Positions 1 through 64,000 of a DNA stretch of 64,000 nt are shown in pieces; position 1 is the first letter of the stretch, and each line of letters starts with the position of its first letter. Source of the DNA: Tachypleus tridentatus (Eukaryota > Arthropoda > Merostomata > Xiphosura > Limulidae). The notes under the pieces are model-generated. The model saw only the letters and a list, made by a program, of their open reading frames with translations, did no database searches and was not told the origin of the DNA. The stretch spans positions 159,607,290 through 159,671,289 of the forward strand of contig NC_134834.1 of NCBI RefSeq assembly GCF_004210375.1, written 5' to 3'. Made by a program: the position numbers and the translations under genes.

Positions 1-28
1 AATTATCTAATGGAGAGTACTAATAAAA

Positions 29-140
29 GTTTGTAATCTACAATTTGATACCAAACTTACTGATAGATTAATAAAATAGTTGTTCAATAAAACTTGGAAT
101 GTGAGTCAACAAATGCAATGACAGTTTTCAACCTGTGACC
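29..140 (+). repeat. Diverged direct repeat, copy 1 (partner at 6251-6362)
   Basis: About 110 bp matches 6251-6362 in the same orientation at roughly 78-80% by eye, including shared blocks around gttcaataaaa and gcaatgaca. No terminal structure is visible. It may be an old unclassified repeat. Confidence 0.5.
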
Positions 141-1214
141 AATGTAGAAAACTATTTTTAATGTCACTCTGCCAAAAACCTTACATTTGTCTTGTTACAC
201 TTATTAGTATAGTTAAAATCCTACCATCTGTTTAAGTAATATTTGCAACATACATTAAGGTAAATATACACAAATCTTTCTGTAATCTGTATTGACATGA
301 TTAAAAAAACTATACCCTAAACAATACAAGCAATATTGGTAGCTTGTAATAAACAACCAATATACTGAGCTAAAGATACTGTTATTTAAAAAGATATAAG
401 GTGAAGATGTACAGGCATCACTGTGAATTATTATGTAATAAACAGCCACCAGGCTACAATCTCACATACCTAACTTTCCACTAGATCACTCTATTCACTT
501 GAAGGTTTTCATCCATTCACTTTCCTAAACAAAACTATATACCATTTGCTCATATTACTTCTTTGAAAACTATACACTGACACACAACATGTATATTCTG
601 CTCCATCTAAATGGTATTTAAACCTTGCCTGTAGATATTTTCAATGCTGGGCTGCATTAGTAATTCAAATCAGATGCTGTGTCATCATATAAAAGGGTGA
701 GAATGAAGGGCTATAATAATAAAACTGCAGACAAAACCGCAAGAGAAACAAGATATAATTCATTATATTTTCAAGAAATAAGTTTCTTAGAAAGTATACT
801 TGGTTTTGGATTATAAAAAGAATATGAAAAATCAACACTTACACTGTTCTACATCATGACTCCTTGGAACTGTGCAAAACAATGCATGTCTGAATTTTTT
901 TTTAATTATACTAAACAAATGTTTAAAAATAATAAAATATAAATTAATATTTTTGAACCAAAATAATCAGAATTATTATTTTTGGTAAATTCTGAAACTT
1001 ATGCTCATATGCATTTCATTTATTCCTAAAAGGTGTAACCCCAAATATGATAGGATTAATTCATCTTTTTCTAAACTACAGCAAAATGCAATTATATATG
1101 GTTTTAGGCAGTTTGCTAATCCAGAAAGTACACTAGGATAAGCTACGGCAATATTATACTTGTTGAACCATAGAACTGAGAAAAATACTATGTATAATAA
1201 ACCATTAAAGATAC

Positions 1215-1448
1215 CTTAGATTCTTGTTTACATTCTGGGCAAGTTAAAATATCCAATGTGTCACATGGTTCCAAATCAAGCTGTTTGTTTCTTGAGTCGA
1301 GCAACTCTTTTTCTAAACAAGTCTCACAAAACACGTGAAGACATGAAAGAACCCTAGGTTGCTTCAATTCTTGATTACAAAGGTTACAGAAGTGGTCATT
1401 TTCAGGTTCTGGAGATGACTGAAGTGGAGAAAGCTCATTGGATGCCAT
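1215..1448 (-). CDS. First coding exon of a RING-finger (TRIM-like) E3 ubiquitin ligase gene
   Basis: The exon encodes 78 residues from an ATG at 1448 (context ATCATGG) to a phase-0 splice donor, AAG|GTATCT, at 1215/1214 on the minus strand. A C3HC4 RING finger is complete: C21-x2-C24, C36-x-H38, C41-x2-C44 and C70-x2-C73. The spacer between the third and fourth pairs is 25 residues, longer than in most RINGs. RING domains recruit E2 enzymes for ubiquitin transfer. The LxCLHxFCxxCL core and a RING placed right at the N-terminus fit TRIM-family and RNF207/TRIM45-like proteins, which continue with B-boxes; those would lie beyond the left edge. A possible 3' splice acceptor (tatatag) sits at 1467-1468, so the exon may start at 1466 with a short 5'UTR. 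In-frame codons upstream of the ATG are open for three residues but have no better start. Subfamily is not resolved. Confidence 0.7.
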
Positions 1449-2129
1449 GATGAACAATCTTCACACCTATATAAATATTGAAGTCTTTTCTTAATCACAG
1501 TGTACACTAAAATATAGATGGTTTAGTAACCACAACCAATACAAGTTGCAGTGTAACTTACATATCAGAACTACGTTTTGATATGACTTGGCATTTTTTA
1601 GATAGTGTCATTCTACTGAAAACTGGTAATTTTGGGAAGGGTACATTACAGACCTTTCTGATGCAAATTATTCCTACAATAAGATCACTTCATTAGGTTT
1701 GGAAATTATATGTCTCAGACAACAGTATTTAACAAATGGCTTATGGAGAGACTGCAGGCAGGTAGAAGTGTGATTTGGATATGGAAACCTTACGATAGTT
1801 TTTTTTTGCAATGAAAATTAGACTGCAAGATTACTGTTAAGATGCATGGTCTTTAGAGAGCATAAAAATGTTATATGGACTAAGCAGTAAGGATTTAATA
1901 TTTTAATATAATGTACTCACAAACAACACCTTTATACTGTACATACACACTCACTTACACTAACCTGTCTATTAAGTTACATAAATTCATGCTTACACAA
2001 CGCAAGGGATTTCCATTCCACCAGTAAATGACAGAACAGTGAAGATGTATTAACTAAAATCTTAAATTATAATTATGAGATACAATGCACATCATAGATT
2101 ATAATTTTGCTTACATGGTGCTTTTGTAA

Positions 2130-2240
2130 AATGTGTGTCCATTTTTGCATAGCAGTCACATCAGGCTATCTGCTGTGTTAACCAAGGGAAACTGAGCTCA
2201 TGATTTTAATGTTGTAAATCCAAAGACTTACTGCTGTTCC
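2130..2240 (-). repeat. tRNA-derived SINE, family B fragment
   Basis: On the minus strand the order is an A-box-like stretch (gcagtaagtcttt), a decayed B box and the family tail (agcagatagcc-like, then tgtg-rich). It is heavily mutated, as expected of an old copy. Confidence 0.55.
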
Positions 2241-3324
2241 AGCTTAGGACTGGAAAATTCATAATAGCAAAAGTATGAACTGAAAAATCATCTTTACCAA
2301 TACTTATCAAACAACTGTGATGAGGCACAATTTCATGGACTGCTCATAAACTTTTCACATTAATAACCTTGATAATCTATAACATTAGCTTTTATCTTCT
2401 TGTGACTGAAACTGTGAAAAAAAACTGTTGGTTTTATAGGTTACATTCTTGCACATTACAACAAATATACACCAGTTCCAGATTAAAGCATAAGCAAAGC
2501 TACAGTTTATGGCCTCAATATATGAAGCCTCTTATTCACCTTTAAGAAACACCCCATTTCACTGTTTTTATCATATGGGGCTTCTTAAACTTAACATCAC
2601 TTAGGACCTCAGCCTTTCATTATTTGACACTCACACAGACAATATAAACTCCTTGAGATTAGCAGTTCACTTTCCAGTTGAAGATTTTGCCCTTCTCTGT
2701 GCAGTAATTTTGGTTTCACATAAGCACCCAGTCTTTTATTAGTCCAAACCACACACACTTTTTTTCATATCTCAAAAACTGCACTATTATTATACTCATT
2801 AATTTAAAATAAAACCTTGTTCAGCATGCAGTACCCACAAAGAACCTATCTCTCAAAGAAATAATTTAAACAACCAGAATCAGGAGATAATAATGGTGTA
2901 CAATTCAAAGTTAAATGCCATCATACTGTAACTCAAGAAATAAAACACAAAGTTTTTCTCAGGTTGAACAAGTTTGGTGTTAAAGTCCTTACTTTTATAT
3001 ACAAGTCAATTCATAAGTACACCCAACTAGACTGATGAGGAAATGTTGTATGAGCAACTGAAGAAATATTTTTAGCATTAATCTATTTTTTCAAAAAGTT
3101 ACATTTAAAATATAAAGTATTTGGTTTGAATAAAAGTATTAACCAATTAATGAAGTTGAAGACATACTTATATTAAGGCAAGCTCAAATTGATAAAATAC
3201 TAGGTATCTTTTTGTTTTTTTTCTCAGTTGAGTCTCCCATTACTTTTGACTACAAAATATTTATTGTTGTTGGAAAATCACAAATTGAAATTTTGTCTTA
3301 TTGTTACTTAAAATATTACATTTG

Positions 3325-3560
3325 GGTCATTTCATGTCAACTCATCCAGAAGCAAAAAACTTTTCCAAGTTAATATCAAAATTTCTTGAAAAAATTCAAG
3401 TAAAAACATCATTTTGATTTATTTAGCCACACAAAATCCTAAAGCCTTACTGCATGGCTGAATTAATCAAAATGAAGTTTTTACTTCAATTTTTTCAAGG
3501 AAAACTATGGCATGAACTGGAAAGCCCTATGCAAGTTAGGATGAAATGACATTTTTATAT
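3325..3560. mobile_element. Palindromic MITE / foldback element
   Basis: Two ~110 bp arms are inverted copies of each other. The outer ends share TCATTTCAT/ATGAAATGA, and the inner blocks share cttgaaaaaattcaagta against its inverted partner and cattttgatt before a short loop. No coding capacity. It resembles fully palindromic non-autonomous DNA transposons. The exact ends and target duplication are unclear (possibly cattt). Confidence 0.65.
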
Positions 3561-3749
3561 TCCACCACATAAACAAGTTTTCTTACTGGCAATAAAATAA
3601 TAAATGCAAAACTTTTGAGTTCCTGAACCATGAACCTTAAAAACAATACTGAAACCACAATGTCCGATTTACATAAATGCTAATAATTAAAGTACATCAC
3701 TGATTTCAATAGAATAAAATGCAAACAAAACAAAGAATTTAAGAGCTGT

Positions 3750-3865
3750 TGTTTGTTATTAAGCACAAAGCCCTTTGTATAGCTTTGTGCTCTACTTACC
3801 AGGGGTGTCAAAACCTAGATTCTAGTGGTACAAGTCTGCAGATGTACCACTGTGCCACTTGTGGG
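3750..3865 (-). repeat. tRNA-derived SINE, family C
   Basis: Reads on the minus strand as a tRNA-like head (ggcacagtggta, then a decayed B box) followed by a gagcacaaagct-type tail. The short reading frame over it is a by-product of the repeat. Confidence 0.6.
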
Positions 3866-4674
3866 CAGGATTTAGTGAAAGTAGACATTACTTTTTCATG
3901 CTTTGTTTTGAAAATAATTCAACCCTTAGATAAAGTTTCAGTTAAATTTTACTCTAAATAAAAAATTACACCTATGGTAGCCAAAAATTAAATGAGAAGA
4001 AATGACTCTCACTCATTTTAAAAGTTCACTTTGTTTGTAGTCATGTCTAGTGTACACACACTGATAATTAATTATATTTGAAAAATAATTCACACAACTA
4101 CTGCACAATTAATAATCCCACTGTAATACATTATCTGAAATGAAGTAAATACTTCTTAAGATACTTTATGCTACAGAAAGTGATACAATTATTACAGTGC
4201 TCCGTTCATGAAATGATTCATTACAAAAGCAATACAGATAGATATCCATGTAAAATTTATAATTACACATATATAAAATGTTAGTTTGTTAGGCACAAGT
4301 TATTTTCTTGCTTGCCCCTCCTTTTATACACAGTACATTTCTTTACTTGTCACACGCACATTGTTTTGAGTTTATGACTGAAAATATTTCATGTTAGTCA
4401 TATATTAAAAATAATTTCTTTAAGTAATTTAAATTAAATGTATTTTTTAAACATGCTATTAACCAATATTGGTTCAAGTTCATAAACTGAAGGGTACAAT
4501 TTTTTTATATTTTTATCTTCAATCATGTTTCTTTACTTCATAAAATTAAGTAACTTTTTAAAAATTCAGAACAGTGAATGCAAAAAATGGACATAGAAGA
4601 TATATATTTCTATAATAATAGTTCAAAAGATGTTCAGCATATAGAAGACAGTGCTTTCAATTGGGAGTATCTGC

Positions 4675-5345
4675 CATCCTCAGATGATTTTAAAAAAGAT
4701 AAGAGGCAGGGATGGTAATAAGCCATAGTGGGATGGGCTGACCAGAGAAGTCAGCAATGCCATCTAAGTATAGACACAATTCAGTCAACTACACCTGGAC
4801 ACAAAAGCCAAGAAGAATAATGGCAAACCATCTATTCTGAAAGAGCATACACCACTGAGGAAGAAAAACCCCAGGTGGGATGCTGTGGTAAGGATCAGTT
4901 TTGAAGCATACTATAAAGACAGTTGCAAATTGCAGAGGTGAAGAGGAGGTTTGCAAGACTCAGTGTACAAACTCTAGACTGGAGAACTGCAGAAAGCTCC
5001 TGAGCAGATTTGAAGCCCCATATGGTGAATGGAGTCCAATATTTTCAATGCAGAAGTTCTAGCAGAACCATAGATCAAACACCCATAGTCCAGTTTGGAT
5101 TGAATGAGGGCCTGATAGATCTTTAGCATAGAACATCAAACTGCTCCCAAAGAGGTGAAAATAAGGACAAAGAGGATATTCAGTACCCTTGTGCACTTGA
5201 CACATCACTGCTTGATGTATGGAATGAAGGTCAGCTTACTGTTAAAGATAAACTCCAAGACCTTTACTTCAGGGACAACAGGAAGAACAGCATCATCGAT
5301 ACAGAGCTTAGGATCAGGGTAAATACCTGCATCGAGGTGGTGCAT
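4675..5345 (-). mobile_element. Degenerate LOA/Jockey-type LINE, C-terminal reverse transcriptase fragment
   Basis: Minus-strand translation in several frames gives the region after the RT palm: a block like LxFxSKLTFIPxIK, then RALxxSKLDYGCxxYGSA and LxxxHHxGLxxCxGAF, as in R1/LOA/Jockey-group non-LTR retrotransposons. Many stops and frameshifts break it, and neither the catalytic palm motif nor the endonuclease is present. An old 5'-truncated or internal fragment lying in the presumed intron. Confidence 0.7.
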
Positions 5346-6140
5346 GTGCACTCAAGTTACCATGTAAAGTATATATAACTGACCTTTAGTCTTCCTTCTC
5401 TCATGTTTCACTGGACTTGTATTTTGTAATATATAAGCACATTTCAATTGTTTTACACTAAATATGTATGAAGATTATTTAGAAATAAATTATTAAACTT
5501 TTTTTAAAAATATAGAACAATAAATAAAGAAGTAAAGCAAGCAATATTTCTTTTAGCTATGACCTTTGAATTTGGTTGCTGCTAGACAAAAAATTGCGAA
5601 GACTTAAATTTCTTTTTAGATTTTATATATACAAGTTGAATAACCAAAAAAAAAAATCATAAATAACTATACTAAGACCACAGAATTCTATTATAATTTA
5701 TTAAGCTTAATAAATAAGGTGCATTTAGGTTTTAAAAAATATGAAACTGAGCAGACTAAAGACAACCTACCTTCTTGAAATTTTGTTTTGAAAGAATGTG
5801 GTAGCCTTGCACAGACTAAAATGGCTGTGAAAACCACTAGGGAGACATTTTAAGCTGTTGATTAGTTATTCATATGTCATGTATTAAAGTAAGTGTATAT
5901 AAAAGACTGTTTCGAAAAATGGAAAGAGGTGAATGGGGCCAGTGTGTTTGATTCAATATATAAACCATATCTCAGCAAAATAAAAAGATACAAGGTTCTT
6001 AATTTACATTCTAGCTTAATATTTGTAATTTGAGTTCCTAATTTGTATGAAACAATAGAATTTGTATTTTGACTTCACAAACACCCAATTTTCAACAGTG
6101 CTGCATTTAGCATACCATGACTCTTTACAATATTTTTTTT

Positions 6141-6175
6141 TAATTTTGCACAAAGCTACTCGTGGACAACTTGCA
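6141..6175 (-). repeat. Short family A SINE tail fragment
   Basis: Contains ttgcacaaagctactcg, the inverted 3' end of family A. It is the only family A trace I found in the first 16 kb. Confidence 0.4.
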
Positions 6176-6250
6176 CTTCATTACAATCTATATTTGCATT
6201 ATTTTAATAGTTACTTTTAAATTAATGAATTAACTCATATGTAAGATTAA

Positions 6251-6362
6251 AGTTTGAATTATAATCTACAGTTTGATTCCAAACTCATTGTAAAATTCAT
6301 TAAATAGTAGTTCAATAAAATTTTGAATACAAATCAACAATTGCAATGACATGACCAGTTGC
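6251..6362 (+). repeat. Diverged direct repeat, copy 2 (partner at 29-140)
   Basis: Same orientation and block order as 29-140. The two copies lie about 6.2 kb apart. Confidence 0.5.
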
Positions 6363-6940
6363 AAAAGGGTTAACTCACCTCATAGGTGCTTGAAATATTA
6401 TAATTAACTATGCTATAATTAAAAAAAAAAAGTCACTACATTTTATAAATATTAGGCCACAAAGTTAAAAGCTACAAAAATAGAGCAGGGTGACTACCTC
6501 AATTACGTAAGAAAATGAATGAAACTGATTAGTCATATAAAACACTTGATAAAAATTTGTTAAATTGTTCAATGTTATTTCAATTCTCAACCAAGTTCAA
6601 TAAGTTCCTCAACTCTAATGAACACTCAAGTTACTATGAAATAAGAAGTCAGAGAACTGATATTTCACCACATTCATATCTGAGAAAATGTACAGTGAAA
6701 AATGGGCATTTTTTGGTGTAAAAACTAATCCCATGTAATAAAGTGAAACTGTAACCATTCATTGCTAACCCATTCATTACAAATTATAAACATTTTTATT
6801 TTACTACAGAAATGATACCAAAATATGAAGCATTATATAGGCTAGATCTCCAACTGCCAAGTCTTGATCAATATTAATAAGACCCTGCAAGATGCAAGTA
6901 TATAGTAAATTTTCTACTTTCTATTGTTATAGAATTTATA

Positions 6941-7884
6941 CACCCTTGTGCAAATTAATTGAAACAAGAAGGAAAATTACAATATTTTCAATTTTTTGCG
7001 TTTTATTTTTGAGAATCCAAAAATTACTTACAAATTAATACGATATGATTGCCTTTATTTTTCAGAAGATCATTAATCTGCTTTGGCATCAAGTCCACGA
7101 GTTGACTGCAATCTTTACTAATTCTTGGATTGCAGTACCACACCTCAATTAGCTTATCTTTCTTGGTACAGTCTTTCTTTAGCAATTGCCCAAAGATTTT
7201 CAATAAAATTTAAGTCTGGAGAGTTTCCAGGCCAGTCCAGCACCTTAATTCATGTTGTAGTCATAAAATTCTTCACAAGTTTCAATGTGTAGCACGAAGC
7301 TAGATCTTTGCCAGATCCATCTGGAAATCTCTTTTTCAATTCCTGAACAACTCTTCTCTGCAAAACTTGATGTACTGTAGTCCTGTAGTTCTATGATATG
7401 TAAGCCTCCGATGCCATAGTAGCTGAAAAGCCCCAAAACACCTTGTTCAAGGGATGTTTTATGAACTTATTGATGTAAGATTCTTGATTTTTCTCACCTG
7501 GAGATCTGCAAACATGCAGACTTCTTTGACCCTGTATGAAGAAACAAGTCTCATCACTGAATAACACTTTCCTCCATTGTTTTTACGTCCAGTTCTTGTA
7601 TTTCAAACCCCATTGATACCATTTTTTTGTCATTAAATTGGTAAGAAGTTTTTTGACTGGTCTCCTTGCCCTTCTAATGCAATTTCAAATGATGTAATAT
7701 TCCTCAAAATTTTGTCACATATCCCAAAAATAGATCGACCATACTGCAAAACACAGCTAATGACGCCGTCTGTATGAAAGAATGACTATTAAAGGAAATC
7801 AGCAGGTCCATCAAGCCTACACCGGCCGCCATGCTGAAAATATTGTAAAATGACCATTTGTTTCAAGTAATTTGCACAAGGGTG
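6941..7884 (-). mobile_element. Tc1/mariner (Tc1-like, DD34E) DNA transposon, internally deleted
   Basis: Terminal inverted repeats begin CACCCTTGTGCAAATTA on both sides and match for about 27 bp. They are flanked by the TA target at 6939-6940 and 7885-7886. At 944 bp it is shorter than usual Tc1 elements. The minus strand carries a broken transposase: the SDET block with the first catalytic Asp, a KDLASCYT-like second Asp region, then WPGNSPDLNFIENLWA containing the final Glu. The N-terminal DNA-binding part is mostly lost, and several stops and a frameshift interrupt the frame. Non-autonomous and old, but both ends are well preserved. Confidence 0.88.
7245..7640 (-). pseudogene. Broken Tc1-like transposase
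   Basis: Remnant reading frames run from FSDETCFFIQGQ through to the PDLNFIENLW motif. The protein would cut and paste the element at TA sites, using Asp, Asp and Glu to hold metal ions. At least two in-frame stops lie between the first and last catalytic residues, so no full protein can be made from this copy. Confidence 0.8.
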
Positions 7885-7886
7885 TA

Positions 7887-10281
7887 GTTTTTACACTGTC
7901 ATGGTGGCTACTTTTGCTTTCTTCTCTAACATGTGACATCTCCTCTGCCCACCAGGATATTTCAGTATTTTAAGTAGGTGCTGAATTGGATGGGAGCACT
8001 AAAATATTCTCGAGTGTCTAATTATAAAAGTGATCAACAAATGCCACCAGTTAAAGAAATTAAAAGGTGATGACATCAATTGGACAAAGAAAGCTAGTTT
8101 ACTTCCTAGATCCAAGCACACTTTCCATGTCTAGTTCTATTTGACTAGCATGGCAAAAATTCATCTTGACAGATACAGCCAATGAGCTATTCACTGATCC
8201 ACCAGAGACGATCATTCACTTGTCTATCCAGGTACCAAGCAGTTTTATTTGGTTGTCTAAATATTTTCACTATTCTTTAATTGTGTTTAAACTGGTTATT
8301 TTTCATGCAATTTTAAATTCAGTCAAATTATTGATTAAAGAACACTCCGAACACTCCCCTTATTTCTTAATTGCCTTTTGATTGGTATTATTTAACACCA
8401 TCATTTAAACAGAGTAAGAAGCAAATAATAACAGTTCTCAAAATCTGCACATAATGTCCAAGGAAAAAAAAAAAAAAATGTTGCCACAAGTGCAATAATC
8501 AGGACTTTGTCATATAAAATGCTGTAGTATATCCCCAATATATTTTCACACAGACTAGAATATAAAACCCTATTACTAATGCACTTTTGAAAGGCAGACC
8601 TTTATACATTAAGTGCAAACTGGGAAACTTCCCCATAGACACTTGATATACAAGCAAAGTACATGACAATCGTTCTCACCAAAAATAAAGAAAAAAAAAA
8701 GCATTAGGCTCTTACACTAATTAAGTACTTCTGGTGAATACATAAAATAAGGGGAAGCTTTACAAGTTAAAGCTCATGAATTAGCTTTGCTACATTACAC
8801 GCATATGGTATTCAACTTTCTTAGCAAGCCAAATTCAAAATGAAACGTTGTTTAATGCTAGCAAAATATGGTGAAACAGTCCTCAATTTTGTTTTCAGAC
8901 ATATTCCTCATTCTTCAAAACATAAAACTGAAATCATTTGCTCATTCACTACAAAGCAGTAACTTAAAAATGCCAAAATAATGTAAATATCAAGCAGTAA
9001 ATTACACAATCCCCTTTTATGCTACAACAAGCAACAATTTAAAATGCAACTCATTTGCACATGGTTTGACAGACTGCAGTTATTTTTGAATCACATTTTG
9101 ATTAAACAAATGATTTATTATTTGAATTTATAAAGTGTAAAGGCAACTAGACAAAATAATCTTTTCTTAGTAAATAATTGTCTGTTACAAAAGGGTAGTG
9201 TGTTTTACAGATACAGTAAGGCCTACACATTCAAAACTATATGAATTTTTATAAATTTAACATTCATTTTGTTACAGTAATCAAATAATTTCAATCTAAT
9301 TGAAATTTCAAATTACACTGTGAGGTAACAGTATTATTATATATTACTGTTATTTTTTTATCTGTTTAGTTGTGTAGAAAATCTTAATCCTTGGCATTGT
9401 TCACAAGACATACTGGTAAAGAAAACAAACCAATGTAAACTCCCAAACTATTAAAGAAATATTAACAGTTTCTTTTATTTTAAGCATAAATCTATGCAGA
9501 GCCATCTAGAGAAAAACTGTGACAAAAACTATTTATCACTCTGATCCTGTAAAATTAACACCTGCTACTAGTAATATTGGTTTTGGCACCCCATGGAATA
9601 GGTGCCCTAAACAGGGTTACATACTGTTCACTTCAAAAGTCACCCCAAAAGACATTAGAAGATGAACTGAAAATGCAAAAAGGAACTTATGTCTCACAAG
9701 TTTATGTGAAAATGTAAAAATTACTGTAAAGGAACATCATGTATGATGTCTGAAGAACTAAAATTTATTTTTCTAAAATAAAAAGTATGTTTGCAAATAT
9801 CTTCCATGAAATAGTCACTTAACATGGTCTTAGGACTGGCTCCTTCATTTAGAAATAATGTTGAGAATTGTTGTGGTAATACAGTCATGAATGTATTTTT
9901 ATGTAACTACAAAGACCTGATATCATAATTTGGCAAATTGTTTAAGGTATTAAATAATTATTTTTGTTAATAAAAATTAATGTTACAGAGGCTACATCCA
10001 CAAAAAATGAAATGGTTTAAATTCATTTTAAGTTACTGTAGTTTTTTACTATCCACTAAATTTTCAATTATACACATGACAAAGTTACAACCACTTAAGA
10101 CCTTACATTACCTACTTAACCCTAAGCTACACTTTCAAATTTTAGACTTCTCAACTGAGGAAAAAAGAAATAAATGATAAGTACAGTCTTACACTAATCA
10201 TCACTAACACTTTTAGGTAAATATATGAAGCATGCGACATATAAGAAACAGAAAACTAGCCTGATTAATTAGTGATAACTT
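7887..10281. other. Presumed intronic sequence, nothing assigned
   Basis: AT-rich and CpG-poor, with a poly(A) run near 8465 and short A-rich tracts. I see no supported exon, RNA gene or transposon. Open frames near 8166 and 9980 have no coding character. Confidence 0.4.
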
Positions 10282-10453
10282 ACGTATCTCAGAATGGCTG
10301 TTATGGATATTAACACTTTTATTGATGAGGAGAAAATAACGTTTCAACCTTCCTGGGTCATCTTTTTAACCTGAAAATAACCTAGGAAAGTTGATACGTT
10401 GTTCTCTTTTCATCAATAAGTGTTAATACCCATAACAGCCACTCCGAGATATA
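10282..10453. repeat. Foldback hairpin with PLE-like core
   Basis: Two ~80 bp arms are inverted repeats at about 85%: the left arm runs from tatctcagaatggctgtta, the right arm ends in taacagccactccgagata. The inner arms carry the motif family CTGAAxAT..CCxAGGAA..TTGAxACGTT, read on both strands. It resembles terminal sequences of Penelope-like elements. Confidence 0.6.
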
Positions 10454-11479
10454 TTTTTATTTCAATTGGGTTTCTCGTCATAAAGAATTAATGATAAATT
10501 AATATTTAAAGCCAAATTGTGAGGCTAAAAAAGGTTGTGCACATTCTAAAACTCAGAGAAAATAAACATTAGAACTACCATAAATCAGGGTTATCTCTAC
10601 AGTGATGACATACCTGGAACACTATTGATTTTGTTGGCATTTACATGGATATCAGACCAAAAAAATGTTTTCAGATGAATCAGAATTTGTGTAGTTTTGG
10701 GAGATAAATGAAATAAAATTACTGCAAAAATCAACACTCAAATAAGAAAAAAAGACTATTTTCTTTAGTAACATTTCTAGCAATTGCTCTTTGTAAGACT
10801 TAATTCACTTTCCTACAAAGCATAAGGAAGAGAAATTGCTAAAGATGTTCCTACAAAAAATTTTTTTAGTTAAATGTGTTTGCAGTAATTTTCTTTTAAA
10901 TGAAAAAAGGAGCAGTATGTATAATTAAACTAAGTCACCTATCACAAGTGTCATGGCCAACACTGAATATCAGTGTTGAACTTTGAAATGTATGTTTTGC
11001 TTATTACAGATATTACTATATAAATTTAAAATATTCACTTGCAATTTTATACACTTTTGGGGGTAGGGGATGGGAAGTTCTGTTACACAAGTGGAAAGTA
11101 TTGGAGAATGGGTATCTTTGAACAAATTCATAGTTATTTAATAAGTTTGATAAACTTATTTTCATAGTCTTTAAATTTATGTTTTGCTCACAATTCATGT
11201 TCAAGGGCATTTACTGGCTTATTTGCTAAACTAGCAGTAATACTTACTCATCATATAAATATCAAACAAAAGAATTACAATAAAATTTAATCAACAGTCT
11301 AACCATAAGCTAAGTTATATAAATTAAGAAGCTTATATAATACACTTAATTATAGTTTATACCATTTAAATAAAAGTATAATTCATTAATTATCACTTAA
11401 TGCTTCATCAAAGGTTGATATAACACTGACAAATACTGGAGCAAAAATTATATTTTACCGAAATATAAGCTTATTTTAT
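10454..11479. other. Presumed intronic sequence, nothing assigned
   Basis: AT-rich and CpG-poor. No exon, repeat family or RNA gene could be supported. Confidence 0.35.
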
Positions 11480-11960
11480 ACATACATATTTCTACAAATG
11501 AAACATATAGTAATGTCTACAACTCAATCGTGTCTTCGACGCTAACAATACTATTAAAACGACTCTTAAAAGTACATTAGGCTAAACAGTTAAGTTCAGA
11601 ATGAAGTTAAACAGGAAGAAAATGGCGAACAGGTGCATGGGTGACCTTCTTCGATCTTTGCATGTTACTTGTTATACAGCTTTGAAATTCCACACCACAC
11701 AACACAACATAATCTTCCACAAAATCTTGTGTAAAATACTAAATTAAAATCGAAAATCAAAACGCAAGTACAAATAACAACACTCATAGATACCTTTTGG
11801 GTGTAATGTTTAACGAAAGGAATCAAATACCTTTAACAAATTTATTTGCAATCTACTTCCATTAAAATCCAACATACGTACCATGCTCTTTTAACGCTAT
11901 ACACATGCGCAATAGCTAGTATCAGAGGTTTACACATTCGCCCGTGTTTTTCTTATTTAA
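11480..11960 (-). promoter_or_regulatory. Putative promoter/TSS region of the minus-strand RING gene (possibly bidirectional)
   Basis: CpG density jumps here to about 14 in 440 bp, against almost none in the kilobase to the left. Three motifs typical of CpG promoters are visible: an NRF1-like half site (catgcgca) near 11907, a YY1-like site (AAAATGGCG) near 11621, and an adjacent ETS-like core (ACAGGAAG) near 11610. If this is the start of the minus-strand transcript, a first intron of about 10 kb separates it from the RING exon. The YY1 site reads on the plus strand, so a divergent plus-strand transcript is also possible. There is no TATA box I would trust. Confidence 0.35.
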
Positions 11961-12876
11961 ATTTATATTAAACATAGTTTGGTGGCCTAATAAAACATAT
12001 GTTTGAAAATATTAATATATCATATATTCATAATAAGTTGTCTATTAGTTTCAATAAAACATGATTGTTAATATATCGCCTTTTTGTTTTTTTTAATAAT
12101 ATTTATTATTCAACTTTTTGTTGAATCGTAATTTAACTATAATTCAATTTCCTATTTATTATTGTTTAAACAGTAATTGATAAATGCTTACGTCATTATT
12201 TTTGCTTTTTATTTCTACTCGTATTTCTAGCATATTTATGTATATTTATTTTCTCACGTTCAATACAAAACAGAATTTCACTCTCCAACGTTTTGGTTAC
12301 GGATTTTTATAAGGAGCTACTGTGGGAAGTCTCCTTCAAACACATTTAAAAATTCCAAACTGATATTCTGGGGTGTGTGCATATACTAATAGAATTATAA
12401 GTTATATTTTCTTCAAAAAACACTTTGGTATTATCTTAAAATAAATCAATAAATGCCTGATTTCAGATTTCGCACAATTTATATTATGTTTATAAAAGTT
12501 TCAGCTTTCTCCTTATTTAGGATGTTGAGCAATAGACGCAATTTTCCGAAAAATGTGAAAACCGAAATGTTGATAAAAATGATAAACAATGCAACATACG
12601 AAATTTGGTGTTCTTTTATTCATTTTTAATTGTGTTTAACAAATTTAATTTATCATTATATATTTCAGAAAACAAACGTTTTGTGTTAATGTTGGCTAGA
12701 TATCGCGGATTAATGTGTAAAAATGTCTGCAATTTTCTTGAAAATTTAGAAAACCCTATAAAACGCAAGATAGGCGCAAATAGAAGGAATTTTTCATTGA
12801 TTAGTAAGTCAATCATTTCATTTTTGTAAATAAGTAATTATTGAAGGGAGGGGGTAAAGGGCCAGAGAAAGATGTG
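11961..12876. other. Intergenic AT-rich stretch
   Basis: Open frames on both strands near 12605-12829 overlap each other and are low in complexity, so I do not treat them as genes. Nothing else is recognised. Confidence 0.35.
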
Positions 12877-12975
12877 ATTGATAAGGATGTTATAGTTACA
12901 GGTAGTTCTTTAACAAGGCATTTAGATAGGACAGTCTATAAGGTAAATAAGAAGAAAAGAAGCAGATTATGCTAC

Positions 12976-13150
12976 CGCTAGGGGCGGTTGTAGTTATTCT
13001 GGAGCCCCAAGCAGAATTCAGTAAATGAGGTCCCATAATGGTAAGAAAACTCAGAAGTAGATTAAAAGGCATAGGATCAGGGACTTATTTGTGTGGGGCT
13101 CTAGGCAATTGCCCAGTTTGCTCAACAGGTAAGACCACCTGTGCCCCTAA
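12976..13150. mobile_element. Possible small non-autonomous DNA transposon inside the CR1 ORF1
   Basis: Begins TAGGGGC and ends GCCCCTA as a short inverted repeat, and breaks the ORF1 homology between the SLTRHLDR block and the C-terminal block. The ends resemble hAT termini (CAGGGGC-like). I could not see an 8-bp target duplication. Confidence 0.35.
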
Positions 13151-13186
13151 TATAATAATGTAGGGGAAGGTAGAAAGGAAAGATAA

Positions 13187-13462
13187 TTGATAAGTACAAA
13201 GGGTTTGAAGAAAATTGCCATAATGTTGACAGAGATACTGCCCAGAATTAACACTGTGAATGAATTTATAAGTAGGTCACTAGGACTAGATGCTAGGCTT
13301 AGGTTAATATATATGGATGAGCAGATAGGCTGGTTGGACTTTTATGATCAGTTTAGTGGGAGGAATAAACCGTTTAGAATGGATGGTATATATTTAAATA
13401 GTGTCGGGGCTGGCTTGTTTGCTAAGGCTATTAACTCAGCTGTAAGAGAAGTTTTAAATTAG
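13187..13462 (+). pseudogene. CR1 ORF1 C-terminal fragment (SGNH-esterase-like)
   Basis: An open stretch of 91 codons with LDFYDQFSGRNKPFRMDG and HxN-type replacement YLNSVG. In SGNH esterase domains of CR1 ORF1 proteins the last block carries the catalytic Asp and His; here the Asp of RMDG is kept but the usual His is Tyr. Frameshifts disconnect it from the upstream part. The first codon is GTA-derived context rather than a proven start. Confidence 0.6.
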
Positions 13463-15345
13463 GAGGTGAGGAACAGGAAAAACTAAGTGCAAAAAGAATA
13501 ATAGGCAGATAAACGTTTAGCATAAGAAATTAGTATAGTAGTAGTTATAAGGACAAGCACAATTGTTACTTTTGTAATGCCAGAAGTATAAGAAATTAAA
13601 TAGATAAATTTATAACACTGGTAGAAATGAAGGGTTTTGGTATAATTGGAATAACCAAAACGTGGTTAAACGTAGATGATTCCTCAGATAGACGTTTCTT
13701 TGAAATACAGAGTTACAGGCTATTTAATAGGAATAGAGTTCTAAAGAGGTGAGTGGCTTTAAATGTAAAATGTGAGTTATGGCCTGTTGAGATTGAGGAT
13801 ATTAAATATAATAACCGGGAAACTGAATCCGTTTGAGTTTTTCTTAGTGGATCTAAAGGGAAAAGACTTTTTATTGAAAGCTGTTACACACCACTAAATG
13901 ATAATAATGAAATTAGTGAGAATTTTACAATAAGAATAAGATTTCAGTTGTTAATGAAATCATAATTATGAGCAATTTTAATTTCAGGCATACAGATTAA
14001 GTGATGTTAGAATCAAACTACGAGAGAGAAAGTTTTTTGGAAATTGTTCAGGATGGTGTTCTTTGCCAATTAGTCAAGGAATCCACAAGCAACAATGCTA
14101 ATTCAGATTTATAGTTACCTTCAAATATAGAAATGATTGATAAGAAAGAAATTGGGGAACATCTGTGTGCAATGATCATTGCTCTATTAGGTTCGATGTT
14201 TTGTTGCATATAGAGATATGAAATAATTAACATTTTGACTACAAGTTTAAAAATGCAAATGTTAAAGGGAATTATTTGTTGTGAATTGAGCAACTGAGTT
14301 ATTTGGATTCATTTATCAGATGTTGAAAATGTTTAAAGATAATTTTTTAAATATTTAAGATAAACATATTTCTTATAGAAAGAAAAGGGTAGCTGCTGGT
14401 AAAGGACCAGGTTCACTTACAAATAGTTTAAGGGATAATACTAAATAGAAGCATCATACATTTAAGTGATTTAAATTGGCTACCATGACAGAGAACTTGG
14501 AAGATTATAGAATATCAAATAAGTTGGCAAAATATAAGATCTATGATAAAATGTTGGCTAAAAATGTAAAAATTAGCAGTAGAGATTTGTTTAAATACAT
14601 TAAAGATAAATTAAATGTTAGAATAGAAGTAAGACCTTGAGGAATGATAAAGGGAGGCTAGTATCTAATGATTATGAGATGACTGCTTTATTAAATTTTG
14701 CCATTTCTTTGGTTTTTTACTAATGAAGATTGAAGCAGTAATCCACATCTCAAACAGCTGATAAATCAAAACGAGATCAAGTAAGGTGACTGCATTAATT
14801 CTGAACTGGTTAAAAAAAGCCTAGAGAGTTCAAACAAACGATAAGTCTCCTTGGACAGATAATATTTCTCTACGGCTTTTGAAGGAAGTTAAAGGTTGGA
14901 TACATGAGTCACTTACTACTATGTTTTTGTCTTTAATAGTGGACAGGTATCAGAGGATTTATTGGCATTGAGCTGATGTAATTCATCTTTTTAAGGAAAG
15001 TTTTAACAATTGTCCTGGGAAATTGTAAGCTCACTGGTCTTATACCAGTTGTGAAAAAAGTTTCAGAAAGTTTGTTAAAAGAGTCTTTGCAAAATTGCTT
15101 AACAAAGTTTAAAATTTTACTAAATTATCAACATGTTTTCATTAAGGGAAAATCCTGTCTTAAAAGTTTTTGAAATTATTTGAAAATATCACTGCTTATG
15201 TGGATGAGAATAAGGGTGTAGATTTGACGTAAACGGATTTTTAAAAAGCATAAGACAAGGTGTTGCATGAAAAGCTTGTAAAATTGTCTTTATTGGTGTA
15301 GAGATAAATTAGCAAATTGAATAGAAGCAGTGAGAATAGTAGAAC

Positions 15346-16015
15346 TAGGAAACACAAGTATAAATATTCGTATGGTCGGAGTCATCTTCAGATAAGACAA
15401 TTTTATTTTTTAACAGGATGGTTGGCTTTTGAAATGGGTTTTCTTCAGACGTTGTAGAGGAAGTATAATTATTCAAACACAAAGCGATACAGTAGTAATA
15501 AAGTAATGGAAAATACATCATGGATTTATTGATGGTGCAAAATGTTATCATACAAAGTAAATATTAATACATAGAACAACATAGTAACGTTTTGTACTTG
15601 AACTCAGAACATTTTAATCTGTTTCCGTGCTGTTGTATAGTTTATTAATGTTCTGTTTAAGAACATTTATTGTTCCAAATTGTTCACCATGTTTTGTATT
15701 GCTTGTAAACCCATTAAACTCCCAACAGTCAAAGTTGGAATAAATACACTATATTATTTGATCTTGTACTATATATAGTACTAGGACTTACGAATAATTG
15801 TATAATATGAGAGCTCACCATAGTTATACGTACTGTTAATAGGGAGGGTTTTATTTACTCTATGTTTACTCAGATAATGTGGAACATAGTACTTTCATTA
15901 CAAAGCTGAATTTAAACAAATATTTCAAACTATGGAGATTGATATAAAGGATGACACAGATTGTCATGAGAGTTCCTTACTATAATGTCCAGGCCGACTA
16001 TGACATCTGTTACGA
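15346..16015. other. Unassigned sequence between CR1 and the first family A SINE
   Basis: No supported gene. A short minus-strand open frame at 15345-15551 has no recognisable domain. Confidence 0.3.
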
Positions 16016-16024
16016 TTATCAAAT

Positions 16025-16299
16025 CGGTTTGTTTGTTTTGAATTTCGCACAAAGCTACTCGAGGCTATCTGTGCTAGCCGTTCCTAATTTAGTAGTGTAA
16101 GACTAGAGGGAAGGCAGCTAGTCATCACCACCCACCGCCAACTCTTGGGATACTCTTTTACCAACGAATAGTGGGATTGACAGTCACATTATAACGCCCC
16201 CACAGCTGAAAGGGCTAGCATGTTTGGCGTGACGGGGATGCGAACCCGAGACCCTCAGATTATGAGTCGCACGCCTTAACACGCTTCGCCATGCCGGGC
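16025..16299 (-). repeat. SINE family A, full length, with 9-bp target duplication
   Basis: TTATCAAAT at 16016-16024 is repeated at 16300-16308. The tRNA-like head (at the right end) has the GCGTGCGACTC variant and a GCC-AAACAT junction, shared with the copies at 22265 and 43228, which marks a subfamily. Confidence 0.92.
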
Positions 16300-16757
16300 T
16301 TATCAAATGGGAAATGACAGTCTATTTTGCAAGTAGTCAATAGTGACGGTTTGGGAGATGTTTTGAGTAATATGTCTCGTTTAGCCATAACCTTTCTGAA
16401 AAAAAATAAGCTTTAAGTTTTAAGTAAATAGGCGGTTAAGTCAGGTATAAATTTAGCATCTGGTGTCATACAAGGAAAATCTTTGGTCAGTGCTGAAAAT
16501 GACAAGCGATACAGGGAGCTCAGAATCAGGCTATAGAAGTTCTGCATAATAAAACAATGAATCATAAACGTTTTGTGTTCAGAATATCTGAAGATAAGAG
16601 ACGAAGAACATTGACTCCTGACTTTTTTAACAAGTAATCATGATTCTCCTACCACATGAAAAGTCCTGTCAGTGTAAAACATCTGAGCTAGACTTTTTTT
16701 CTCTCCTTTCCATATAAACAGTGATTGAGGACTGAATATTACCCTCTACCGGTCCAG

Positions 16758-16840
16758 CGCTAGGACAGCGGTAAGTCTTCTGATTTGCAACACCAAAGTC
16801 AGGGGTTTTGCTAAAAGAAAAAAACACACACACATATTTT
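16758..16840 (+). repeat. tRNA-derived SINE, family B, internally deleted
   Basis: An A-box-like gacagcggtaag and anticodon-arm-like gatttgcaacacc are followed by a partial B box (caggggtttt), then straight to the tail aaacacacacacat. Confidence 0.6.
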
Positions 16841-17559
16841 TATTTTAGTAACCGACTGAGAATCTGTAGAATTTTCTATATCGGTATCAGGGAATGAATA
16901 TATAGATCCAACTCGTATCTTCATGTAAAAGCAAATATTGTCAGACCTGATGGCATTGATATAAAATTAAGGATAAAGAGACCTCTGTAAACTTTTTACT
17001 TCATTCACTGTTTTCTTAAATAGGCGTATAACTTAATGATAAAATCGTTTCTTCGTCTCACAATATTTATTCATATAAGGTCTACATAGAAACTTTACAA
17101 AGTTATAAATGGTGAGCTAACAAAAGTCATTTGACATCGTCCATGTGGATAAAAGACAAAGCAAGCAAATTTGTTGCATCATATTTAAATGATTGCAAAA
17201 ACGATGTAATCAACACATGGATACACGTGGTAGTTAAATAGGAAACATGATCGGTCGTTTATATTCGGATATATTTTAACAGAACAATTTCTTGCCTAAT
17301 GGTGTAAGTTTGGTACAAAAGCTCATTTTGTATTATACCAAGCGATGAATTGGGATTCAAAATTATCTGCGACGTGTTTCTATCTATGTTAAAAAGCTAA
17401 AATCAACCCATCAATCGTTCTGTTACATTCTAAAGCATTTCAGAAAAGAACAGCTATATATCCTTTGAAATATGTAATGTGTAAATCGTTTTCAGATCCC
17501 CAGAGACACGTAAGACATTTATCGCTAACGTGTTTTTAGATCAAATACCTACCCATCTT

Positions 17560-18000
17560 CTTATAGGATGTGTTGATAACGATGCATTTAATGGATTCTG
17601 AAAGTTCAACTAATATGATATCAATTTAGTGGCAATGAACGTGGACGGAAAACAGATGCCCACTCGATCTTTATAGTCAGATTTTGAAGCTGAGCTGAAT
17701 GTACGGTGTTTTTAAATATTGTTTAGAGGAACTAGAAATGATTTCAAGATGAAGGAATTGATATACTTAAGAGGATATACACTACCTACCTTTGATTGTA
17801 CACCTGATCTAAATTTACTGGTGATTCGTCACTTTAACTTGGTGAAACAGGGAAATATACAAATTAAAATACGTTTTGGTAGTGCTTTACCTGACAGTAA
17901 AATTCATTCAGTGTATACAGAAGTTCAATCAATTTTCACTTTATTCAGTGTAGAGAGAGCAAATGGAACCGCCTTATACAATGCTTTGTCAGACAGGTAA
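17560..18000 (+). pseudogene. Decayed capsid-like ORF of an invertebrate virus-like / Maverick-like element (F54H12.2-like family)
   Basis: One reading frame, interrupted by four in-frame stops between about 17599 and 17712 and then open for 17719-18000, resembles proteins often labelled uncharacterized protein F54H12.2-like in invertebrate genomes. I believe that family is a capsid-type protein of Maverick/Polinton or related virus-like elements, but the assignment is from memory. The order of aromatic-rich blocks (an FN..DIN segment, a DG-x3-P segment, a GYTLP-F-x-TPD segment, then a strand-rich block near the end) supports it. The open part stops at a TAA at 17998-18000, which lies within CAG|GTAAGT; the donor-like match is probably accidental. 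No partner genes (polymerase, integrase, protease) were found nearby. Confidence 0.5.
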
Positions 18001-18641
18001 GTTTAGTAACGTATGCCATCCAAAACGTTCATAGAGAATGTATAATTATTATTTCAGTGTAATTGAATTTTTGTTTAAAATAACATTTAATAATTGTTAC
18101 TTAAAATAATAAATTCAACGTGTGTAAAATGTTTCAAAATATTTAATATATAATGAATTAAAATAGAAAATAATTTGGTATCAAAAATTATTTAAATAAC
18201 TTGTATAAAAAATCCACTTTCTCAAAGAGTACCGTGACTTTTTACCAGCAAAGATACTTAATGTTCTCGTATAAATACTAAATTTCGAATTTAATTAACT
18301 GAATTTGAACAGTTCGTAATGTTTGAAATCTATAAATGTTCCTTGTCAAATTCTGTAGTTTTCCGATTAATAAACATTAATCACAATTATAGCTTCCGAG
18401 GCATATATTATCCTGACGCGTTGGTTCATATTCTTTAAGACGAGATTCTCGAACATTTAATAATGTTGGAGACACACTAGTGTTTTTGTAAATTATATAT
18501 TGCTGATTCTTGCTCTCGAGAATCTTTTATAAATTTAGAGAACAGGCGGGACTTCAGCAATACACATCTAGCAATATACGTCACATACATAAAGGTGAAA
18601 CGACAAATAGGTATTAAAATAGACGCACAAGAGTTAATCCG

Positions 18642-18801
18642 TTACATGGTTAATCCCACTATTCACTGGTGTAAGAGTAGTTCAACAGTTGGCGGTGGGT
18701 GGTGATGACTAGCTGCCTTCTCTCTAGTCTTACGCTGTTAAATTAGGGACGGCTATCTCAGATAGCCCTCATGTGGCTTTGCACGAAATACAAATCAAAC
18801 C
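18642..18801 (+). repeat. SINE family A, 5'-truncated
   Basis: Lacks the tRNA head and starts within the gtcaatcccact part of the body. Body and tail are otherwise recognisable. Confidence 0.88.
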
Positions 18802-18993
18802 GAAACAATTGGAGTTTTAATTCAGTAGTTAGAGCAAAAGCTTTGAAATTTTCCTACAACAGTTACAACTTCATATCTTGTAATTTTACCATAATATTTA
18901 CAGCTTCGTTACTTGTAATTTTATAGTATCCTTTAAAACTTCACAACTGGTAACTCTGACGCAATAACCACATTTTGAAGTTCATCGTTCCCT

Positions 18994-19100
18994 TGTGAGA
19001 CAGCAGTAAATTGACGGACTCCCAACGCTAAAATCCGGGGTTCGACTCCCCTCGGCGGAACAGTAAATAGCCCAGTGTGGCTTTTATCGAAGCCCATCAA
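18994..19100 (+). repeat. tRNA-derived SINE, family B
   Basis: Contains a near-perfect B box (GGGGTTCGACTCCCC at ~19038) and the family tail (aatagcccagtgtggcttt). The A box is mutated, so it is not a tRNA gene. Confidence 0.7.
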
Positions 19101-19216
19101 AATTTAAATCTGAAGAATTTATACACAATGTTATTTGTTGAGCGTTGTGCTTACATGCTTAAAAATAGTAGAAGAGAGTAATAGAAACAGTGTGAACTAG
19201 AAGTAATAATTACTTT

Positions 19217-19321
19217 TTACTGCCAGTTACTTTAACTATATCCAATTTCTGCTTTTTTGTATCATGATGAATGAACACAATTTCTTCAGAACATAAATAA
19301 TATACAAAAGCACATTCAATT
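19217..19321 (-). repeat. Module E, copy 1 (joined to the family A SINE at 19322)
   Basis: About 103 bp directly beside the SINE tail is an inverted, ~98% identical copy of 31971-32076. It has no CpG and no open frame. It lies outside the SINE's apparent ATTCAATT target duplication. See findings. Confidence 0.8.
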
Positions 19322-19608
19322 CGTTTGTTTGTTTGTTTGTTTTAAATTTCGCGCACAGCTACTCGAGGGCTATTGGCGCTAGCCGTCCCTAACTTTGCGG
19401 TGTAAGACTAGAGGGAAGGCAGCTAGTCATCACCACCCACCGCCAACTCTTGGGCTGCTCTTTTACCAACGAACAGTGGGATTGACCGTAACATTATAAC
19501 GGCCCCACGGCTGAAAGAGCGAGCATGTTTGGTGCGACCGGGATACGAACCCGCGACCTTCAGAGTGCCAATCGGACACCTTAACCCACCTGGCCATGCC
19601 GGACCCAT
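19322..19608 (-). repeat. SINE family A, full length, with 8-bp target duplication
   Basis: ATTCAATT at 19314-19321 is repeated at 19609-19616. The anticodon-arm region is mutated compared with other copies. Confidence 0.88.
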
Positions 19609-19734
19609 ATTCAATTTACAAAGGAAAATAAACGTTTTAAAAGAAGTAAAATTAATGACTGTCTCTATCTTAGATATATACATATAAAACATAAGCATAC
19701 TTCAAACATGTTGGAAAATATTAGTGTATATATA

Positions 19735-19762
19735 TACATACACATATGTGTGTGTGTGTGTA
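19735..19762. repeat. TA/TG microsatellite
   Basis: A mixed (TA)n then (TG)n tract of about 28 bp. Confidence 0.85.
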
Positions 19763-19764
19763 AC

Positions 19765-20215
19765 CTTAAAGTAACGACCAGATTCGTTTTAACTCTTCAA
19801 ATGAAAATTAAACACATGTTAAGAAAAGTATATAATGAATCCACCCTACTGGCTAACATTGACAAAATACAGTGTATCACTTACTCAGCATCATACACGG
19901 GTGAAACTGGATATAACTTGAAAGTCGGGTTAAAATAAAACGAAGGACCCCCTTTCCAAGTCCATGAACTTACGAACAAAAACAAACAGTTTTTCAGACA
20001 GAATGTCACAGCACTAAAACATGGACCTGACATTAACAGAAGGAAAATCAGAGAAACTTTATGAATAAAATCAAACAATTCTACAAATGATATGAACATG
20101 CGTAAGAAACCATTATGGGTTTTCTAATTTCCAATAAAGGGGTTCGGCCACCTGTAATTAATCTGTCGCATCATTGTATCATAGTATGTTGTCTGTCAGT
20201 CAGCCACTAGACAGT
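19765..20215 (+). mobile_element. Penelope-like element (PLE) 3' fragment with GIY-YIG endonuclease remnant
   Basis: Plus-strand frames give YTGETGYNLKVGL (the GIY-YIG endonuclease start, normally Y-x-G-x-T-G-x-x-L) and, after a stop, a TKHGPDIN-like block typical of the PLE C-terminus. The reverse transcriptase is missing. PLEs insert through RT plus this nicking endonuclease. This copy is truncated and has stops. Confidence 0.65.
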
Positions 20216-20492
20216 AACATGATGTTAAATAAAGGATGCTTAGCGTTGCAATTTGTACTGTCATCACGTGAGTAAAATACGCGCATGCCATGAATCACGA
20301 GAATTATGCACTCTGTAGCATGACACGTGAACTTCAAAACATTTAAATAAAAATACTTCTACTTGCTATTCTTAATTTTGATTTTATTTAATCTTGTTCT
20401 GTTTCAAGAGTGTTAGTTTAAATACTAGAACCTTCTTTACCGTCAGAAAAACTATGCACTTGAGAATAATTATCAATGATAAAAATATTTTG

Positions 20493-20770
20493 GGCCCGGC
20501 ATGGCCAGGTGGTTAAGGCACTCCACTCGAAATTCGAGGATCGCGGGTTTGAATCTCCGTCACACCAAACATGCTCTCCCTTTCAGCCGTGGGGCCGTTA
20601 TAATGTGACGGTCAATCCTACTATTCATTGGTAAAAGAGTAGCCAAAGAGTTGGCGGTGGGTGGTGATGACTAGCTGCCTTCCCTCTAGTCTTACACTTC
20701 TGCATTAGGGACAGCTAGCGTAAATAACCCTCGTGTAACTTTGCGTGAAATTCAAAACAGATCAAACAAA
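20493..20770 (+). repeat. SINE family A, full length
   Basis: Starts GGCCCGGCATGGCCAGG. Head, body and AAACA-rich tail are all present. Confidence 0.92.
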
Positions 20771-21421
20771 TTTTGACTCTACCATTTTAAAAGGTTTTCT
20801 GGTGTTTTATTATTCGATATTAATATTTTAGGAAGGGTTTCTAGATTACTATGTTTTATTTGTAGGGGTTTCTGGATTTTTCACCACACAACTATCAGTA
20901 TTTTTAATGCTACTTTCAATACGTGAACTTTGTTTTTTGTTGTTAACTGAAAGGTGAACAACGGACTTTCTTTTAGAAGCTATTATAGGTATAGATCCCC
21001 CAAATTTTGAGTTATAAGCCCTCGTGTTTAACACTGAGCCAAAGCTGTATTAATGTTCTTTAAACATCTTGCATAAAAAATTACAAAATTATCAGGTAGC
21101 TTATACATCCAAACTAACTGTTTCTAAACGTTCTAACATAATTAGAAATTTTAAATCGTCTAGGTGCTCATAAAGCACTTTAAATAAACAAATACAATTA
21201 CACGTTCACACGAGCTAACGTCAGACTCATGGCCGTGCAGTGAAAATTAAAAAACTGTTTCGACTAAATCTTTTTACAAATTAAACTACCATTTTATAAT
21301 AAACACGTGCTTCGATGAGGGTTTTTTTAATTATTTAAGCTGTAGACTTGCAGACGTGTTGTAAAATATTAGTTGTGAAATGATACAGAAAGGCGAACGT
21401 TTAACACACCTGTCAGGTTTT

Positions 21422-21698
21422 GGTTTGATTTGTTTAGAATTTCGCGCAAAGCTACACGAGAGCTACCTGCGCTAGCCGTCTTTACTTTAGCAGTGTAATA
21501 ATAGAGAGAAGGCAGATAGTTATCACCACCCACCGCCAACTCTTGGGCTACTCTTTTACTAACGAATAGTGGAATTGACCGTTACATTATAACGCTCCCA
21601 TGGCTCAAAGGGCGAGCGTGTTTGGTGCGACGGGGATTCAAACCTGCGACCCTCAAATTTCGACTGGAGTCCCCTAACCACCTGGTCATGCTGGGCCC
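21422..21698 (-). repeat. SINE family A, full length
   Basis: The head at the right end reads catgctgggccc. The body is well preserved. The minus-strand open frame over it is a by-product. Confidence 0.92.
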
Positions 21699-22262
21699 CT
21701 CTTGTTCAGAAAAATTGTAAAAATTCACATTAGGATGATATACGCTTAATTTATTTTTTACATCGTTACTCAAGATTTGTACTGTATCAAAGAGTAGAGA
21801 GAAAGGTGTATATACTAGCCAGTTACGAAAAGACACATGTCATTTGTATTATACTCTACATACATATTACTCAAATTACCTAGTCGTATTACTCTTTATA
21901 CAGGACTTGTACAAGACCATTCAACATGACTTTCCTTCATGTCCTACTTATGCTACAAGAAAGTCAATGCCTCAAAGACTTTACAACAGAGGTTCATTTA
22001 TTTATTTCTATTAATTATCTCGTGCCCTTAAAACTTGTTCCTAGGTTCACTAATATGGTCCTTCAGTTTAATAAATCTTTGTAGTTGCTTGGTCTTAATG
22101 AATCTACAATTTTGATTTCATTTTCCTCTATAATTTACTTACTCATATGGTTTTAAATATTTCTTTGTGTTCTTCAGGTTGCCATGATAGAAAATATGGG
22201 AGTGTAGTGCTGTTATCGTACAATATTAATATAGTCTATACCAGTGATTTTCAACCATTGAC

Positions 22263-22528
22263 AAGGCCCGGCATGGCCTAGCGCGTAAGGCGTGCGACTC
22301 GTAATCCTAGGGTCGCGGGTTCGCGCCCGCGTCGCGCTAAACATGCTCGCCCTTCCAGCCGTGGAGGCGTTATAATGTTACGGTCAATCCCACTATTCGT
22401 TGGTAAAAGATTTGGCGGTGGGTGGTGATGACTAGCTGCCTTCCCTCTAGTCTTACACTGCTAAATTAGGGACGGCTAGCACAGATAGCCCTCGAGTAGC
22501 TTTGTGCGAAATTCCAAAACAAACAATC
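22263..22528 (+). repeat. SINE family A, full length, with 11-bp target duplication
   Basis: CAACCATTGAC at 22252-22262 recurs at 22529-22539. The B box is GGGTTCGCGCCC and the head has the GCGTGCGACTC subfamily variant. The perfect duplication suggests a fairly recent insertion. Confidence 0.94.
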
Positions 22529-23803
22529 CAACCATTGACTCATGGATGGATGCTGGTCAAGAGGGATGTTTGAGCTGATTAATAAGACGGTAGAAAAATG
22601 TATTTTAAAATAAAACTGTTGAAGTACATTGTTTTACAGTGCAATGTAAAATGAAATTAAAAGGTTAATATTATATGAAGTGGTGCGCGAACTTTTGGGA
22701 TTGGAACTAAATGGTTCTCGGAAAGAAAGAAGTAAGAAACAATGTCTATAATATACTATACATAAATTTATTTACTGTTATAAGGTACATTTTAAATATC
22801 TAAAAATAAATATCTAGTTTAAAATGCTGATGAAATAATGACCTAACATTGTGTGTAGTAAGTATAAAACCAAAATAATACAAATGGCAGAGCAAATGAA
22901 TCAGAAATTAGTTAAGTATTCAGGAAATTAATTAATGAGTATTCCGTTACTGAGTTTATTCGTTCAGTGTCAGTTAGTGAGTTGGTCAGTGTTAATTATT
23001 GTGTCTTTTAGTCTTTTATTCAAGTAATCAGCTAGTTAACCAGCATACTTATAAATGATCCATTAGTGAAGAAATTCTGCAAGCAAGTTTATTTGTGAGT
23101 TAGGACATATTTTTATCAAACGTTTGTGAAGTTAGGCCTACAAGTGAACATAGCCTTTTGCAAACATTATTGAATAAGTAAATTGATTTGTTATTTGAAC
23201 TAGATTGGGTATTATTGTTACGAGATAACATAAAAGGATTCACTCAATGATAGAACAAATTACAACCGTAGTGCCAAAAGTGGGATTATTTTGGTGAAAT
23301 TCAAATAGAAGTATGACTAACTCAAGATGAAAACATAAAGTATGACCAAATATTTGCAGAGATTATGAAACAGTTAAATAATAACCGAATATAAAGACAC
23401 AGAAAAATGATAGAACAAAAACAAAAAGACAGATAATTAAAAAAGAAGAAGAAAGAAACAGGAAACTAAAGGAAGACAAAAAAGAAAGAGAGAGAATTTT
23501 AAGAAATGATATAAAAGAAAGAGATGTAATATTTAATAATAATTAAAAACAATATATATATTTTAAAACCACCTGATAAAGACATTGGAAATATAGAGAA
23601 TGATTACAGCAGAAACACTAACAGACATCATAAGGTACAGCAAGATCTATGAAATTGAGAAGAAACTAATAAAAGATTAAAACATTTGAAAAAAATAATT
23701 GATAAATGTAAAGATCAAACCAATTACAATTTTTTTCTGCATCTGCTCAATACGTTTAATCGATCACACCATTTACAATTAAATATGAAACAGGATAACT
23801 TAT

Positions 23804-24330
23804 TTGATGTACACCTGCTACTATTATTGCTGTAACATTTGTGACTGCTGGACATTCCTGGATTACTACATTTCTGACACAACCAAATTAAGGTCAAGAA
23901 CATCGTTAAATGGAGAAATCAATGTCTGTGATGAAAAGGCATCATGGGGGCCATATCAGGATCAGTTCAAAAGAATTTTCAACGTGACCAGATGGAATAG
24001 TTTACAACGATCTAATAATATTGCTGCTCATTTGAAATGGCCAATTTTAATTACAATAAGCAACTCTCTATCTGAGAACTATAACAACAGTCAAAGGTTC
24101 AGAGTAACACACTAGAAGTAAATATCAAAACAAAGTTCCAGAACAAGGTACAGAAGAAAAAAAGAGACCTTGACCAAACTGGCAGAAGATTTGGAAGGAC
24201 TTGCTCAATTATCTTACGTGCATAATTCACGTAAAATGGTGGATTTGTGGCTACATGGACAACGTGTTGATAAAATAACAGTAAAAGAGATGAGAATTAG
24301 ATTGAAGTAGAATGAATGTACACCCTTAAA
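23804..24330 (+). pseudogene. Retrotransposon gag remnant
   Basis: Two frames carry the pieces: codons up to 24115 contain WGPYQDQFKRIFNVTRW, and a second frame from ~24170 carries the LAEDLEGLAQLSY block. Gag packages element RNA into particles. The frameshift near 24115 and stops make it non-functional. Confidence 0.5.
23843..23990 (+). repeat. Direct repeat inside the LTR element, copy 1
   Basis: About 148 bp of the gag region, repeated at 24785-24933 at ~90% identity. Confidence 0.85.
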
Positions 24331-24784
24331 GAAAGCTCTTCAGTTGGTGAAGAAGTTTAAATCCATTAAACTGGCAGTTAATCAACGAAAAGTATTGTCT
24401 AGAAGTTACACGATCATAAAATCCTATAGTGTTTAAACATCAACTCCAACTATATAGAAGTAAAGGAATCAGCTAGTGTTATAGAGGATAGTTCAATTGT
24501 GAATGCTTCATCTGCTTCAAATGAGATAATAAAGTTTAGTATTTAAAGAAACCAGTAGAAGAGTCCATTAAATTACTACTGGGAAACCTTGTGGTATGTT
24601 GATTTACACTGGTTATACAGCTGTAAAAGTCTGATCTAATTTGGTAATGATGCGTGGAAAATTGTTTCCAAAGATGAAGAAATAAGATGAATTGAAACTC
24701 CAGCAAGAGAAAGGTTGAAAGTTACCATTATTGTTCGAAACATAAATTCTAGCGAGTAAACTCGTTATGAATTTGTTTCAAAAT

Positions 24785-24933
24785 GACTGCAGGACATTCC
24801 TGGATTACTACATTTCTAACACAACCAAATTAAGCTCAACAACATCGTAAAATGGAGAAACCAATGTTCTGTGATAGAAAGGCATCATGGGGGCCATATC
24901 AGGATCAGTTCAAAATAATTTTCAAAGTGACCA
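24785..24933 (+). repeat. Direct repeat inside the LTR element, copy 2
   Basis: Duplicate of 23843-23990, broken by a stop. It sits downstream of the gag remnant, where a protease would be expected. Confidence 0.85.
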
Positions 24934-26092
24934 TAACGTTGTAAACAACGTTAATATAGGGATCAGAAACAAACTATGAATTAATTTTGTTTACAGAAAT
25001 ATTACAGATCCTTGAAAACCAGGATATTAGCACTTTATCTATTTTTCAATAGCATGGTGAGGAAATAAAACCATACATTTTTAATTTAATTCATTATTCA
25101 TGTAGGTGAACATCAGAAAACGATGGATTGAGATCTTTCACTATTACTCAAGTGTCATTAAAATACACGAAGCTACAGGCAACACAGTATCGTCATTAAA
25201 TGTTTTGGAGAGAACTTAACGAACCTTTAGGCCTTTTGTTCTCGTATTCAAATGATAATCATTCAAAAGAATTTTAAATATAATTTGCAGACAGACTAAG
25301 GATTATCAGTGATGTTCTGCACGACTTTACCCAGGAAAGACTTAAATCAGCTAATGATAAAACGAAAAGTTGCTGCAATGCTAATGGTGTATTATATTGA
25401 AGTGATACGATATGGCTATACAATTCCTTACACAAGAAATGGCATATTCTGAAGTTAACCAGATATGAATCTGCTGAAAAACTCAGGGTCCCAGTTGAGA
25501 TCATTTCTATATAATCAGCATAACTATTTACCTAAGGAAAAACTATCCCCCTTTATTGACAGAAGAGCAAGCTATGATAGGAAACAAGAGGCCACACCCT
25601 ATGCATACCATAGTCCTTAGAAGAGAAGTCCACAAAATACTTTAATAATAGACAGTTTAGTGTACTGTTTTACTCATGCATGTATTTAGGATTGTTTAAG
25701 GGACGTTACAAGTAAATAAAAGAAGCTGTGTTGTGAGCTATATTTATAATATTTTAATCGAGATATTTGTTTGCTAAAGGGAGTTAATCGTGATGATGGT
25801 GTTATAATCTAAATCTAGGATGATATAAATGCCAAAGTGATTGTGTAAGTAATCAGTGATGAATTCTTTTCATGAGTTTATCAGTTCAGTGTCTGTTAGT
25901 GATTTACCCTGTGAGAAATATTGTATCTATTAATCATCAAATGAATTAGTCAGTGCATTTGTTATTAAGAAAATCTCTTAGAGAAGAATTTTTTTAAATA
26001 AATTTTTGTGAACTTAGTGTGTAGTAAATGTTTGTGGAGAAATGACTTAATTGGTTTCTGTTACACGGGACGCACTTGGTATTATTTTTGCT

Positions 26093-27772
26093 TCTTAATC
26101 CCCAATTATCTATGACAGTAAAAGAGCGTGTCTGTATGTCGTGTGTATGTATGTGTGTGACTACCATAAGTACAATAGGAAAGAAGCTAGAAACCTGAAA
26201 TTTTGTACACATTCTAAGTGAGTCCTGAACGCGTGCACATAGCTATTGTTACTTATTCACGTGCATTCACCGGTGCTCACCTTTTTATGAGGCAAGGTAG
26301 CAAAAAACCATATAGAAAACAATATGTGACTTCTATATCCTTAAAGTTATTATCTCATACTGGTGTTACATTTGGTATTTAATAAGTAAGACTACTACCC
26401 TCATTGAAACCAAATATATATTTTTATTAAAGCAACATTTCAATCATTATCAGGCTTAGGATGCGGCACACTCCAGAGACCCCACACACATTTATCAACA
26501 GGCAGAGTTCAAAGATGCCACTAACATTTCTACACAGGTGAAACTGGGAGAAAAAAATGTGTCCACTCAATCAAAAGAACATATTTCAACGATAGAAAAC
26601 TTTCCTTCAAAATAAAACCTCAAGCATGGATTCTGTAACTGGTTATCAGGAAGGAGGAACATAATGAAAAATGATATCAAGACTTTAATTTACATTTCAG
26701 TAACGGCACTTGTAGATAGAGACAACGATTTCAACTTTGAGAAATTTGTAAGTCAAGCCTAATGACGGATCATAGTTATTTGTTCTTAATATCTCATATA
26801 ATCACTGGTTTTTGAATAAGATTTTATTTAATAGTTTTCTATATATGTTGTTGTAAACTATATATTTAATATAATTTATTTGCACACTGCAATTCGTAAT
26901 TATGACGTAATTATCAAAGAGTTTTGAGAAATATCTAAAAACATAGAATAGAGATATAAGTACAAGTAGACAATTAGTTCAGAGATAAGAAATGAAAGTG
27001 AATGAGTTTCACATTTATTCTGTTACTCAATTACTTGATGACTTACGCGTTTGATTACCCAAATCAAAAAACTATTTATTTAGTTACGTGTACGCTTCGC
27101 AGTTTACACTAAGACGTTATACAAAAGTCTGGGCTGTCTTCCACAACAGAAAGCTTTAAACCTTAGCTTAAAAGATAACACAAAATCAGGGTTCGAGCTT
27201 CGGATCGACAATCACGATGATGGTTAAAGGTAAATGTTGAATTATGGCTAACATTGCATGATTGAAATTTTTATAGATACTGCAGATAGATGAAAAGTGG
27301 CAAGCTGGAGATGGTAAAAATGATGGCTGTTCTGGGCGAAAGTGAAGCAGGAATTTTGTTGCTATATATTTTATTTAGAAAATATTTATTTTCAGCTACA
27401 GTATGCAGAAACGACAGTCCATCACAGTGAAGAAGGGTCATATATATATATATCACGATCAGAACTCCATCAGAAATAGAAGGGGAGAAGTGTATTAATA
27501 TAAGCAATTCATAATTGTTAAGTAACATATGTTTGACCTTACAGAATGTGTAGAGTGTCATTATAAAAGGAAATCGAGTCAGCTGCAGTAAAACTGTGAC
27601 TGACTTCACTATGGGCAGAGAAGAGGAATAGGAAGAGGGAAATATAACAATTGTATGAAATATTAAAAATGCTTATTTGTACATATGTGTTACTATATTA
27701 TGACACATTGTTTCATATTGTCTTTGAATTTATATACATGCAACTACACAACTCGAAAAATCCATATGATTA
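26093..27772. other. Largely unassigned; possible PLE remnant at 26420-26760
   Basis: A plus-strand fragment near 26530 reads FYTGETGRKK, like the start of a PLE GIY-YIG domain. On the minus strand at 26431-26454 there is CCTGATAATGATTGAAATG, a PLE-type terminal motif. The remainder, including a 112-codon minus-strand open frame at 27271-27609 and a (TA)n tract at 27440, shows no recognisable coding signal. Confidence 0.35.
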
Positions 27773-29269
27773 CACTATGTAACAAAATGTTTACTTTTTC
27801 TTGTTCATGGGCTAAAAGTTATTTCTCATTTCCTTATGCCTAAAGTAATGAAAAAGACTTATTTTTCTATTAAAACTTTGTTTTTGTGACTTGGGTAATG
27901 AAATTTTCAAATTTACCCATTTTCCAGAACATGCCAGGTAGATTCAGTGCTGAGTAGCTGATTGAGATTTTTTTAGAATTTTCAAGAACTTTTCATAGTA
28001 ATATATATATACAGGAGCTCACCACTTCAGTTTAGTTCTAGCTGCCTAAGTGAAGACATAGACCGATCTGATTTTATCAGAGATGGCAAAAAGATGCTGC
28101 AAGCATTCTCCAGATGCATCCAGAAACCTCAAAGCTATGCTGCTCCATAACGGGAATAAGTATCTGTCTCTTCCCCTGGTTCATTCTGTGCACCTCAAAG
28201 AGGAATACAACAGCTTCAAGATCTTGCTAGGAGCATTGAAGTATGATGAGTATGGCTGGGAAGTTATCGGAAACTTCAAAATGGTAGCATTCCTGATGGG
28301 TTTCCAAGGAGGCTTTACCAAGTTTCCCCTATTATCTTTGCCTTTGGGACAACAGGGACACCGCAGCGCACTACAATAGAAAGCACTAGCCACAACGGAC
28401 CGAGTTCTCTGTGGAAAAGCACAATTTCAAGTGTGAGCCACTAGTGAACCTCCAGAAGGTGTTGTTTCCACCATTGCACATAAAATTGGGTCTTATGAAA
28501 CAATTTGTCACAGCTCTTGATAAGGAGTCTGTAGCCTTCAAGTACCTTCGAGACTTCTTCCCTAATCTGTCTGAGACAAAGGTCAAAACTGTTGTATTCG
28601 TTGGACCACAAACAAAAAAGAACCTTGGAGTGCATAGAATTCCCCAAGAAGCTCAGTAGGAAGGAAAAGAAAAAGCTTGTGGCTGCTTTGTCGCAGTGGT
28701 TTTGGGCTTCTCGGGTAATCAAAAGGCCGAAACTTATGTGGAACTGGTTGAGGCCCTTGTGAAGAACTACAGCAAAACGGGCTGCAGTGTGTCCCTAAAA
28801 GTCCATATCCTTGACACTCATCTTGATAAATTCAAGGAGAACATGGGAGCATACTCAGAAGAGCGAGACGAGCGCTTCCACCAAGAACTACTGGATTTTG
28901 AACGCCGCTACCAAGGAGCGTATAACGAAAACATGATGGGGACCTATATTTGTGGGCTGATACGTGAAAGTCATTTACATTACATTCGCAAATCTCGAAA
29001 AACTGCTCACTTCTAAACATTTTTTGTATAACTTGAGTATAAATACACGTTAATCTTGATTCATATTTTGTTTTATTCAGACCTTATGTGAATGAAAATG
29101 TGCAAATTTGCCCGTTTTTACACAGAAAATAGGTTAATTTCTAAATTTCATTAGTCAGCTCACAAAAGCAAAGTTTGAAGGCAATAATGGCCATTTTCTC
29201 TACTTTTACAAGATAAGCAATTAAGAACTAACACATACTATCCAGGAACAAAATTTGTGATATATAGTG
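27773..29269 (+). mobile_element. CACTA-type (CMC) DNA transposon, internally deleted
   Basis: The ends are CACTAT at 27773 and ATAGTG at 29264-29269, flanked on both sides by TTA, a 3-bp target duplication. Long imperfect terminal inverted repeats of ~110-160 bp follow; the best-matching inner parts are around 27875-27937 and 29125-29190. CACTA ends with a 3-bp duplication are the hallmark of the CACTA/EnSpm (CMC) superfamily. The inside carries a frameshifted intronless coding region (28083-29016). At about 1.5 kb the copy has lost the N-terminal part of its protein. Confidence 0.72.
28083..29016 (+). pseudogene. Frameshifted transposase-like protein of the CACTA-type element
   Basis: Three plus-strand blocks follow in order. 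28083-28379 has LKAMLLHNGNKYLSLPLVHS, then WEVIGNFKMVAFLMGFQGG. 28411-28659 has PPLHIKLGLMKQFVTALDKE and FVGPQTKKNL. 28696-29016 has VELVEALVKNYSKTGCSVSL, HxDKFKENMGAYSEERDERFHQE and the C-terminal HYIRKSRKTAHF. I recognise this as a protein family repeated many times in arthropod and cnidarian genomes and usually unnamed. Its place between CACTA ends makes a CMC transposase the best guess. Two or more frameshifts and a stop separate the blocks, and the Cys-rich part expected after FTKFP is scrambled. The ATG at 28083 is internal to the family, so the true N-terminus is missing. Confidence 0.68.
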
Positions 29270-29285
29270 TTATATATATATATAC
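29270..29285. repeat. TA microsatellite at the transposon edge
   Basis: A short (TA)n tract immediately outside the right CACTA end. Confidence 0.7.
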
Positions 29286-29872
29286 GGCTTTACCATAAAA
29301 AACAACAACTGTAAAGTCTGCATATTTGTATAGATATAAATTCTAGCCACCATACTTTGCATGTGTAATCGTGTATAAAACTCATATGATTACAAAATCC
29401 ATGCACCATTCCAGTTTAGTTTGTTAGGCTCTCCAATCCAGTGTTTACAAACTCACCATATAGCTCCAGGGTATAAAAATTGCAGCTATATATATTTTAA
29501 AAATACATAATATATGGTATGTTGATAACTTTGCATCATAGTGATCATACTTACAGTACCAATATCAATGATAACACTTGAGCAATAGCCATCCAATTTC
29601 TACAAAGCCAATCTGAAGACTGCCATTTTTTCCCGGAGACAGAACTGTACATTCACTATGTACTTCGTATCAACTATGTACTTCGTTAAATTAAATTGTT
29701 TCAAATAGGAGAGTAATGGATACATATTTCTGACCATGATGGACATAAAAAACAAAAAAAACAAGATTATTAAAAATTGTAAATTTAAAAAGGATATAAA
29801 GACCTTCAAAAATTACAGAAAAAAGACAAAATATATGAAGCGAAAATGTAAAGAAAAAAATGTAAACAAACA

Positions 29873-29991
29873 TGTTTGAGACATAGTGTTGACACTATTT
29901 CCTCACGCCACATATTCATATTTTAGACATGGAGTCAAAATAAGAGTTTGTAGCTTGAGGAAATAATGTCACCACTATGTCTCAAACCTTG
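29873..29991. repeat. Hairpin repeat
   Basis: Arms of ~33 bp (gtttgagacatagtg... and its inverse ...cactatgtctcaaac) match at about 90% around a ~50 bp spacer. A minimal foldback element or MITE is possible; its family is not recognised. Confidence 0.6.
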
Positions 29992-30844
29992 AACTTGTTT
30001 CTTTACTTTTTTTACGATTGTATTTTCACTTTAAATTGCATATCTTGTCTCATTAATTTCTTGAAGATTCTTATTCATTCTTTTTAAATTAAAATTGCAA
30101 ATAATATTGTTACGTAACAGGTTACTAAATAATTATTTTATCACAAATATCCACATCAAAATTAGGTCATATTTCAAGTGCTAGACGTTACACATTTTAA
30201 ATTTATTCACAGCATAACTAAAGTCAAAGTGCTTGGTGGATCAGTCTATTTGCTTAACTTTTGAAAAATATTATAATATCGTATTAGTAACAGTTTTACA
30301 TCAGTTCACACTGAGGAGTGCCATAACTAGATTTAAGACATTTATATATGTTTTTGTTTTTAGTGATATTACTGAAAAACGATTATATCTTAATTTACAA
30401 AGCCATAGTCGTGTTTGATTAACCTTATGAAAAGCCAATATAAGTTATAAAGTTACTTGGTGATGAATTAAACAAAAAAAGACGCTTTGGGTGAGCAACA
30501 GTTTGAAGCAGGAACTGAACATGTTATACGCTTGTTTCAAGATAGCACTATTTTGATCTTATAAACAATGATGGATGAGCGTTACATTATTTTAATGGTT
30601 TTCATTGCTTCGATGTTACCAACATAAAAGTATTCTTTATTGAAAGGTATATATATAAATGTATATAAACGTTCATGCCGTATATGAGTCAGTTATAGTA
30701 ATCAAGAACAATGTTTCTAACACAATAACTCTATAGATTAAAAAAGAACTATATGTTTAGATTTCATTTTAAAAACATCCATCATTGTTGTTTGCAGGAA
30801 ACGGTCTAAGTTTCTATAAGTGTTTTGTTTTGACATATTTATTA
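29992..30844. other. Unassigned AT-rich stretch
   Basis: No supported gene or repeat family. Confidence 0.3.
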
Positions 30845-30925
30845 ATCAAGGGTTCGATTCCCTTCGATGGACTCAGGAGATAGCCCGATGTGGTTGTGCT
30901 ATAAGAAAACACACACACATCTTTA
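30845..30925 (+). repeat. tRNA-derived SINE, family B, 5'-truncated
   Basis: B box AGGGTTCGATTCCCT, then agatagcccgatgtgg and an acacacac tail. Confidence 0.75.
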
Positions 30926-31299
30926 TTATTTGTCAACAGAAAACAATTAACTTTCTCTCAAATTTCATCTTTCATTTTTCGAACATGATGTCCACCATTG
31001 ATCTAGGTGTGGGCCAATCACATGTGTTGATGTCCTTCTAAAAGGAACATTTTCAGTCTGGTTATTATTGATTGGTTAATAAAGTAAATTCAAACATAAC
31101 TACAAATTAAGTGCTCTGATATATTAAAAACTTATCTTTTATATGTCTAAATAACGCAGGGACCAGAGTAAAATAACTGCTTATTCAGCATCTTAAAAGC
31201 AGTTGTGCAGTAGAACTAGTTAGAATGACAAGAATAAATAAATCAGCAAATGTTCAGGTAAATACTATTTACATAAAGTCACCTAAATCTTCGCTGACT

Positions 31300-31405
31300 T
31301 AGTGTGTGTTTTTTTTATAACAAAGTCATATTGGGCTATCTGTTATGTTCACCCAGGGGAAATGAACCCCTGATTTTAGCGTTGTAAATTAGAAGACCTA
31401 CCGTT
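31300..31405 (-). repeat. tRNA-derived SINE, family B
   Basis: Inverted copy with the tail tgtgtg at the left, agcccaatatgact on the minus strand, a mutated B box, and the head ending near 31400. Confidence 0.7.
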
Positions 31406-31688
31406 GACTTGTTTTAGGAGACAAAAGGTATTCAAGTGTTGAAAAGCAGAATGTATAATTGATGATATTCAAACTACCAACAATAACTAAACTTAGTTAA
31501 GAAACAGAAAACCAGCAGGGTGAAAGATGCAGTTTGCACGAGTAAATGAAAAGCAACATTAAGTGAAGATAGCTTGTTTTAAATATCGAGAGAACCTGTA
31601 CTCAGTCAGGTCCAGCTACTTGGTCGAACCTAACTTGTAACTAACAACTATAAGTGCTTGTAGTGTAACCAGGATTATCTAACCATAG

Positions 31689-31970
31689 TAGGCCTGGCAT
31701 GACCAGGTGATTAAGGCACTCGGCTCATAATCTCAGGGTCACGGGTTCGAAACCCCGTCGCACCAAGCATGCTCGCCCTTTCAGCCGTGAGGGCGTTATA
31801 ATGTTACGGTCAATCCCACTATTCGTTGGTAAAAGAGTAGCCCAAGAGTTGGCGGTGGGTGATGATGACTAGTTGCCTTCCCTCTAGTCTTTCACTGCTA
31901 AATTAGAGATGGCCAACGCAGATAACCCTCGTGTAGCTTTGCGCGAAATTCAAAACCAAACAAACAAACA
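31689..31970 (+). repeat. SINE family A, full length, joined to module E
   Basis: Head, body and AAACAAACAAAC tail are all present. It runs without a gap into module E at 31971. It is ~87% identical to the 19322 copy. Confidence 0.9.
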
Positions 31971-32076
31971 AATTGAATGAGCTTTTGTATATTATTTATG
32001 TTCTGAAGAAATTGTGTTCATTCATCATGATACAAAAAAGCAGAAATTGGATATAGTTAAAGTAACTGGCAGTTAT
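31971..32076 (+). repeat. Module E, copy 2
   Basis: Two mismatches in ~103 bp against the inverse of 19217-19321. The match ends at actggcagt. Confidence 0.85.
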
Positions 32077-32736
32077 GGATTTTATTTTGAAAATCAAAAA
32101 TACACAACTCATGAGAGATATAATTAAACCAATTTACAAATTGGAAACGTAATGAATTAATAAATTATAATGAGTATACTGGAATAGACGGCAACTTACT
32201 GTTTTAGAAAAAAAATCCTCTACACTTGCGTCTTTTTTCACGATAGACAATTGCCGACCATTCCAATGTACTCAGCATGAATACATTTCCTAAACAAACT
32301 ATTAAAGAATGATAAATTATAACATTAGATAAGATCTTAAATGCTAATATTTTCTTAATATTATATTCAGTAGCGGATCCATGATTGTCAGATACTTTCA
32401 AACACGTTCTGTTGACTTTGACTGACTTGTAAGAAAGGAAGGACTGAAAACAGTGAAGGGACTTTTCTCAGCAAACAGACAATTAAAATAACGAGTGCAT
32501 AGTAAGAAATACAGCACATTCATTGGATGCAAGTCTGTGTAGAACAGGGATCCCCAAACGTTTTTGAATGTCGACCTCTTCATGGAATCCTTGACCTTTA
32601 ATCGACCTCTCCATTATTTTAAGTAATAAAAATCTATAAGTCATAGTTAAAGGAAGAATAACTTAATAAAACATATAAATAATAATAATACATTACGATA
32701 AACCAATTTTACATTTCGATTGATCGTCTGACATCT

Positions 32737-34840
32737 TTAATAGAAGGGATATGATTGACGATCTTTGAGAAGAGCACTAATATTTGATTGTAAATTTCTG
32801 AGTTTTAGTCTTAATTCACCGCGCTCTTCTATGTTCAGTTTGTTCTTCTGCTTTGTTAGGACTGAATTTATATGGATAAAACCACCTTCAACCATATAGG
32901 AACTTTGGAATGTAAGTAAAAAAGGGTTCACTGCTGCGAAAAGTTTTGGATACTTATTGACAATAGTTACATTACTCCAAAAGCTGCTGAGTGTCGTATT
33001 TTTGAACAGTGATTTAGCTTCAAGATCCACGGAAAGTTCAATGAGTTCATCTTGTAAATTAGGTTCGATAATTACCTTTTCTATTTCCCAATCAAATGGC
33101 GTAACAATCCAGTCAGATACGTGCATTCTCTCCATGTCCTCAAAGCGCACTTCAAAGTCTTCACTTAATTTTCCAAGGTGCTTTATGTATATATCCAAGT
33201 CATCATCAGACATAACTTGGTCTTCATCTTCCAGTTGCCTAAGTTGAAAAGTGCTGAAAATCACTTAGTAGCTATGAAGATTTAAAAAGGCCTTTGAATT
33301 GGAAGTCTGAGAGGATTGTTCGGGTTTGAATCATTGTTACGTTTTTACCTTGCAGACAGGTCTGTACATCATTAAATTTTGAATATAGATCTGACAAATA
33401 GAAAAAATGATTCTTATTTTTTTCAATTCATCACACAGAAAGGGATCCACGTCTGTAAGAAACTCCACAGGTGAGTCATACAACTCGGCAAGCCTTTGCA
33501 AGCAAACACCTCTTGACAACCACCTCATTTCAGTATGCAACAGTAATTGGTTCACCAATTCATCTTTTTTTTTTTACATAGCCTAGCAAACAGTCGCGAA
33601 TTAAGTGGATGTGCTGTAATTTTATTTATCGATCTGATGCACACCTTTAGAGTATCATGCAATTTGTCACTGAGACTTTTTGCCACAAAGTGGTGTCTGT
33701 ATAATACACAGTGAATAGTACGCACATCGGGAACCTTTTCCTCAAGAAAGGCAGCAAATCTTCTGTAACAGCCAACTATTAAAGGTGCGTCATCTGTGGC
33801 AATCGCAATTATATTGCTGAGTGGAATATTGTGCTTGTTTAAATATTCCTCCAAGCATTAAAAAATCGTCACCCATTTTGCATCACCTTTACGACACCTT
33901 GCGAACAAAAACTTGTCAATAATTTGTTTTGGAATTTAACTAAAATACCTCACATAAGATATAAGAATGTTTGAACCACCAAAAGTTGGTTCATAAAGTT
34001 GGATGGAAAACTTACTTTGCATAAGCTCAGATTCCAAAGTTTTTTTTTCATCTTTCACCATCTTATCAACACGTCTTTGAACTGCATTTGCATTTAAAGG
34101 CAAGCATTTTAAAACAGATCCAGAGTCTTTTTTTCGTGACAGTTTAAATCACTTCTTTAATTGATGGTATTATGGTCTCCTCTATAACAGTATACATTTT
34201 TCCTTTCTTTGCTATATTGAGAGAAATATTATATGATGCCCTTAACCCTCCTTCATTATCAACCTGAAGCAGGTGCTCTCATAAATGGCATCATATTTGG
34301 TCGTTTTTTCATATTTTTCTTTCAACGTTCTTAAAAAATCAAGATCTTTATATTTTTTATCAAGATGAATTCTTTGAAGGTGGTCTTTCATCTTTGTGGC
34401 TTGCCATGGCCAGCTGGATAAGGCGCTCGACTCGTAATCCCATGGTCGCGGGTTAGAATATCCGTCGCATCAAACATGCTCACTCTTTTTGCCGTTGGTG
34501 CGTTATAATGTACGGTCAATTCCACTATTCGTTGGTAAAAGAGTAGCCCAAGAGTTGGCGGTGCGTGGTAATGACTAGCTGCCTTCCCTCTAGTCTTACA
34601 CTGCTAAATTAGGAAGGCTAACGCAGATAACCCTCGTGTAGCTTTGCGTGAAATTCAAAAAACAAACTTCCTTCTTTGCTGGTTTCTTGGCATCATTACT
34701 AACAACCTTTTCGCATAGGAGGCACAAAGGCTTCGTTTCATTTGTAAGCGAACGTATGAATCCAAGTTTCAAGTAATCTGGTGAATATTGTCAGCTCTTC
34801 TTTTTAGGATCTGCGGCTGCTATTTCAGTTAATGGGTTCG
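32737..34840 (-). pseudogene. Broken hAT transposase (ZBED5/FAM200/SCAND3-like)
   Basis: Reading down the minus strand: a BED-type finger near 34740 (KPLCLLCEKVVSNDAKKPA) is split by the SINE, and its His part (LQRIHLDKKY) resumes at ~34380. A central part runs 33854-33552 (IPLSNIIAIATDDAPLIVG, then TIHCVLYRHHFVAK), which holds the catalytic-core Asp region. Next is TEMRWLSRGVCLQRLAEL at ~33520. The longest open piece, 33264-32737, ends with the hAT dimerisation-type segment (LNIEERGELRLKL). Frameshifts, stops and the SINE separate these, so no transposase can be made. Related proteins have been domesticated in vertebrates, but this copy shows only decay. Confidence 0.85.
34398..34667 (+). 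repeat. SINE family A nested in the hAT zinc finger
   Basis: Starts GGCTTGCCATGGCC, with body and tail intact. The hAT coding sequence resumes on both sides, with a similar tctttg at each junction. It inserted after the hAT element. Confidence 0.92.
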
Positions 34841-35242
34841 TGGCTAAAGTTAAATAAATGAACTTTATTAACAGGCTACAAGAAGCACAGATCAATATTT
34901 TAACGTTTTAAATTTAAAACATAAGCAAAATAAATATATAAATATATAAAGTAATAGAGATTGTATTTAATTTTTATTGCTATCGAAATACGTGACCACG
35001 TGGAACAACTTGGAACACTTTTCGTACATCTGAAACACAAAATTTTCATTTACTTATTTTAAGTACAGAACTTTGATTTTTTAACCATTAAATACTGTTG
35101 TATTAATTACGATACTTAATGTCCTTTTTAAACTAAACAAACTCACACCTCCACTTCCGGATACAACAAACACCAATAAATAATTAAAATAACCAAAACT
35201 ATCATTGTTAATCATCAAGAAGTAAGCCAGAATGAGCCTAAC

Positions 35243-35288
35243 ACATATTGAAGAATACGTCACGCTCACAATGCTTCCTGATTGGCTC
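35243..35288 (+). repeat. 46-bp direct repeat, copy inside the hAT element
   Basis: Perfectly identical to 35616-35661. Starts acatattgaagaatacg and ends cctgattggctc. Confidence 0.95.
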
Positions 35289-35615
35289 TATTACAATCGT
35301 TAGTTGGGTGGGCGGAGTTAACGACTGTCTTGTCCAGACTCCTAATTGACTCATGCATTTTTATACAATTAATTTACAGCTGGTGTTTATATCACCTTGA
35401 TTATACGACTCTTGCTTTCTGCACAATATAGTGTTTCGATTTGATCAACAATAATTAATAAGTCGTGCAATGATGCTTCTGTATTAACAATTTCTAACCG
35501 ACCGTAGAGTGATTTTGGATCCCCCAGAAATGTCTCATCGACCCATGGGGTCAATATCAACCACTTTGGGAACTCCTGGTGTAGAATCTGCCGTGTACCC
35601 AAATTGTTGAAACTT

Positions 35616-35661
35616 ACATATTGAAGAATACGTCACGCTCACAATGCTTCCTGATTGGCTC
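35616..35661 (+). repeat. 46-bp direct repeat, copy outside the hAT element
   Basis: Lies 30 bp beyond the right target duplication. The flanks differ from those of the inner copy. Confidence 0.95.
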
Positions 35662-35768
35662 AATTGTATAACTAAGTCGCTTTCAAACAGTAATGAACCA
35701 TTCCATCCTCAGTGATGTCGAGAAACCCACTTGTTGAGAAATTTATATGCAAAAACGGCTCGTTTGGG

Positions 35769-35830
35769 TTGAGAAAATATTTTACATAGAAGGTCGAAAC
35801 GTTGTTCGCTCTTCTATGTAAAATATTTTC
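35769..35830. repeat. Perfect 22-bp hairpin
   Basis: GAGAAAATATTTTACATAGA.. and its exact inverse surround an 18-base loop (gtcgaaacgttgttcgct). The loop carries the GTCGAAACGTTG motif seen at PLE termini. Confidence 0.85.
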
Positions 35831-36255
35831 TCATTCCATCCTCAACCTTTAGATGTTTTGTCCCTGTATATATATTGTATATATATATTGCAAAAAAACT
35901 GAATACCTGTGTAGTACATAGTATTGAATACTTTACAACATTTTATTAACATTTTATACTGACGATAACTTACTAACTTTTCAGTGTATAAAATAATATT
36001 CACTCTTCAACTCAAAACTAGAATTTGGGGAGATGTTGATTTGTTACCATTAAAAAAGTCAAGTTAAAACACTGTGTATACAATAGACAAGTTTCTCTCT
36101 TGTATAGCTGAAACTCAAATCACAGCTAATACTAAATTAGCACGATTAAATATCGACATAACATAATTGTATAACAGTCAGCTTTCAGTACATGCCACCA
36201 CGTTGTACACCAACAGGAATATTAAACTGTGGTAACTGTGAGTTACAAAGATCAA

Positions 36256-36470
36256 AACACCCGTCACACCAAACATGTTTGTTCTTTCGCCAGGGGTAGG
36301 CATTATAATGTGATGGTCAATCCCACTATTCGTTGGTAAAAGAGTAGCCCAAGAGTTGGCGGTGGGTGGTGATGATTAGCTGCCTTTCCTCTAGTCTTAC
36401 ACTGCTAAATTATGGACGGTTATCCCAGATAGCCCTCGTGTAACTTTGCGCGAAATTCCAAACAAACCAA
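36256..36470 (+). repeat. SINE family A, head truncated
   Basis: Begins within the tRNA T-arm (cccgtcacaccaaac). Body and tail are present. Confidence 0.88.
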
Positions 36471-37037
36471 ACCCGAATTTAACCTCATGAATACAAATGC
36501 AAGCTACCATTTTGTTTGCATATAGCAAAATTATTTGTGTCATGCACAGAATTTCTTTCGTTACCGTAAGGCTACAGTGTTTATGTGCATTATTTGCTAG
36601 CAGTATCAAGGTGGAAAACGAATACAGTAACTGTTTTTAGAATACCTATTAGGTATACAGTAGTATAACTGGATAAACGTTTCACAGTGATAAGGTTTGT
36701 GAAGTTTTTGTTATGGACAACTAAAGAGACATATACACAATATTAGTCTTAGCAAAGAAGGTTTTCTGTTCAACCATACAAGCTTTGGGTCAGCTATTAC
36801 TTCCGTAAAAGAAAACATTTCTAATATTCAGATTAAAAGTATTATAGTGGGTGCTACTGTAATAACTCGCTTTGCTGGTCTGCAAAAACGAAACAATAGA
36901 AAAATAGAACACGTTTTTTAAAATAAAAATATTTGGACTTAACAACGTTTTATTTATAAGAGAAGTGTGAGTCATTCTTTGTAATTTCCTGACAACCGTG
37001 AATCAGTGTTAAAGTCGTTTGGTATTATAAAGAAAGA

Positions 37038-37314
37038 TATCGTTTAGCTTGTTTTGACTCTCGCGCAAAGCTACACGAAAGCTATCTGCGCTAACCGTCT
37101 AAGCTAGCAGTGATAGACTATAGAGAAGGCAGTAATTAACACCACCTACCGCCAATTCTTGGGTTACGCTTGTACTAACGAATAGTGGGATTGCACATTA
37201 CGTTATAATGTCCCCACTGCTGATAGGACGAGCATGTTTGATGCGACGAGGACTCGAACCTGCAACCCACATATTGCGAGTGGAGCGCTCTAACCGCCAG
37301 ATCATGACAGGCCC
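37038..37314 (-). repeat. SINE family A, full length, with 11-bp target duplication
   Basis: ATAAAGAAAGA at 37027-37037 recurs at 37315-37325. The body is noticeably mutated, so the intact duplication is surprising but clear. Confidence 0.9.
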
Positions 37315-37974
37315 ATAAAGAAAGAAACACACAGAAAAAAACAAAGTTTGAAATGAATAACTGAAAACTAAGTTGCTATCATTGGAATAAGCAAAATATA
37401 ACTCATCATTATGTGAAATGTTTTTCGATGTAGCCATAATCAACACAAAGAGATAATTAGCTGTAAAGAATGGACAAGACCATTTGTTCTTGTGTGTTCC
37501 TCATAACGATGTGGTATTTTATGTTAAAAACATATTTGCCAGTAAGTATCAGAAAGAATTATCCTCAATAACAAAATAATCCGACAAGGAAAAGTTACGA
37601 GACTTCTTGTAATTAACGATATTTGAGCCGAATGTTCATTTTGTGTGAAAGTAAACAGGCTGGACAAACTTTTGCAAAAAAAATACTCAAAATATGTTCC
37701 CGTTTGCAATGACAGACAGTCCTTACTCTTAAGTTACGCAACGTTTAGTAGTCTTGAAGTCTTCCTTCTCATAAGATAGATTACCTCAACATGAAACGTC
37801 GAAAGAACTCCAGAGAGCCTTATTTTAAAAAAAAAAAACAACATGGAAGCAAAGTGAAATAAAAGAGATGCTTAGAATCTAAACATAGAATTTCATTATT
37901 AAAAAATAAATAAATACACAATTCCATATAAAGTAATTTTACAATAAAGTTTGAATCGACACTAACAGAATAAC

Positions 37975-38460
37975 ACCAAATTTAAACGGAAACTAGTTTC
38001 GATGTTTCGCATGCCTTCTTCAGTCAAACATCTGTTTGTTGGAAAACACACATATTGTTTATTTTTATAACAGAAGTTCTGAGTCCTTGAACCGCATGTG
38101 ACGTCAGAATAGTGTTCATCTTAAAGTGATCTTTGGATCTGTTGAGTTTGACAACCTTTGGATTAAAGAACTTTACAGAATTCTTTCCTGGATATAATTT
38201 ATAGTTCTATATGTTAGCTTAACTGATTGTCATGTTATTTTATGATCACATTTTGTTATGTTTAGAAAAAAGTAGCATTGTTTGTTTGATCATTTTAAAT
38301 ATTCTTTTTGAGTTTCGTGAGTCCGGTACTTAAATTGCTACCCGTTTGTCCAACATATGCTTTTTCGCAAAGTGCTGATTTTTAAAAAATGAAATGAATT
38401 AATCTTTTCTATGAATTTTTTACGGTGTGCCTAACACACGTAAAGACTTATTAATGTAAA
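37975..38460 (-). mobile_element. Penelope-like element 3' part with GIY-YIG remnant
   Basis: On the minus strand, 38380-38320 reads CEKAYVGQTGSNLST, the opening strand of a GIY-YIG endonuclease. The 3' flank contains CTGAAGAAGGCATGCGAAAC (inverse of 38004-38023). The RT domain is absent. About 320 bp of the outer part is repeated in inverted form at 38860-39155. Confidence 0.68.
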
Positions 38461-38466
38461 CAAAGT

Positions 38467-38754
38467 TTGGTTTGGTTTTATTGTTTCTTTTTGAAATTTG
38501 CGAATAGCTACATGAGGTCTATCTGCGCTAGACGTCCCTAGCTTAGCAGTGTAAAACTAGAGGAAAGGCAGCTATTCATCACCACCCACCGCCAACTTTT
38601 GGGCTACTCTTTTACCAACGAATAGTGATATTGGCTGTCACATTATAACGCCCTCGCTGTTGAATAAGGGAGCATATTTGGTGAAACAGGGATTCAAAAT
38701 CGCGGCCCTCATTTTGTAAGCCCAGCACCTTAACCATCTAGTCATGCAGGGTCG
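38467..38754 (-). repeat. SINE family A, full length
   Basis: Lies between the two inverted PLE arms. The head is at the right end (catgcagggtc). Confidence 0.88.
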
Positions 38755-38859
38755 AAAAAGTCTACACCGAAGATAAAAAAAAGTCTGAAAAGAAGCTTAC
38801 TTTGGTATAGTTGGTATAAATTCAGAATATCAGACTCAAGGAATACATAAGGTATGTTA

Positions 38860-39155
38860 AAAATCAAACAAACAATGCTGTATTTCTACACATAAGAAAA
38901 CAAGCTGGGAATCAACCAGTTTAATACAGAAACTTACAAGTTATGTCAAAACAAGAATTCTGGAAACTTTGTCAAATTTCAACATATCCAAAGATCATCT
39001 TAAGATGAACCCTAATCTGATATCATATGCGGTTCAATGAATTGGAACTTTCGTTATAAAGTAAGCAATGTATGTGTTTTTCCTACAAACAGACATTGTT
39101 CTAAATAGTAGATAAAATGTCGAAACCAGTTTCCATTTAAAATTGATATTGTGGC
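38860..39155 (+). mobile_element. Penelope-like element, inverted partial copy
   Basis: Matches the inverse of 37975-38300 through the blocks tttccatttaaa, gaaccgcatatga and caacatatccaaagatcat. It lacks the endonuclease part. Confidence 0.7.
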
Positions 39156-40004
39156 TTTAAATAAATCAACTTTCATTCTTTGTTCAGCAGACAGCATCAC
39201 CCCATGACCTTTGTTCTATGATAAAATTTGTCAATTATCATGCTCGGTTGACATCATAATTCGGCTAGTAAAGAATATTTCAGTTTGAACAAGTTTAAAC
39301 GAGACTTAGGATATACACACTAAAATATCCTCATGGGCAGAAAACGTCATTCAATTGAAGAACAAAGAGTTAAGGCAATTAGAAGATAAAGTTAGACACC
39401 ATGGGCCACAAGTCTCCGCCAAGACAATTACAGATAGTAAAGAACATGGTACATCTGTATACCACAGTTAAGCCTTGTTTTTGGAATTGTGTTTTTCCAG
39501 TATTTCGTAAACAATTTTTCTCAGTTTTTGTGAATAAGTAGGCAAATCAGCCTTCCCGTATTTTTAGAAGAATGCAATTACCATTAGGAAAACTGACTTA
39601 TGCTTAAATTGTTTTAAAACCACATAACAATGAGAAATTTAAGTTAAGTTTTAAGAATTAAGCTTCCTTTTGGAAATCACAGCAAAAAAAAAAAAATATT
39701 CACACACATATTTCAATCAGTTTACTTTTAAATTCTTTTCCTGCAGTATTTGGGAAAGTCAACGTCATCACACTTTTCAACTAACATCACAAATATCATT
39801 GGAAAAAATCTACTAAAATGCTATTAACACATTCTATACAAAATTGTAAATATATTATAAGCATGTTTGAGATATTTGGTAAAAAAATACTTGTTCCGAC
39901 TCTAATGTCGCACTTAATCAAAAACAGATGAGCACCAACAACTTATGTGTGACATGTATGAACATTTTTGGTGCCGTTATGACATTTTTTCTTTGTGTAA
40001 GAAT

Positions 40005-40125
40005 GGTTTGTTTGTTTTTATGTATAAAGCTACACCGAGGGCTATCCGTGCTCTGCTCACCACAGGTATCCCGGTAAACCCGGTTTCTAGCAAAGTCCGC
40101 AGACATGTTGCTGTGCCAGTGGGGA
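40005..40125 (-). repeat. tRNA-derived SINE, family C
   Basis: Minus strand: ggcacagcaacatg-like A box, decayed B box (accgggttta), then gagcacggatagccc and an agctttatac tail. Confidence 0.72.
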
Positions 40126-40405
40126 AAAATAAGAATGAAATGAAGTATATAGAAATATGTTACTGAAGAATTCTTGTGCACTAAAACAGTTCTTTAGAAA
40201 TACAGTTGAGGCAAATAATCTCAGTTTGTATACCATTTTAATTTTATATGGATAATATAAACGATTAGTTGTTTTGTAGAGCATACATTAATTTAATAAT
40301 ATCAAAAATTAAACTTGGGTTAAGAAGTACTGTCACCTAAAAGTATAACAAATATATTAACCATGTTATAATTTTCTTTTCCTTTTTAACTTTCTTTTCT
40401 CTTAG

Positions 40406-40679
40406 TTTGGTTTGTTTGGAATTTCGCGCAAAGTTACACCAGGGCTATTTGCGCTAGCCGTCCCTAATTTAGCAGTGTAAGACAAGAAGGAAGACAACTA
40501 ATCATCACCACCAACTACCAACTTTTGGGCTACTCTTTTACCAACGAATAGTGGGATTGATAGTAATATTTTAACGCCCTCACGGCTGAAAAGGTGAACA
40601 TGTTTGGTGCGACCGGGGTTGGAACCCATTACTCTCGGATTACGAGTTGAGTGGCTTATCCACCTGGCCATGCCGAGCC
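40406..40679 (-). repeat. SINE family A, full length
   Basis: Clear body and head. Weakly matching flanks (tctcttagtt and tctctagttc) may be the target duplication. Confidence 0.9.
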
Positions 40680-41439
40680 TTTTTTATCTCTAGTTCATGC
40701 TGACCTTACATAAGCATGGTGATATAATTTGTAAAACATAATTACACCACGTGTTGTTTTTAGCCATATATTTTATAGGCATCACGCGCCTTCTTTCTAA
40801 CATTTAAATTAAAACGTTGAAAATATAGTTTACAGCAGTATGATAAAAGAAAGCCACCATAGATTCAACAACTTGTCTTACTTACCTGGTAAGGATTTAA
40901 GGATGTGTAATCGGTTTAGATAAATCTTTGGAGAAACAAATACTGTTATTTTTCATTTCATTTTCTCAAGATATCACTTGTTTCCTAGAAGATTAAAAAA
41001 GGTATAGGGTTGTTTAAAAAGTTTCTGATAAGATCTCAGATAGAAGATTTGATAAGAAAATTACGTTAACGGTTGTTGGGGAAACATGGGTAAAACAAAG
41101 CAAATCGTTGCTAAGAGTGGTCTACTGTAGTTAGTCATTGAGCTTTTTATTTGTATTATTTATATTAGTGAAAGGAGTAACACTAGTAAATCAGTAATGT
41201 TTGGACGATATTAAACCTTTGGGTATTTTTAGCTATATTGAGAACGTTTAGGTAGTTCATTATGACGTGTATCAACTGATAATTTTGATAAATGGTGGAC
41301 AAACGACATTTAACTGCAATAAGTATAAAAATGCATAGGAAAAAGATGTGGCTTAGTGATACATGTACTCATTCAAGTTATCAGAAAAGTGCTCCTTGGC
41401 TAGTAAGAAAACTAATGGAAGTTTAAGATATATGTATAA

Positions 41440-41655
41440 AAAGTATTAGAAATCAGAATAAATAATTAATTCTTTTTAATAAATTACTAGTCAGGCTTCA
41501 TGTAGAGTATAGTTTATGGTTTTGGTCTTCTAGTAAAGAAGGAATATTGGAGGGCTACTAGGATGATTATGTGGCTGGAAGGGTTATTTTATGGGATAGA
41601 TTAAGAAATCTTAATCTGCTTTCTCTTGATGAGATAGACAGAATAAAGTCTTGTG
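41440..41655 (+). mobile_element. CR1-type LINE 3' fragment (RT C-terminus)
   Basis: Plus-strand frames give LLVRLHVEYSLWFWSSSKEG, then RLRNLNLLSLDEIDRI, the region after the RT palm in CR1-group LINEs. Short and 5'-truncated, and not obviously part of the 12.9-15.3 kb copy. Confidence 0.65.
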
Positions 41656-41757
41656 AGTTTTTGTGGTGAATCCAGAATACAAAAAATGACAGAATATGCG
41701 TTAAAGATTTTAAAAACAAGCAAACAAACGAATAAAAAATAGCTAAAGGTTTCTTTG

Positions 41758-42003
41758 TTGTTAATTAATTTTTTCCAAAAGCTACTCGAGAGCTTTTGCG
41801 ATAGCCGGCTGTAATGTTGAAGTAGTAAACTAGAGGGAAGGCAGCTGGTTAATACCACCCGTAGCCAATTCTTGGGTTACTATTTGTAAAGAATAGTGGG
41901 AATGATTGTAACATTATAACGCTCTCACGGGCGAAAGCACAAGCATGTTTAACAAATGATTTTGACTTATATGACCCACGAATTACGAGTCAAGCGCCCT
42001 AAC
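41758..42003 (-). repeat. SINE family A, diverged
   Basis: Strongly mutated body. The head runs into the neighbouring opposite-strand head at ~42005 (head-to-head). Confidence 0.8.
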
Positions 42004-42005
42004 CA

Positions 42006-42080
42006 TAGGGCTCTGCATAGCCAGGTGGGTTAAGACGTTCGTCTCATAATCTAAGGGTCGCGGGTTCAAATCAAACCTAA
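42006..42080 (+). repeat. SINE family A, tRNA head only
   Basis: tagccaggtgggttaag, then gggtcgcgggttcaaat. The body is missing. Not a functional tRNA gene because no acceptor stem closes. Confidence 0.75.
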
Positions 42081-42155
42081 ACATAGTTAAAGACAGTTTT
42101 ATTTTTAAACAGGATTATGAGTTTATGGTATGAGTTGCGCTGAACAGTAAATAGC

Positions 42156-42262
42156 TTGGTTTGTTTGTTTTTTAATCTCGCGCAAAGCTACACGAGGGTT
42201 ATCTGCGCTAGACGTCCATCATTTAGCAGTGTAAGACTAGAAGGAAGGCAGCTAGTCATCAT
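42156..42262 (-). repeat. SINE family A, 3' half
   Basis: Tail and second half of the body only. Ends abruptly at gatgact, where module D begins. Confidence 0.82.
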
Positions 42263-42626
42263 AAGCTATGTGTGCTGAATCCATCGCGAGGGATCGAAAG
42301 CTGAATTTCAGTATTATAAGTTTGCAAGTTTACCGCTAGCCCATAAAGGGTTTGTTTGTGTTTGGAATTTCGCGCAAAACTACTCGAGGGCTATCTGCGC
42401 TAGCCGTCCCTAATTTAACAGTGTAAGACTAGAGGGAAGGCAACTAGTCATCACCATCCCTCGCTAACTTTAGGGCTACTCTTTTACCAACGAACAGTGA
42501 GATTGACCGTTACATTATAACGCCCCCACGGCTGAAAGGGCGAGTCTGTTTGGTGTGACAAGATTGGAACCCGCGACCCTCGGATTACGAGTCGAGTGCT
42601 TTAACCACCTGGCCATGCCGAGCCAA
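42263..42626 (-). repeat. Compound SINE (family A + module D), copy 1
   Basis: Minus strand order: family A (42626-42350), then module D (42349-42263), a tRNA-like unit with ggctagcggtaaac and the B-box-like tttcgatccctcg. The A part shows the diagnostic agccctaaagtt change shared only with the 44414 copy. Confidence 0.85.
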
Positions 42627-43227
42627 AAAGATTGACATCTTATAAATTTAGCAATACTAAAAAATTATGATTGTTCATAACAATAATATAGTTTAAAAAC
42701 TAATCTATTCTGCATCATTACTGTCGTAGAAGCAAAGTTCACTATTGTCAAGTAAATGATTACATTGAGGACAAGAAAGACGTCCATAAATGTCAATCAT
42801 AACTTGCACAACCTATAAATTCAATGTCTTCTTACCACTTATATGAGTAATTAATAACACCTCATGGTTCAAGGAATGATACTCTAAGAAAGAATTAAAC
42901 TTCAGGCGGGTAAATGGTTTTAAAATGTTTTACTTCATTTTCACTATATTGGAACCGGAAACTTCAGACTCAACTGCAGCTCAGGTAAATTAAAAGCAGA
43001 TCGAATTTACAGTCTGAATTTTGCTGAGTCCGCATAGCAGTAGCAATGTTAATATAAATCTAGTACATAATCTGTGAATACATAAAAATTATATACGAAA
43101 CGCTACTCAGAACTAACAAGTTCTACATTATTGTTATAAGGTGCTTGTACACGTTGCAGTTGCGCCCTATTTGAATGAAACTATAACTGAGTAAAAGTGT
43201 ACCTAGTATAACTTACAGCACATTGTA

Positions 43228-43503
43228 TTGTTTGTTTGTTTTAATTCGCACAAAGCTACTCGAGAGCTACCTGTGCTAGCCGTCCCTAATTTAGCAGTGT
43301 AAGACTAGAGGAAAGGCAGCTGGTCATCACCATCCACCGCCAACTCTTGGGCTACTCTTTTACCAAGGAATAGTGGGATTGACCGTAACATTATAATGGC
43401 CTCATGGTTGAAAGGGAGAGCATGTTTGGCGCGATGGGGATGCAAACCCGCGACCCTCAGATTACGAGTCGCACGCCTTAACACATTTGACCATGCCGGG
43501 CCA
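43228..43503 (-). repeat. SINE family A, full length
   Basis: GCGTGCGACTC-type subfamily head. Possible 7-bp target duplication gtattgt on both sides. Confidence 0.92.
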
Positions 43504-44413
43504 GCGTATTGTAATGTGTTATGTAGAATTTTATATATATATATGTCTGCTTAGGTTATACATTGACTGACACATGTTGTTATGCAAAATGTCAATGTCA
43601 TATTAGGTTAAGTTAAGCCTTAACTTTGAGGTGAAAAAGTTTAATATTTGATTGATTGGATTGCCTCTTTGCGATTTTTAAGTAACTGCCACTGCTCTTT
43701 TCTTTCGAATAATATGACTGTTAAGTTTCTCATAAATCGTGTTAAAGACTATCTAATATCTGCACTCAAATTGTAACTAACAAACACTGTTTATGTATAC
43801 TATATAGAAATTTTGTGGTATAATGTTAGCAGGTTATTGGCACCGAAATCTTCCCAGTCAGAATATATTTGTATGAACTGAACTTTTTTACAATTTTCTT
43901 GTAAGTATAAAAATGAATCAAATACATAAGTATTTATCAACATAAGTATTTTTCTTCTCATTGCATTTCCTATTTTTCACTGTATTTTGTACTTACATAT
44001 ATTACCCATGTTACAAGACAACCTATGACATTCTTACACTTGTAACCTGTATCTTATGCTTTGATTTGATTGTTTGTAAAAGGGAACAGTGTTAAGATAA
44101 TATATGTAGTTATAAGAACCAATGTAAAAATTCTTTTTCGAAAATTAAAATCTAACAATAAGATGTTTTATAAAACTGACTGAAAGGTAAAAGTTAGTAA
44201 ACAACCGAAGCAATTTATGTCATGAAGTGACAATGGAAGAAGTAACTTTATCACTCTATATATCCGTGTTCTTTCTGATGTAATTACAATAATTTACATC
44301 ACTGATCATGTAACGTAAGTACTTTTATTACAATTAAAGTTTTAAAAATTTTTCCTGTTTCATTTACCCTATCAGATTGATTATAGACTTACACATCCCA
44401 GCAAGTCCCTTTA

Positions 44414-44795
44414 GGGGTGGACCCGGCATGGCCAGGTGGGTTAAGGCATTCCCCTTGTAATCTGAGGGTCACGGGTTCGAATCCCCGTCGCACCAAACAT
44501 GCTCGCCCTGTCAGCCGTGAGGGGGTGATAAAATGTGACGGTCAATCCCGCTGTTCGTTGGTAAAAGAGTAGCCCTAAAGTTGGCGGGGGATGGTGATGA
44601 CTAGCTGCCTTCTCTCTAGTCTTACACTGTTAAATTAGGGACAGCTAGCGCAGATAGCCCTCATGTAGCTATGCGCGAAATTCCAAAAACAAACAAACCC
44701 TTTATGGGCTAGCGGTAAACTTGCAAACTGATAATACTGAAATTCAGCTTTCGATCCTTCGCGATGGATTCAGCACACATAGCTTATGGTGTATG
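44414..44795 (+). repeat. Compound SINE (family A + module D), copy 2
   Basis: Family A at 44414-44697 is followed without a break by module D at 44698-44795. D is ~97% identical to the first copy (about 3 differences in 94 bp). Confidence 0.88.
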
Positions 44796-45225
44796 TTTTT
44801 ATCGGAAAAATAAGTGAATGCCAAAACAAAATATCTTTCTTCTGTAACATCAGTATTTTCAAAGAACCTCAAACCAGAATGAAGCTTCTTCAGTTGCTCT
44901 TCTATAGACCTTTCTTCAGAGTAAACTAAGTCGTTGGTTCTTAGATTACATTAGATCTCGGGACGGTAACGAGTCTCTTCATTAGTGGAAATGTCAGTTT
45001 TATGTACACGTTCTACAGTTTACTTTTAATGAATTTCGGTCGAACCTTAAGTTTATGTGCCATTTGCACAAAGACTTCTTTCCATTTCTTTTGCATTATC
45101 TCGAAAGCTGTAATGCTTAACAAGAGTGTCTTAGTAACAAGTGCAGCTATAAACTAGATATGTACTGCTCCTGAACACGTGATATAGATTCCAAACTTGA
45201 AATAGTCAGTTCTAAGAAAGTAGTG

Positions 45226-45292
45226 TTTCCCGGTGAAACAGTGGTAGCTTTATCGATTTACAAAGCTAAAATATGGGGTTCGAATAGTTTTC
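45226..45292 (+). repeat. tRNA-like SINE head fragment (family B/C)
   Basis: gaaacagtggtagc (A box), gatttacaaagc (anticodon arm) and atggggttcgaat (B box), then the match ends. Confidence 0.55.
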
Positions 45293-45368
45293 TTCAAATG
45301 TGTGATAAATGTTTATTTAGATCCTTGATTATACGCTCTAATAATGTGTCAGTGCTTCCACTCCTAAA

Positions 45369-45637
45369 AGACCCGGCATGGCCAGGTGGGTTAACGCGTT
45401 CGACTCGTAATCTGACGGTCGCGAGTTCGAACACCGGTTGCACCAAACATGCTCGCTCTTTCAGCTGTGGGGCGTTATAAGGGATGGTCAATCCCACTAT
45501 TTGTTGATAAAAGAGTAGCCCAAGAGTTGGCGGTGGGTGGTGATGAATAGCTGCCTTCCCTCTAATCTTACACTGTTAATTTAGGGACGGCTAGCACAGA
45601 TAGCCCTTGAGTAGCTTTACGCGAAATTCAAAATAAC
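45369..45637 (+). repeat. SINE family A, full length
   Basis: GACCCGGCATGGCC start, full body and tail. A short open frame crossing it is an artefact. Confidence 0.92.
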
Positions 45638-46114
45638 AAATAACCGTTCCTGACTGTTGCTAAGATATTAATACTGATAAGGTTGTGTTGAAGCTTATTC
45701 TGGTTGAAAGAAAGATTTCAATCATGATTCACGTGTATGTTTTGTGGTTTCAAGAAGACTGTTGTTAAATGCTTTTTCTTATGTATTATGTTCTAATGTT
45801 TGCAGTCATATCTTCATGGTCGAGTTTTAATATCCAGAAATATTTTATACGTTAAGCAGGTTTATTTAGAGCAGTAGACAAATATTTGAGGGTATGACGG
45901 TTAATTACTTTTAGAATAGTTTCTTATTCTAAAGAAAAATATCCAACTGTTCGAAAGCGATACAGTTAGAGTTTTGGGTCTTTTGAAATATACGACATAC
46001 ATACATAAATTATTGTAATTTTAAATTTTGTTTATTTATTTTTAAAGTGTAATTTATGCTGTTTTTCCTTAATGTTTATCAACTGTTGTTTTATAATTGA
46101 GCATTGACAAAATG

Positions 46115-46222
46115 TCTCCCGCTGGTACAGCGGTAAGTCTACGGATTTACAATACTAAAATTAGGGATTCGATTTCTCTCGGTGGACTCAGCAGATGACG
46201 TGGCTTTACTATAAGAACACTC
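46115..46222 (+). repeat. tRNA-derived SINE, family B
   Basis: ggtacagcggtaag, gatttacaatac, a mutated B box and an actataagaacactcac tail. Confidence 0.78.
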
Positions 46223-49200
46223 ACTTCACAAAAATATAACCTTTTTTTCCGAGATATAAAAAGTAAACATAACTATTATTTCATTTTCCCAATATAAAAT
46301 CGTATAATTTCTTCAAGACATCTCAATAGCGGATTGGTATTTCTTAGATCGGTATTGTTTACTACCAGCATAGACCATTTTCGAAAGAGGTCATCGTCTC
46401 GAGAGGGCCTCAATATCTCTCCTGACGTATGGAGTTGTTACACGTATCTCCTACCCTAACAAACCAGTTTCGTAACCTAGTTCCTTGTCAGATACATACA
46501 CATAACATCAGTACTTTTGTTTCAAGACTACGTTGTATTTACTTAAACTGTTTTGATTTATGTTATACCAAACTGTAGTTTCATTTAAACGCAAAAGGTG
46601 CTGTGTTGGATCGAACAAAGTGTGTGATTGATGTCGTGGAGATAAAGGTAGCTGTTTGTGATTGGGAAAACATGGTCAGATGGGTGCAACTTAACCTTTC
46701 AACTTCCCAAGTGGTCGCTGCAGAATATTGCCCGCTATTCTGTTAAGCCTTCGACAGGTAAACGAGCAACCTTATATTAATCTCTTGCAACCAGCTGGTT
46801 CAATAACACTCGCACAATCTTGTGCTGAAGACTGGTGAATAAAACATGCAATCCTGTCGCTTCCTAGAAATTATTATACACTTTTTATTAACACTTCTCA
46901 AAATAAAGTAATACTGTGTTTGTAAACTAGAAATTCTGCTGTTAATGTTACTGATCATCAACACAAAACAGTGTTAATGTTATTAATGCCACTGGTTACT
47001 AACACAAGACTGTACGAGTGTTATTAATGTCTGAAATATTAGCTACATAATGATTTTGAGCTATAGACTGGTCATTTATTAACGAGAGATGAATTATCAA
47101 ACTTACATCAACTCTTTTTTTTTTTTTTTAGTATCATACAAATGAATTGGGAAATTTAAGGCAAAAGATATTATGGATTAGTTTCACAGTTACTAGTTTT
47201 AAGTGCGTGAAGCTTGAGGTTGTAAGAGGTTGTTTGTAAATATATAGGTCACTGGTCAAATCAGGTTATTCTGCTCGACGAAGCAGTAGTACGTACGTGT
47301 AAAAACAAACTAGGACCGGAGATAAGTTTTCTGTGGCCCTGGTGCGGAAGCTGGTAACGGAACTCCTTGAAACTTCGTTCAGTTTAATTAGAAATATAAA
47401 ACAGAACTGATCAAACGTAATGATTCTATGATACATTAAAATGCGAATAATAAATTTATTGATGAAGGGCTCTTGGTGTTAACCGTTTAATATCTTCTAG
47501 CATCAGCACTGAAGCTACCTTTTTCTTATATTCTAAGTCAAATATTGCAGACTTAACATTTTGGAAATTAGACCCCCCGAGGCTCAGCAGAGATAATCTT
47601 TGAAATAGCACTGGAAACTGTTGTTCAAAGGTCATACGTCTCAAGTTAATATTTCTATAATTATCACACTACCAGGTAAATAGCTGTGAATTTGAAATAC
47701 ACTCAAACGTGAAAAAATTAATTAATATTGAGTGACATTTTTGAGCTTAGAAGTACAAGATCTAAATATATAATTGCTTTCTGTTTATAGACGATTATAC
47801 TAACTGGCTTATTTGGTGAACTTATATAAAACTCTCTGAAAACAAAATGAAATCAAATGCAATTTTTTTTTTTTATCATAAAAGAAGTTTTTATCATCAT
47901 GAGTTACTACTAGTACATTTACATATAAATCAAAAGATATTGCTTATGATAAAAAGTGAAGTTTGGAAACAGTCATTTATTAAATAGGCAGATTTACGTT
48001 TGCATAAAATCGTACAGAAATAAATCAGTTATCTTCCAAACAACTGTTTTGAGACTTCAAATTGTTAGTCAGTTAAGCGGGTACGCTGTAGTGTCAGATA
48101 ATATACTAATTTTCTTTTGTGTAATTTAATTTCTGTGACTTATTGTTTTTTGTATGTGCTAAAAACAACAGAGGTAAACTAAATGTATTATTCCATATGT
48201 TAAATTAACTAGACTTATATATTTGTTGTTGTTATTAGTGTTTGTTCAAGAGGGTTTCCTGTTTTTATGACTATTTTATTGTTTAAACAAGCTGAAAAGG
48301 TAGGGAAAATATTTAGAAGTGCAGTTTGGATTATAAACTAACTCAATATATTATTATTTCATCACAGAAACTTCTTTGTCTCAGAAATGCTCAAAAGATG
48401 GCAAAGACTAAACTACATCGCATTATCTACGAAAAAAAACACACTGAATGATTGATGTATAGTATAGAGAAGATAGACGTCTTAAAACAAAGGCCTAATT
48501 AAACTATTTACAGTGGTTCGATACAGTAAACAAATAATGAATAACTTTGATGAAATTACACATATAAGATAAGAAACAAATGTCAAGAGTTCACATACGT
48601 TATTAAAACGTATAGACAACTGGAATATTATAAAATTATAGATTTTAATATTGTACACATACAATATTCATGAATTTTTAGTTATTGGTACTAAATTTTT
48701 TATTAACATTTTAGTACTCCAATAAGTTTTGTTTTGTAACATTTATATTTAAAACATTATTAGTTTCAGAATTCTCACACAAGGTTACTGTGTTACAAGA
48801 GCTATCTAGTCTGCTTTCTGTTAAAAAGAACCCTCATGTATAAGTGTTGAAGGCATTTTGTGTTGAAATTTGGTATAAAGTTGTTTTACCACAATTCGGA
48901 TCTGCGGAATTGAAAAATGGAGTGTACCATTTGAAGCTCTTAAAATTGCAAAAACAAAACACAAAACAAAATGGCCGCCAGTTTTGGCTAAATTTTGCTT
49001 TAATTCTTCAGTCAAAATAAAAATAACTATGAACTGGAACATTTTTTTCCTCGTTTTGCTATCCAGAACAGTTACAATACACCTGGTACGCTGTTCATTC
49101 AATTTAATAGTTTTAAAACATATGATTTTTGCCAATAATATAAAAACTATCACATCATCAGGTCGTTTTAATTGTAAGATTTTTCAACGATTCTAAAAAG

Positions 49201-50984
49201 TCATAGGAGTTAAGTGTTAGCAATTTAACACAACCTATAATGATCTAGGTAATAAATTAGATCTTTCTAAAATCTTAAATTTATCAGTTCTTATCTAATA
49301 TGGTTGTCAACTAGCGTTTGTGCCACTGTATTCCAATTTGACAGAAAACTGGTACAATATCATGCATTCCCTGTACAGGTTAAGATGCCGAAATTTCTAG
49401 GGTTAATTGGGTGACATATAAAATAAATGAATAAACGAATAAATAAATACATTAAAATAAAGTTTTTTTGTACTGCTGAAGAACATGTGACGTGACAAAA
49501 GTATCAAAAGAAGACGAATTATTTAGAGGTAAATGATCAGAATTCATTACTGGAACTTGTAAAATCTGATATTAACCTTCTTAAGTGAATGATAATAAGG
49601 CATTCCAGTGAAGTATTTGTGATAAAAGATTGTGAATTGTCTCTACGGTAGCTCATAAGGGATACTAACTTTGATTCTAAGTGTAACATTATTATATTCA
49701 TATGATATTAGGTTTTTTTTGCATGTGTCGTGAAATAAGAGCTCATTGAACCTGAGCTTGTGAATGTTATTGCCTCGTGTATTTTCCTTTCTATGGAGGC
49801 TAAATCACCAACAGTCCATTTTTATAACGTGATCACAGTGACGTTGTATTTCTCTCTCTCCTTTTCTACTGCCGTATTAGGTTTTCCAAAAGAAACAGAC
49901 TTTATGTGGTTTGAGTGAAGCTACGTATGCTAATTGGGTGGTAGCAAGAGTAGTTAATAATCATGGAACCACTTGCTAGCCCAAAAGAACCGAGTGCTAT
50001 TTCACACACACTGTGCGTAATAACACAAGCTAATCAGTAGCGAATAACAGGAAATAATGACACTAAAATAACGTGCTATCTAGTGACATAAAATGAACGA
50101 TAATAAAAACAAACTTATCATAGAAAAAATGTTCTAAATCTCTTCAGCAGTTTCGTTGAAATGACACAAAACTTGCTATTCGTGGTTCACAAATTTTATT
50201 TTAATCCAGAAACTTTTATCCATATTACCCATCAACATTTAAGTATATTATGTTTGACACATTAAATTGTGTAAATGTGTCATAGGTGGTAATTACGACG
50301 GTTATTATGACGAAAGAAAATTTAAAAATATCGATTGTAACCACTGGAAACATCTGTTATTTAAGAAAGTTTCAAAGTGATTGCGCTTTCTCTTTTGTTT
50401 TGCCAGCATTTAACTATGTCGTTAAAACACCGATAGAGAAATTATTAACAATCCTTCCCTGATAGAGGTATGGAAGACTGGTATGCTTTTGATTTTATGA
50501 ATATTAAACATGAAAGTAATGCTCATTCAGGATTTTATTTTTCATAAGATACAGAAAATAAAAACCCGAGTGCAGAAAATAAGATAAAAATAATATTTCA
50601 TTTTTTTACTCTCTAAATCATATATATTTTAGGAAACTCAATCCAAGAAGCATTAGGGTTAGTTCATATTGAAAAATAAACAATATAATCCATAGTTTAT
50701 GAAAATGTTTAATGTTATCAAAGTCGTTAATTTTTTTATTGAGTAATGTCTTTGTCTTTGTATGTAGCATCTCCGTTGGTATATATTTCTTATTTCTATT
50801 TTCCTTTGTAATATACTGTAACTTATTACTGTATAAATAAAAATTTTAAGAAGTCCACTTAATGGTAGTTTTTCACTATCGGTTTTAGTACAACTGAAAA
50901 GAACATTTATTTATTGATACAAAACTTAAAAACAGCAATAAACGTTCAGTTTGTTCTTATAGCTTATTCTCCCTATTTTACGCC
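46223..50984. other. Long unassigned stretch
   Basis: No SINE and no recognised transposon in about 4.8 kb, apart from T-rich and A-rich runs (47115, 47865). A 62-codon minus-strand frame at 47456-47644 is listed separately. The overlapping frames at 48821-49196 on both strands show no domain. Confidence 0.35.
47456..47626 (-). other. Possible terminal coding exon, unrecognised
   Basis: After a CAG that could be a splice acceptor at ~47624, the minus strand is open to a stop at 47456. It has a balanced composition (FQRLSLLSLGGSNFQ, then VASVLMLEDIKRLTPRALHQ) unlike the surrounding AT-rich noise. I do not recognise a family. It could equally be a transposon remnant or chance. Confidence 0.22.
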
Positions 50985-51105
50985 CCCAACTAGTACAGCG
51001 GTATGTCTCCGGATTTACAACGCTAAAATCAGGGGTTCGATTCCCCTCGGTGGGCTGAGCAGATAGCCCGATGTGGCTTTGCTATTAGAAAAATACACAC
51101 ACCCC
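50985..51105 (+). repeat. tRNA-derived SINE, family B, best-preserved copy
   Basis: Complete: actagtacagcggtatg (A box), gatttacaacgc (Val-TAC-like anticodon arm), GGGGTTCGATTCCCC (perfect B box), gcagatagcccgatgtggcttt and an acacacacc tail. No closing acceptor stem, so it is a SINE and not a tRNA gene. Confidence 0.88.
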
Positions 51106-52284
51106 ATTTTACCTCACACGCCTGTTTTCCAGAGGCACGTGTTTGAGGATTTAGTTTTTGAATTATTTCCACTACAGATGTAATGCTTTAGAGTTTGCAC
51201 TAGATGTTAGTGAATTGGATGTTAACCTAAGCCTTTAATCCTTATCAATTTACAGCATTTTTACTTCCTCGCTAAGTACACTACAAAAATGGAAAGCGGT
51301 TTGCGATCGCCAAAAAAGAAACCCATTAATCAGAGCTATATCCACAATCTGAAACAAAAAAAAAAGACTATTTTCTGAAAGTGCTCGGGTTATTGATTTT
51401 CTTTTCAGATATTAACTCCTCTCTGTTGAACACGCCTGGTTTTGAATAACATGAACGGTTTTTCACTGAGTTTTTAACATTCTAGTGCCAATGTTTGCTG
51501 ACGTTTTCTTGTGAGAAATAACTGAGGTGTCAGTTTTAGTGGCTTCCTCTAGTTCTTGTTTCTCTCTGTCTTGATACAAACTGACCAGTGACCACCCAAC
51601 ATCTCATCCAAAAGTCCAAGTAACTCTTTTGTGAAACACAGTACTACCTTTTTCAAATACGGATAAATAAATAAGTTATATATATATATGTATAACACTT
51701 TAAAACAATCTCAAAGCTGTTACTTTCCAGTTTAGCAGATTTTCATTGCTAAGCTTAAATGGACTTAAATAAAAAATAAGTCATTTTAATTAATAAGTTT
51801 AGTGAATAGTAATTTATGCATGGAATGAATAAAAAGAGACTTCAATTAGAATATAAATGTTTGTCTTTTTAAGTTGAAGTTAACCCTTAATTAGTGAGAA
51901 TGTTGTAGGTTGTAGCATCAACTGATGATGACCGCCGTTTAAAGGTTGCATTAATCATTTCCTTTTCAGACAAGAAAGGTAATGTTATTTTATGTAAACG
52001 TGTATATAGAATAGAGATAGTTTTAAGTAACATTTGATACGCAATGAAAGAATAAATGACTTATGTTTCGTAGCATATCTGACCTCATTTCTTGGATGTA
52101 ACTGGCCATAGGTGCCTCAGTATTGGTTGCAAGATGACTTCGTAATTTAGGTTTGCTGTTTGTATTATCGTTAAAACTTAGATCGTATTATTTAAAGATT
52201 TTCAAGCCGCACGTACCAGTAATCATGATGGTCCAGTAATGCATTTTGATTTGTATTTATTTTCAACAGGTAAATCCAAAGATC
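51106..52284. other. Upstream region / presumed 5' intron of the GT92 gene
   Basis: A tract ending ttatttttcaacag just before 52270 looks like a 3' splice acceptor (CAG|G), so upstream exon(s) of the GT92 transcript should lie in or beyond this stretch. No promoter motif is convincing. Confidence 0.35.
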
Positions 52285-53856
52285 ATGATTCGGAATAGAC
52301 GATATCCTCGGAGTGCCAAATGCTTTGGGATATTTTGTAGCTTATTACTACTTAGCGTAGTGATTATTCAAAAAGTTAAGTATTCTATACAGCCAGATAA
52401 CGTCAAGAACTCAGAACGTGTTACGGCAAAAATCCATATCCCTACAGGATACAAGGATATTATAATAAAAAAATCCCATGAAACAGAAATATTTAGGAAG
52501 TATATTCCTAACAAAACCTCAGAATCAAAACCACAAAATAAAGTTTTGAGTTTTGAAAATCGCGTATCCACGAAATCCAATACTTTGATAAAAGAACCTT
52601 TTCATTCAGAAATTGAGACACTTAAAAAGCCTAAGGACACCAAAATTACAATAATAAAAGAAAATTACAATGTTGCTGGTAAAAAGGATTGGAAGGACAA
52701 ATGGACACGAATGGCTTGGAAAATATTCGCCTATTCAGCCTACTGGGATGACCGAGCAGAATTATCAGAAGGTTTTAGAGTGACCATTGTTGCAGCAGGG
52801 CCTCGCCGCCCTTTGATTTTACAAAGAGTGAGCTGTATGCTGAATTACGGTGATTACAATCAGACCACTGACACAAACTTTCAAGTTATCACTGAAAATC
52901 ATGGTAAATCCACGTCGGCCATTTTGTTTTACTGTTTTCCTGCTTCGTCCCAGAATATACCGGTTTCTGCAACTCTGTTTTTGAAAAAGAGGAAAATTGT
53001 GAGAGCCTGGATACCAGTTCACCAACAACGGTTGAGGTCAGATGACAGCACAAATAAGACAGTTGTCTGCTTGCGGCCAATGTTTGGCAATGTCCTTCTG
53101 ACGCCACGGATTGCAGAATTTATTGCTTTTTATCAAATTATTGGTGCCACACACTTCACCTTCTACGATAATGGCATAACAAAAGAGGTGCATTTGTTAC
53201 TGAAAAAACTTCAAGAAAAAGCCAATGTTTCGGTGTCTGTTCACTCCTGGGATTTGCCAAAGACATTATCAAATATATGGGAAAAGGGTCAACTTGCTGC
53301 TATTCAAGACTGCATCCATAGGCACATGAATACTTTTGAGTTTGTAATACTTGTTGATATTGATGAATTTATTGTCCCTCAGAAGCAACACCAGATGACA
53401 GTTCAAGAACTAATTCATTATGTAGATAAACACAAAATAGAACCACAAGGTTTTAAATTGGGAAGCTATGTTTTCAGAAACAGTTTTTTTTGTTTAAGCT
53501 TTACTTCTCAGAATTCAGCCTTGAATTCTTCAATAATGGAATTTCTCACTCAGACAAAACTGTTAAGAAAAAAGAAAATATGGCCCCCATTTGAAAGATC
53601 AAAGGTAATTTTACGCCCTCGTGTGGTTAAAGTCGGAGGAATTCATAAAGTGATAGAACATGTTGTTGGTTATCGGTTTCAAGTCATTCCACCAGAATTT
53701 GGGTTACTTCATCACTACCGAGAGGGAAACAAATTTTGTCAAAACAGCAGCGTTTCTGAATCAGTTATGAATCGGTCGACCCTAAAATATCAAAAACTGC
53801 TAGCGACGTCACCTATTGTTCAAATGTGGAAAACGATGAATAAAAGACAGGTTTAA
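52285..53856 (+). CDS. Glycosyltransferase family 92 (DUF23) type II membrane protein
   Basis: An uninterrupted 523-codon frame. I start it at the first ATG (52285), which follows a likely splice acceptor near 52269; frame upstream of this has no ATG. Layout: short basic cytoplasmic tail (MIRNRRYPRSAK), one membrane anchor (about residues 13-28, FGIFCSLLLLSVVII), a long Lys/Ser-rich stem to about residue 150, and the GT92 domain from about residue 259 (VVCLRPMFGN). The metal-binding DxD motif is D358-I-D360 in LVDIDEFIVP, and the domain ends near the LLHHYREG block (residues 474-481). All expected blocks are present, so the enzyme is probably active. The nematode family member GALT-1 adds galactose to N-glycan core fucose; the same Golgi role is an inference here. 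A polyadenylation signal ATTAAA lies at 53885-53890, just before the satellite. Confidence 0.93.
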   Translation: MIRNRRYPRSAKCFGIFCSLLLLSVVIIQKVKYSIQPDNVKNSERVTAKIHIPTGYKDIIIKKSHETEIFRKYIPNKTSESKPQNKVLSFENRVSTKSNTLIKEPFHSEIETLKKPKDTKITIIKENYNVAGKKDWKDKWTRMAWKIFAYSAYWDDRAELSEGFRVTIVAAGPRRPLILQRVSCMLNYGDYNQTTDTNFQVITENHGKSTSAILFYCFPASSQNIPVSATLFLKKRKIVRAWIPVHQQRLRSDDSTNKTVVCLRPMFGNVLLTPRIAEFIAFYQIIGATHFTFYDNGITKEVHLLLKKLQEKANVSVSVHSWDLPKTLSNIWEKGQLAAIQDCIHRHMNTFEFVILVDIDEFIVPQKQHQMTVQELIHYVDKHKIEPQGFKLGSYVFRNSFFCLSFTSQNSALNSSIMEFLTQTKLLRKKKIWPPFERSKVILRPRVVKVGGIHKVIEHVVGYRFQVIPPEFGLLHHYREGNKFCQNSSVSESVMNRSTLKYQKLLATSPIVQMWKTMNKRQV

Positions 53857-53884
53857 AAGAAAAATTGAGGCACTATGAGAAATG

Positions 53885-53890
53885 ATTAAA
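53885..53890 (+). terminator. Candidate polyadenylation signal (ATTAAA) of the GT92 gene
   Basis: The only poly(A)-signal variant between the stop codon and the satellite array. Cleavage 15-25 nt downstream would end the transcript before the array. Confidence 0.35.
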
Positions 53891-53947
53891 ACATAGAAAA
53901 TAATCCCAAATTTTAGTTTTTATCTTACAAAAAACTCTAAATTCTCT

Positions 53948-55025
53948 ATAATTCATATTCCACTCCATGTAGTTAATCCATATTCCGTTCCATGTAGTTA
54001 ATCCATATTCCGCTCCATGTAGTTAATCCATATTCCACTCCATGTAGTTAATCCATATTCCGCTTTATGTAGTTAATCCATATTCCGCTCCATGTAGTTA
54101 ATTCATATTCCACTCCATGTAATTAATCCATATTTCGCTCCATGTAGTTAATCCATATTCCACTCCGTGTAGTTAATCCATATTCCACTCCGTGTAGTTA
54201 ATCCATATTCCGCTTTATGTAGTTAATCCATATTCCGCTCCATGTAGTTAATTCATATTCCATTCCATGTAGTTAATCCTTATTCCGCTCCATGTAGTTA
54301 ATCCATATTCCACTCCATGTAGTTAATCCATATTCCGCTTTATGTAGTTAATCCATATTCCGCTTTATGTAGTTAATCCATATTCCGCTCCATGTAGTTA
54401 ATTCATATTCCATTCCATATAGTTAATCCATATTCCATTCCATGTAGTTAATCCATATTCCGCTCCATGTAGTTAATCCATATTCCACTCCATGTAGTTA
54501 ATCCATATTCCACTTTATGTAGTTAATCCATATTCCGCTTTATGTAGTTAATCCATATTCCGCTCCATGTAGTTAATTCATATTCCATTCCATGTAGTTA
54601 ATCCATATTCCGCTCCATGTAGTTAATCCATATTCCACTCCATGTAGTTAATCCATATTCCGCTTTATGTAGTTAATCCATATTCCGCTTCATGTAGTTA
54701 ATTCATATTCCACTCCATGTAGTTAATCCATATTCCACTCCATGTAGTTAATCCATATTCCGCTTTATGTAGTTAATCCATATTCCGCTCCATGTAGTTA
54801 ATTCATATTCCATTCCATGTAGTTAATCCATATTCCGCTTCATGTAGTTAATTCATATTCCACTCCATGTAATTAATCCATATTCCACTCCATGTAGTTA
54901 ATCCATATTCCGCTTTATGTAGTTAATCCATATTCCGCTCCATGTAGTTAATTCATATTCCATTCCATGTAGTTAATCCATATTCCATTCCATGTAGTTA
55001 ATCCATATTCCACTCCATGTAGTTT
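53948..55025. repeat. 25-bp tandem satellite, ~43 units, with higher-order arrangement
   Basis: Unit GTAGTTAATCCATATTCC plus a variable 7-base end (gctccat, actccat, gctttat, attccat). The period is exactly 25 bp from 53969 on. Some units read aattcata instead of aatccata. Variant order recurs roughly every 5-7 units: gctttat, gctccat, aattc/attccat, then gctccat and actccat. 25 is not a multiple of 3, so it does not encode a repeat protein. It lies between the GT92 gene and unassigned sequence. Confidence 0.97.
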
Positions 55026-56654
55026 CTCCTTCATTTCCCCGATTTTAATTGGTAATCCTCCTCCCCCTTCCACAGTCTGGTAACTTTACATAATACGAAA
55101 AGTTTCAACAGATGGATGCGAGACAAATTCCTCACTAGGCAACATAATTCAAAAACGACGTTTTCCCAATACAGTGTCCCAGCCTTGGAGAAACATAAGT
55201 AAACAGGTTGACATCTGGTGAAGTCGAAACAAAAAGAGCCTACGAAGGCCATTGGAAATAATGAAATTTTAAGAGAAGACAGGTTTCTGGACCGTTGAGA
55301 GGAAAAATCTCGTTAAAGATGTCTCATGACAGCACAACGTGTAAGAAGTGGCTCGAACAGAGAATCACTGCTTGTGATTTATGATAATCATTAACGTTTC
55401 AGTTTACCCATTTGAGAAAGCTGGTGAAATGTTTAGTACTTTAACACCAGTAAAATGCGTCTGTTGGGAAGAGAACATAAAAATCATAATACAGAAAGTC
55501 TTTTGAAAGTACTGAGGTTATTGAGTTAATCGTACTGTAACGTTTTGTATCTATGTTATGTACTGCTGTACCTTAAATTCGTCTGGGTAATGTAGGGTAA
55601 AAATGTTAATTTTGATTTAAAGAAAGGGTACTTCAGCATTTAACATGCATTCAGTAATATATATGTATGCATATTTTTGATACTAAGTAATCGGTATTCT
55701 GTTTGTCAGCAATGCATATTATTTTAACCCTAAATTCGGGATTGTAATTCAAGTTGGATATAATCAAACATTTGATATGTATAGTTTTATAATGATTGGA
55801 CAGTTCATTAGGATTACCTGTTTAAATAATAACACAAACCTCTAGAGCATGTAATCGATATTATGCATTTTTTTGATGAACCTGAATGCCACAATCAACA
55901 TTGTAATACACTGCCGAATTCTGTGTACCATTTGTGGACTACAATCCCTTATATTCCTTGTCGTGCCTAATACAGTCTGTTATTACGGCTTTGAAAAGGG
56001 TGTAATAGTGAATCTAGAAAGAAGGAGGTCAAATGTGGCCTCGTAGGTAGTGTGCATGGACTGTGAGCCTGAGGTTTCAAAGTTTGCAAACTATTGCCGC
56101 AAAACCTTCACTCTTCACTTTAGGACACCCTCAAGATTAATTTCCAAATTCCTCTATTCGGTCAAACAAGAGTAGCTCCAAAGTTGTTTATTAAATAGTA
56201 GACAAATAAGCACACGCCGCCATTTAGTAGTTTTACATAACAAATAAGCAAGAATGTCATTATAAAACACTTTTTTTTTGACTGGATATTTAAATATGTC
56301 GTTGTCAGAGTCTGTCTACACTGAGGGACTACGTTTTCCACGAGAAAAACTGTGGTTACAGACTTTGGTTAAAGGTTTCTAAGATGCAACAGAGATCAGC
56401 TTGTGTTTCAATTAATCATTTTTTAACATCATTCGGTTTTACACTGCTTTAATAGTACCATAAAAATAACGCTGTACAAAGTGTATTATAGCAGCTGGAG
56501 CCAGTCTAAAAGTTATTTATCACAGACGTAAACAGGAAAACAGCTTCATTGGTGCTCCAAAACTGGCAATGAGATAAAAATATGAGGAAAACCACATGAA
56601 ACATTTGATCACATGACTGGAGGTGGTATTACAACAAATTTTATGACACCGAAA
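55026..56654. other. Unassigned sequence after the satellite
   Basis: No gene or classified repeat supported. The 73-codon minus-strand frame at 55031-55252 has no recognisable domain. Confidence 0.3.
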
Positions 56655-56785
56655 TGTTGTTTTCCCAGCGGCAAAACAGTATATCTACTGACTTACAACT
56701 CTAAAAATCAGGTTTCGATACTCGTGGTGGGCAGGTCACTAATAGCCCATAGCGGAGCTTTGTATATTTTGCAAACAAACCGAAA
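56655..56785 (+). repeat. tRNA-derived SINE, family C
   Basis: agcggcaaaacagtatatc, B box AGGTTTCGATACTCG, gtgggcaggtc..atagccc and a gctttgtatattttgcaaac tail. Confidence 0.78.
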
Positions 56786-57389
56786 TGTTACGAGACGATA
56801 ATGCAACGACCAAACTTGTTCATATTGGCTGAAATTGGTTAAAATGAACTCAACAGTAAGTTCATTTACCTTCCTTGTTCAGCACGCTCACTGGATTCCC
56901 AATACAACTGATCATCTTTGAAATGAACTTAAATGTCACACAAGCCATAATAGTCTTGTGCTGACGTCTGTGTGCCAGTTAAAAACCACACTTTGCGTCA
57001 AACGGGTAATGGTTAAGCAAGACACCTTCTTGTAGCCACGCTACGAGAAATCCAACTCAGTATTGCTGCAAAACAGAAGTCTAACCTAATACCAGCTGGA
57101 AATGCTAATAGAATGGCTAGTTAAACTTGTATAAAAAGTTGATTTTGTAGTAATTATGTAAAAGAAGATTGACCATAACCCTCCTTTTCTGTGATTTAAA
57201 ACTAGTGTGTATTTTGAACAAGAAGTATAAATGAAGTGTTTATATTTTAGTTCCAATAATGTTGTTTCTTCTGTAAATAATCACAAAAGAGAGAAAATTA
57301 AAAGAAAATCCAATCTCCGACTAGCTAGTCACAGGGTGTTAGCTTCCTTCATCTCTTTTGATGTTATCAATATAAAATACGTGCGTTAG

Positions 57390-57480
57390 TGTTTTATAGC
57401 AAAGCCACATCGGGCTCTCTGCTGTGTCCGCTGAGAGGAATAGAACCCCTGATTTTTAGCATTGCAAATCCTCCAGGGAA
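57390..57480 (-). repeat. tRNA-derived SINE, family B
   Basis: Tail at the left (tagcaaagccacatcgggct), B box inverted (gaatagaacccctg), head partly lost at ~57470. Confidence 0.75.
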
Positions 57481-57803
57481 CGGTTATAAATGGATGGTGA
57501 ATTATTGTGATTTCCCTGTAGGTTAGCTTAATATTATGTTTCAGATAATTCAGAATGTGTGATAGCCAAGTCTAGTATCATTTGATAGATCTTTATGGGT
57601 CAGTTAATTGTTGTCGTCATCTTTAGCGAAGCTGTTCTTAGATAAAATTGTCATCTTTCTAATTCTCACACATATAGTAGAGATGATTGGGAGTAAGCTT
57701 TACTTGTCCATCAATGAGGAAGTATTTGAGTGAAGAGACACAGTTGTGGAACACTGACACTGGATACTAAAAATCACCTTAAACGTACGAATTTGTATTA
57801 TCT

Positions 57804-58076
57804 CGGCCTGGCATAACCTTGTGGTGAGGACACTCGATTCGTAATCTGAAGATCGCAGGTTTGAATCCCCGTCACCGAGCATGCTGGTCCTCTGAACCGT
57901 GGGGACGTAATAAGTGAAGGTTAACTCCACTATTCTTTGGTAAAGAGTAGCTCAAGTGTGGTTGTGGATGGTGTTCACCAACAGCCCTTCTTTCTAGTCT
58001 AGCACATGAAAATTAAGGACGGTTAGCCTAGACAACCTTCGAGTAACTTGGTGGGAAATTCAAAATAAACAAACAA
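57804..58076 (+). repeat. SINE family A, diverged
   Basis: CGGCCTGGCATAACC start, complete but mutated body. Flanks share TTGTATT, a possible target duplication. Confidence 0.88.
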
Positions 58077-58613
58077 ATTGTATTTATTAAGGAATGCCTC
58101 AAGTCTTCCCTCAGCTTTTTTGTTTATTTATTTTTTGTTAGCAGAACTGGTCATTACGATCTATGAAACTATTACAGCGCAAATGTTTTGTATAAGTTAA
58201 GTTGTTGGAAATACGGTTTGTTAATAATGCATTTTGTTTTGTTCAACTTTTGGTTAATTTTGGGACTAATTTCAAATTTTTATTTTGTTAGTATTTCTAC
58301 AGTTTTTTTCAGAGTGCACAGTTAAGTTTTGTATGTAATTTTAAGTATAAAAAAGTATTGTATTTTTCTTTCTCAGCTTTTTATTTGTTTTCTAAATAAA
58401 TCTTTTATTATAACTTCTTCTCTTCCATTTATCAATATGTACATCCAAACAACACAATTTGAGATGCTATAAAATATTAAACATTAAAACATTTCTCAAA
58501 AACATATTTTAACTTCTGCTTACTTAATTATTATTGCTATTTTTTACTGTGATAATTTATGTAAGGATGCAAATACTTTTGTACATTTTTTTTATCTTTT
58601 CTAAGATAGTCAA

Positions 58614-58893
58614 GACCCGGTATGGCCAAACGTGTTAAGGCGTTCGACTCGTAACCCGAGGGTCGTGGTTTCGAATCCCGCTCGCGCCAAACATGCCCGT
58701 CCTTTTAGCCGTGGGGGCCTTATAATGTGACGGTCAATCCCACTATTCGTTGGTAAAAGAGTAGCCCAAGAGTTGGCGGTGGGTGGTGATGACTAGTTGC
58801 CTTCCCTCTAGTCTTACACTGCTAAAGTAGGGACGGCTAGTGCAGATAGCCCTAGAGTAGCTTTGCGCGAAATTAAAAAAAACGAAAAAAAAA
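58614..58893 (+). repeat. SINE family A, full length
   Basis: GACCCGGTATGGCC start, intact body and A-rich tail. Tail-to-tail with the next copy. Confidence 0.93.
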
Positions 58894-58904
58894 GTCCACT
58901 ATCA

Positions 58905-59153
58905 ATTGTTTGAGGGTTATGTGCGCTGGCCCTTCCTAATTTAGCAGTGTAAGACTAGAGGAAAGACAGCTAGTAATCACCACCTACCGCCAACTCTGGA
59001 CGACTCTTTTATCAACGAATAGTGGGATTGATCGTGACATTATAACAACCCCACGACCGAAAATGCGAGTATGTTTGGTGCGACGGGGATTCTAACCCGC
59101 GACCTTCGGTTTACGAGTCGAGTGCCTTAATCACCTCGCCATGCCGGGCACTT
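58905..59153 (-). repeat. SINE family A, tail-truncated
   Basis: Starts gagggttatgtgcgctgg and ends at the head gccatgccgggc. With 58614-58893 it forms a ~250 bp inverted repeat with almost no spacer. Confidence 0.92.
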
Positions 59154-59579
59154 ATTGCTTGGTTTTTTTTTTTCTGAGTGATTTTAGATGTTATTTACGT
59201 ACGAGATATGAGAACATGTAGGATCCATGTTTCCTTCTGATAATTGTTAGATAAAATTACTCATTAGACAACACTAGAATTACAAGAATAAGGCAGAAAT
59301 GAAACTATCAACTCTGAATTTAATGAAAGAGTCGCTACGAAGCTCACTCTGACAAAAAGTGGGGATATAAGGGTGTTTTCACTCAATGCAGAAATACAAT
59401 GGATTATTTGTACCCTGTTTAATGCAGGGAATCGAACCATTTATTCAGCGTTGTAGGCTCCTAAATTTACTTCTGGACCATTATGTGAAAAATTGTTCGT
59501 CTGTTTCTTTAATTCTGTAATTTCTTTAAGAATTCTTATACAAAGGTACAAAAGGATTACCTACACGTAGGTTGTTGGT

Positions 59580-59690
59580 TTGTTTGCAATTAAGCACAGA
59601 GCACCTCAATGCAATGGACTATCTGTGCTTTGCTCACCACGGGGTTTCTAGCGATTTCGGGGGGGGGGGCACCTACACAAAGCTGTCTTA
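59580..59690 (-). repeat. tRNA-derived SINE, family C, with a G run
   Basis: Minus-strand family C tail and gagcaaagcacagatagtcc are clear. The B-box side is disturbed, with a run of about ten Gs at 59660. Confidence 0.6.
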
Positions 59691-59696
59691 ATCTTG

Positions 59697-59900
59697 AACA
59701 GATACACTAGAAAAAGAACAGCTAGTCAACAGTGTTCTCTGCCAACTTTTGTTGTATAGAGTAGTGGAATTTTACCTTTGCTTTATAGCGCACTTATGAC
59801 TCCAAAGTGCGGTCCACATTTAACCCAGGCAACGGAACACGAACTGGGAACCTTCATATTAACAGTAGGGTCATGCTAACCACTATTCCACGCCCGGTTT
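59697..59900 (-). repeat. Distant relative of the family A SINE
   Basis: Block order follows family A (cagctagtcaac, ctctgccaactttt, gagtagtgga, ttatagcgc), ending with a head-like accactattccacgcccgg. Divergence is high, so it is an old copy or a sister family. Confidence 0.5.
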
Positions 59901-60349
59901 TATTATAATTGGAAGATTAGAAAGAAATATATTGACTATGATGTTCCCTGAGAGAAACTCATTTTAACAAGAACGATAAAAGAAGAGAGACGACCACACT
60001 TTTCATCTTTATTTTCTACTGAAGAAAAGTTTTACAAGTTCCTATTACTCTTAACTCTGAGAGTTCTTACTGATTGTAAAGTAAAATTAGTAAGAATGAC
60101 TCCTCTATTGATGGTTATTTTTCCTTGTAAACATCCTCTTCAAACGATTCCTAGAGGCACTTAGGGGGAGCTGTCGAAGCCAAACCATTAACAACTTGAA
60201 ATATTTTCATGGTATTTCTTTGAATCACCCAAAGTCCCAGGGTTCATAAGAATTAACATTCTTTATTTTTCAATGTAAATGGTAGGTTCATTTTTTGCTG
60301 TATTTTGTCGGGAGAGAATAAAGGAACTGATTTTACTATTATTCCTACT
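59901..60349. other. Unassigned stretch
   Basis: No gene or classified repeat seen. Confidence 0.3.
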
Positions 60350-60425
60350 TAAAATGCTACAACCCTAGAAATCGAATTTCGATACCCGTGGTGGGAAGAG
60401 CATTGTGTAGTTTTGTGTTTAACTT
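60350..60425 (+). repeat. tRNA-derived SINE, family C fragment
   Basis: Anticodon-arm side (tacaaccctagaaatc), B box GAATTTCGATACCCG, then a shortened tail (tgtgtagttttgtgttt). Confidence 0.65.
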
Positions 60426-60507
60426 TAAAAAACAGACGTAAAGTGTCAAAACGTTGGCTGATTGTTGGCATATTGGACCGTGAGGTCCTGAAGTTGTATT
60501 TCTCTCT

Positions 60508-60705
60508 TTCATGCTTTAGATGTGGAAGCGTTATAATGTAAGGCAAATTTCACTATTGATTGGTAAAAGAGTAGCCCAAGGGTCGCAGGTGAGTTATGGT
60601 AACAACTAGCTGCTATCCCTCTAGTCTATCACTGCTAAATTAGCGACGGCTAGTGCAGATGGTCCTCGTGCAGCTTTGTACGAAATTCAAAACAAACCAA
60701 ATAGG
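60508..60705 (+). repeat. SINE family A, head lost or decayed
   Basis: Body from gcgttataatgta to the tail aattcaaaacaaacc. The preceding ~40 bp may be a decayed head. Confidence 0.82.
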
Positions 60706-61394
60706 TCCTATCCCTTCTAACGTCTAATAAAGAAGCCGCTTCACTAAGCTTTCCTTTGTGAAAGAAAATTTTACAATCACAGAAGTACTGTTTTGTTTCC
60801 GTTACTTGAAACATTGCCTGATTTTACTTCCATTTCAATTCTTTCTGTACAAAAATCTTACATATTTCTGATCGATCGTAATAACGAAACAGATCTAGAA
60901 AAAAAGGGAAAACATGTATATGTATATATATATTTATTTCCTTCTACAATTTGAACCATTTGACGTCAATATTCTTTAGATTTCCTGGTGGAAGGCCAAT
61001 TTTCTCTTTAATCTCACATGTTTCGTTGTTATTTAAATATTAATGTATATAAAATATCACAAGAAATGTGACAGTTTTTTTTTATGTAGAACTGACGTCC
61101 ACATCTGAAGTTGTGTCAGATGTTACAATACTTAAAGCACAAACCCACTTTGGTCCTAAATTTAAAATCCCGTTGTTGTTGCTTTATTAATTTCTGGAAC
61201 AACAGACACTTTGGAGTTCTCTCAGAATTTTTAAGACGTGAACAAAAAACTTAGTGACAAAACACTGTGAATTAAGTTTAAATAAATGTCTTCTGTCATA
61301 TTCTATAACTTAAATTAAACTATGAAAAAAAATCCATTTTGTCAATGGACGTACACATACGCACACACATATATATTTCATTTACTAGATGTGA
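60706..61394. other. Unassigned stretch
   Basis: AT-rich with a short (TA)n tract near 60920. Nothing else supported. Confidence 0.3.
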
Positions 61395-61450
61395 CATCGT
61401 TTGGTGGTAGGGCGCTTGTTTCATAATCTAGTAGTCACGTGTTTGACTCC
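61395..61450 (+). repeat. tRNA-like sequence directly before the LINE endonuclease
   Basis: tttggtggtagggcgc (A box), gtttcataatc (Met-CAT-like anticodon arm) and gtgtttgactcc (B box). There is no closing acceptor stem. Either a 5' SINE head at the insertion point or a tRNA-derived promoter of the LINE. Confidence 0.5.
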
Positions 61451-61942
61451 AAGGATAAATTCACAGTACTACACATCAATATCCAGGGCGCTATTGCTTC
61501 CAAGAAACATGGGATTGAAGATATAACCAACTCCATAAAACCAGATGTCTTTGTAATTAGTGAAACTGCCCTCTATAACTACCATAGATTCAAAATAAAA
61601 GGATATTCAATCATCATACAGCATAGAAAGGATAAGAGAGATCCAAACAGAGGAATATTACTACTGTATAAAACTGAAGTTATAGTTCAGGAACTAAGAA
61701 TACCTTCTTCTAATGAATCAGTAGTAATAAACATAAGAACTCAAAATAATACTGAAGTAACAGTGGCGGGCACTTATTGCTCGCCTAGCAAAGTATTAGA
61801 TGCTAATCTATTACATTCCATATATAATAACACTCCCAATTTTGTAATTATAGGAGATTTAAATAGTAAACATATCACATTCAATTGTAGATGTACAAAC
61901 CCAAATGGTAAAATACTTTATAAATTTCTAGCTGAAATCTAG
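61449..61942 (+). pseudogene. LINE APE-type endonuclease fragment
   Basis: About 165 open codons. The opening LHINIQG holds the conserved Asn, KPDVFVISET holds the metal-binding Glu, and VIIGDLNSKH holds the Asp-x-Asn pair. The later Asp-His catalytic end is missing because the frame stops at 61940. The endonuclease nicks target DNA to prime reverse transcription. There is no ATG in this frame, so translation would have to begin upstream; the GTG at 61439 belongs to the tRNA-like sequence. Confidence 0.82.
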
Positions 61943-62819
61943 ATGATCTTGTTAAATGATGCAACACCGACACATCTTGTTCGCACATGGCACCAGTGAA
62001 ATACTGGACTTACGCCTGTGTTTGTATAATATGAGTCGTAAATTCGTAAACTTCTCTGTCGGTCACCATATGGATAGTGACCACCTTCCAGTCTGGTGTA
62101 TCTTCAATCTCACCCCCTTAAAAAAATTAAAGTAAAAGATAAATTAAATTATAAAAAAGCTAACTGGCTACTATTTCAATCAGTATAGACCAAATTTTAC
62201 CAGCTTAAGACTAAAATTCGCCTCGGACGCATTACATATAGATGCATATAGTCATAAAATCTCTGAGTGCCTAAAACATGCAGCCAACAGTTCAATACCG
62301 AAATAGAAACATTTCACAACAACACACATATGGCAACCACATCAAGAAATAATATACCTAATAAAAGAAAGAAAAAAACTACGCAGACAGTACATACAAA
62401 CTCGAAACTCAACACTAAAAACACAAACACTATAAGAAATAAAATGAGCCATCAAATCCGACAACAAAAACAAGACAGTTGGGACACCTTCTGGTCACAA
62501 TTAAATAACAAGACAGATCCCAAACAATTTGGACACACTTGAAAAGATATACTAACACAGGAAGAACAAACAAAGAGTACCCACCACTCGAATTATATGG
62601 CAAAACAGCTTACACTAACCGACAAAAAGAAGATATATTTAAAGATACTTTTATAATAAAGTCAATAACTTCATTGAACATAACAAAATCATATACGTGC
62701 TTACATTCCCACTAAACACATTAATAAAAACAGAGAAAACAATAGACTGGAGCACTCATCAACTAATAAAAAATATAACAGTAACGGAAGTACAAACAGC
62801 TATCAGAAACAAAAAACAA

Positions 62820-63816
62820 AGCTTCTGAAGAAGATGGTATACAAGCTATCCTCCTAAAACATGGTACTCAGAAATTATATGAACACTTAACAGCCTTACT
62901 TAACTTATCATTATTAGCCGGATATATCCCTGTTTCTTGGAAGGAAGCAGTAATTTTAATGCTCCAGAAAGAAGAAAAGCCAGCAAATAAACCAAATAAT
63001 TACCGCCCAATTAGCCTAACCAGATGCATCGGCAATATTTTAGAAATAATAATTAGAAACCGACTATGTATATACTCAGAAGTAAATTCAAAATTACCCG
63101 AAATTTAAAACGGATTTAGAAAATACAGACAAACTACAGACCACTTAATCAGATTAACAGAAACAATTACAGACTGCTTTAATAAAGACGAATGCACTGT
63201 AACTTGCTTTCTCGACATTGAGAAAGAATTTGACATGTTGTGGCATAACGGATTATGCTACAGGTTAACGGAAATGGATTTACCCTAGGAAATTATTCGC
63301 TGGCTATCTAACTTTCTGGATAATAGAACGTGTAAAGTAGGTATGAATGGGGCCCACTCAGGGTCCTTTTCACCTGAGGCAGGAGTCCCACAGGGAGGGG
63401 TAGTTAGCCCTATCTTCTTTATCATGTATGTGAGTAATATGCCATTGTCGGACCTAAATTTAGGTTTTGCATCACAATTTGCTGACGATGTAGCTGTCTG
63501 GAAAAGTGCCTCCACTCCTTCAATTGCAGCAACAAACCTCCAACCAGTCCTGAATTATTTAGAATACTGCCGGAAATATAGAATAAAAATAAATATTTTG
63601 AAAACCCAAGTAATACTATTCAGCAGATTAAATAAACTGAGAAAAGATCCACCAAAGTTATACATGAACAGATCACTTTTACAGACTGCTACTTCTGCTA
63701 AATTTTTAGGATTAACTTATGATACCAAATTAACGTGGATACAGCATACTAACAATATCCTGACTAGAATCTGGAAAAGAGCAAATTATGCAAGAAGCCT
63801 ATCGGATAAAAATTGA
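62820..63816 (+). pseudogene. LINE reverse transcriptase fragment
   Basis: Blocks in order: SEEDGIQAILLKHG, PVSWKEAVILMLQKEEKP, NNYRPISLTRCIGNILEI, NGFRKYRQTTDHLIRLTE, FLDIEKEFDMLWH, AGVPQGGVVSPIFFIMY and the catalytic FADDVAVW (Phe in place of the usual Tyr, common in this group), then KxQVILFSR and the thumb region to 63816. Stops at about 63108 and 63286 interrupt it; the 157-codon piece from 63343 is open. Confidence 0.88.
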
Positions 63817-64000
63817 GGTATATCACTTGATAATATAATAAAAAATCTACAAAACATACATTAAACCTATAATAGAATACGCATCTCCTGCTTGGATAAA
63901 CATAACACAAAAGCAATTACACAAACTACAAAATTCAATCTTAACGTCAACCTATAAAGTACCACGTAGCATTTCAATCACATTCATGTACAAGTATGCG

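Follow-up and report, generated by a model that had tools for sequence, protein, structure and literature searches.

A young copy of one SINE's 3' flank at the tail of another SINE in Tachypleus tridentatus: probable templated insertion anchored in SINE homology

Two SINEs and the segment that they share

In the window (the whole 64-kb stretch of Tachypleus tridentatus DNA that was analyzed), a 103-bp segment, here called E, occurs twice. The two copies are inverted relative to each other, and each adjoins the tail of a SINE of the same family. The features of the two loci are listed below.

19219..19321, minus strand (SINE orientation minus): putative donor copy of E, unique host DNA that lies 3' of SINE 1 as its flank (from sequence, alignment, and genome search)
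19314..19321, no strand assigned: ATTCAATT, tail-side target duplication of SINE 1, coinciding with the end of E
19322..19606, minus strand: SINE 1, tRNA-derived, ending in a (CAAA)n tail; the head lies at 19606 and the tail faces 19322
19609..19616, no strand assigned: ATTCAATT, head-side target duplication of SINE 1
31690..31970, plus strand: SINE 2, putative recipient, a separate insertion of the family of SINE 1; (CAAA)n tail at about 31957-31970
31971..32073, plus strand: E as a putative copied patch, directly joined to the SINE 2 tail and matching the donor at 102/103 positions
32079..32544, plus strand: 3' flank of locus 2 (“G”), with an 85% identical paralog at C10:156569814-156570281 (L027)

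SINE 1 has a tRNA-Ala-like head at 19530-19605 (ARAGORN). An Rfam scan of 15000-33000 at gathering scores gave no match, and three SINE strings of 20 to 23 letters had no occurrence in the literature text searched.

The sole difference inside E is an A/T substitution; a C/T difference falls at the first tail base adjoining E, which belongs to a CpG at locus 1. The preliminary description, which counted about 2 differences, holds if this junction base is included. The adjoining SINEs, in contrast, differ at 44 of 270 columns of a 31-copy alignment, while a pairwise BLAST of SINE plus E gave 42 mismatches in 382 columns. The disparity described earlier therefore stands, as does the divergence of the SINEs, the size of which (about 35 of 275 positions) had been understated. 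If E had diverged at the rate of the SINEs, the probability of finding one difference or none in 103 positions would be ~2e-7 (all sites) or ~5e-7 (non-CpG rate). As had been pointed out, such unequal divergence speaks against a simple duplication or a simple 3' transduction.

Selection on E, or fast decay confined to the CpG sites of the SINEs, had been suggested as the cause of this disparity, and E indeed has zero internal CpG sites, as first described. However, 36/230 positions (15.7%) of the SINEs still differ once CpG sites are removed, the SINEs are separate insertions, and the genome search found no further relative of E; we therefore give this explanation almost no credence. At 1/103, E has diverged about as far as the left flank of a duplicate contig (16/1499); the copy of E at locus 2 would thus simply be young, and selection is not needed.

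SINE 1 and SINE 2 have no rare derived state in common, against 44 private differences, and are therefore separate insertions. States of SINE 1 at consensus positions 251 and 263, each found in 1 of 29 other copies, are absent from SINE 2; the switch would therefore lie in the tail repeat or adjoin it. The SINE at 19337-19606 is bounded by a target duplication, AATTGAAT/AATTGAAT (8/8; the score was reached by 2/200 shuffles), which had been reported previously, and the E-side copy is the end of E. Because E ends in this duplication, locus 1 can be taken as the donor, in agreement with the earlier view of it as the original, and E would have come from a locus that already held SINE 1.

A genome search with E, by a method that passes over very common words, found it in three places: locus 1, the duplicate contig, and locus 2 (3/3 candidates scored). 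The genome queries were SINE 1 with E, E itself, the locus-2 flank, 44700-45200, and 43505-44415, and all comparisons derive from one assembly. Within the window there is no third copy of E, just a 16-bp chance match. A match at C3:61861300 that starts at query position 79 was considered as a partial E and rejected, as it has only 7 to 9 base matches to E. With three places in the genome, E is therefore host DNA, neither a repeat nor a SINE extension; this distribution rules out a repeat family as well as the 3' extension of a SINE lineage that had been proposed. Thus, neither many copies of E unlinked to SINEs nor equal divergence after removal of CpG sites, the two outcomes named beforehand as contrary to the preliminary description, was found.

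Locus 2 and the duplicate contig

A target duplication around the whole unit of SINE 2 and E, which the preliminary description suggested seeking, was not found. The best inexact match was equaled by 97/100 shuffles, and the best adjacent match was 5/10. In a simple scan, 6/27 SINE copies, including SINE 2, had no exact target repeat of at least 6 bp, and short repeats in the other copies may be due to chance; because of these 6 copies, the absence of a target duplication at locus 2 is weak evidence by itself. The sequence after E at locus 2 is TATGGATTTT. No A-rich or CAAA tail was found there, and the far junction of E has about 1 bp of homology (read by eye).

The 3' flank of locus 2 offers a point of comparison in L027, an old paralog in which a SINE tail lies a few bases from the flank with no E between them. 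The sequences 5' of SINE 2 and 5' of the SINE at L027 bear no relation to each other, which leaves L027 unproven as the state of locus 2 before E arrived. Independent insertion of two SINEs, each into its own copy of one and the same ATTCAATT site, was also considered and rejected, since locus 2 has neither ATTCAATT at the head of SINE 2 nor the continuing flank of locus 1.

Alternatively, a duplication might have covered a longer segment, E together with its SINE, after which gene conversion from other SINEs replaced the SINE sequence at locus 2. Gene conversion had been one of the options raised at the outset, and SINE-SINE conversion is documented for Alu, with a reported range of about 10 kb in the cited part of the source (PMC8230782). 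This reading requires two events, however, with about 270 bp replaced and E left untouched, and the flanks of locus 1 other than E have no match at locus 2. We consider it quite improbable.

The duplicate contig is 97.8 to 99.7% identical to locus 1 and is probably the other haplotype. It ends at a 500-N gap corresponding to window position 29737, about 2 kb before locus 2, and so an allele of locus 2 lacking E was not seen. The SINE at 22265-22522 is absent from it, leaving a clean empty site, and the SINE family thus appears to have been recently active. The assembly appears to hold unmerged haplotypes. In an assembly of this kind, an artefact at locus 2 might be suspected; however, the locus-2 copy of E carries a private substitution and has a defined junction, and a second case of the same form exists, with a flank that is 97% identical. 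An artefact is thus very improbable.

A second pair at 42 to 44 kb

The second case involves the following features.

42169..42261, minus strand: SINE fragment beyond the copied flank, consensus 174-266, perhaps the remainder of the recipient SINE
42257..42345, minus strand: putative copied flank, F, with its far end joined to the SINE fragment
42359..42624, minus strand: putative recipient SINE; 7 rare states common with the 44419 SINE past consensus position 130, none in 1-130
44419..44692, plus strand: putative donor SINE, with a CCCTTTA repeat near head and tail
44701..44791, plus strand: donor flank F, with one other close copy in the genome

The SINE at 42359-42624 lies inverted and head to head relative to that at 44419-44692, and the two have a common 3' flank of 92 bp (97% identity). 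They have 0 rare common versus 24 private states at positions 1-130 and 7 rare common versus 10 private states at positions 131-270 (Fisher P 0.0009 between regions; one further common state, at position 30, is too common for counting). The total of 7 rare common states is not unusual for a pair, as 5/465 pairs are higher and others tie. The contrast between the two regions shows a change of ancestry inside the SINE. The genome search gave F a single close partner, which adjoins an inverted SINE at a distance of about 1.8 kb, and one further weak match of 57 bp. F stops about 7 bp before TTTTT, and its far end joins the inside of the SINE fragment with 2 to 3 bp of homology (read by eye). The supposed old target duplication around the recipient is weak (8/10; reached by 53/500 shuffles).

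In SINE/LINE 3' transduction, a unique 3' flank turns up beside another SINE of the family, and the preliminary description had proposed such an origin for locus 2. SINE 1 would have been read through into E, and during target-primed reverse transcription of this transcript the enzyme would have changed templates at the tail, moving to the RNA of a different SINE; the resulting chimera would have been inserted at locus 2. Several observations agree with this: both copied flanks, E and F, lie on the 3' side of their SINEs, as transduction likewise predicts; the 911-bp stretch with the two SINE 5' flanks (43505-44415) was found once only in the genome; the end of F lies just before a natural Pol III stop; the family has recently been active; and copies without a recognizable target duplication are not rare (6/27). 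However, no target duplication was found around SINE 2 with E, no tail follows the flank, and the two SINEs are unrelated insertions. Furthermore, E has a TTTT stretch close to its start, where Pol III would tend to stop, and the distal junction of F falls within a SINE fragment. Source SINE sequence did not accompany E (0 rare common, 44 private states); in the 42-44 kb pair, it accompanied the flank just for the 3' half of the SINE. Transduction is therefore unlikely, yet it deserves serious consideration.

Further cases were sought beyond the window, over 20 kb upstream and some 44 kb to the right of the duplicate contig, by listing repeats that were at least 85% identical and included more than 35 bases outside SINEs. 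Among nine right-hand repeats that were re-examined (leaving aside a satellite array and the shorter alignments that overlap others of the same arrays), none abuts a SINE, the nearest lying at least 70 bases away. Two weaker alignments within the window that extend slightly beyond SINEs, 31675-31971 with 58597-58893 (30 non-SINE bases, 83%) and 22232-22532 with 31661-31969 (43 non-SINE bases, 80.5%), were not taken as further cases.

A probable templated insertion by way of SINE homology

SINE 2 with E is probably best explained by a templated insertion that was anchored in SINE homology and imitates 3' transduction. SINE 2 would already have been present at locus 2 when its tail, or the junction just past it, broke. 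A 3' end in its (CAAA)n tail, the likely priming site, would have annealed to the tail of the inverted SINE 1, 12 kb away, and would have been extended through the 103 bp beyond that tail. After its release, the new strand would have been attached to the opposite end of the break by end joining that used little or no homology, leaving one SINE with a recent copy of the 3' flank of another. We infer the break or stalled fork, the DNA template, and the order of the steps.

SINE 1 and SINE 2, about 12.1 kb apart, are inverted and head to head, like the second pair. In such pairs, with tails outward, a strand from a break in the recipient tail could fold back on the donor, or invade it, and copy outward into the flank. 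For the E pair, strand invasion is likelier than a hairpin, because the 12-kb spacing far exceeds that of published local foldback insertions. The closeness of the partners is partly a matter of ascertainment, as the preliminary description was limited to one window.

Templated insertions from foldback or MMBIR reach about 150 bp in yeast and have homology at one junction and 0 to 5 bp at the other (PMC11724301), and the template lies within 100 bp in a human foldback screen (PMC8421209), according to the cited parts of both sources. The present copies resemble them in being inverted relative to the template (2/2 pairs; PMC11724301, PMC8421209), in having homology at one junction, here the tail repeat, and almost none at the other, and in the lengths of E and F, which fall inside the yeast range (PMC11724301). 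They differ in that the templates are about 1.8 and 12.1 kb away (PMC8421209, PMC11724301) and in that priming would have occurred in dispersed SINE copies rather than in local inverted microhomology.

RNA may also have served as the template. In the style of class 2 TSIPs, SINE 1 would be transcribed through into its flank, the transcript would anneal to the tail repeat at a break in the tail of SINE 2, and cDNA made from it would fill the break; the product would be the same. As in class 2 TSIPs, at least as far as the cited part of that source describes them (PMC5110952), no target duplication and no new tail or poly(A) were found, and the far junction resembles end joining. Unlike in that class (PMC5110952), the donor is nearby and joined through SINE homology. 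Class 2 TSIPs are also marked by present/absent polymorphism, and at locus 2 a second allele was not found. An RNA patch has no reason to favor a partner 2 to 12 kb away, copies of E and F were not found beyond their own neighborhood and the duplicate contig, save for the weak 57-bp match to F, and the TTTT near the start of E again stands against read-through. We thus hold an RNA patch to be improbable.

The templated insertion that we favor also resembles Alu-Alu gene conversion, as described in the cited part of that source (PMC8230782), in that exchange takes place between neighboring, unlike SINE copies (within about 10 kb for Alu). A donor-specific tract inside the SINE, as in conversion, is seen past position 130 in the 42-44 kb pair and is lacking in the E pair. 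Unlike in Alu-Alu conversion (PMC8230782), the copied tract extends out of the SINE into unique flank, and the E pair moved hardly any SINE sequence.

Unique flanks that are common to SINEs are usually taken as transductions and used for tracing source elements. Here, flank and SINE have different histories, which would mislead both source tracing and dating by flank identity. As a single event, the E case is modest. We tentatively propose, as a possibility that may well prove wrong, that in this genome head-to-head pairs of the SINE family are a standing substrate for copying primed by repair, in which broken tails repeatedly prime on the inverted neighbor and acquire from it about 100 bp of unique 3' flank; many apparent 3' transductions would then be repair products, and flanks would spread locally without retrotransposition. 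The signature is countable (a common 3' flank, unlike SINEs, no target duplication, and head-to-head inverted neighbors) and would allow template-switch repair between SINEs to be measured in a SINE-rich genome.

E and its genomic context

The 103-bp sequence E occurs at positions 19219-19321 (locus 1) and, inverted, at 31971-32073 (locus 2) with an identity of 102/103, and no third copy was found in the window. At both loci, E adjoins a tRNA-derived SINE at its (CAAA)n tail:

19322-19606, minus strand: SINE 1, next to E at locus 1; its head is a tRNA-Ala-like gene (ARAGORN)
31690-31970, plus strand: SINE 2, next to E at locus 2

The SINEs were compared in a 31-copy alignment, with a consensus built from the 29 copies other than SINE 1 and SINE 2. 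SINE 1 differs from this consensus at 22/270 positions and SINE 2 at 24/270, while the two differ from each other at 44/270. Were E diverging at the SINE rate, the probability of at most one difference in 103 would be about 2e-7. The contrast between low E and high SINE divergence is genuine, and the preliminary description was correct in reporting a near-identical E beside two clearly diverged SINEs. It had offered CpG decay limited to the SINE as one cause; this is rejected, as 36/230 non-CpG positions still differ (CpG positions, 8/40).

A search of the assembly (2,167,478,450 bases in 205 sequences) with E, using a tool that leaves out very common words, gave three candidates, and the three scored are locus 1, locus 2, and C10:161037023. 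Because E is found in only these places, it is unique host DNA, neither a repeat nor the 3′ extension of a SINE lineage that had also been proposed. The copy at C10:161037023 sits in a near-identical second copy of part of the window (the duplicate contig). The match of this contig to C10 begins at or before 159587290, 20 kb or more upstream of the window, and runs to window position 29737. Identity is 97.8 to 99.7% across nine blocks, broken by insertions and one unmatched stretch. The counterpart of window 1-29737 is C10:161019104-161047164 (segments L011, L009, L002, L010, and L012), 1.41 Mb away, and the duplicate contig terminates at a 500-N gap. Compared with locus 1, its E is identical (105/105), the left flank differs at 16/1499 positions, and the SINE differs at 8/284 aligned positions. 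The duplicate contig is probably the other haplotype, left unpurged. Accordingly, neutral DNA of roughly haplotype age would be expected to show the single difference seen in E at locus 2, so selection on E, another earlier suggestion, is not needed.

An unpurged haplotype may contribute to the larger size of this assembly compared with others of the species: a published table lists, in what appear to be its Tachypleus tridentatus columns, CNA0000821 with 2,167,470,406 bases in 204 scaffolds, and others of 1.72 and 1.94 Gb (PMC7815833). Three segments are present in the window but not in the duplicate contig: 5436-6717 (1280 bp), 23615-25160 (1544 bp), and 26756-26971 (214 bp). Opposite window position 19880, the duplicate contig carries a 1.7-kb insertion (L010, about 280-1971) with terminal inverted repeats CAGGGGTGTGCAAC and a target duplication of 8 to 9 bp; by eye, it resembles a hAT-type transposon. 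A tandem array of ~10.9 kb follows right after the scaffold gap (L012 5665 to about L013 6536).

Donor and recipient of E

The sequence AATTGAAT lies on either side of SINE 1 (2/200 shuffles match that score), and its tail-side copy is the end of E. It follows that SINE 1 inserted beside E, which was native to that site as its 3′ flank, in agreement with the claim that locus 1 is the original. At locus 2, the identical E end is joined to the tail, and the head of SINE 2 lacks AATTGAAT.

The preliminary description regarded locus 2 as a transduced copy. It is unlikely that E arrived there by 3′ transduction from SINE 1, since target duplication, tail, and SINE identity all fail for the E pair. 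No target duplication bracketing SINE 2 plus E was found; taken alone, this is weak evidence, because an exact repeat of at least 6 bp is likewise absent, in a simple scan, at 6/27 SINE copies, including SINE 2. No rare derived state is common to SINE 1 and SINE 2, and they jointly depart from the consensus at only one position, as do 28% of the other copies. Near the tail repeat, SINE 1 carries at consensus positions 251 and 263 states that each occur in 1/29 other copies, and SINE 2 has neither; thus, ancestry switches within or immediately beside the tail repeat. What speaks for transduction is the recent activity of the SINE family: the copy at 22265-22522, with target repeat CAACCATTGAC, is missing from the duplicate contig, which has a clean empty site. 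As this copy is 9.7% from the consensus, the activity came from a diverged source. In this family, distance from the consensus thus does not measure age, and it gives no date for SINE 1 or SINE 2.

Beyond E, the 3′ flank of locus 2 has one 85% paralog (C10:156569814-156570281) among 40 scored of 194 candidates, matches to a dispersed transposon being set aside. In this paralog, a SINE tail and the flank are separated by only a few bases, and E is missing from the interval. The paralog SINE is 84% identical to SINE 2 (3′ flanks, 85%; 5′ flanks, unrelated), and the two depart together from the consensus at four positions, as do 10 to 43% of other copies; they may stem from one old insertion. This E-less arrangement is supportive as a candidate for the state before E. 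The duplicate contig stops ~2 kb short of locus 2, and a direct allele of locus 2 was not found there. The dispersed transposon begins at window position 32545 (end, CAGGGATCCCCAAAC), has many 83 to 90% genome copies among the matches scored, and looks hAT-like by eye; the open reading frame at 32737-33264 (175 aa) gave no Pfam match at E 0.01.

A second inverted pair

When the window was compared with itself for alignments extending beyond SINEs, only one further long-supported alignment was found besides the E pair (42257-42620 versus 44791-44424):

42169-42624 and 44419-44791, inverted: second SINE pair with flank, from the self-comparison

Common to the two members are 92 bp of 3′ flank (F; 97%) and, within the SINE, its 3′ half. 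Shared versus private rare states number 0 versus 24 at positions 1-130 and 7 versus 10 at positions 131-270 (Fisher P = 0.0009). A total of seven is not extreme (5/465 copy pairs exceed it and others tie); the argument rests on the clustering of these states together with F, not on their total. A genome search with F gave one close partner and a weak 57-bp match (3/3 candidates scored). The donor SINE at 44419 has CCCTTTA near its head and near its tail. On the recipient side, F runs up to a SINE fragment corresponding to consensus positions 174-266, as if the patch had been placed within a single older SINE; the target duplication predicted by such a placement is a weak match, equaled by 53/500 shuffles. 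No further shared-flank cases were found in the 20 kb upstream or in ~44 kb to the right of the duplicate contig.

Possible routes of copying

Both pairs are inverted, head to head, with tails outward. The most probable route is a repair-templated copy, in which a break at or within the recipient SINE tail would leave the SINE sense strand as a 3′ end. The donor, antisense on that strand 1.8 or 12 kb back, could pair with this end and set it so that extension would enter the donor 3′ flank; the new strand would then be released and end-joined. The predicted product corresponds to the structures seen, with one homologous junction, ~1 to 3 matching bases at the other, a patch of ~100 bp, and no target duplication. 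The head-to-head orientation in 2/2 cases (chance, 1 in 16, assuming four equally likely arrangements) favors this mechanism but is suggestive only; the evidence base is one assembly and two cases, with the flanks of few SINEs searched genome-wide.

Local foldback insertions reported in yeast, in which inverted microhomology primes one end and end joining with 0 to 5 bp captures the other, measure 2 to about 150 bp, mostly under 14 (PMC11724301). The E and F patches appear similar in form, with one primed and one end-joined end. However, the yeast insertions are described as local, whereas 12 kb separates the SINEs of the E pair, so duplex strand invasion would be likelier than a hairpin over this distance. 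Alu copies are reported to exchange within about 10 kb (PMC8230782). Our literature search, judged from titles and abstract openings, found no description of SINE-tail-primed copying of a unique flank.

The junctions are compatible with an RNA-made repair patch in the style of class 2 TSIPs (PMC5110952); this route is unlikely. An RNA-based route would suit the origin of both E and F from the 3′ side of SINEs and the TTTTT ~7 bp past the end of F, but a TTTT near the start of E argues against it.

Elsewhere in the window, the open reading frame at 52240-53856 matches Glycosyltransferase family 92 (Pfam PF01697, E 9.9e-38), and a 25-bp tandem repeat array from 53824 onward overlaps its end. Endonuclease and reverse transcriptase pieces at 61427-61942 and 63289-63816 resemble a LINE-type element. 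The source organism is a horseshoe crab, very probably T. tridentatus: the Coagulin clotting protein family, not known outside horseshoe crabs, has 19 matches in the genome versus 0/14 control genomes. One Coagulin-family exon is identical at 48/48 aligned residues to coagulogen (PDB 1aoc), a T. tridentatus protein.
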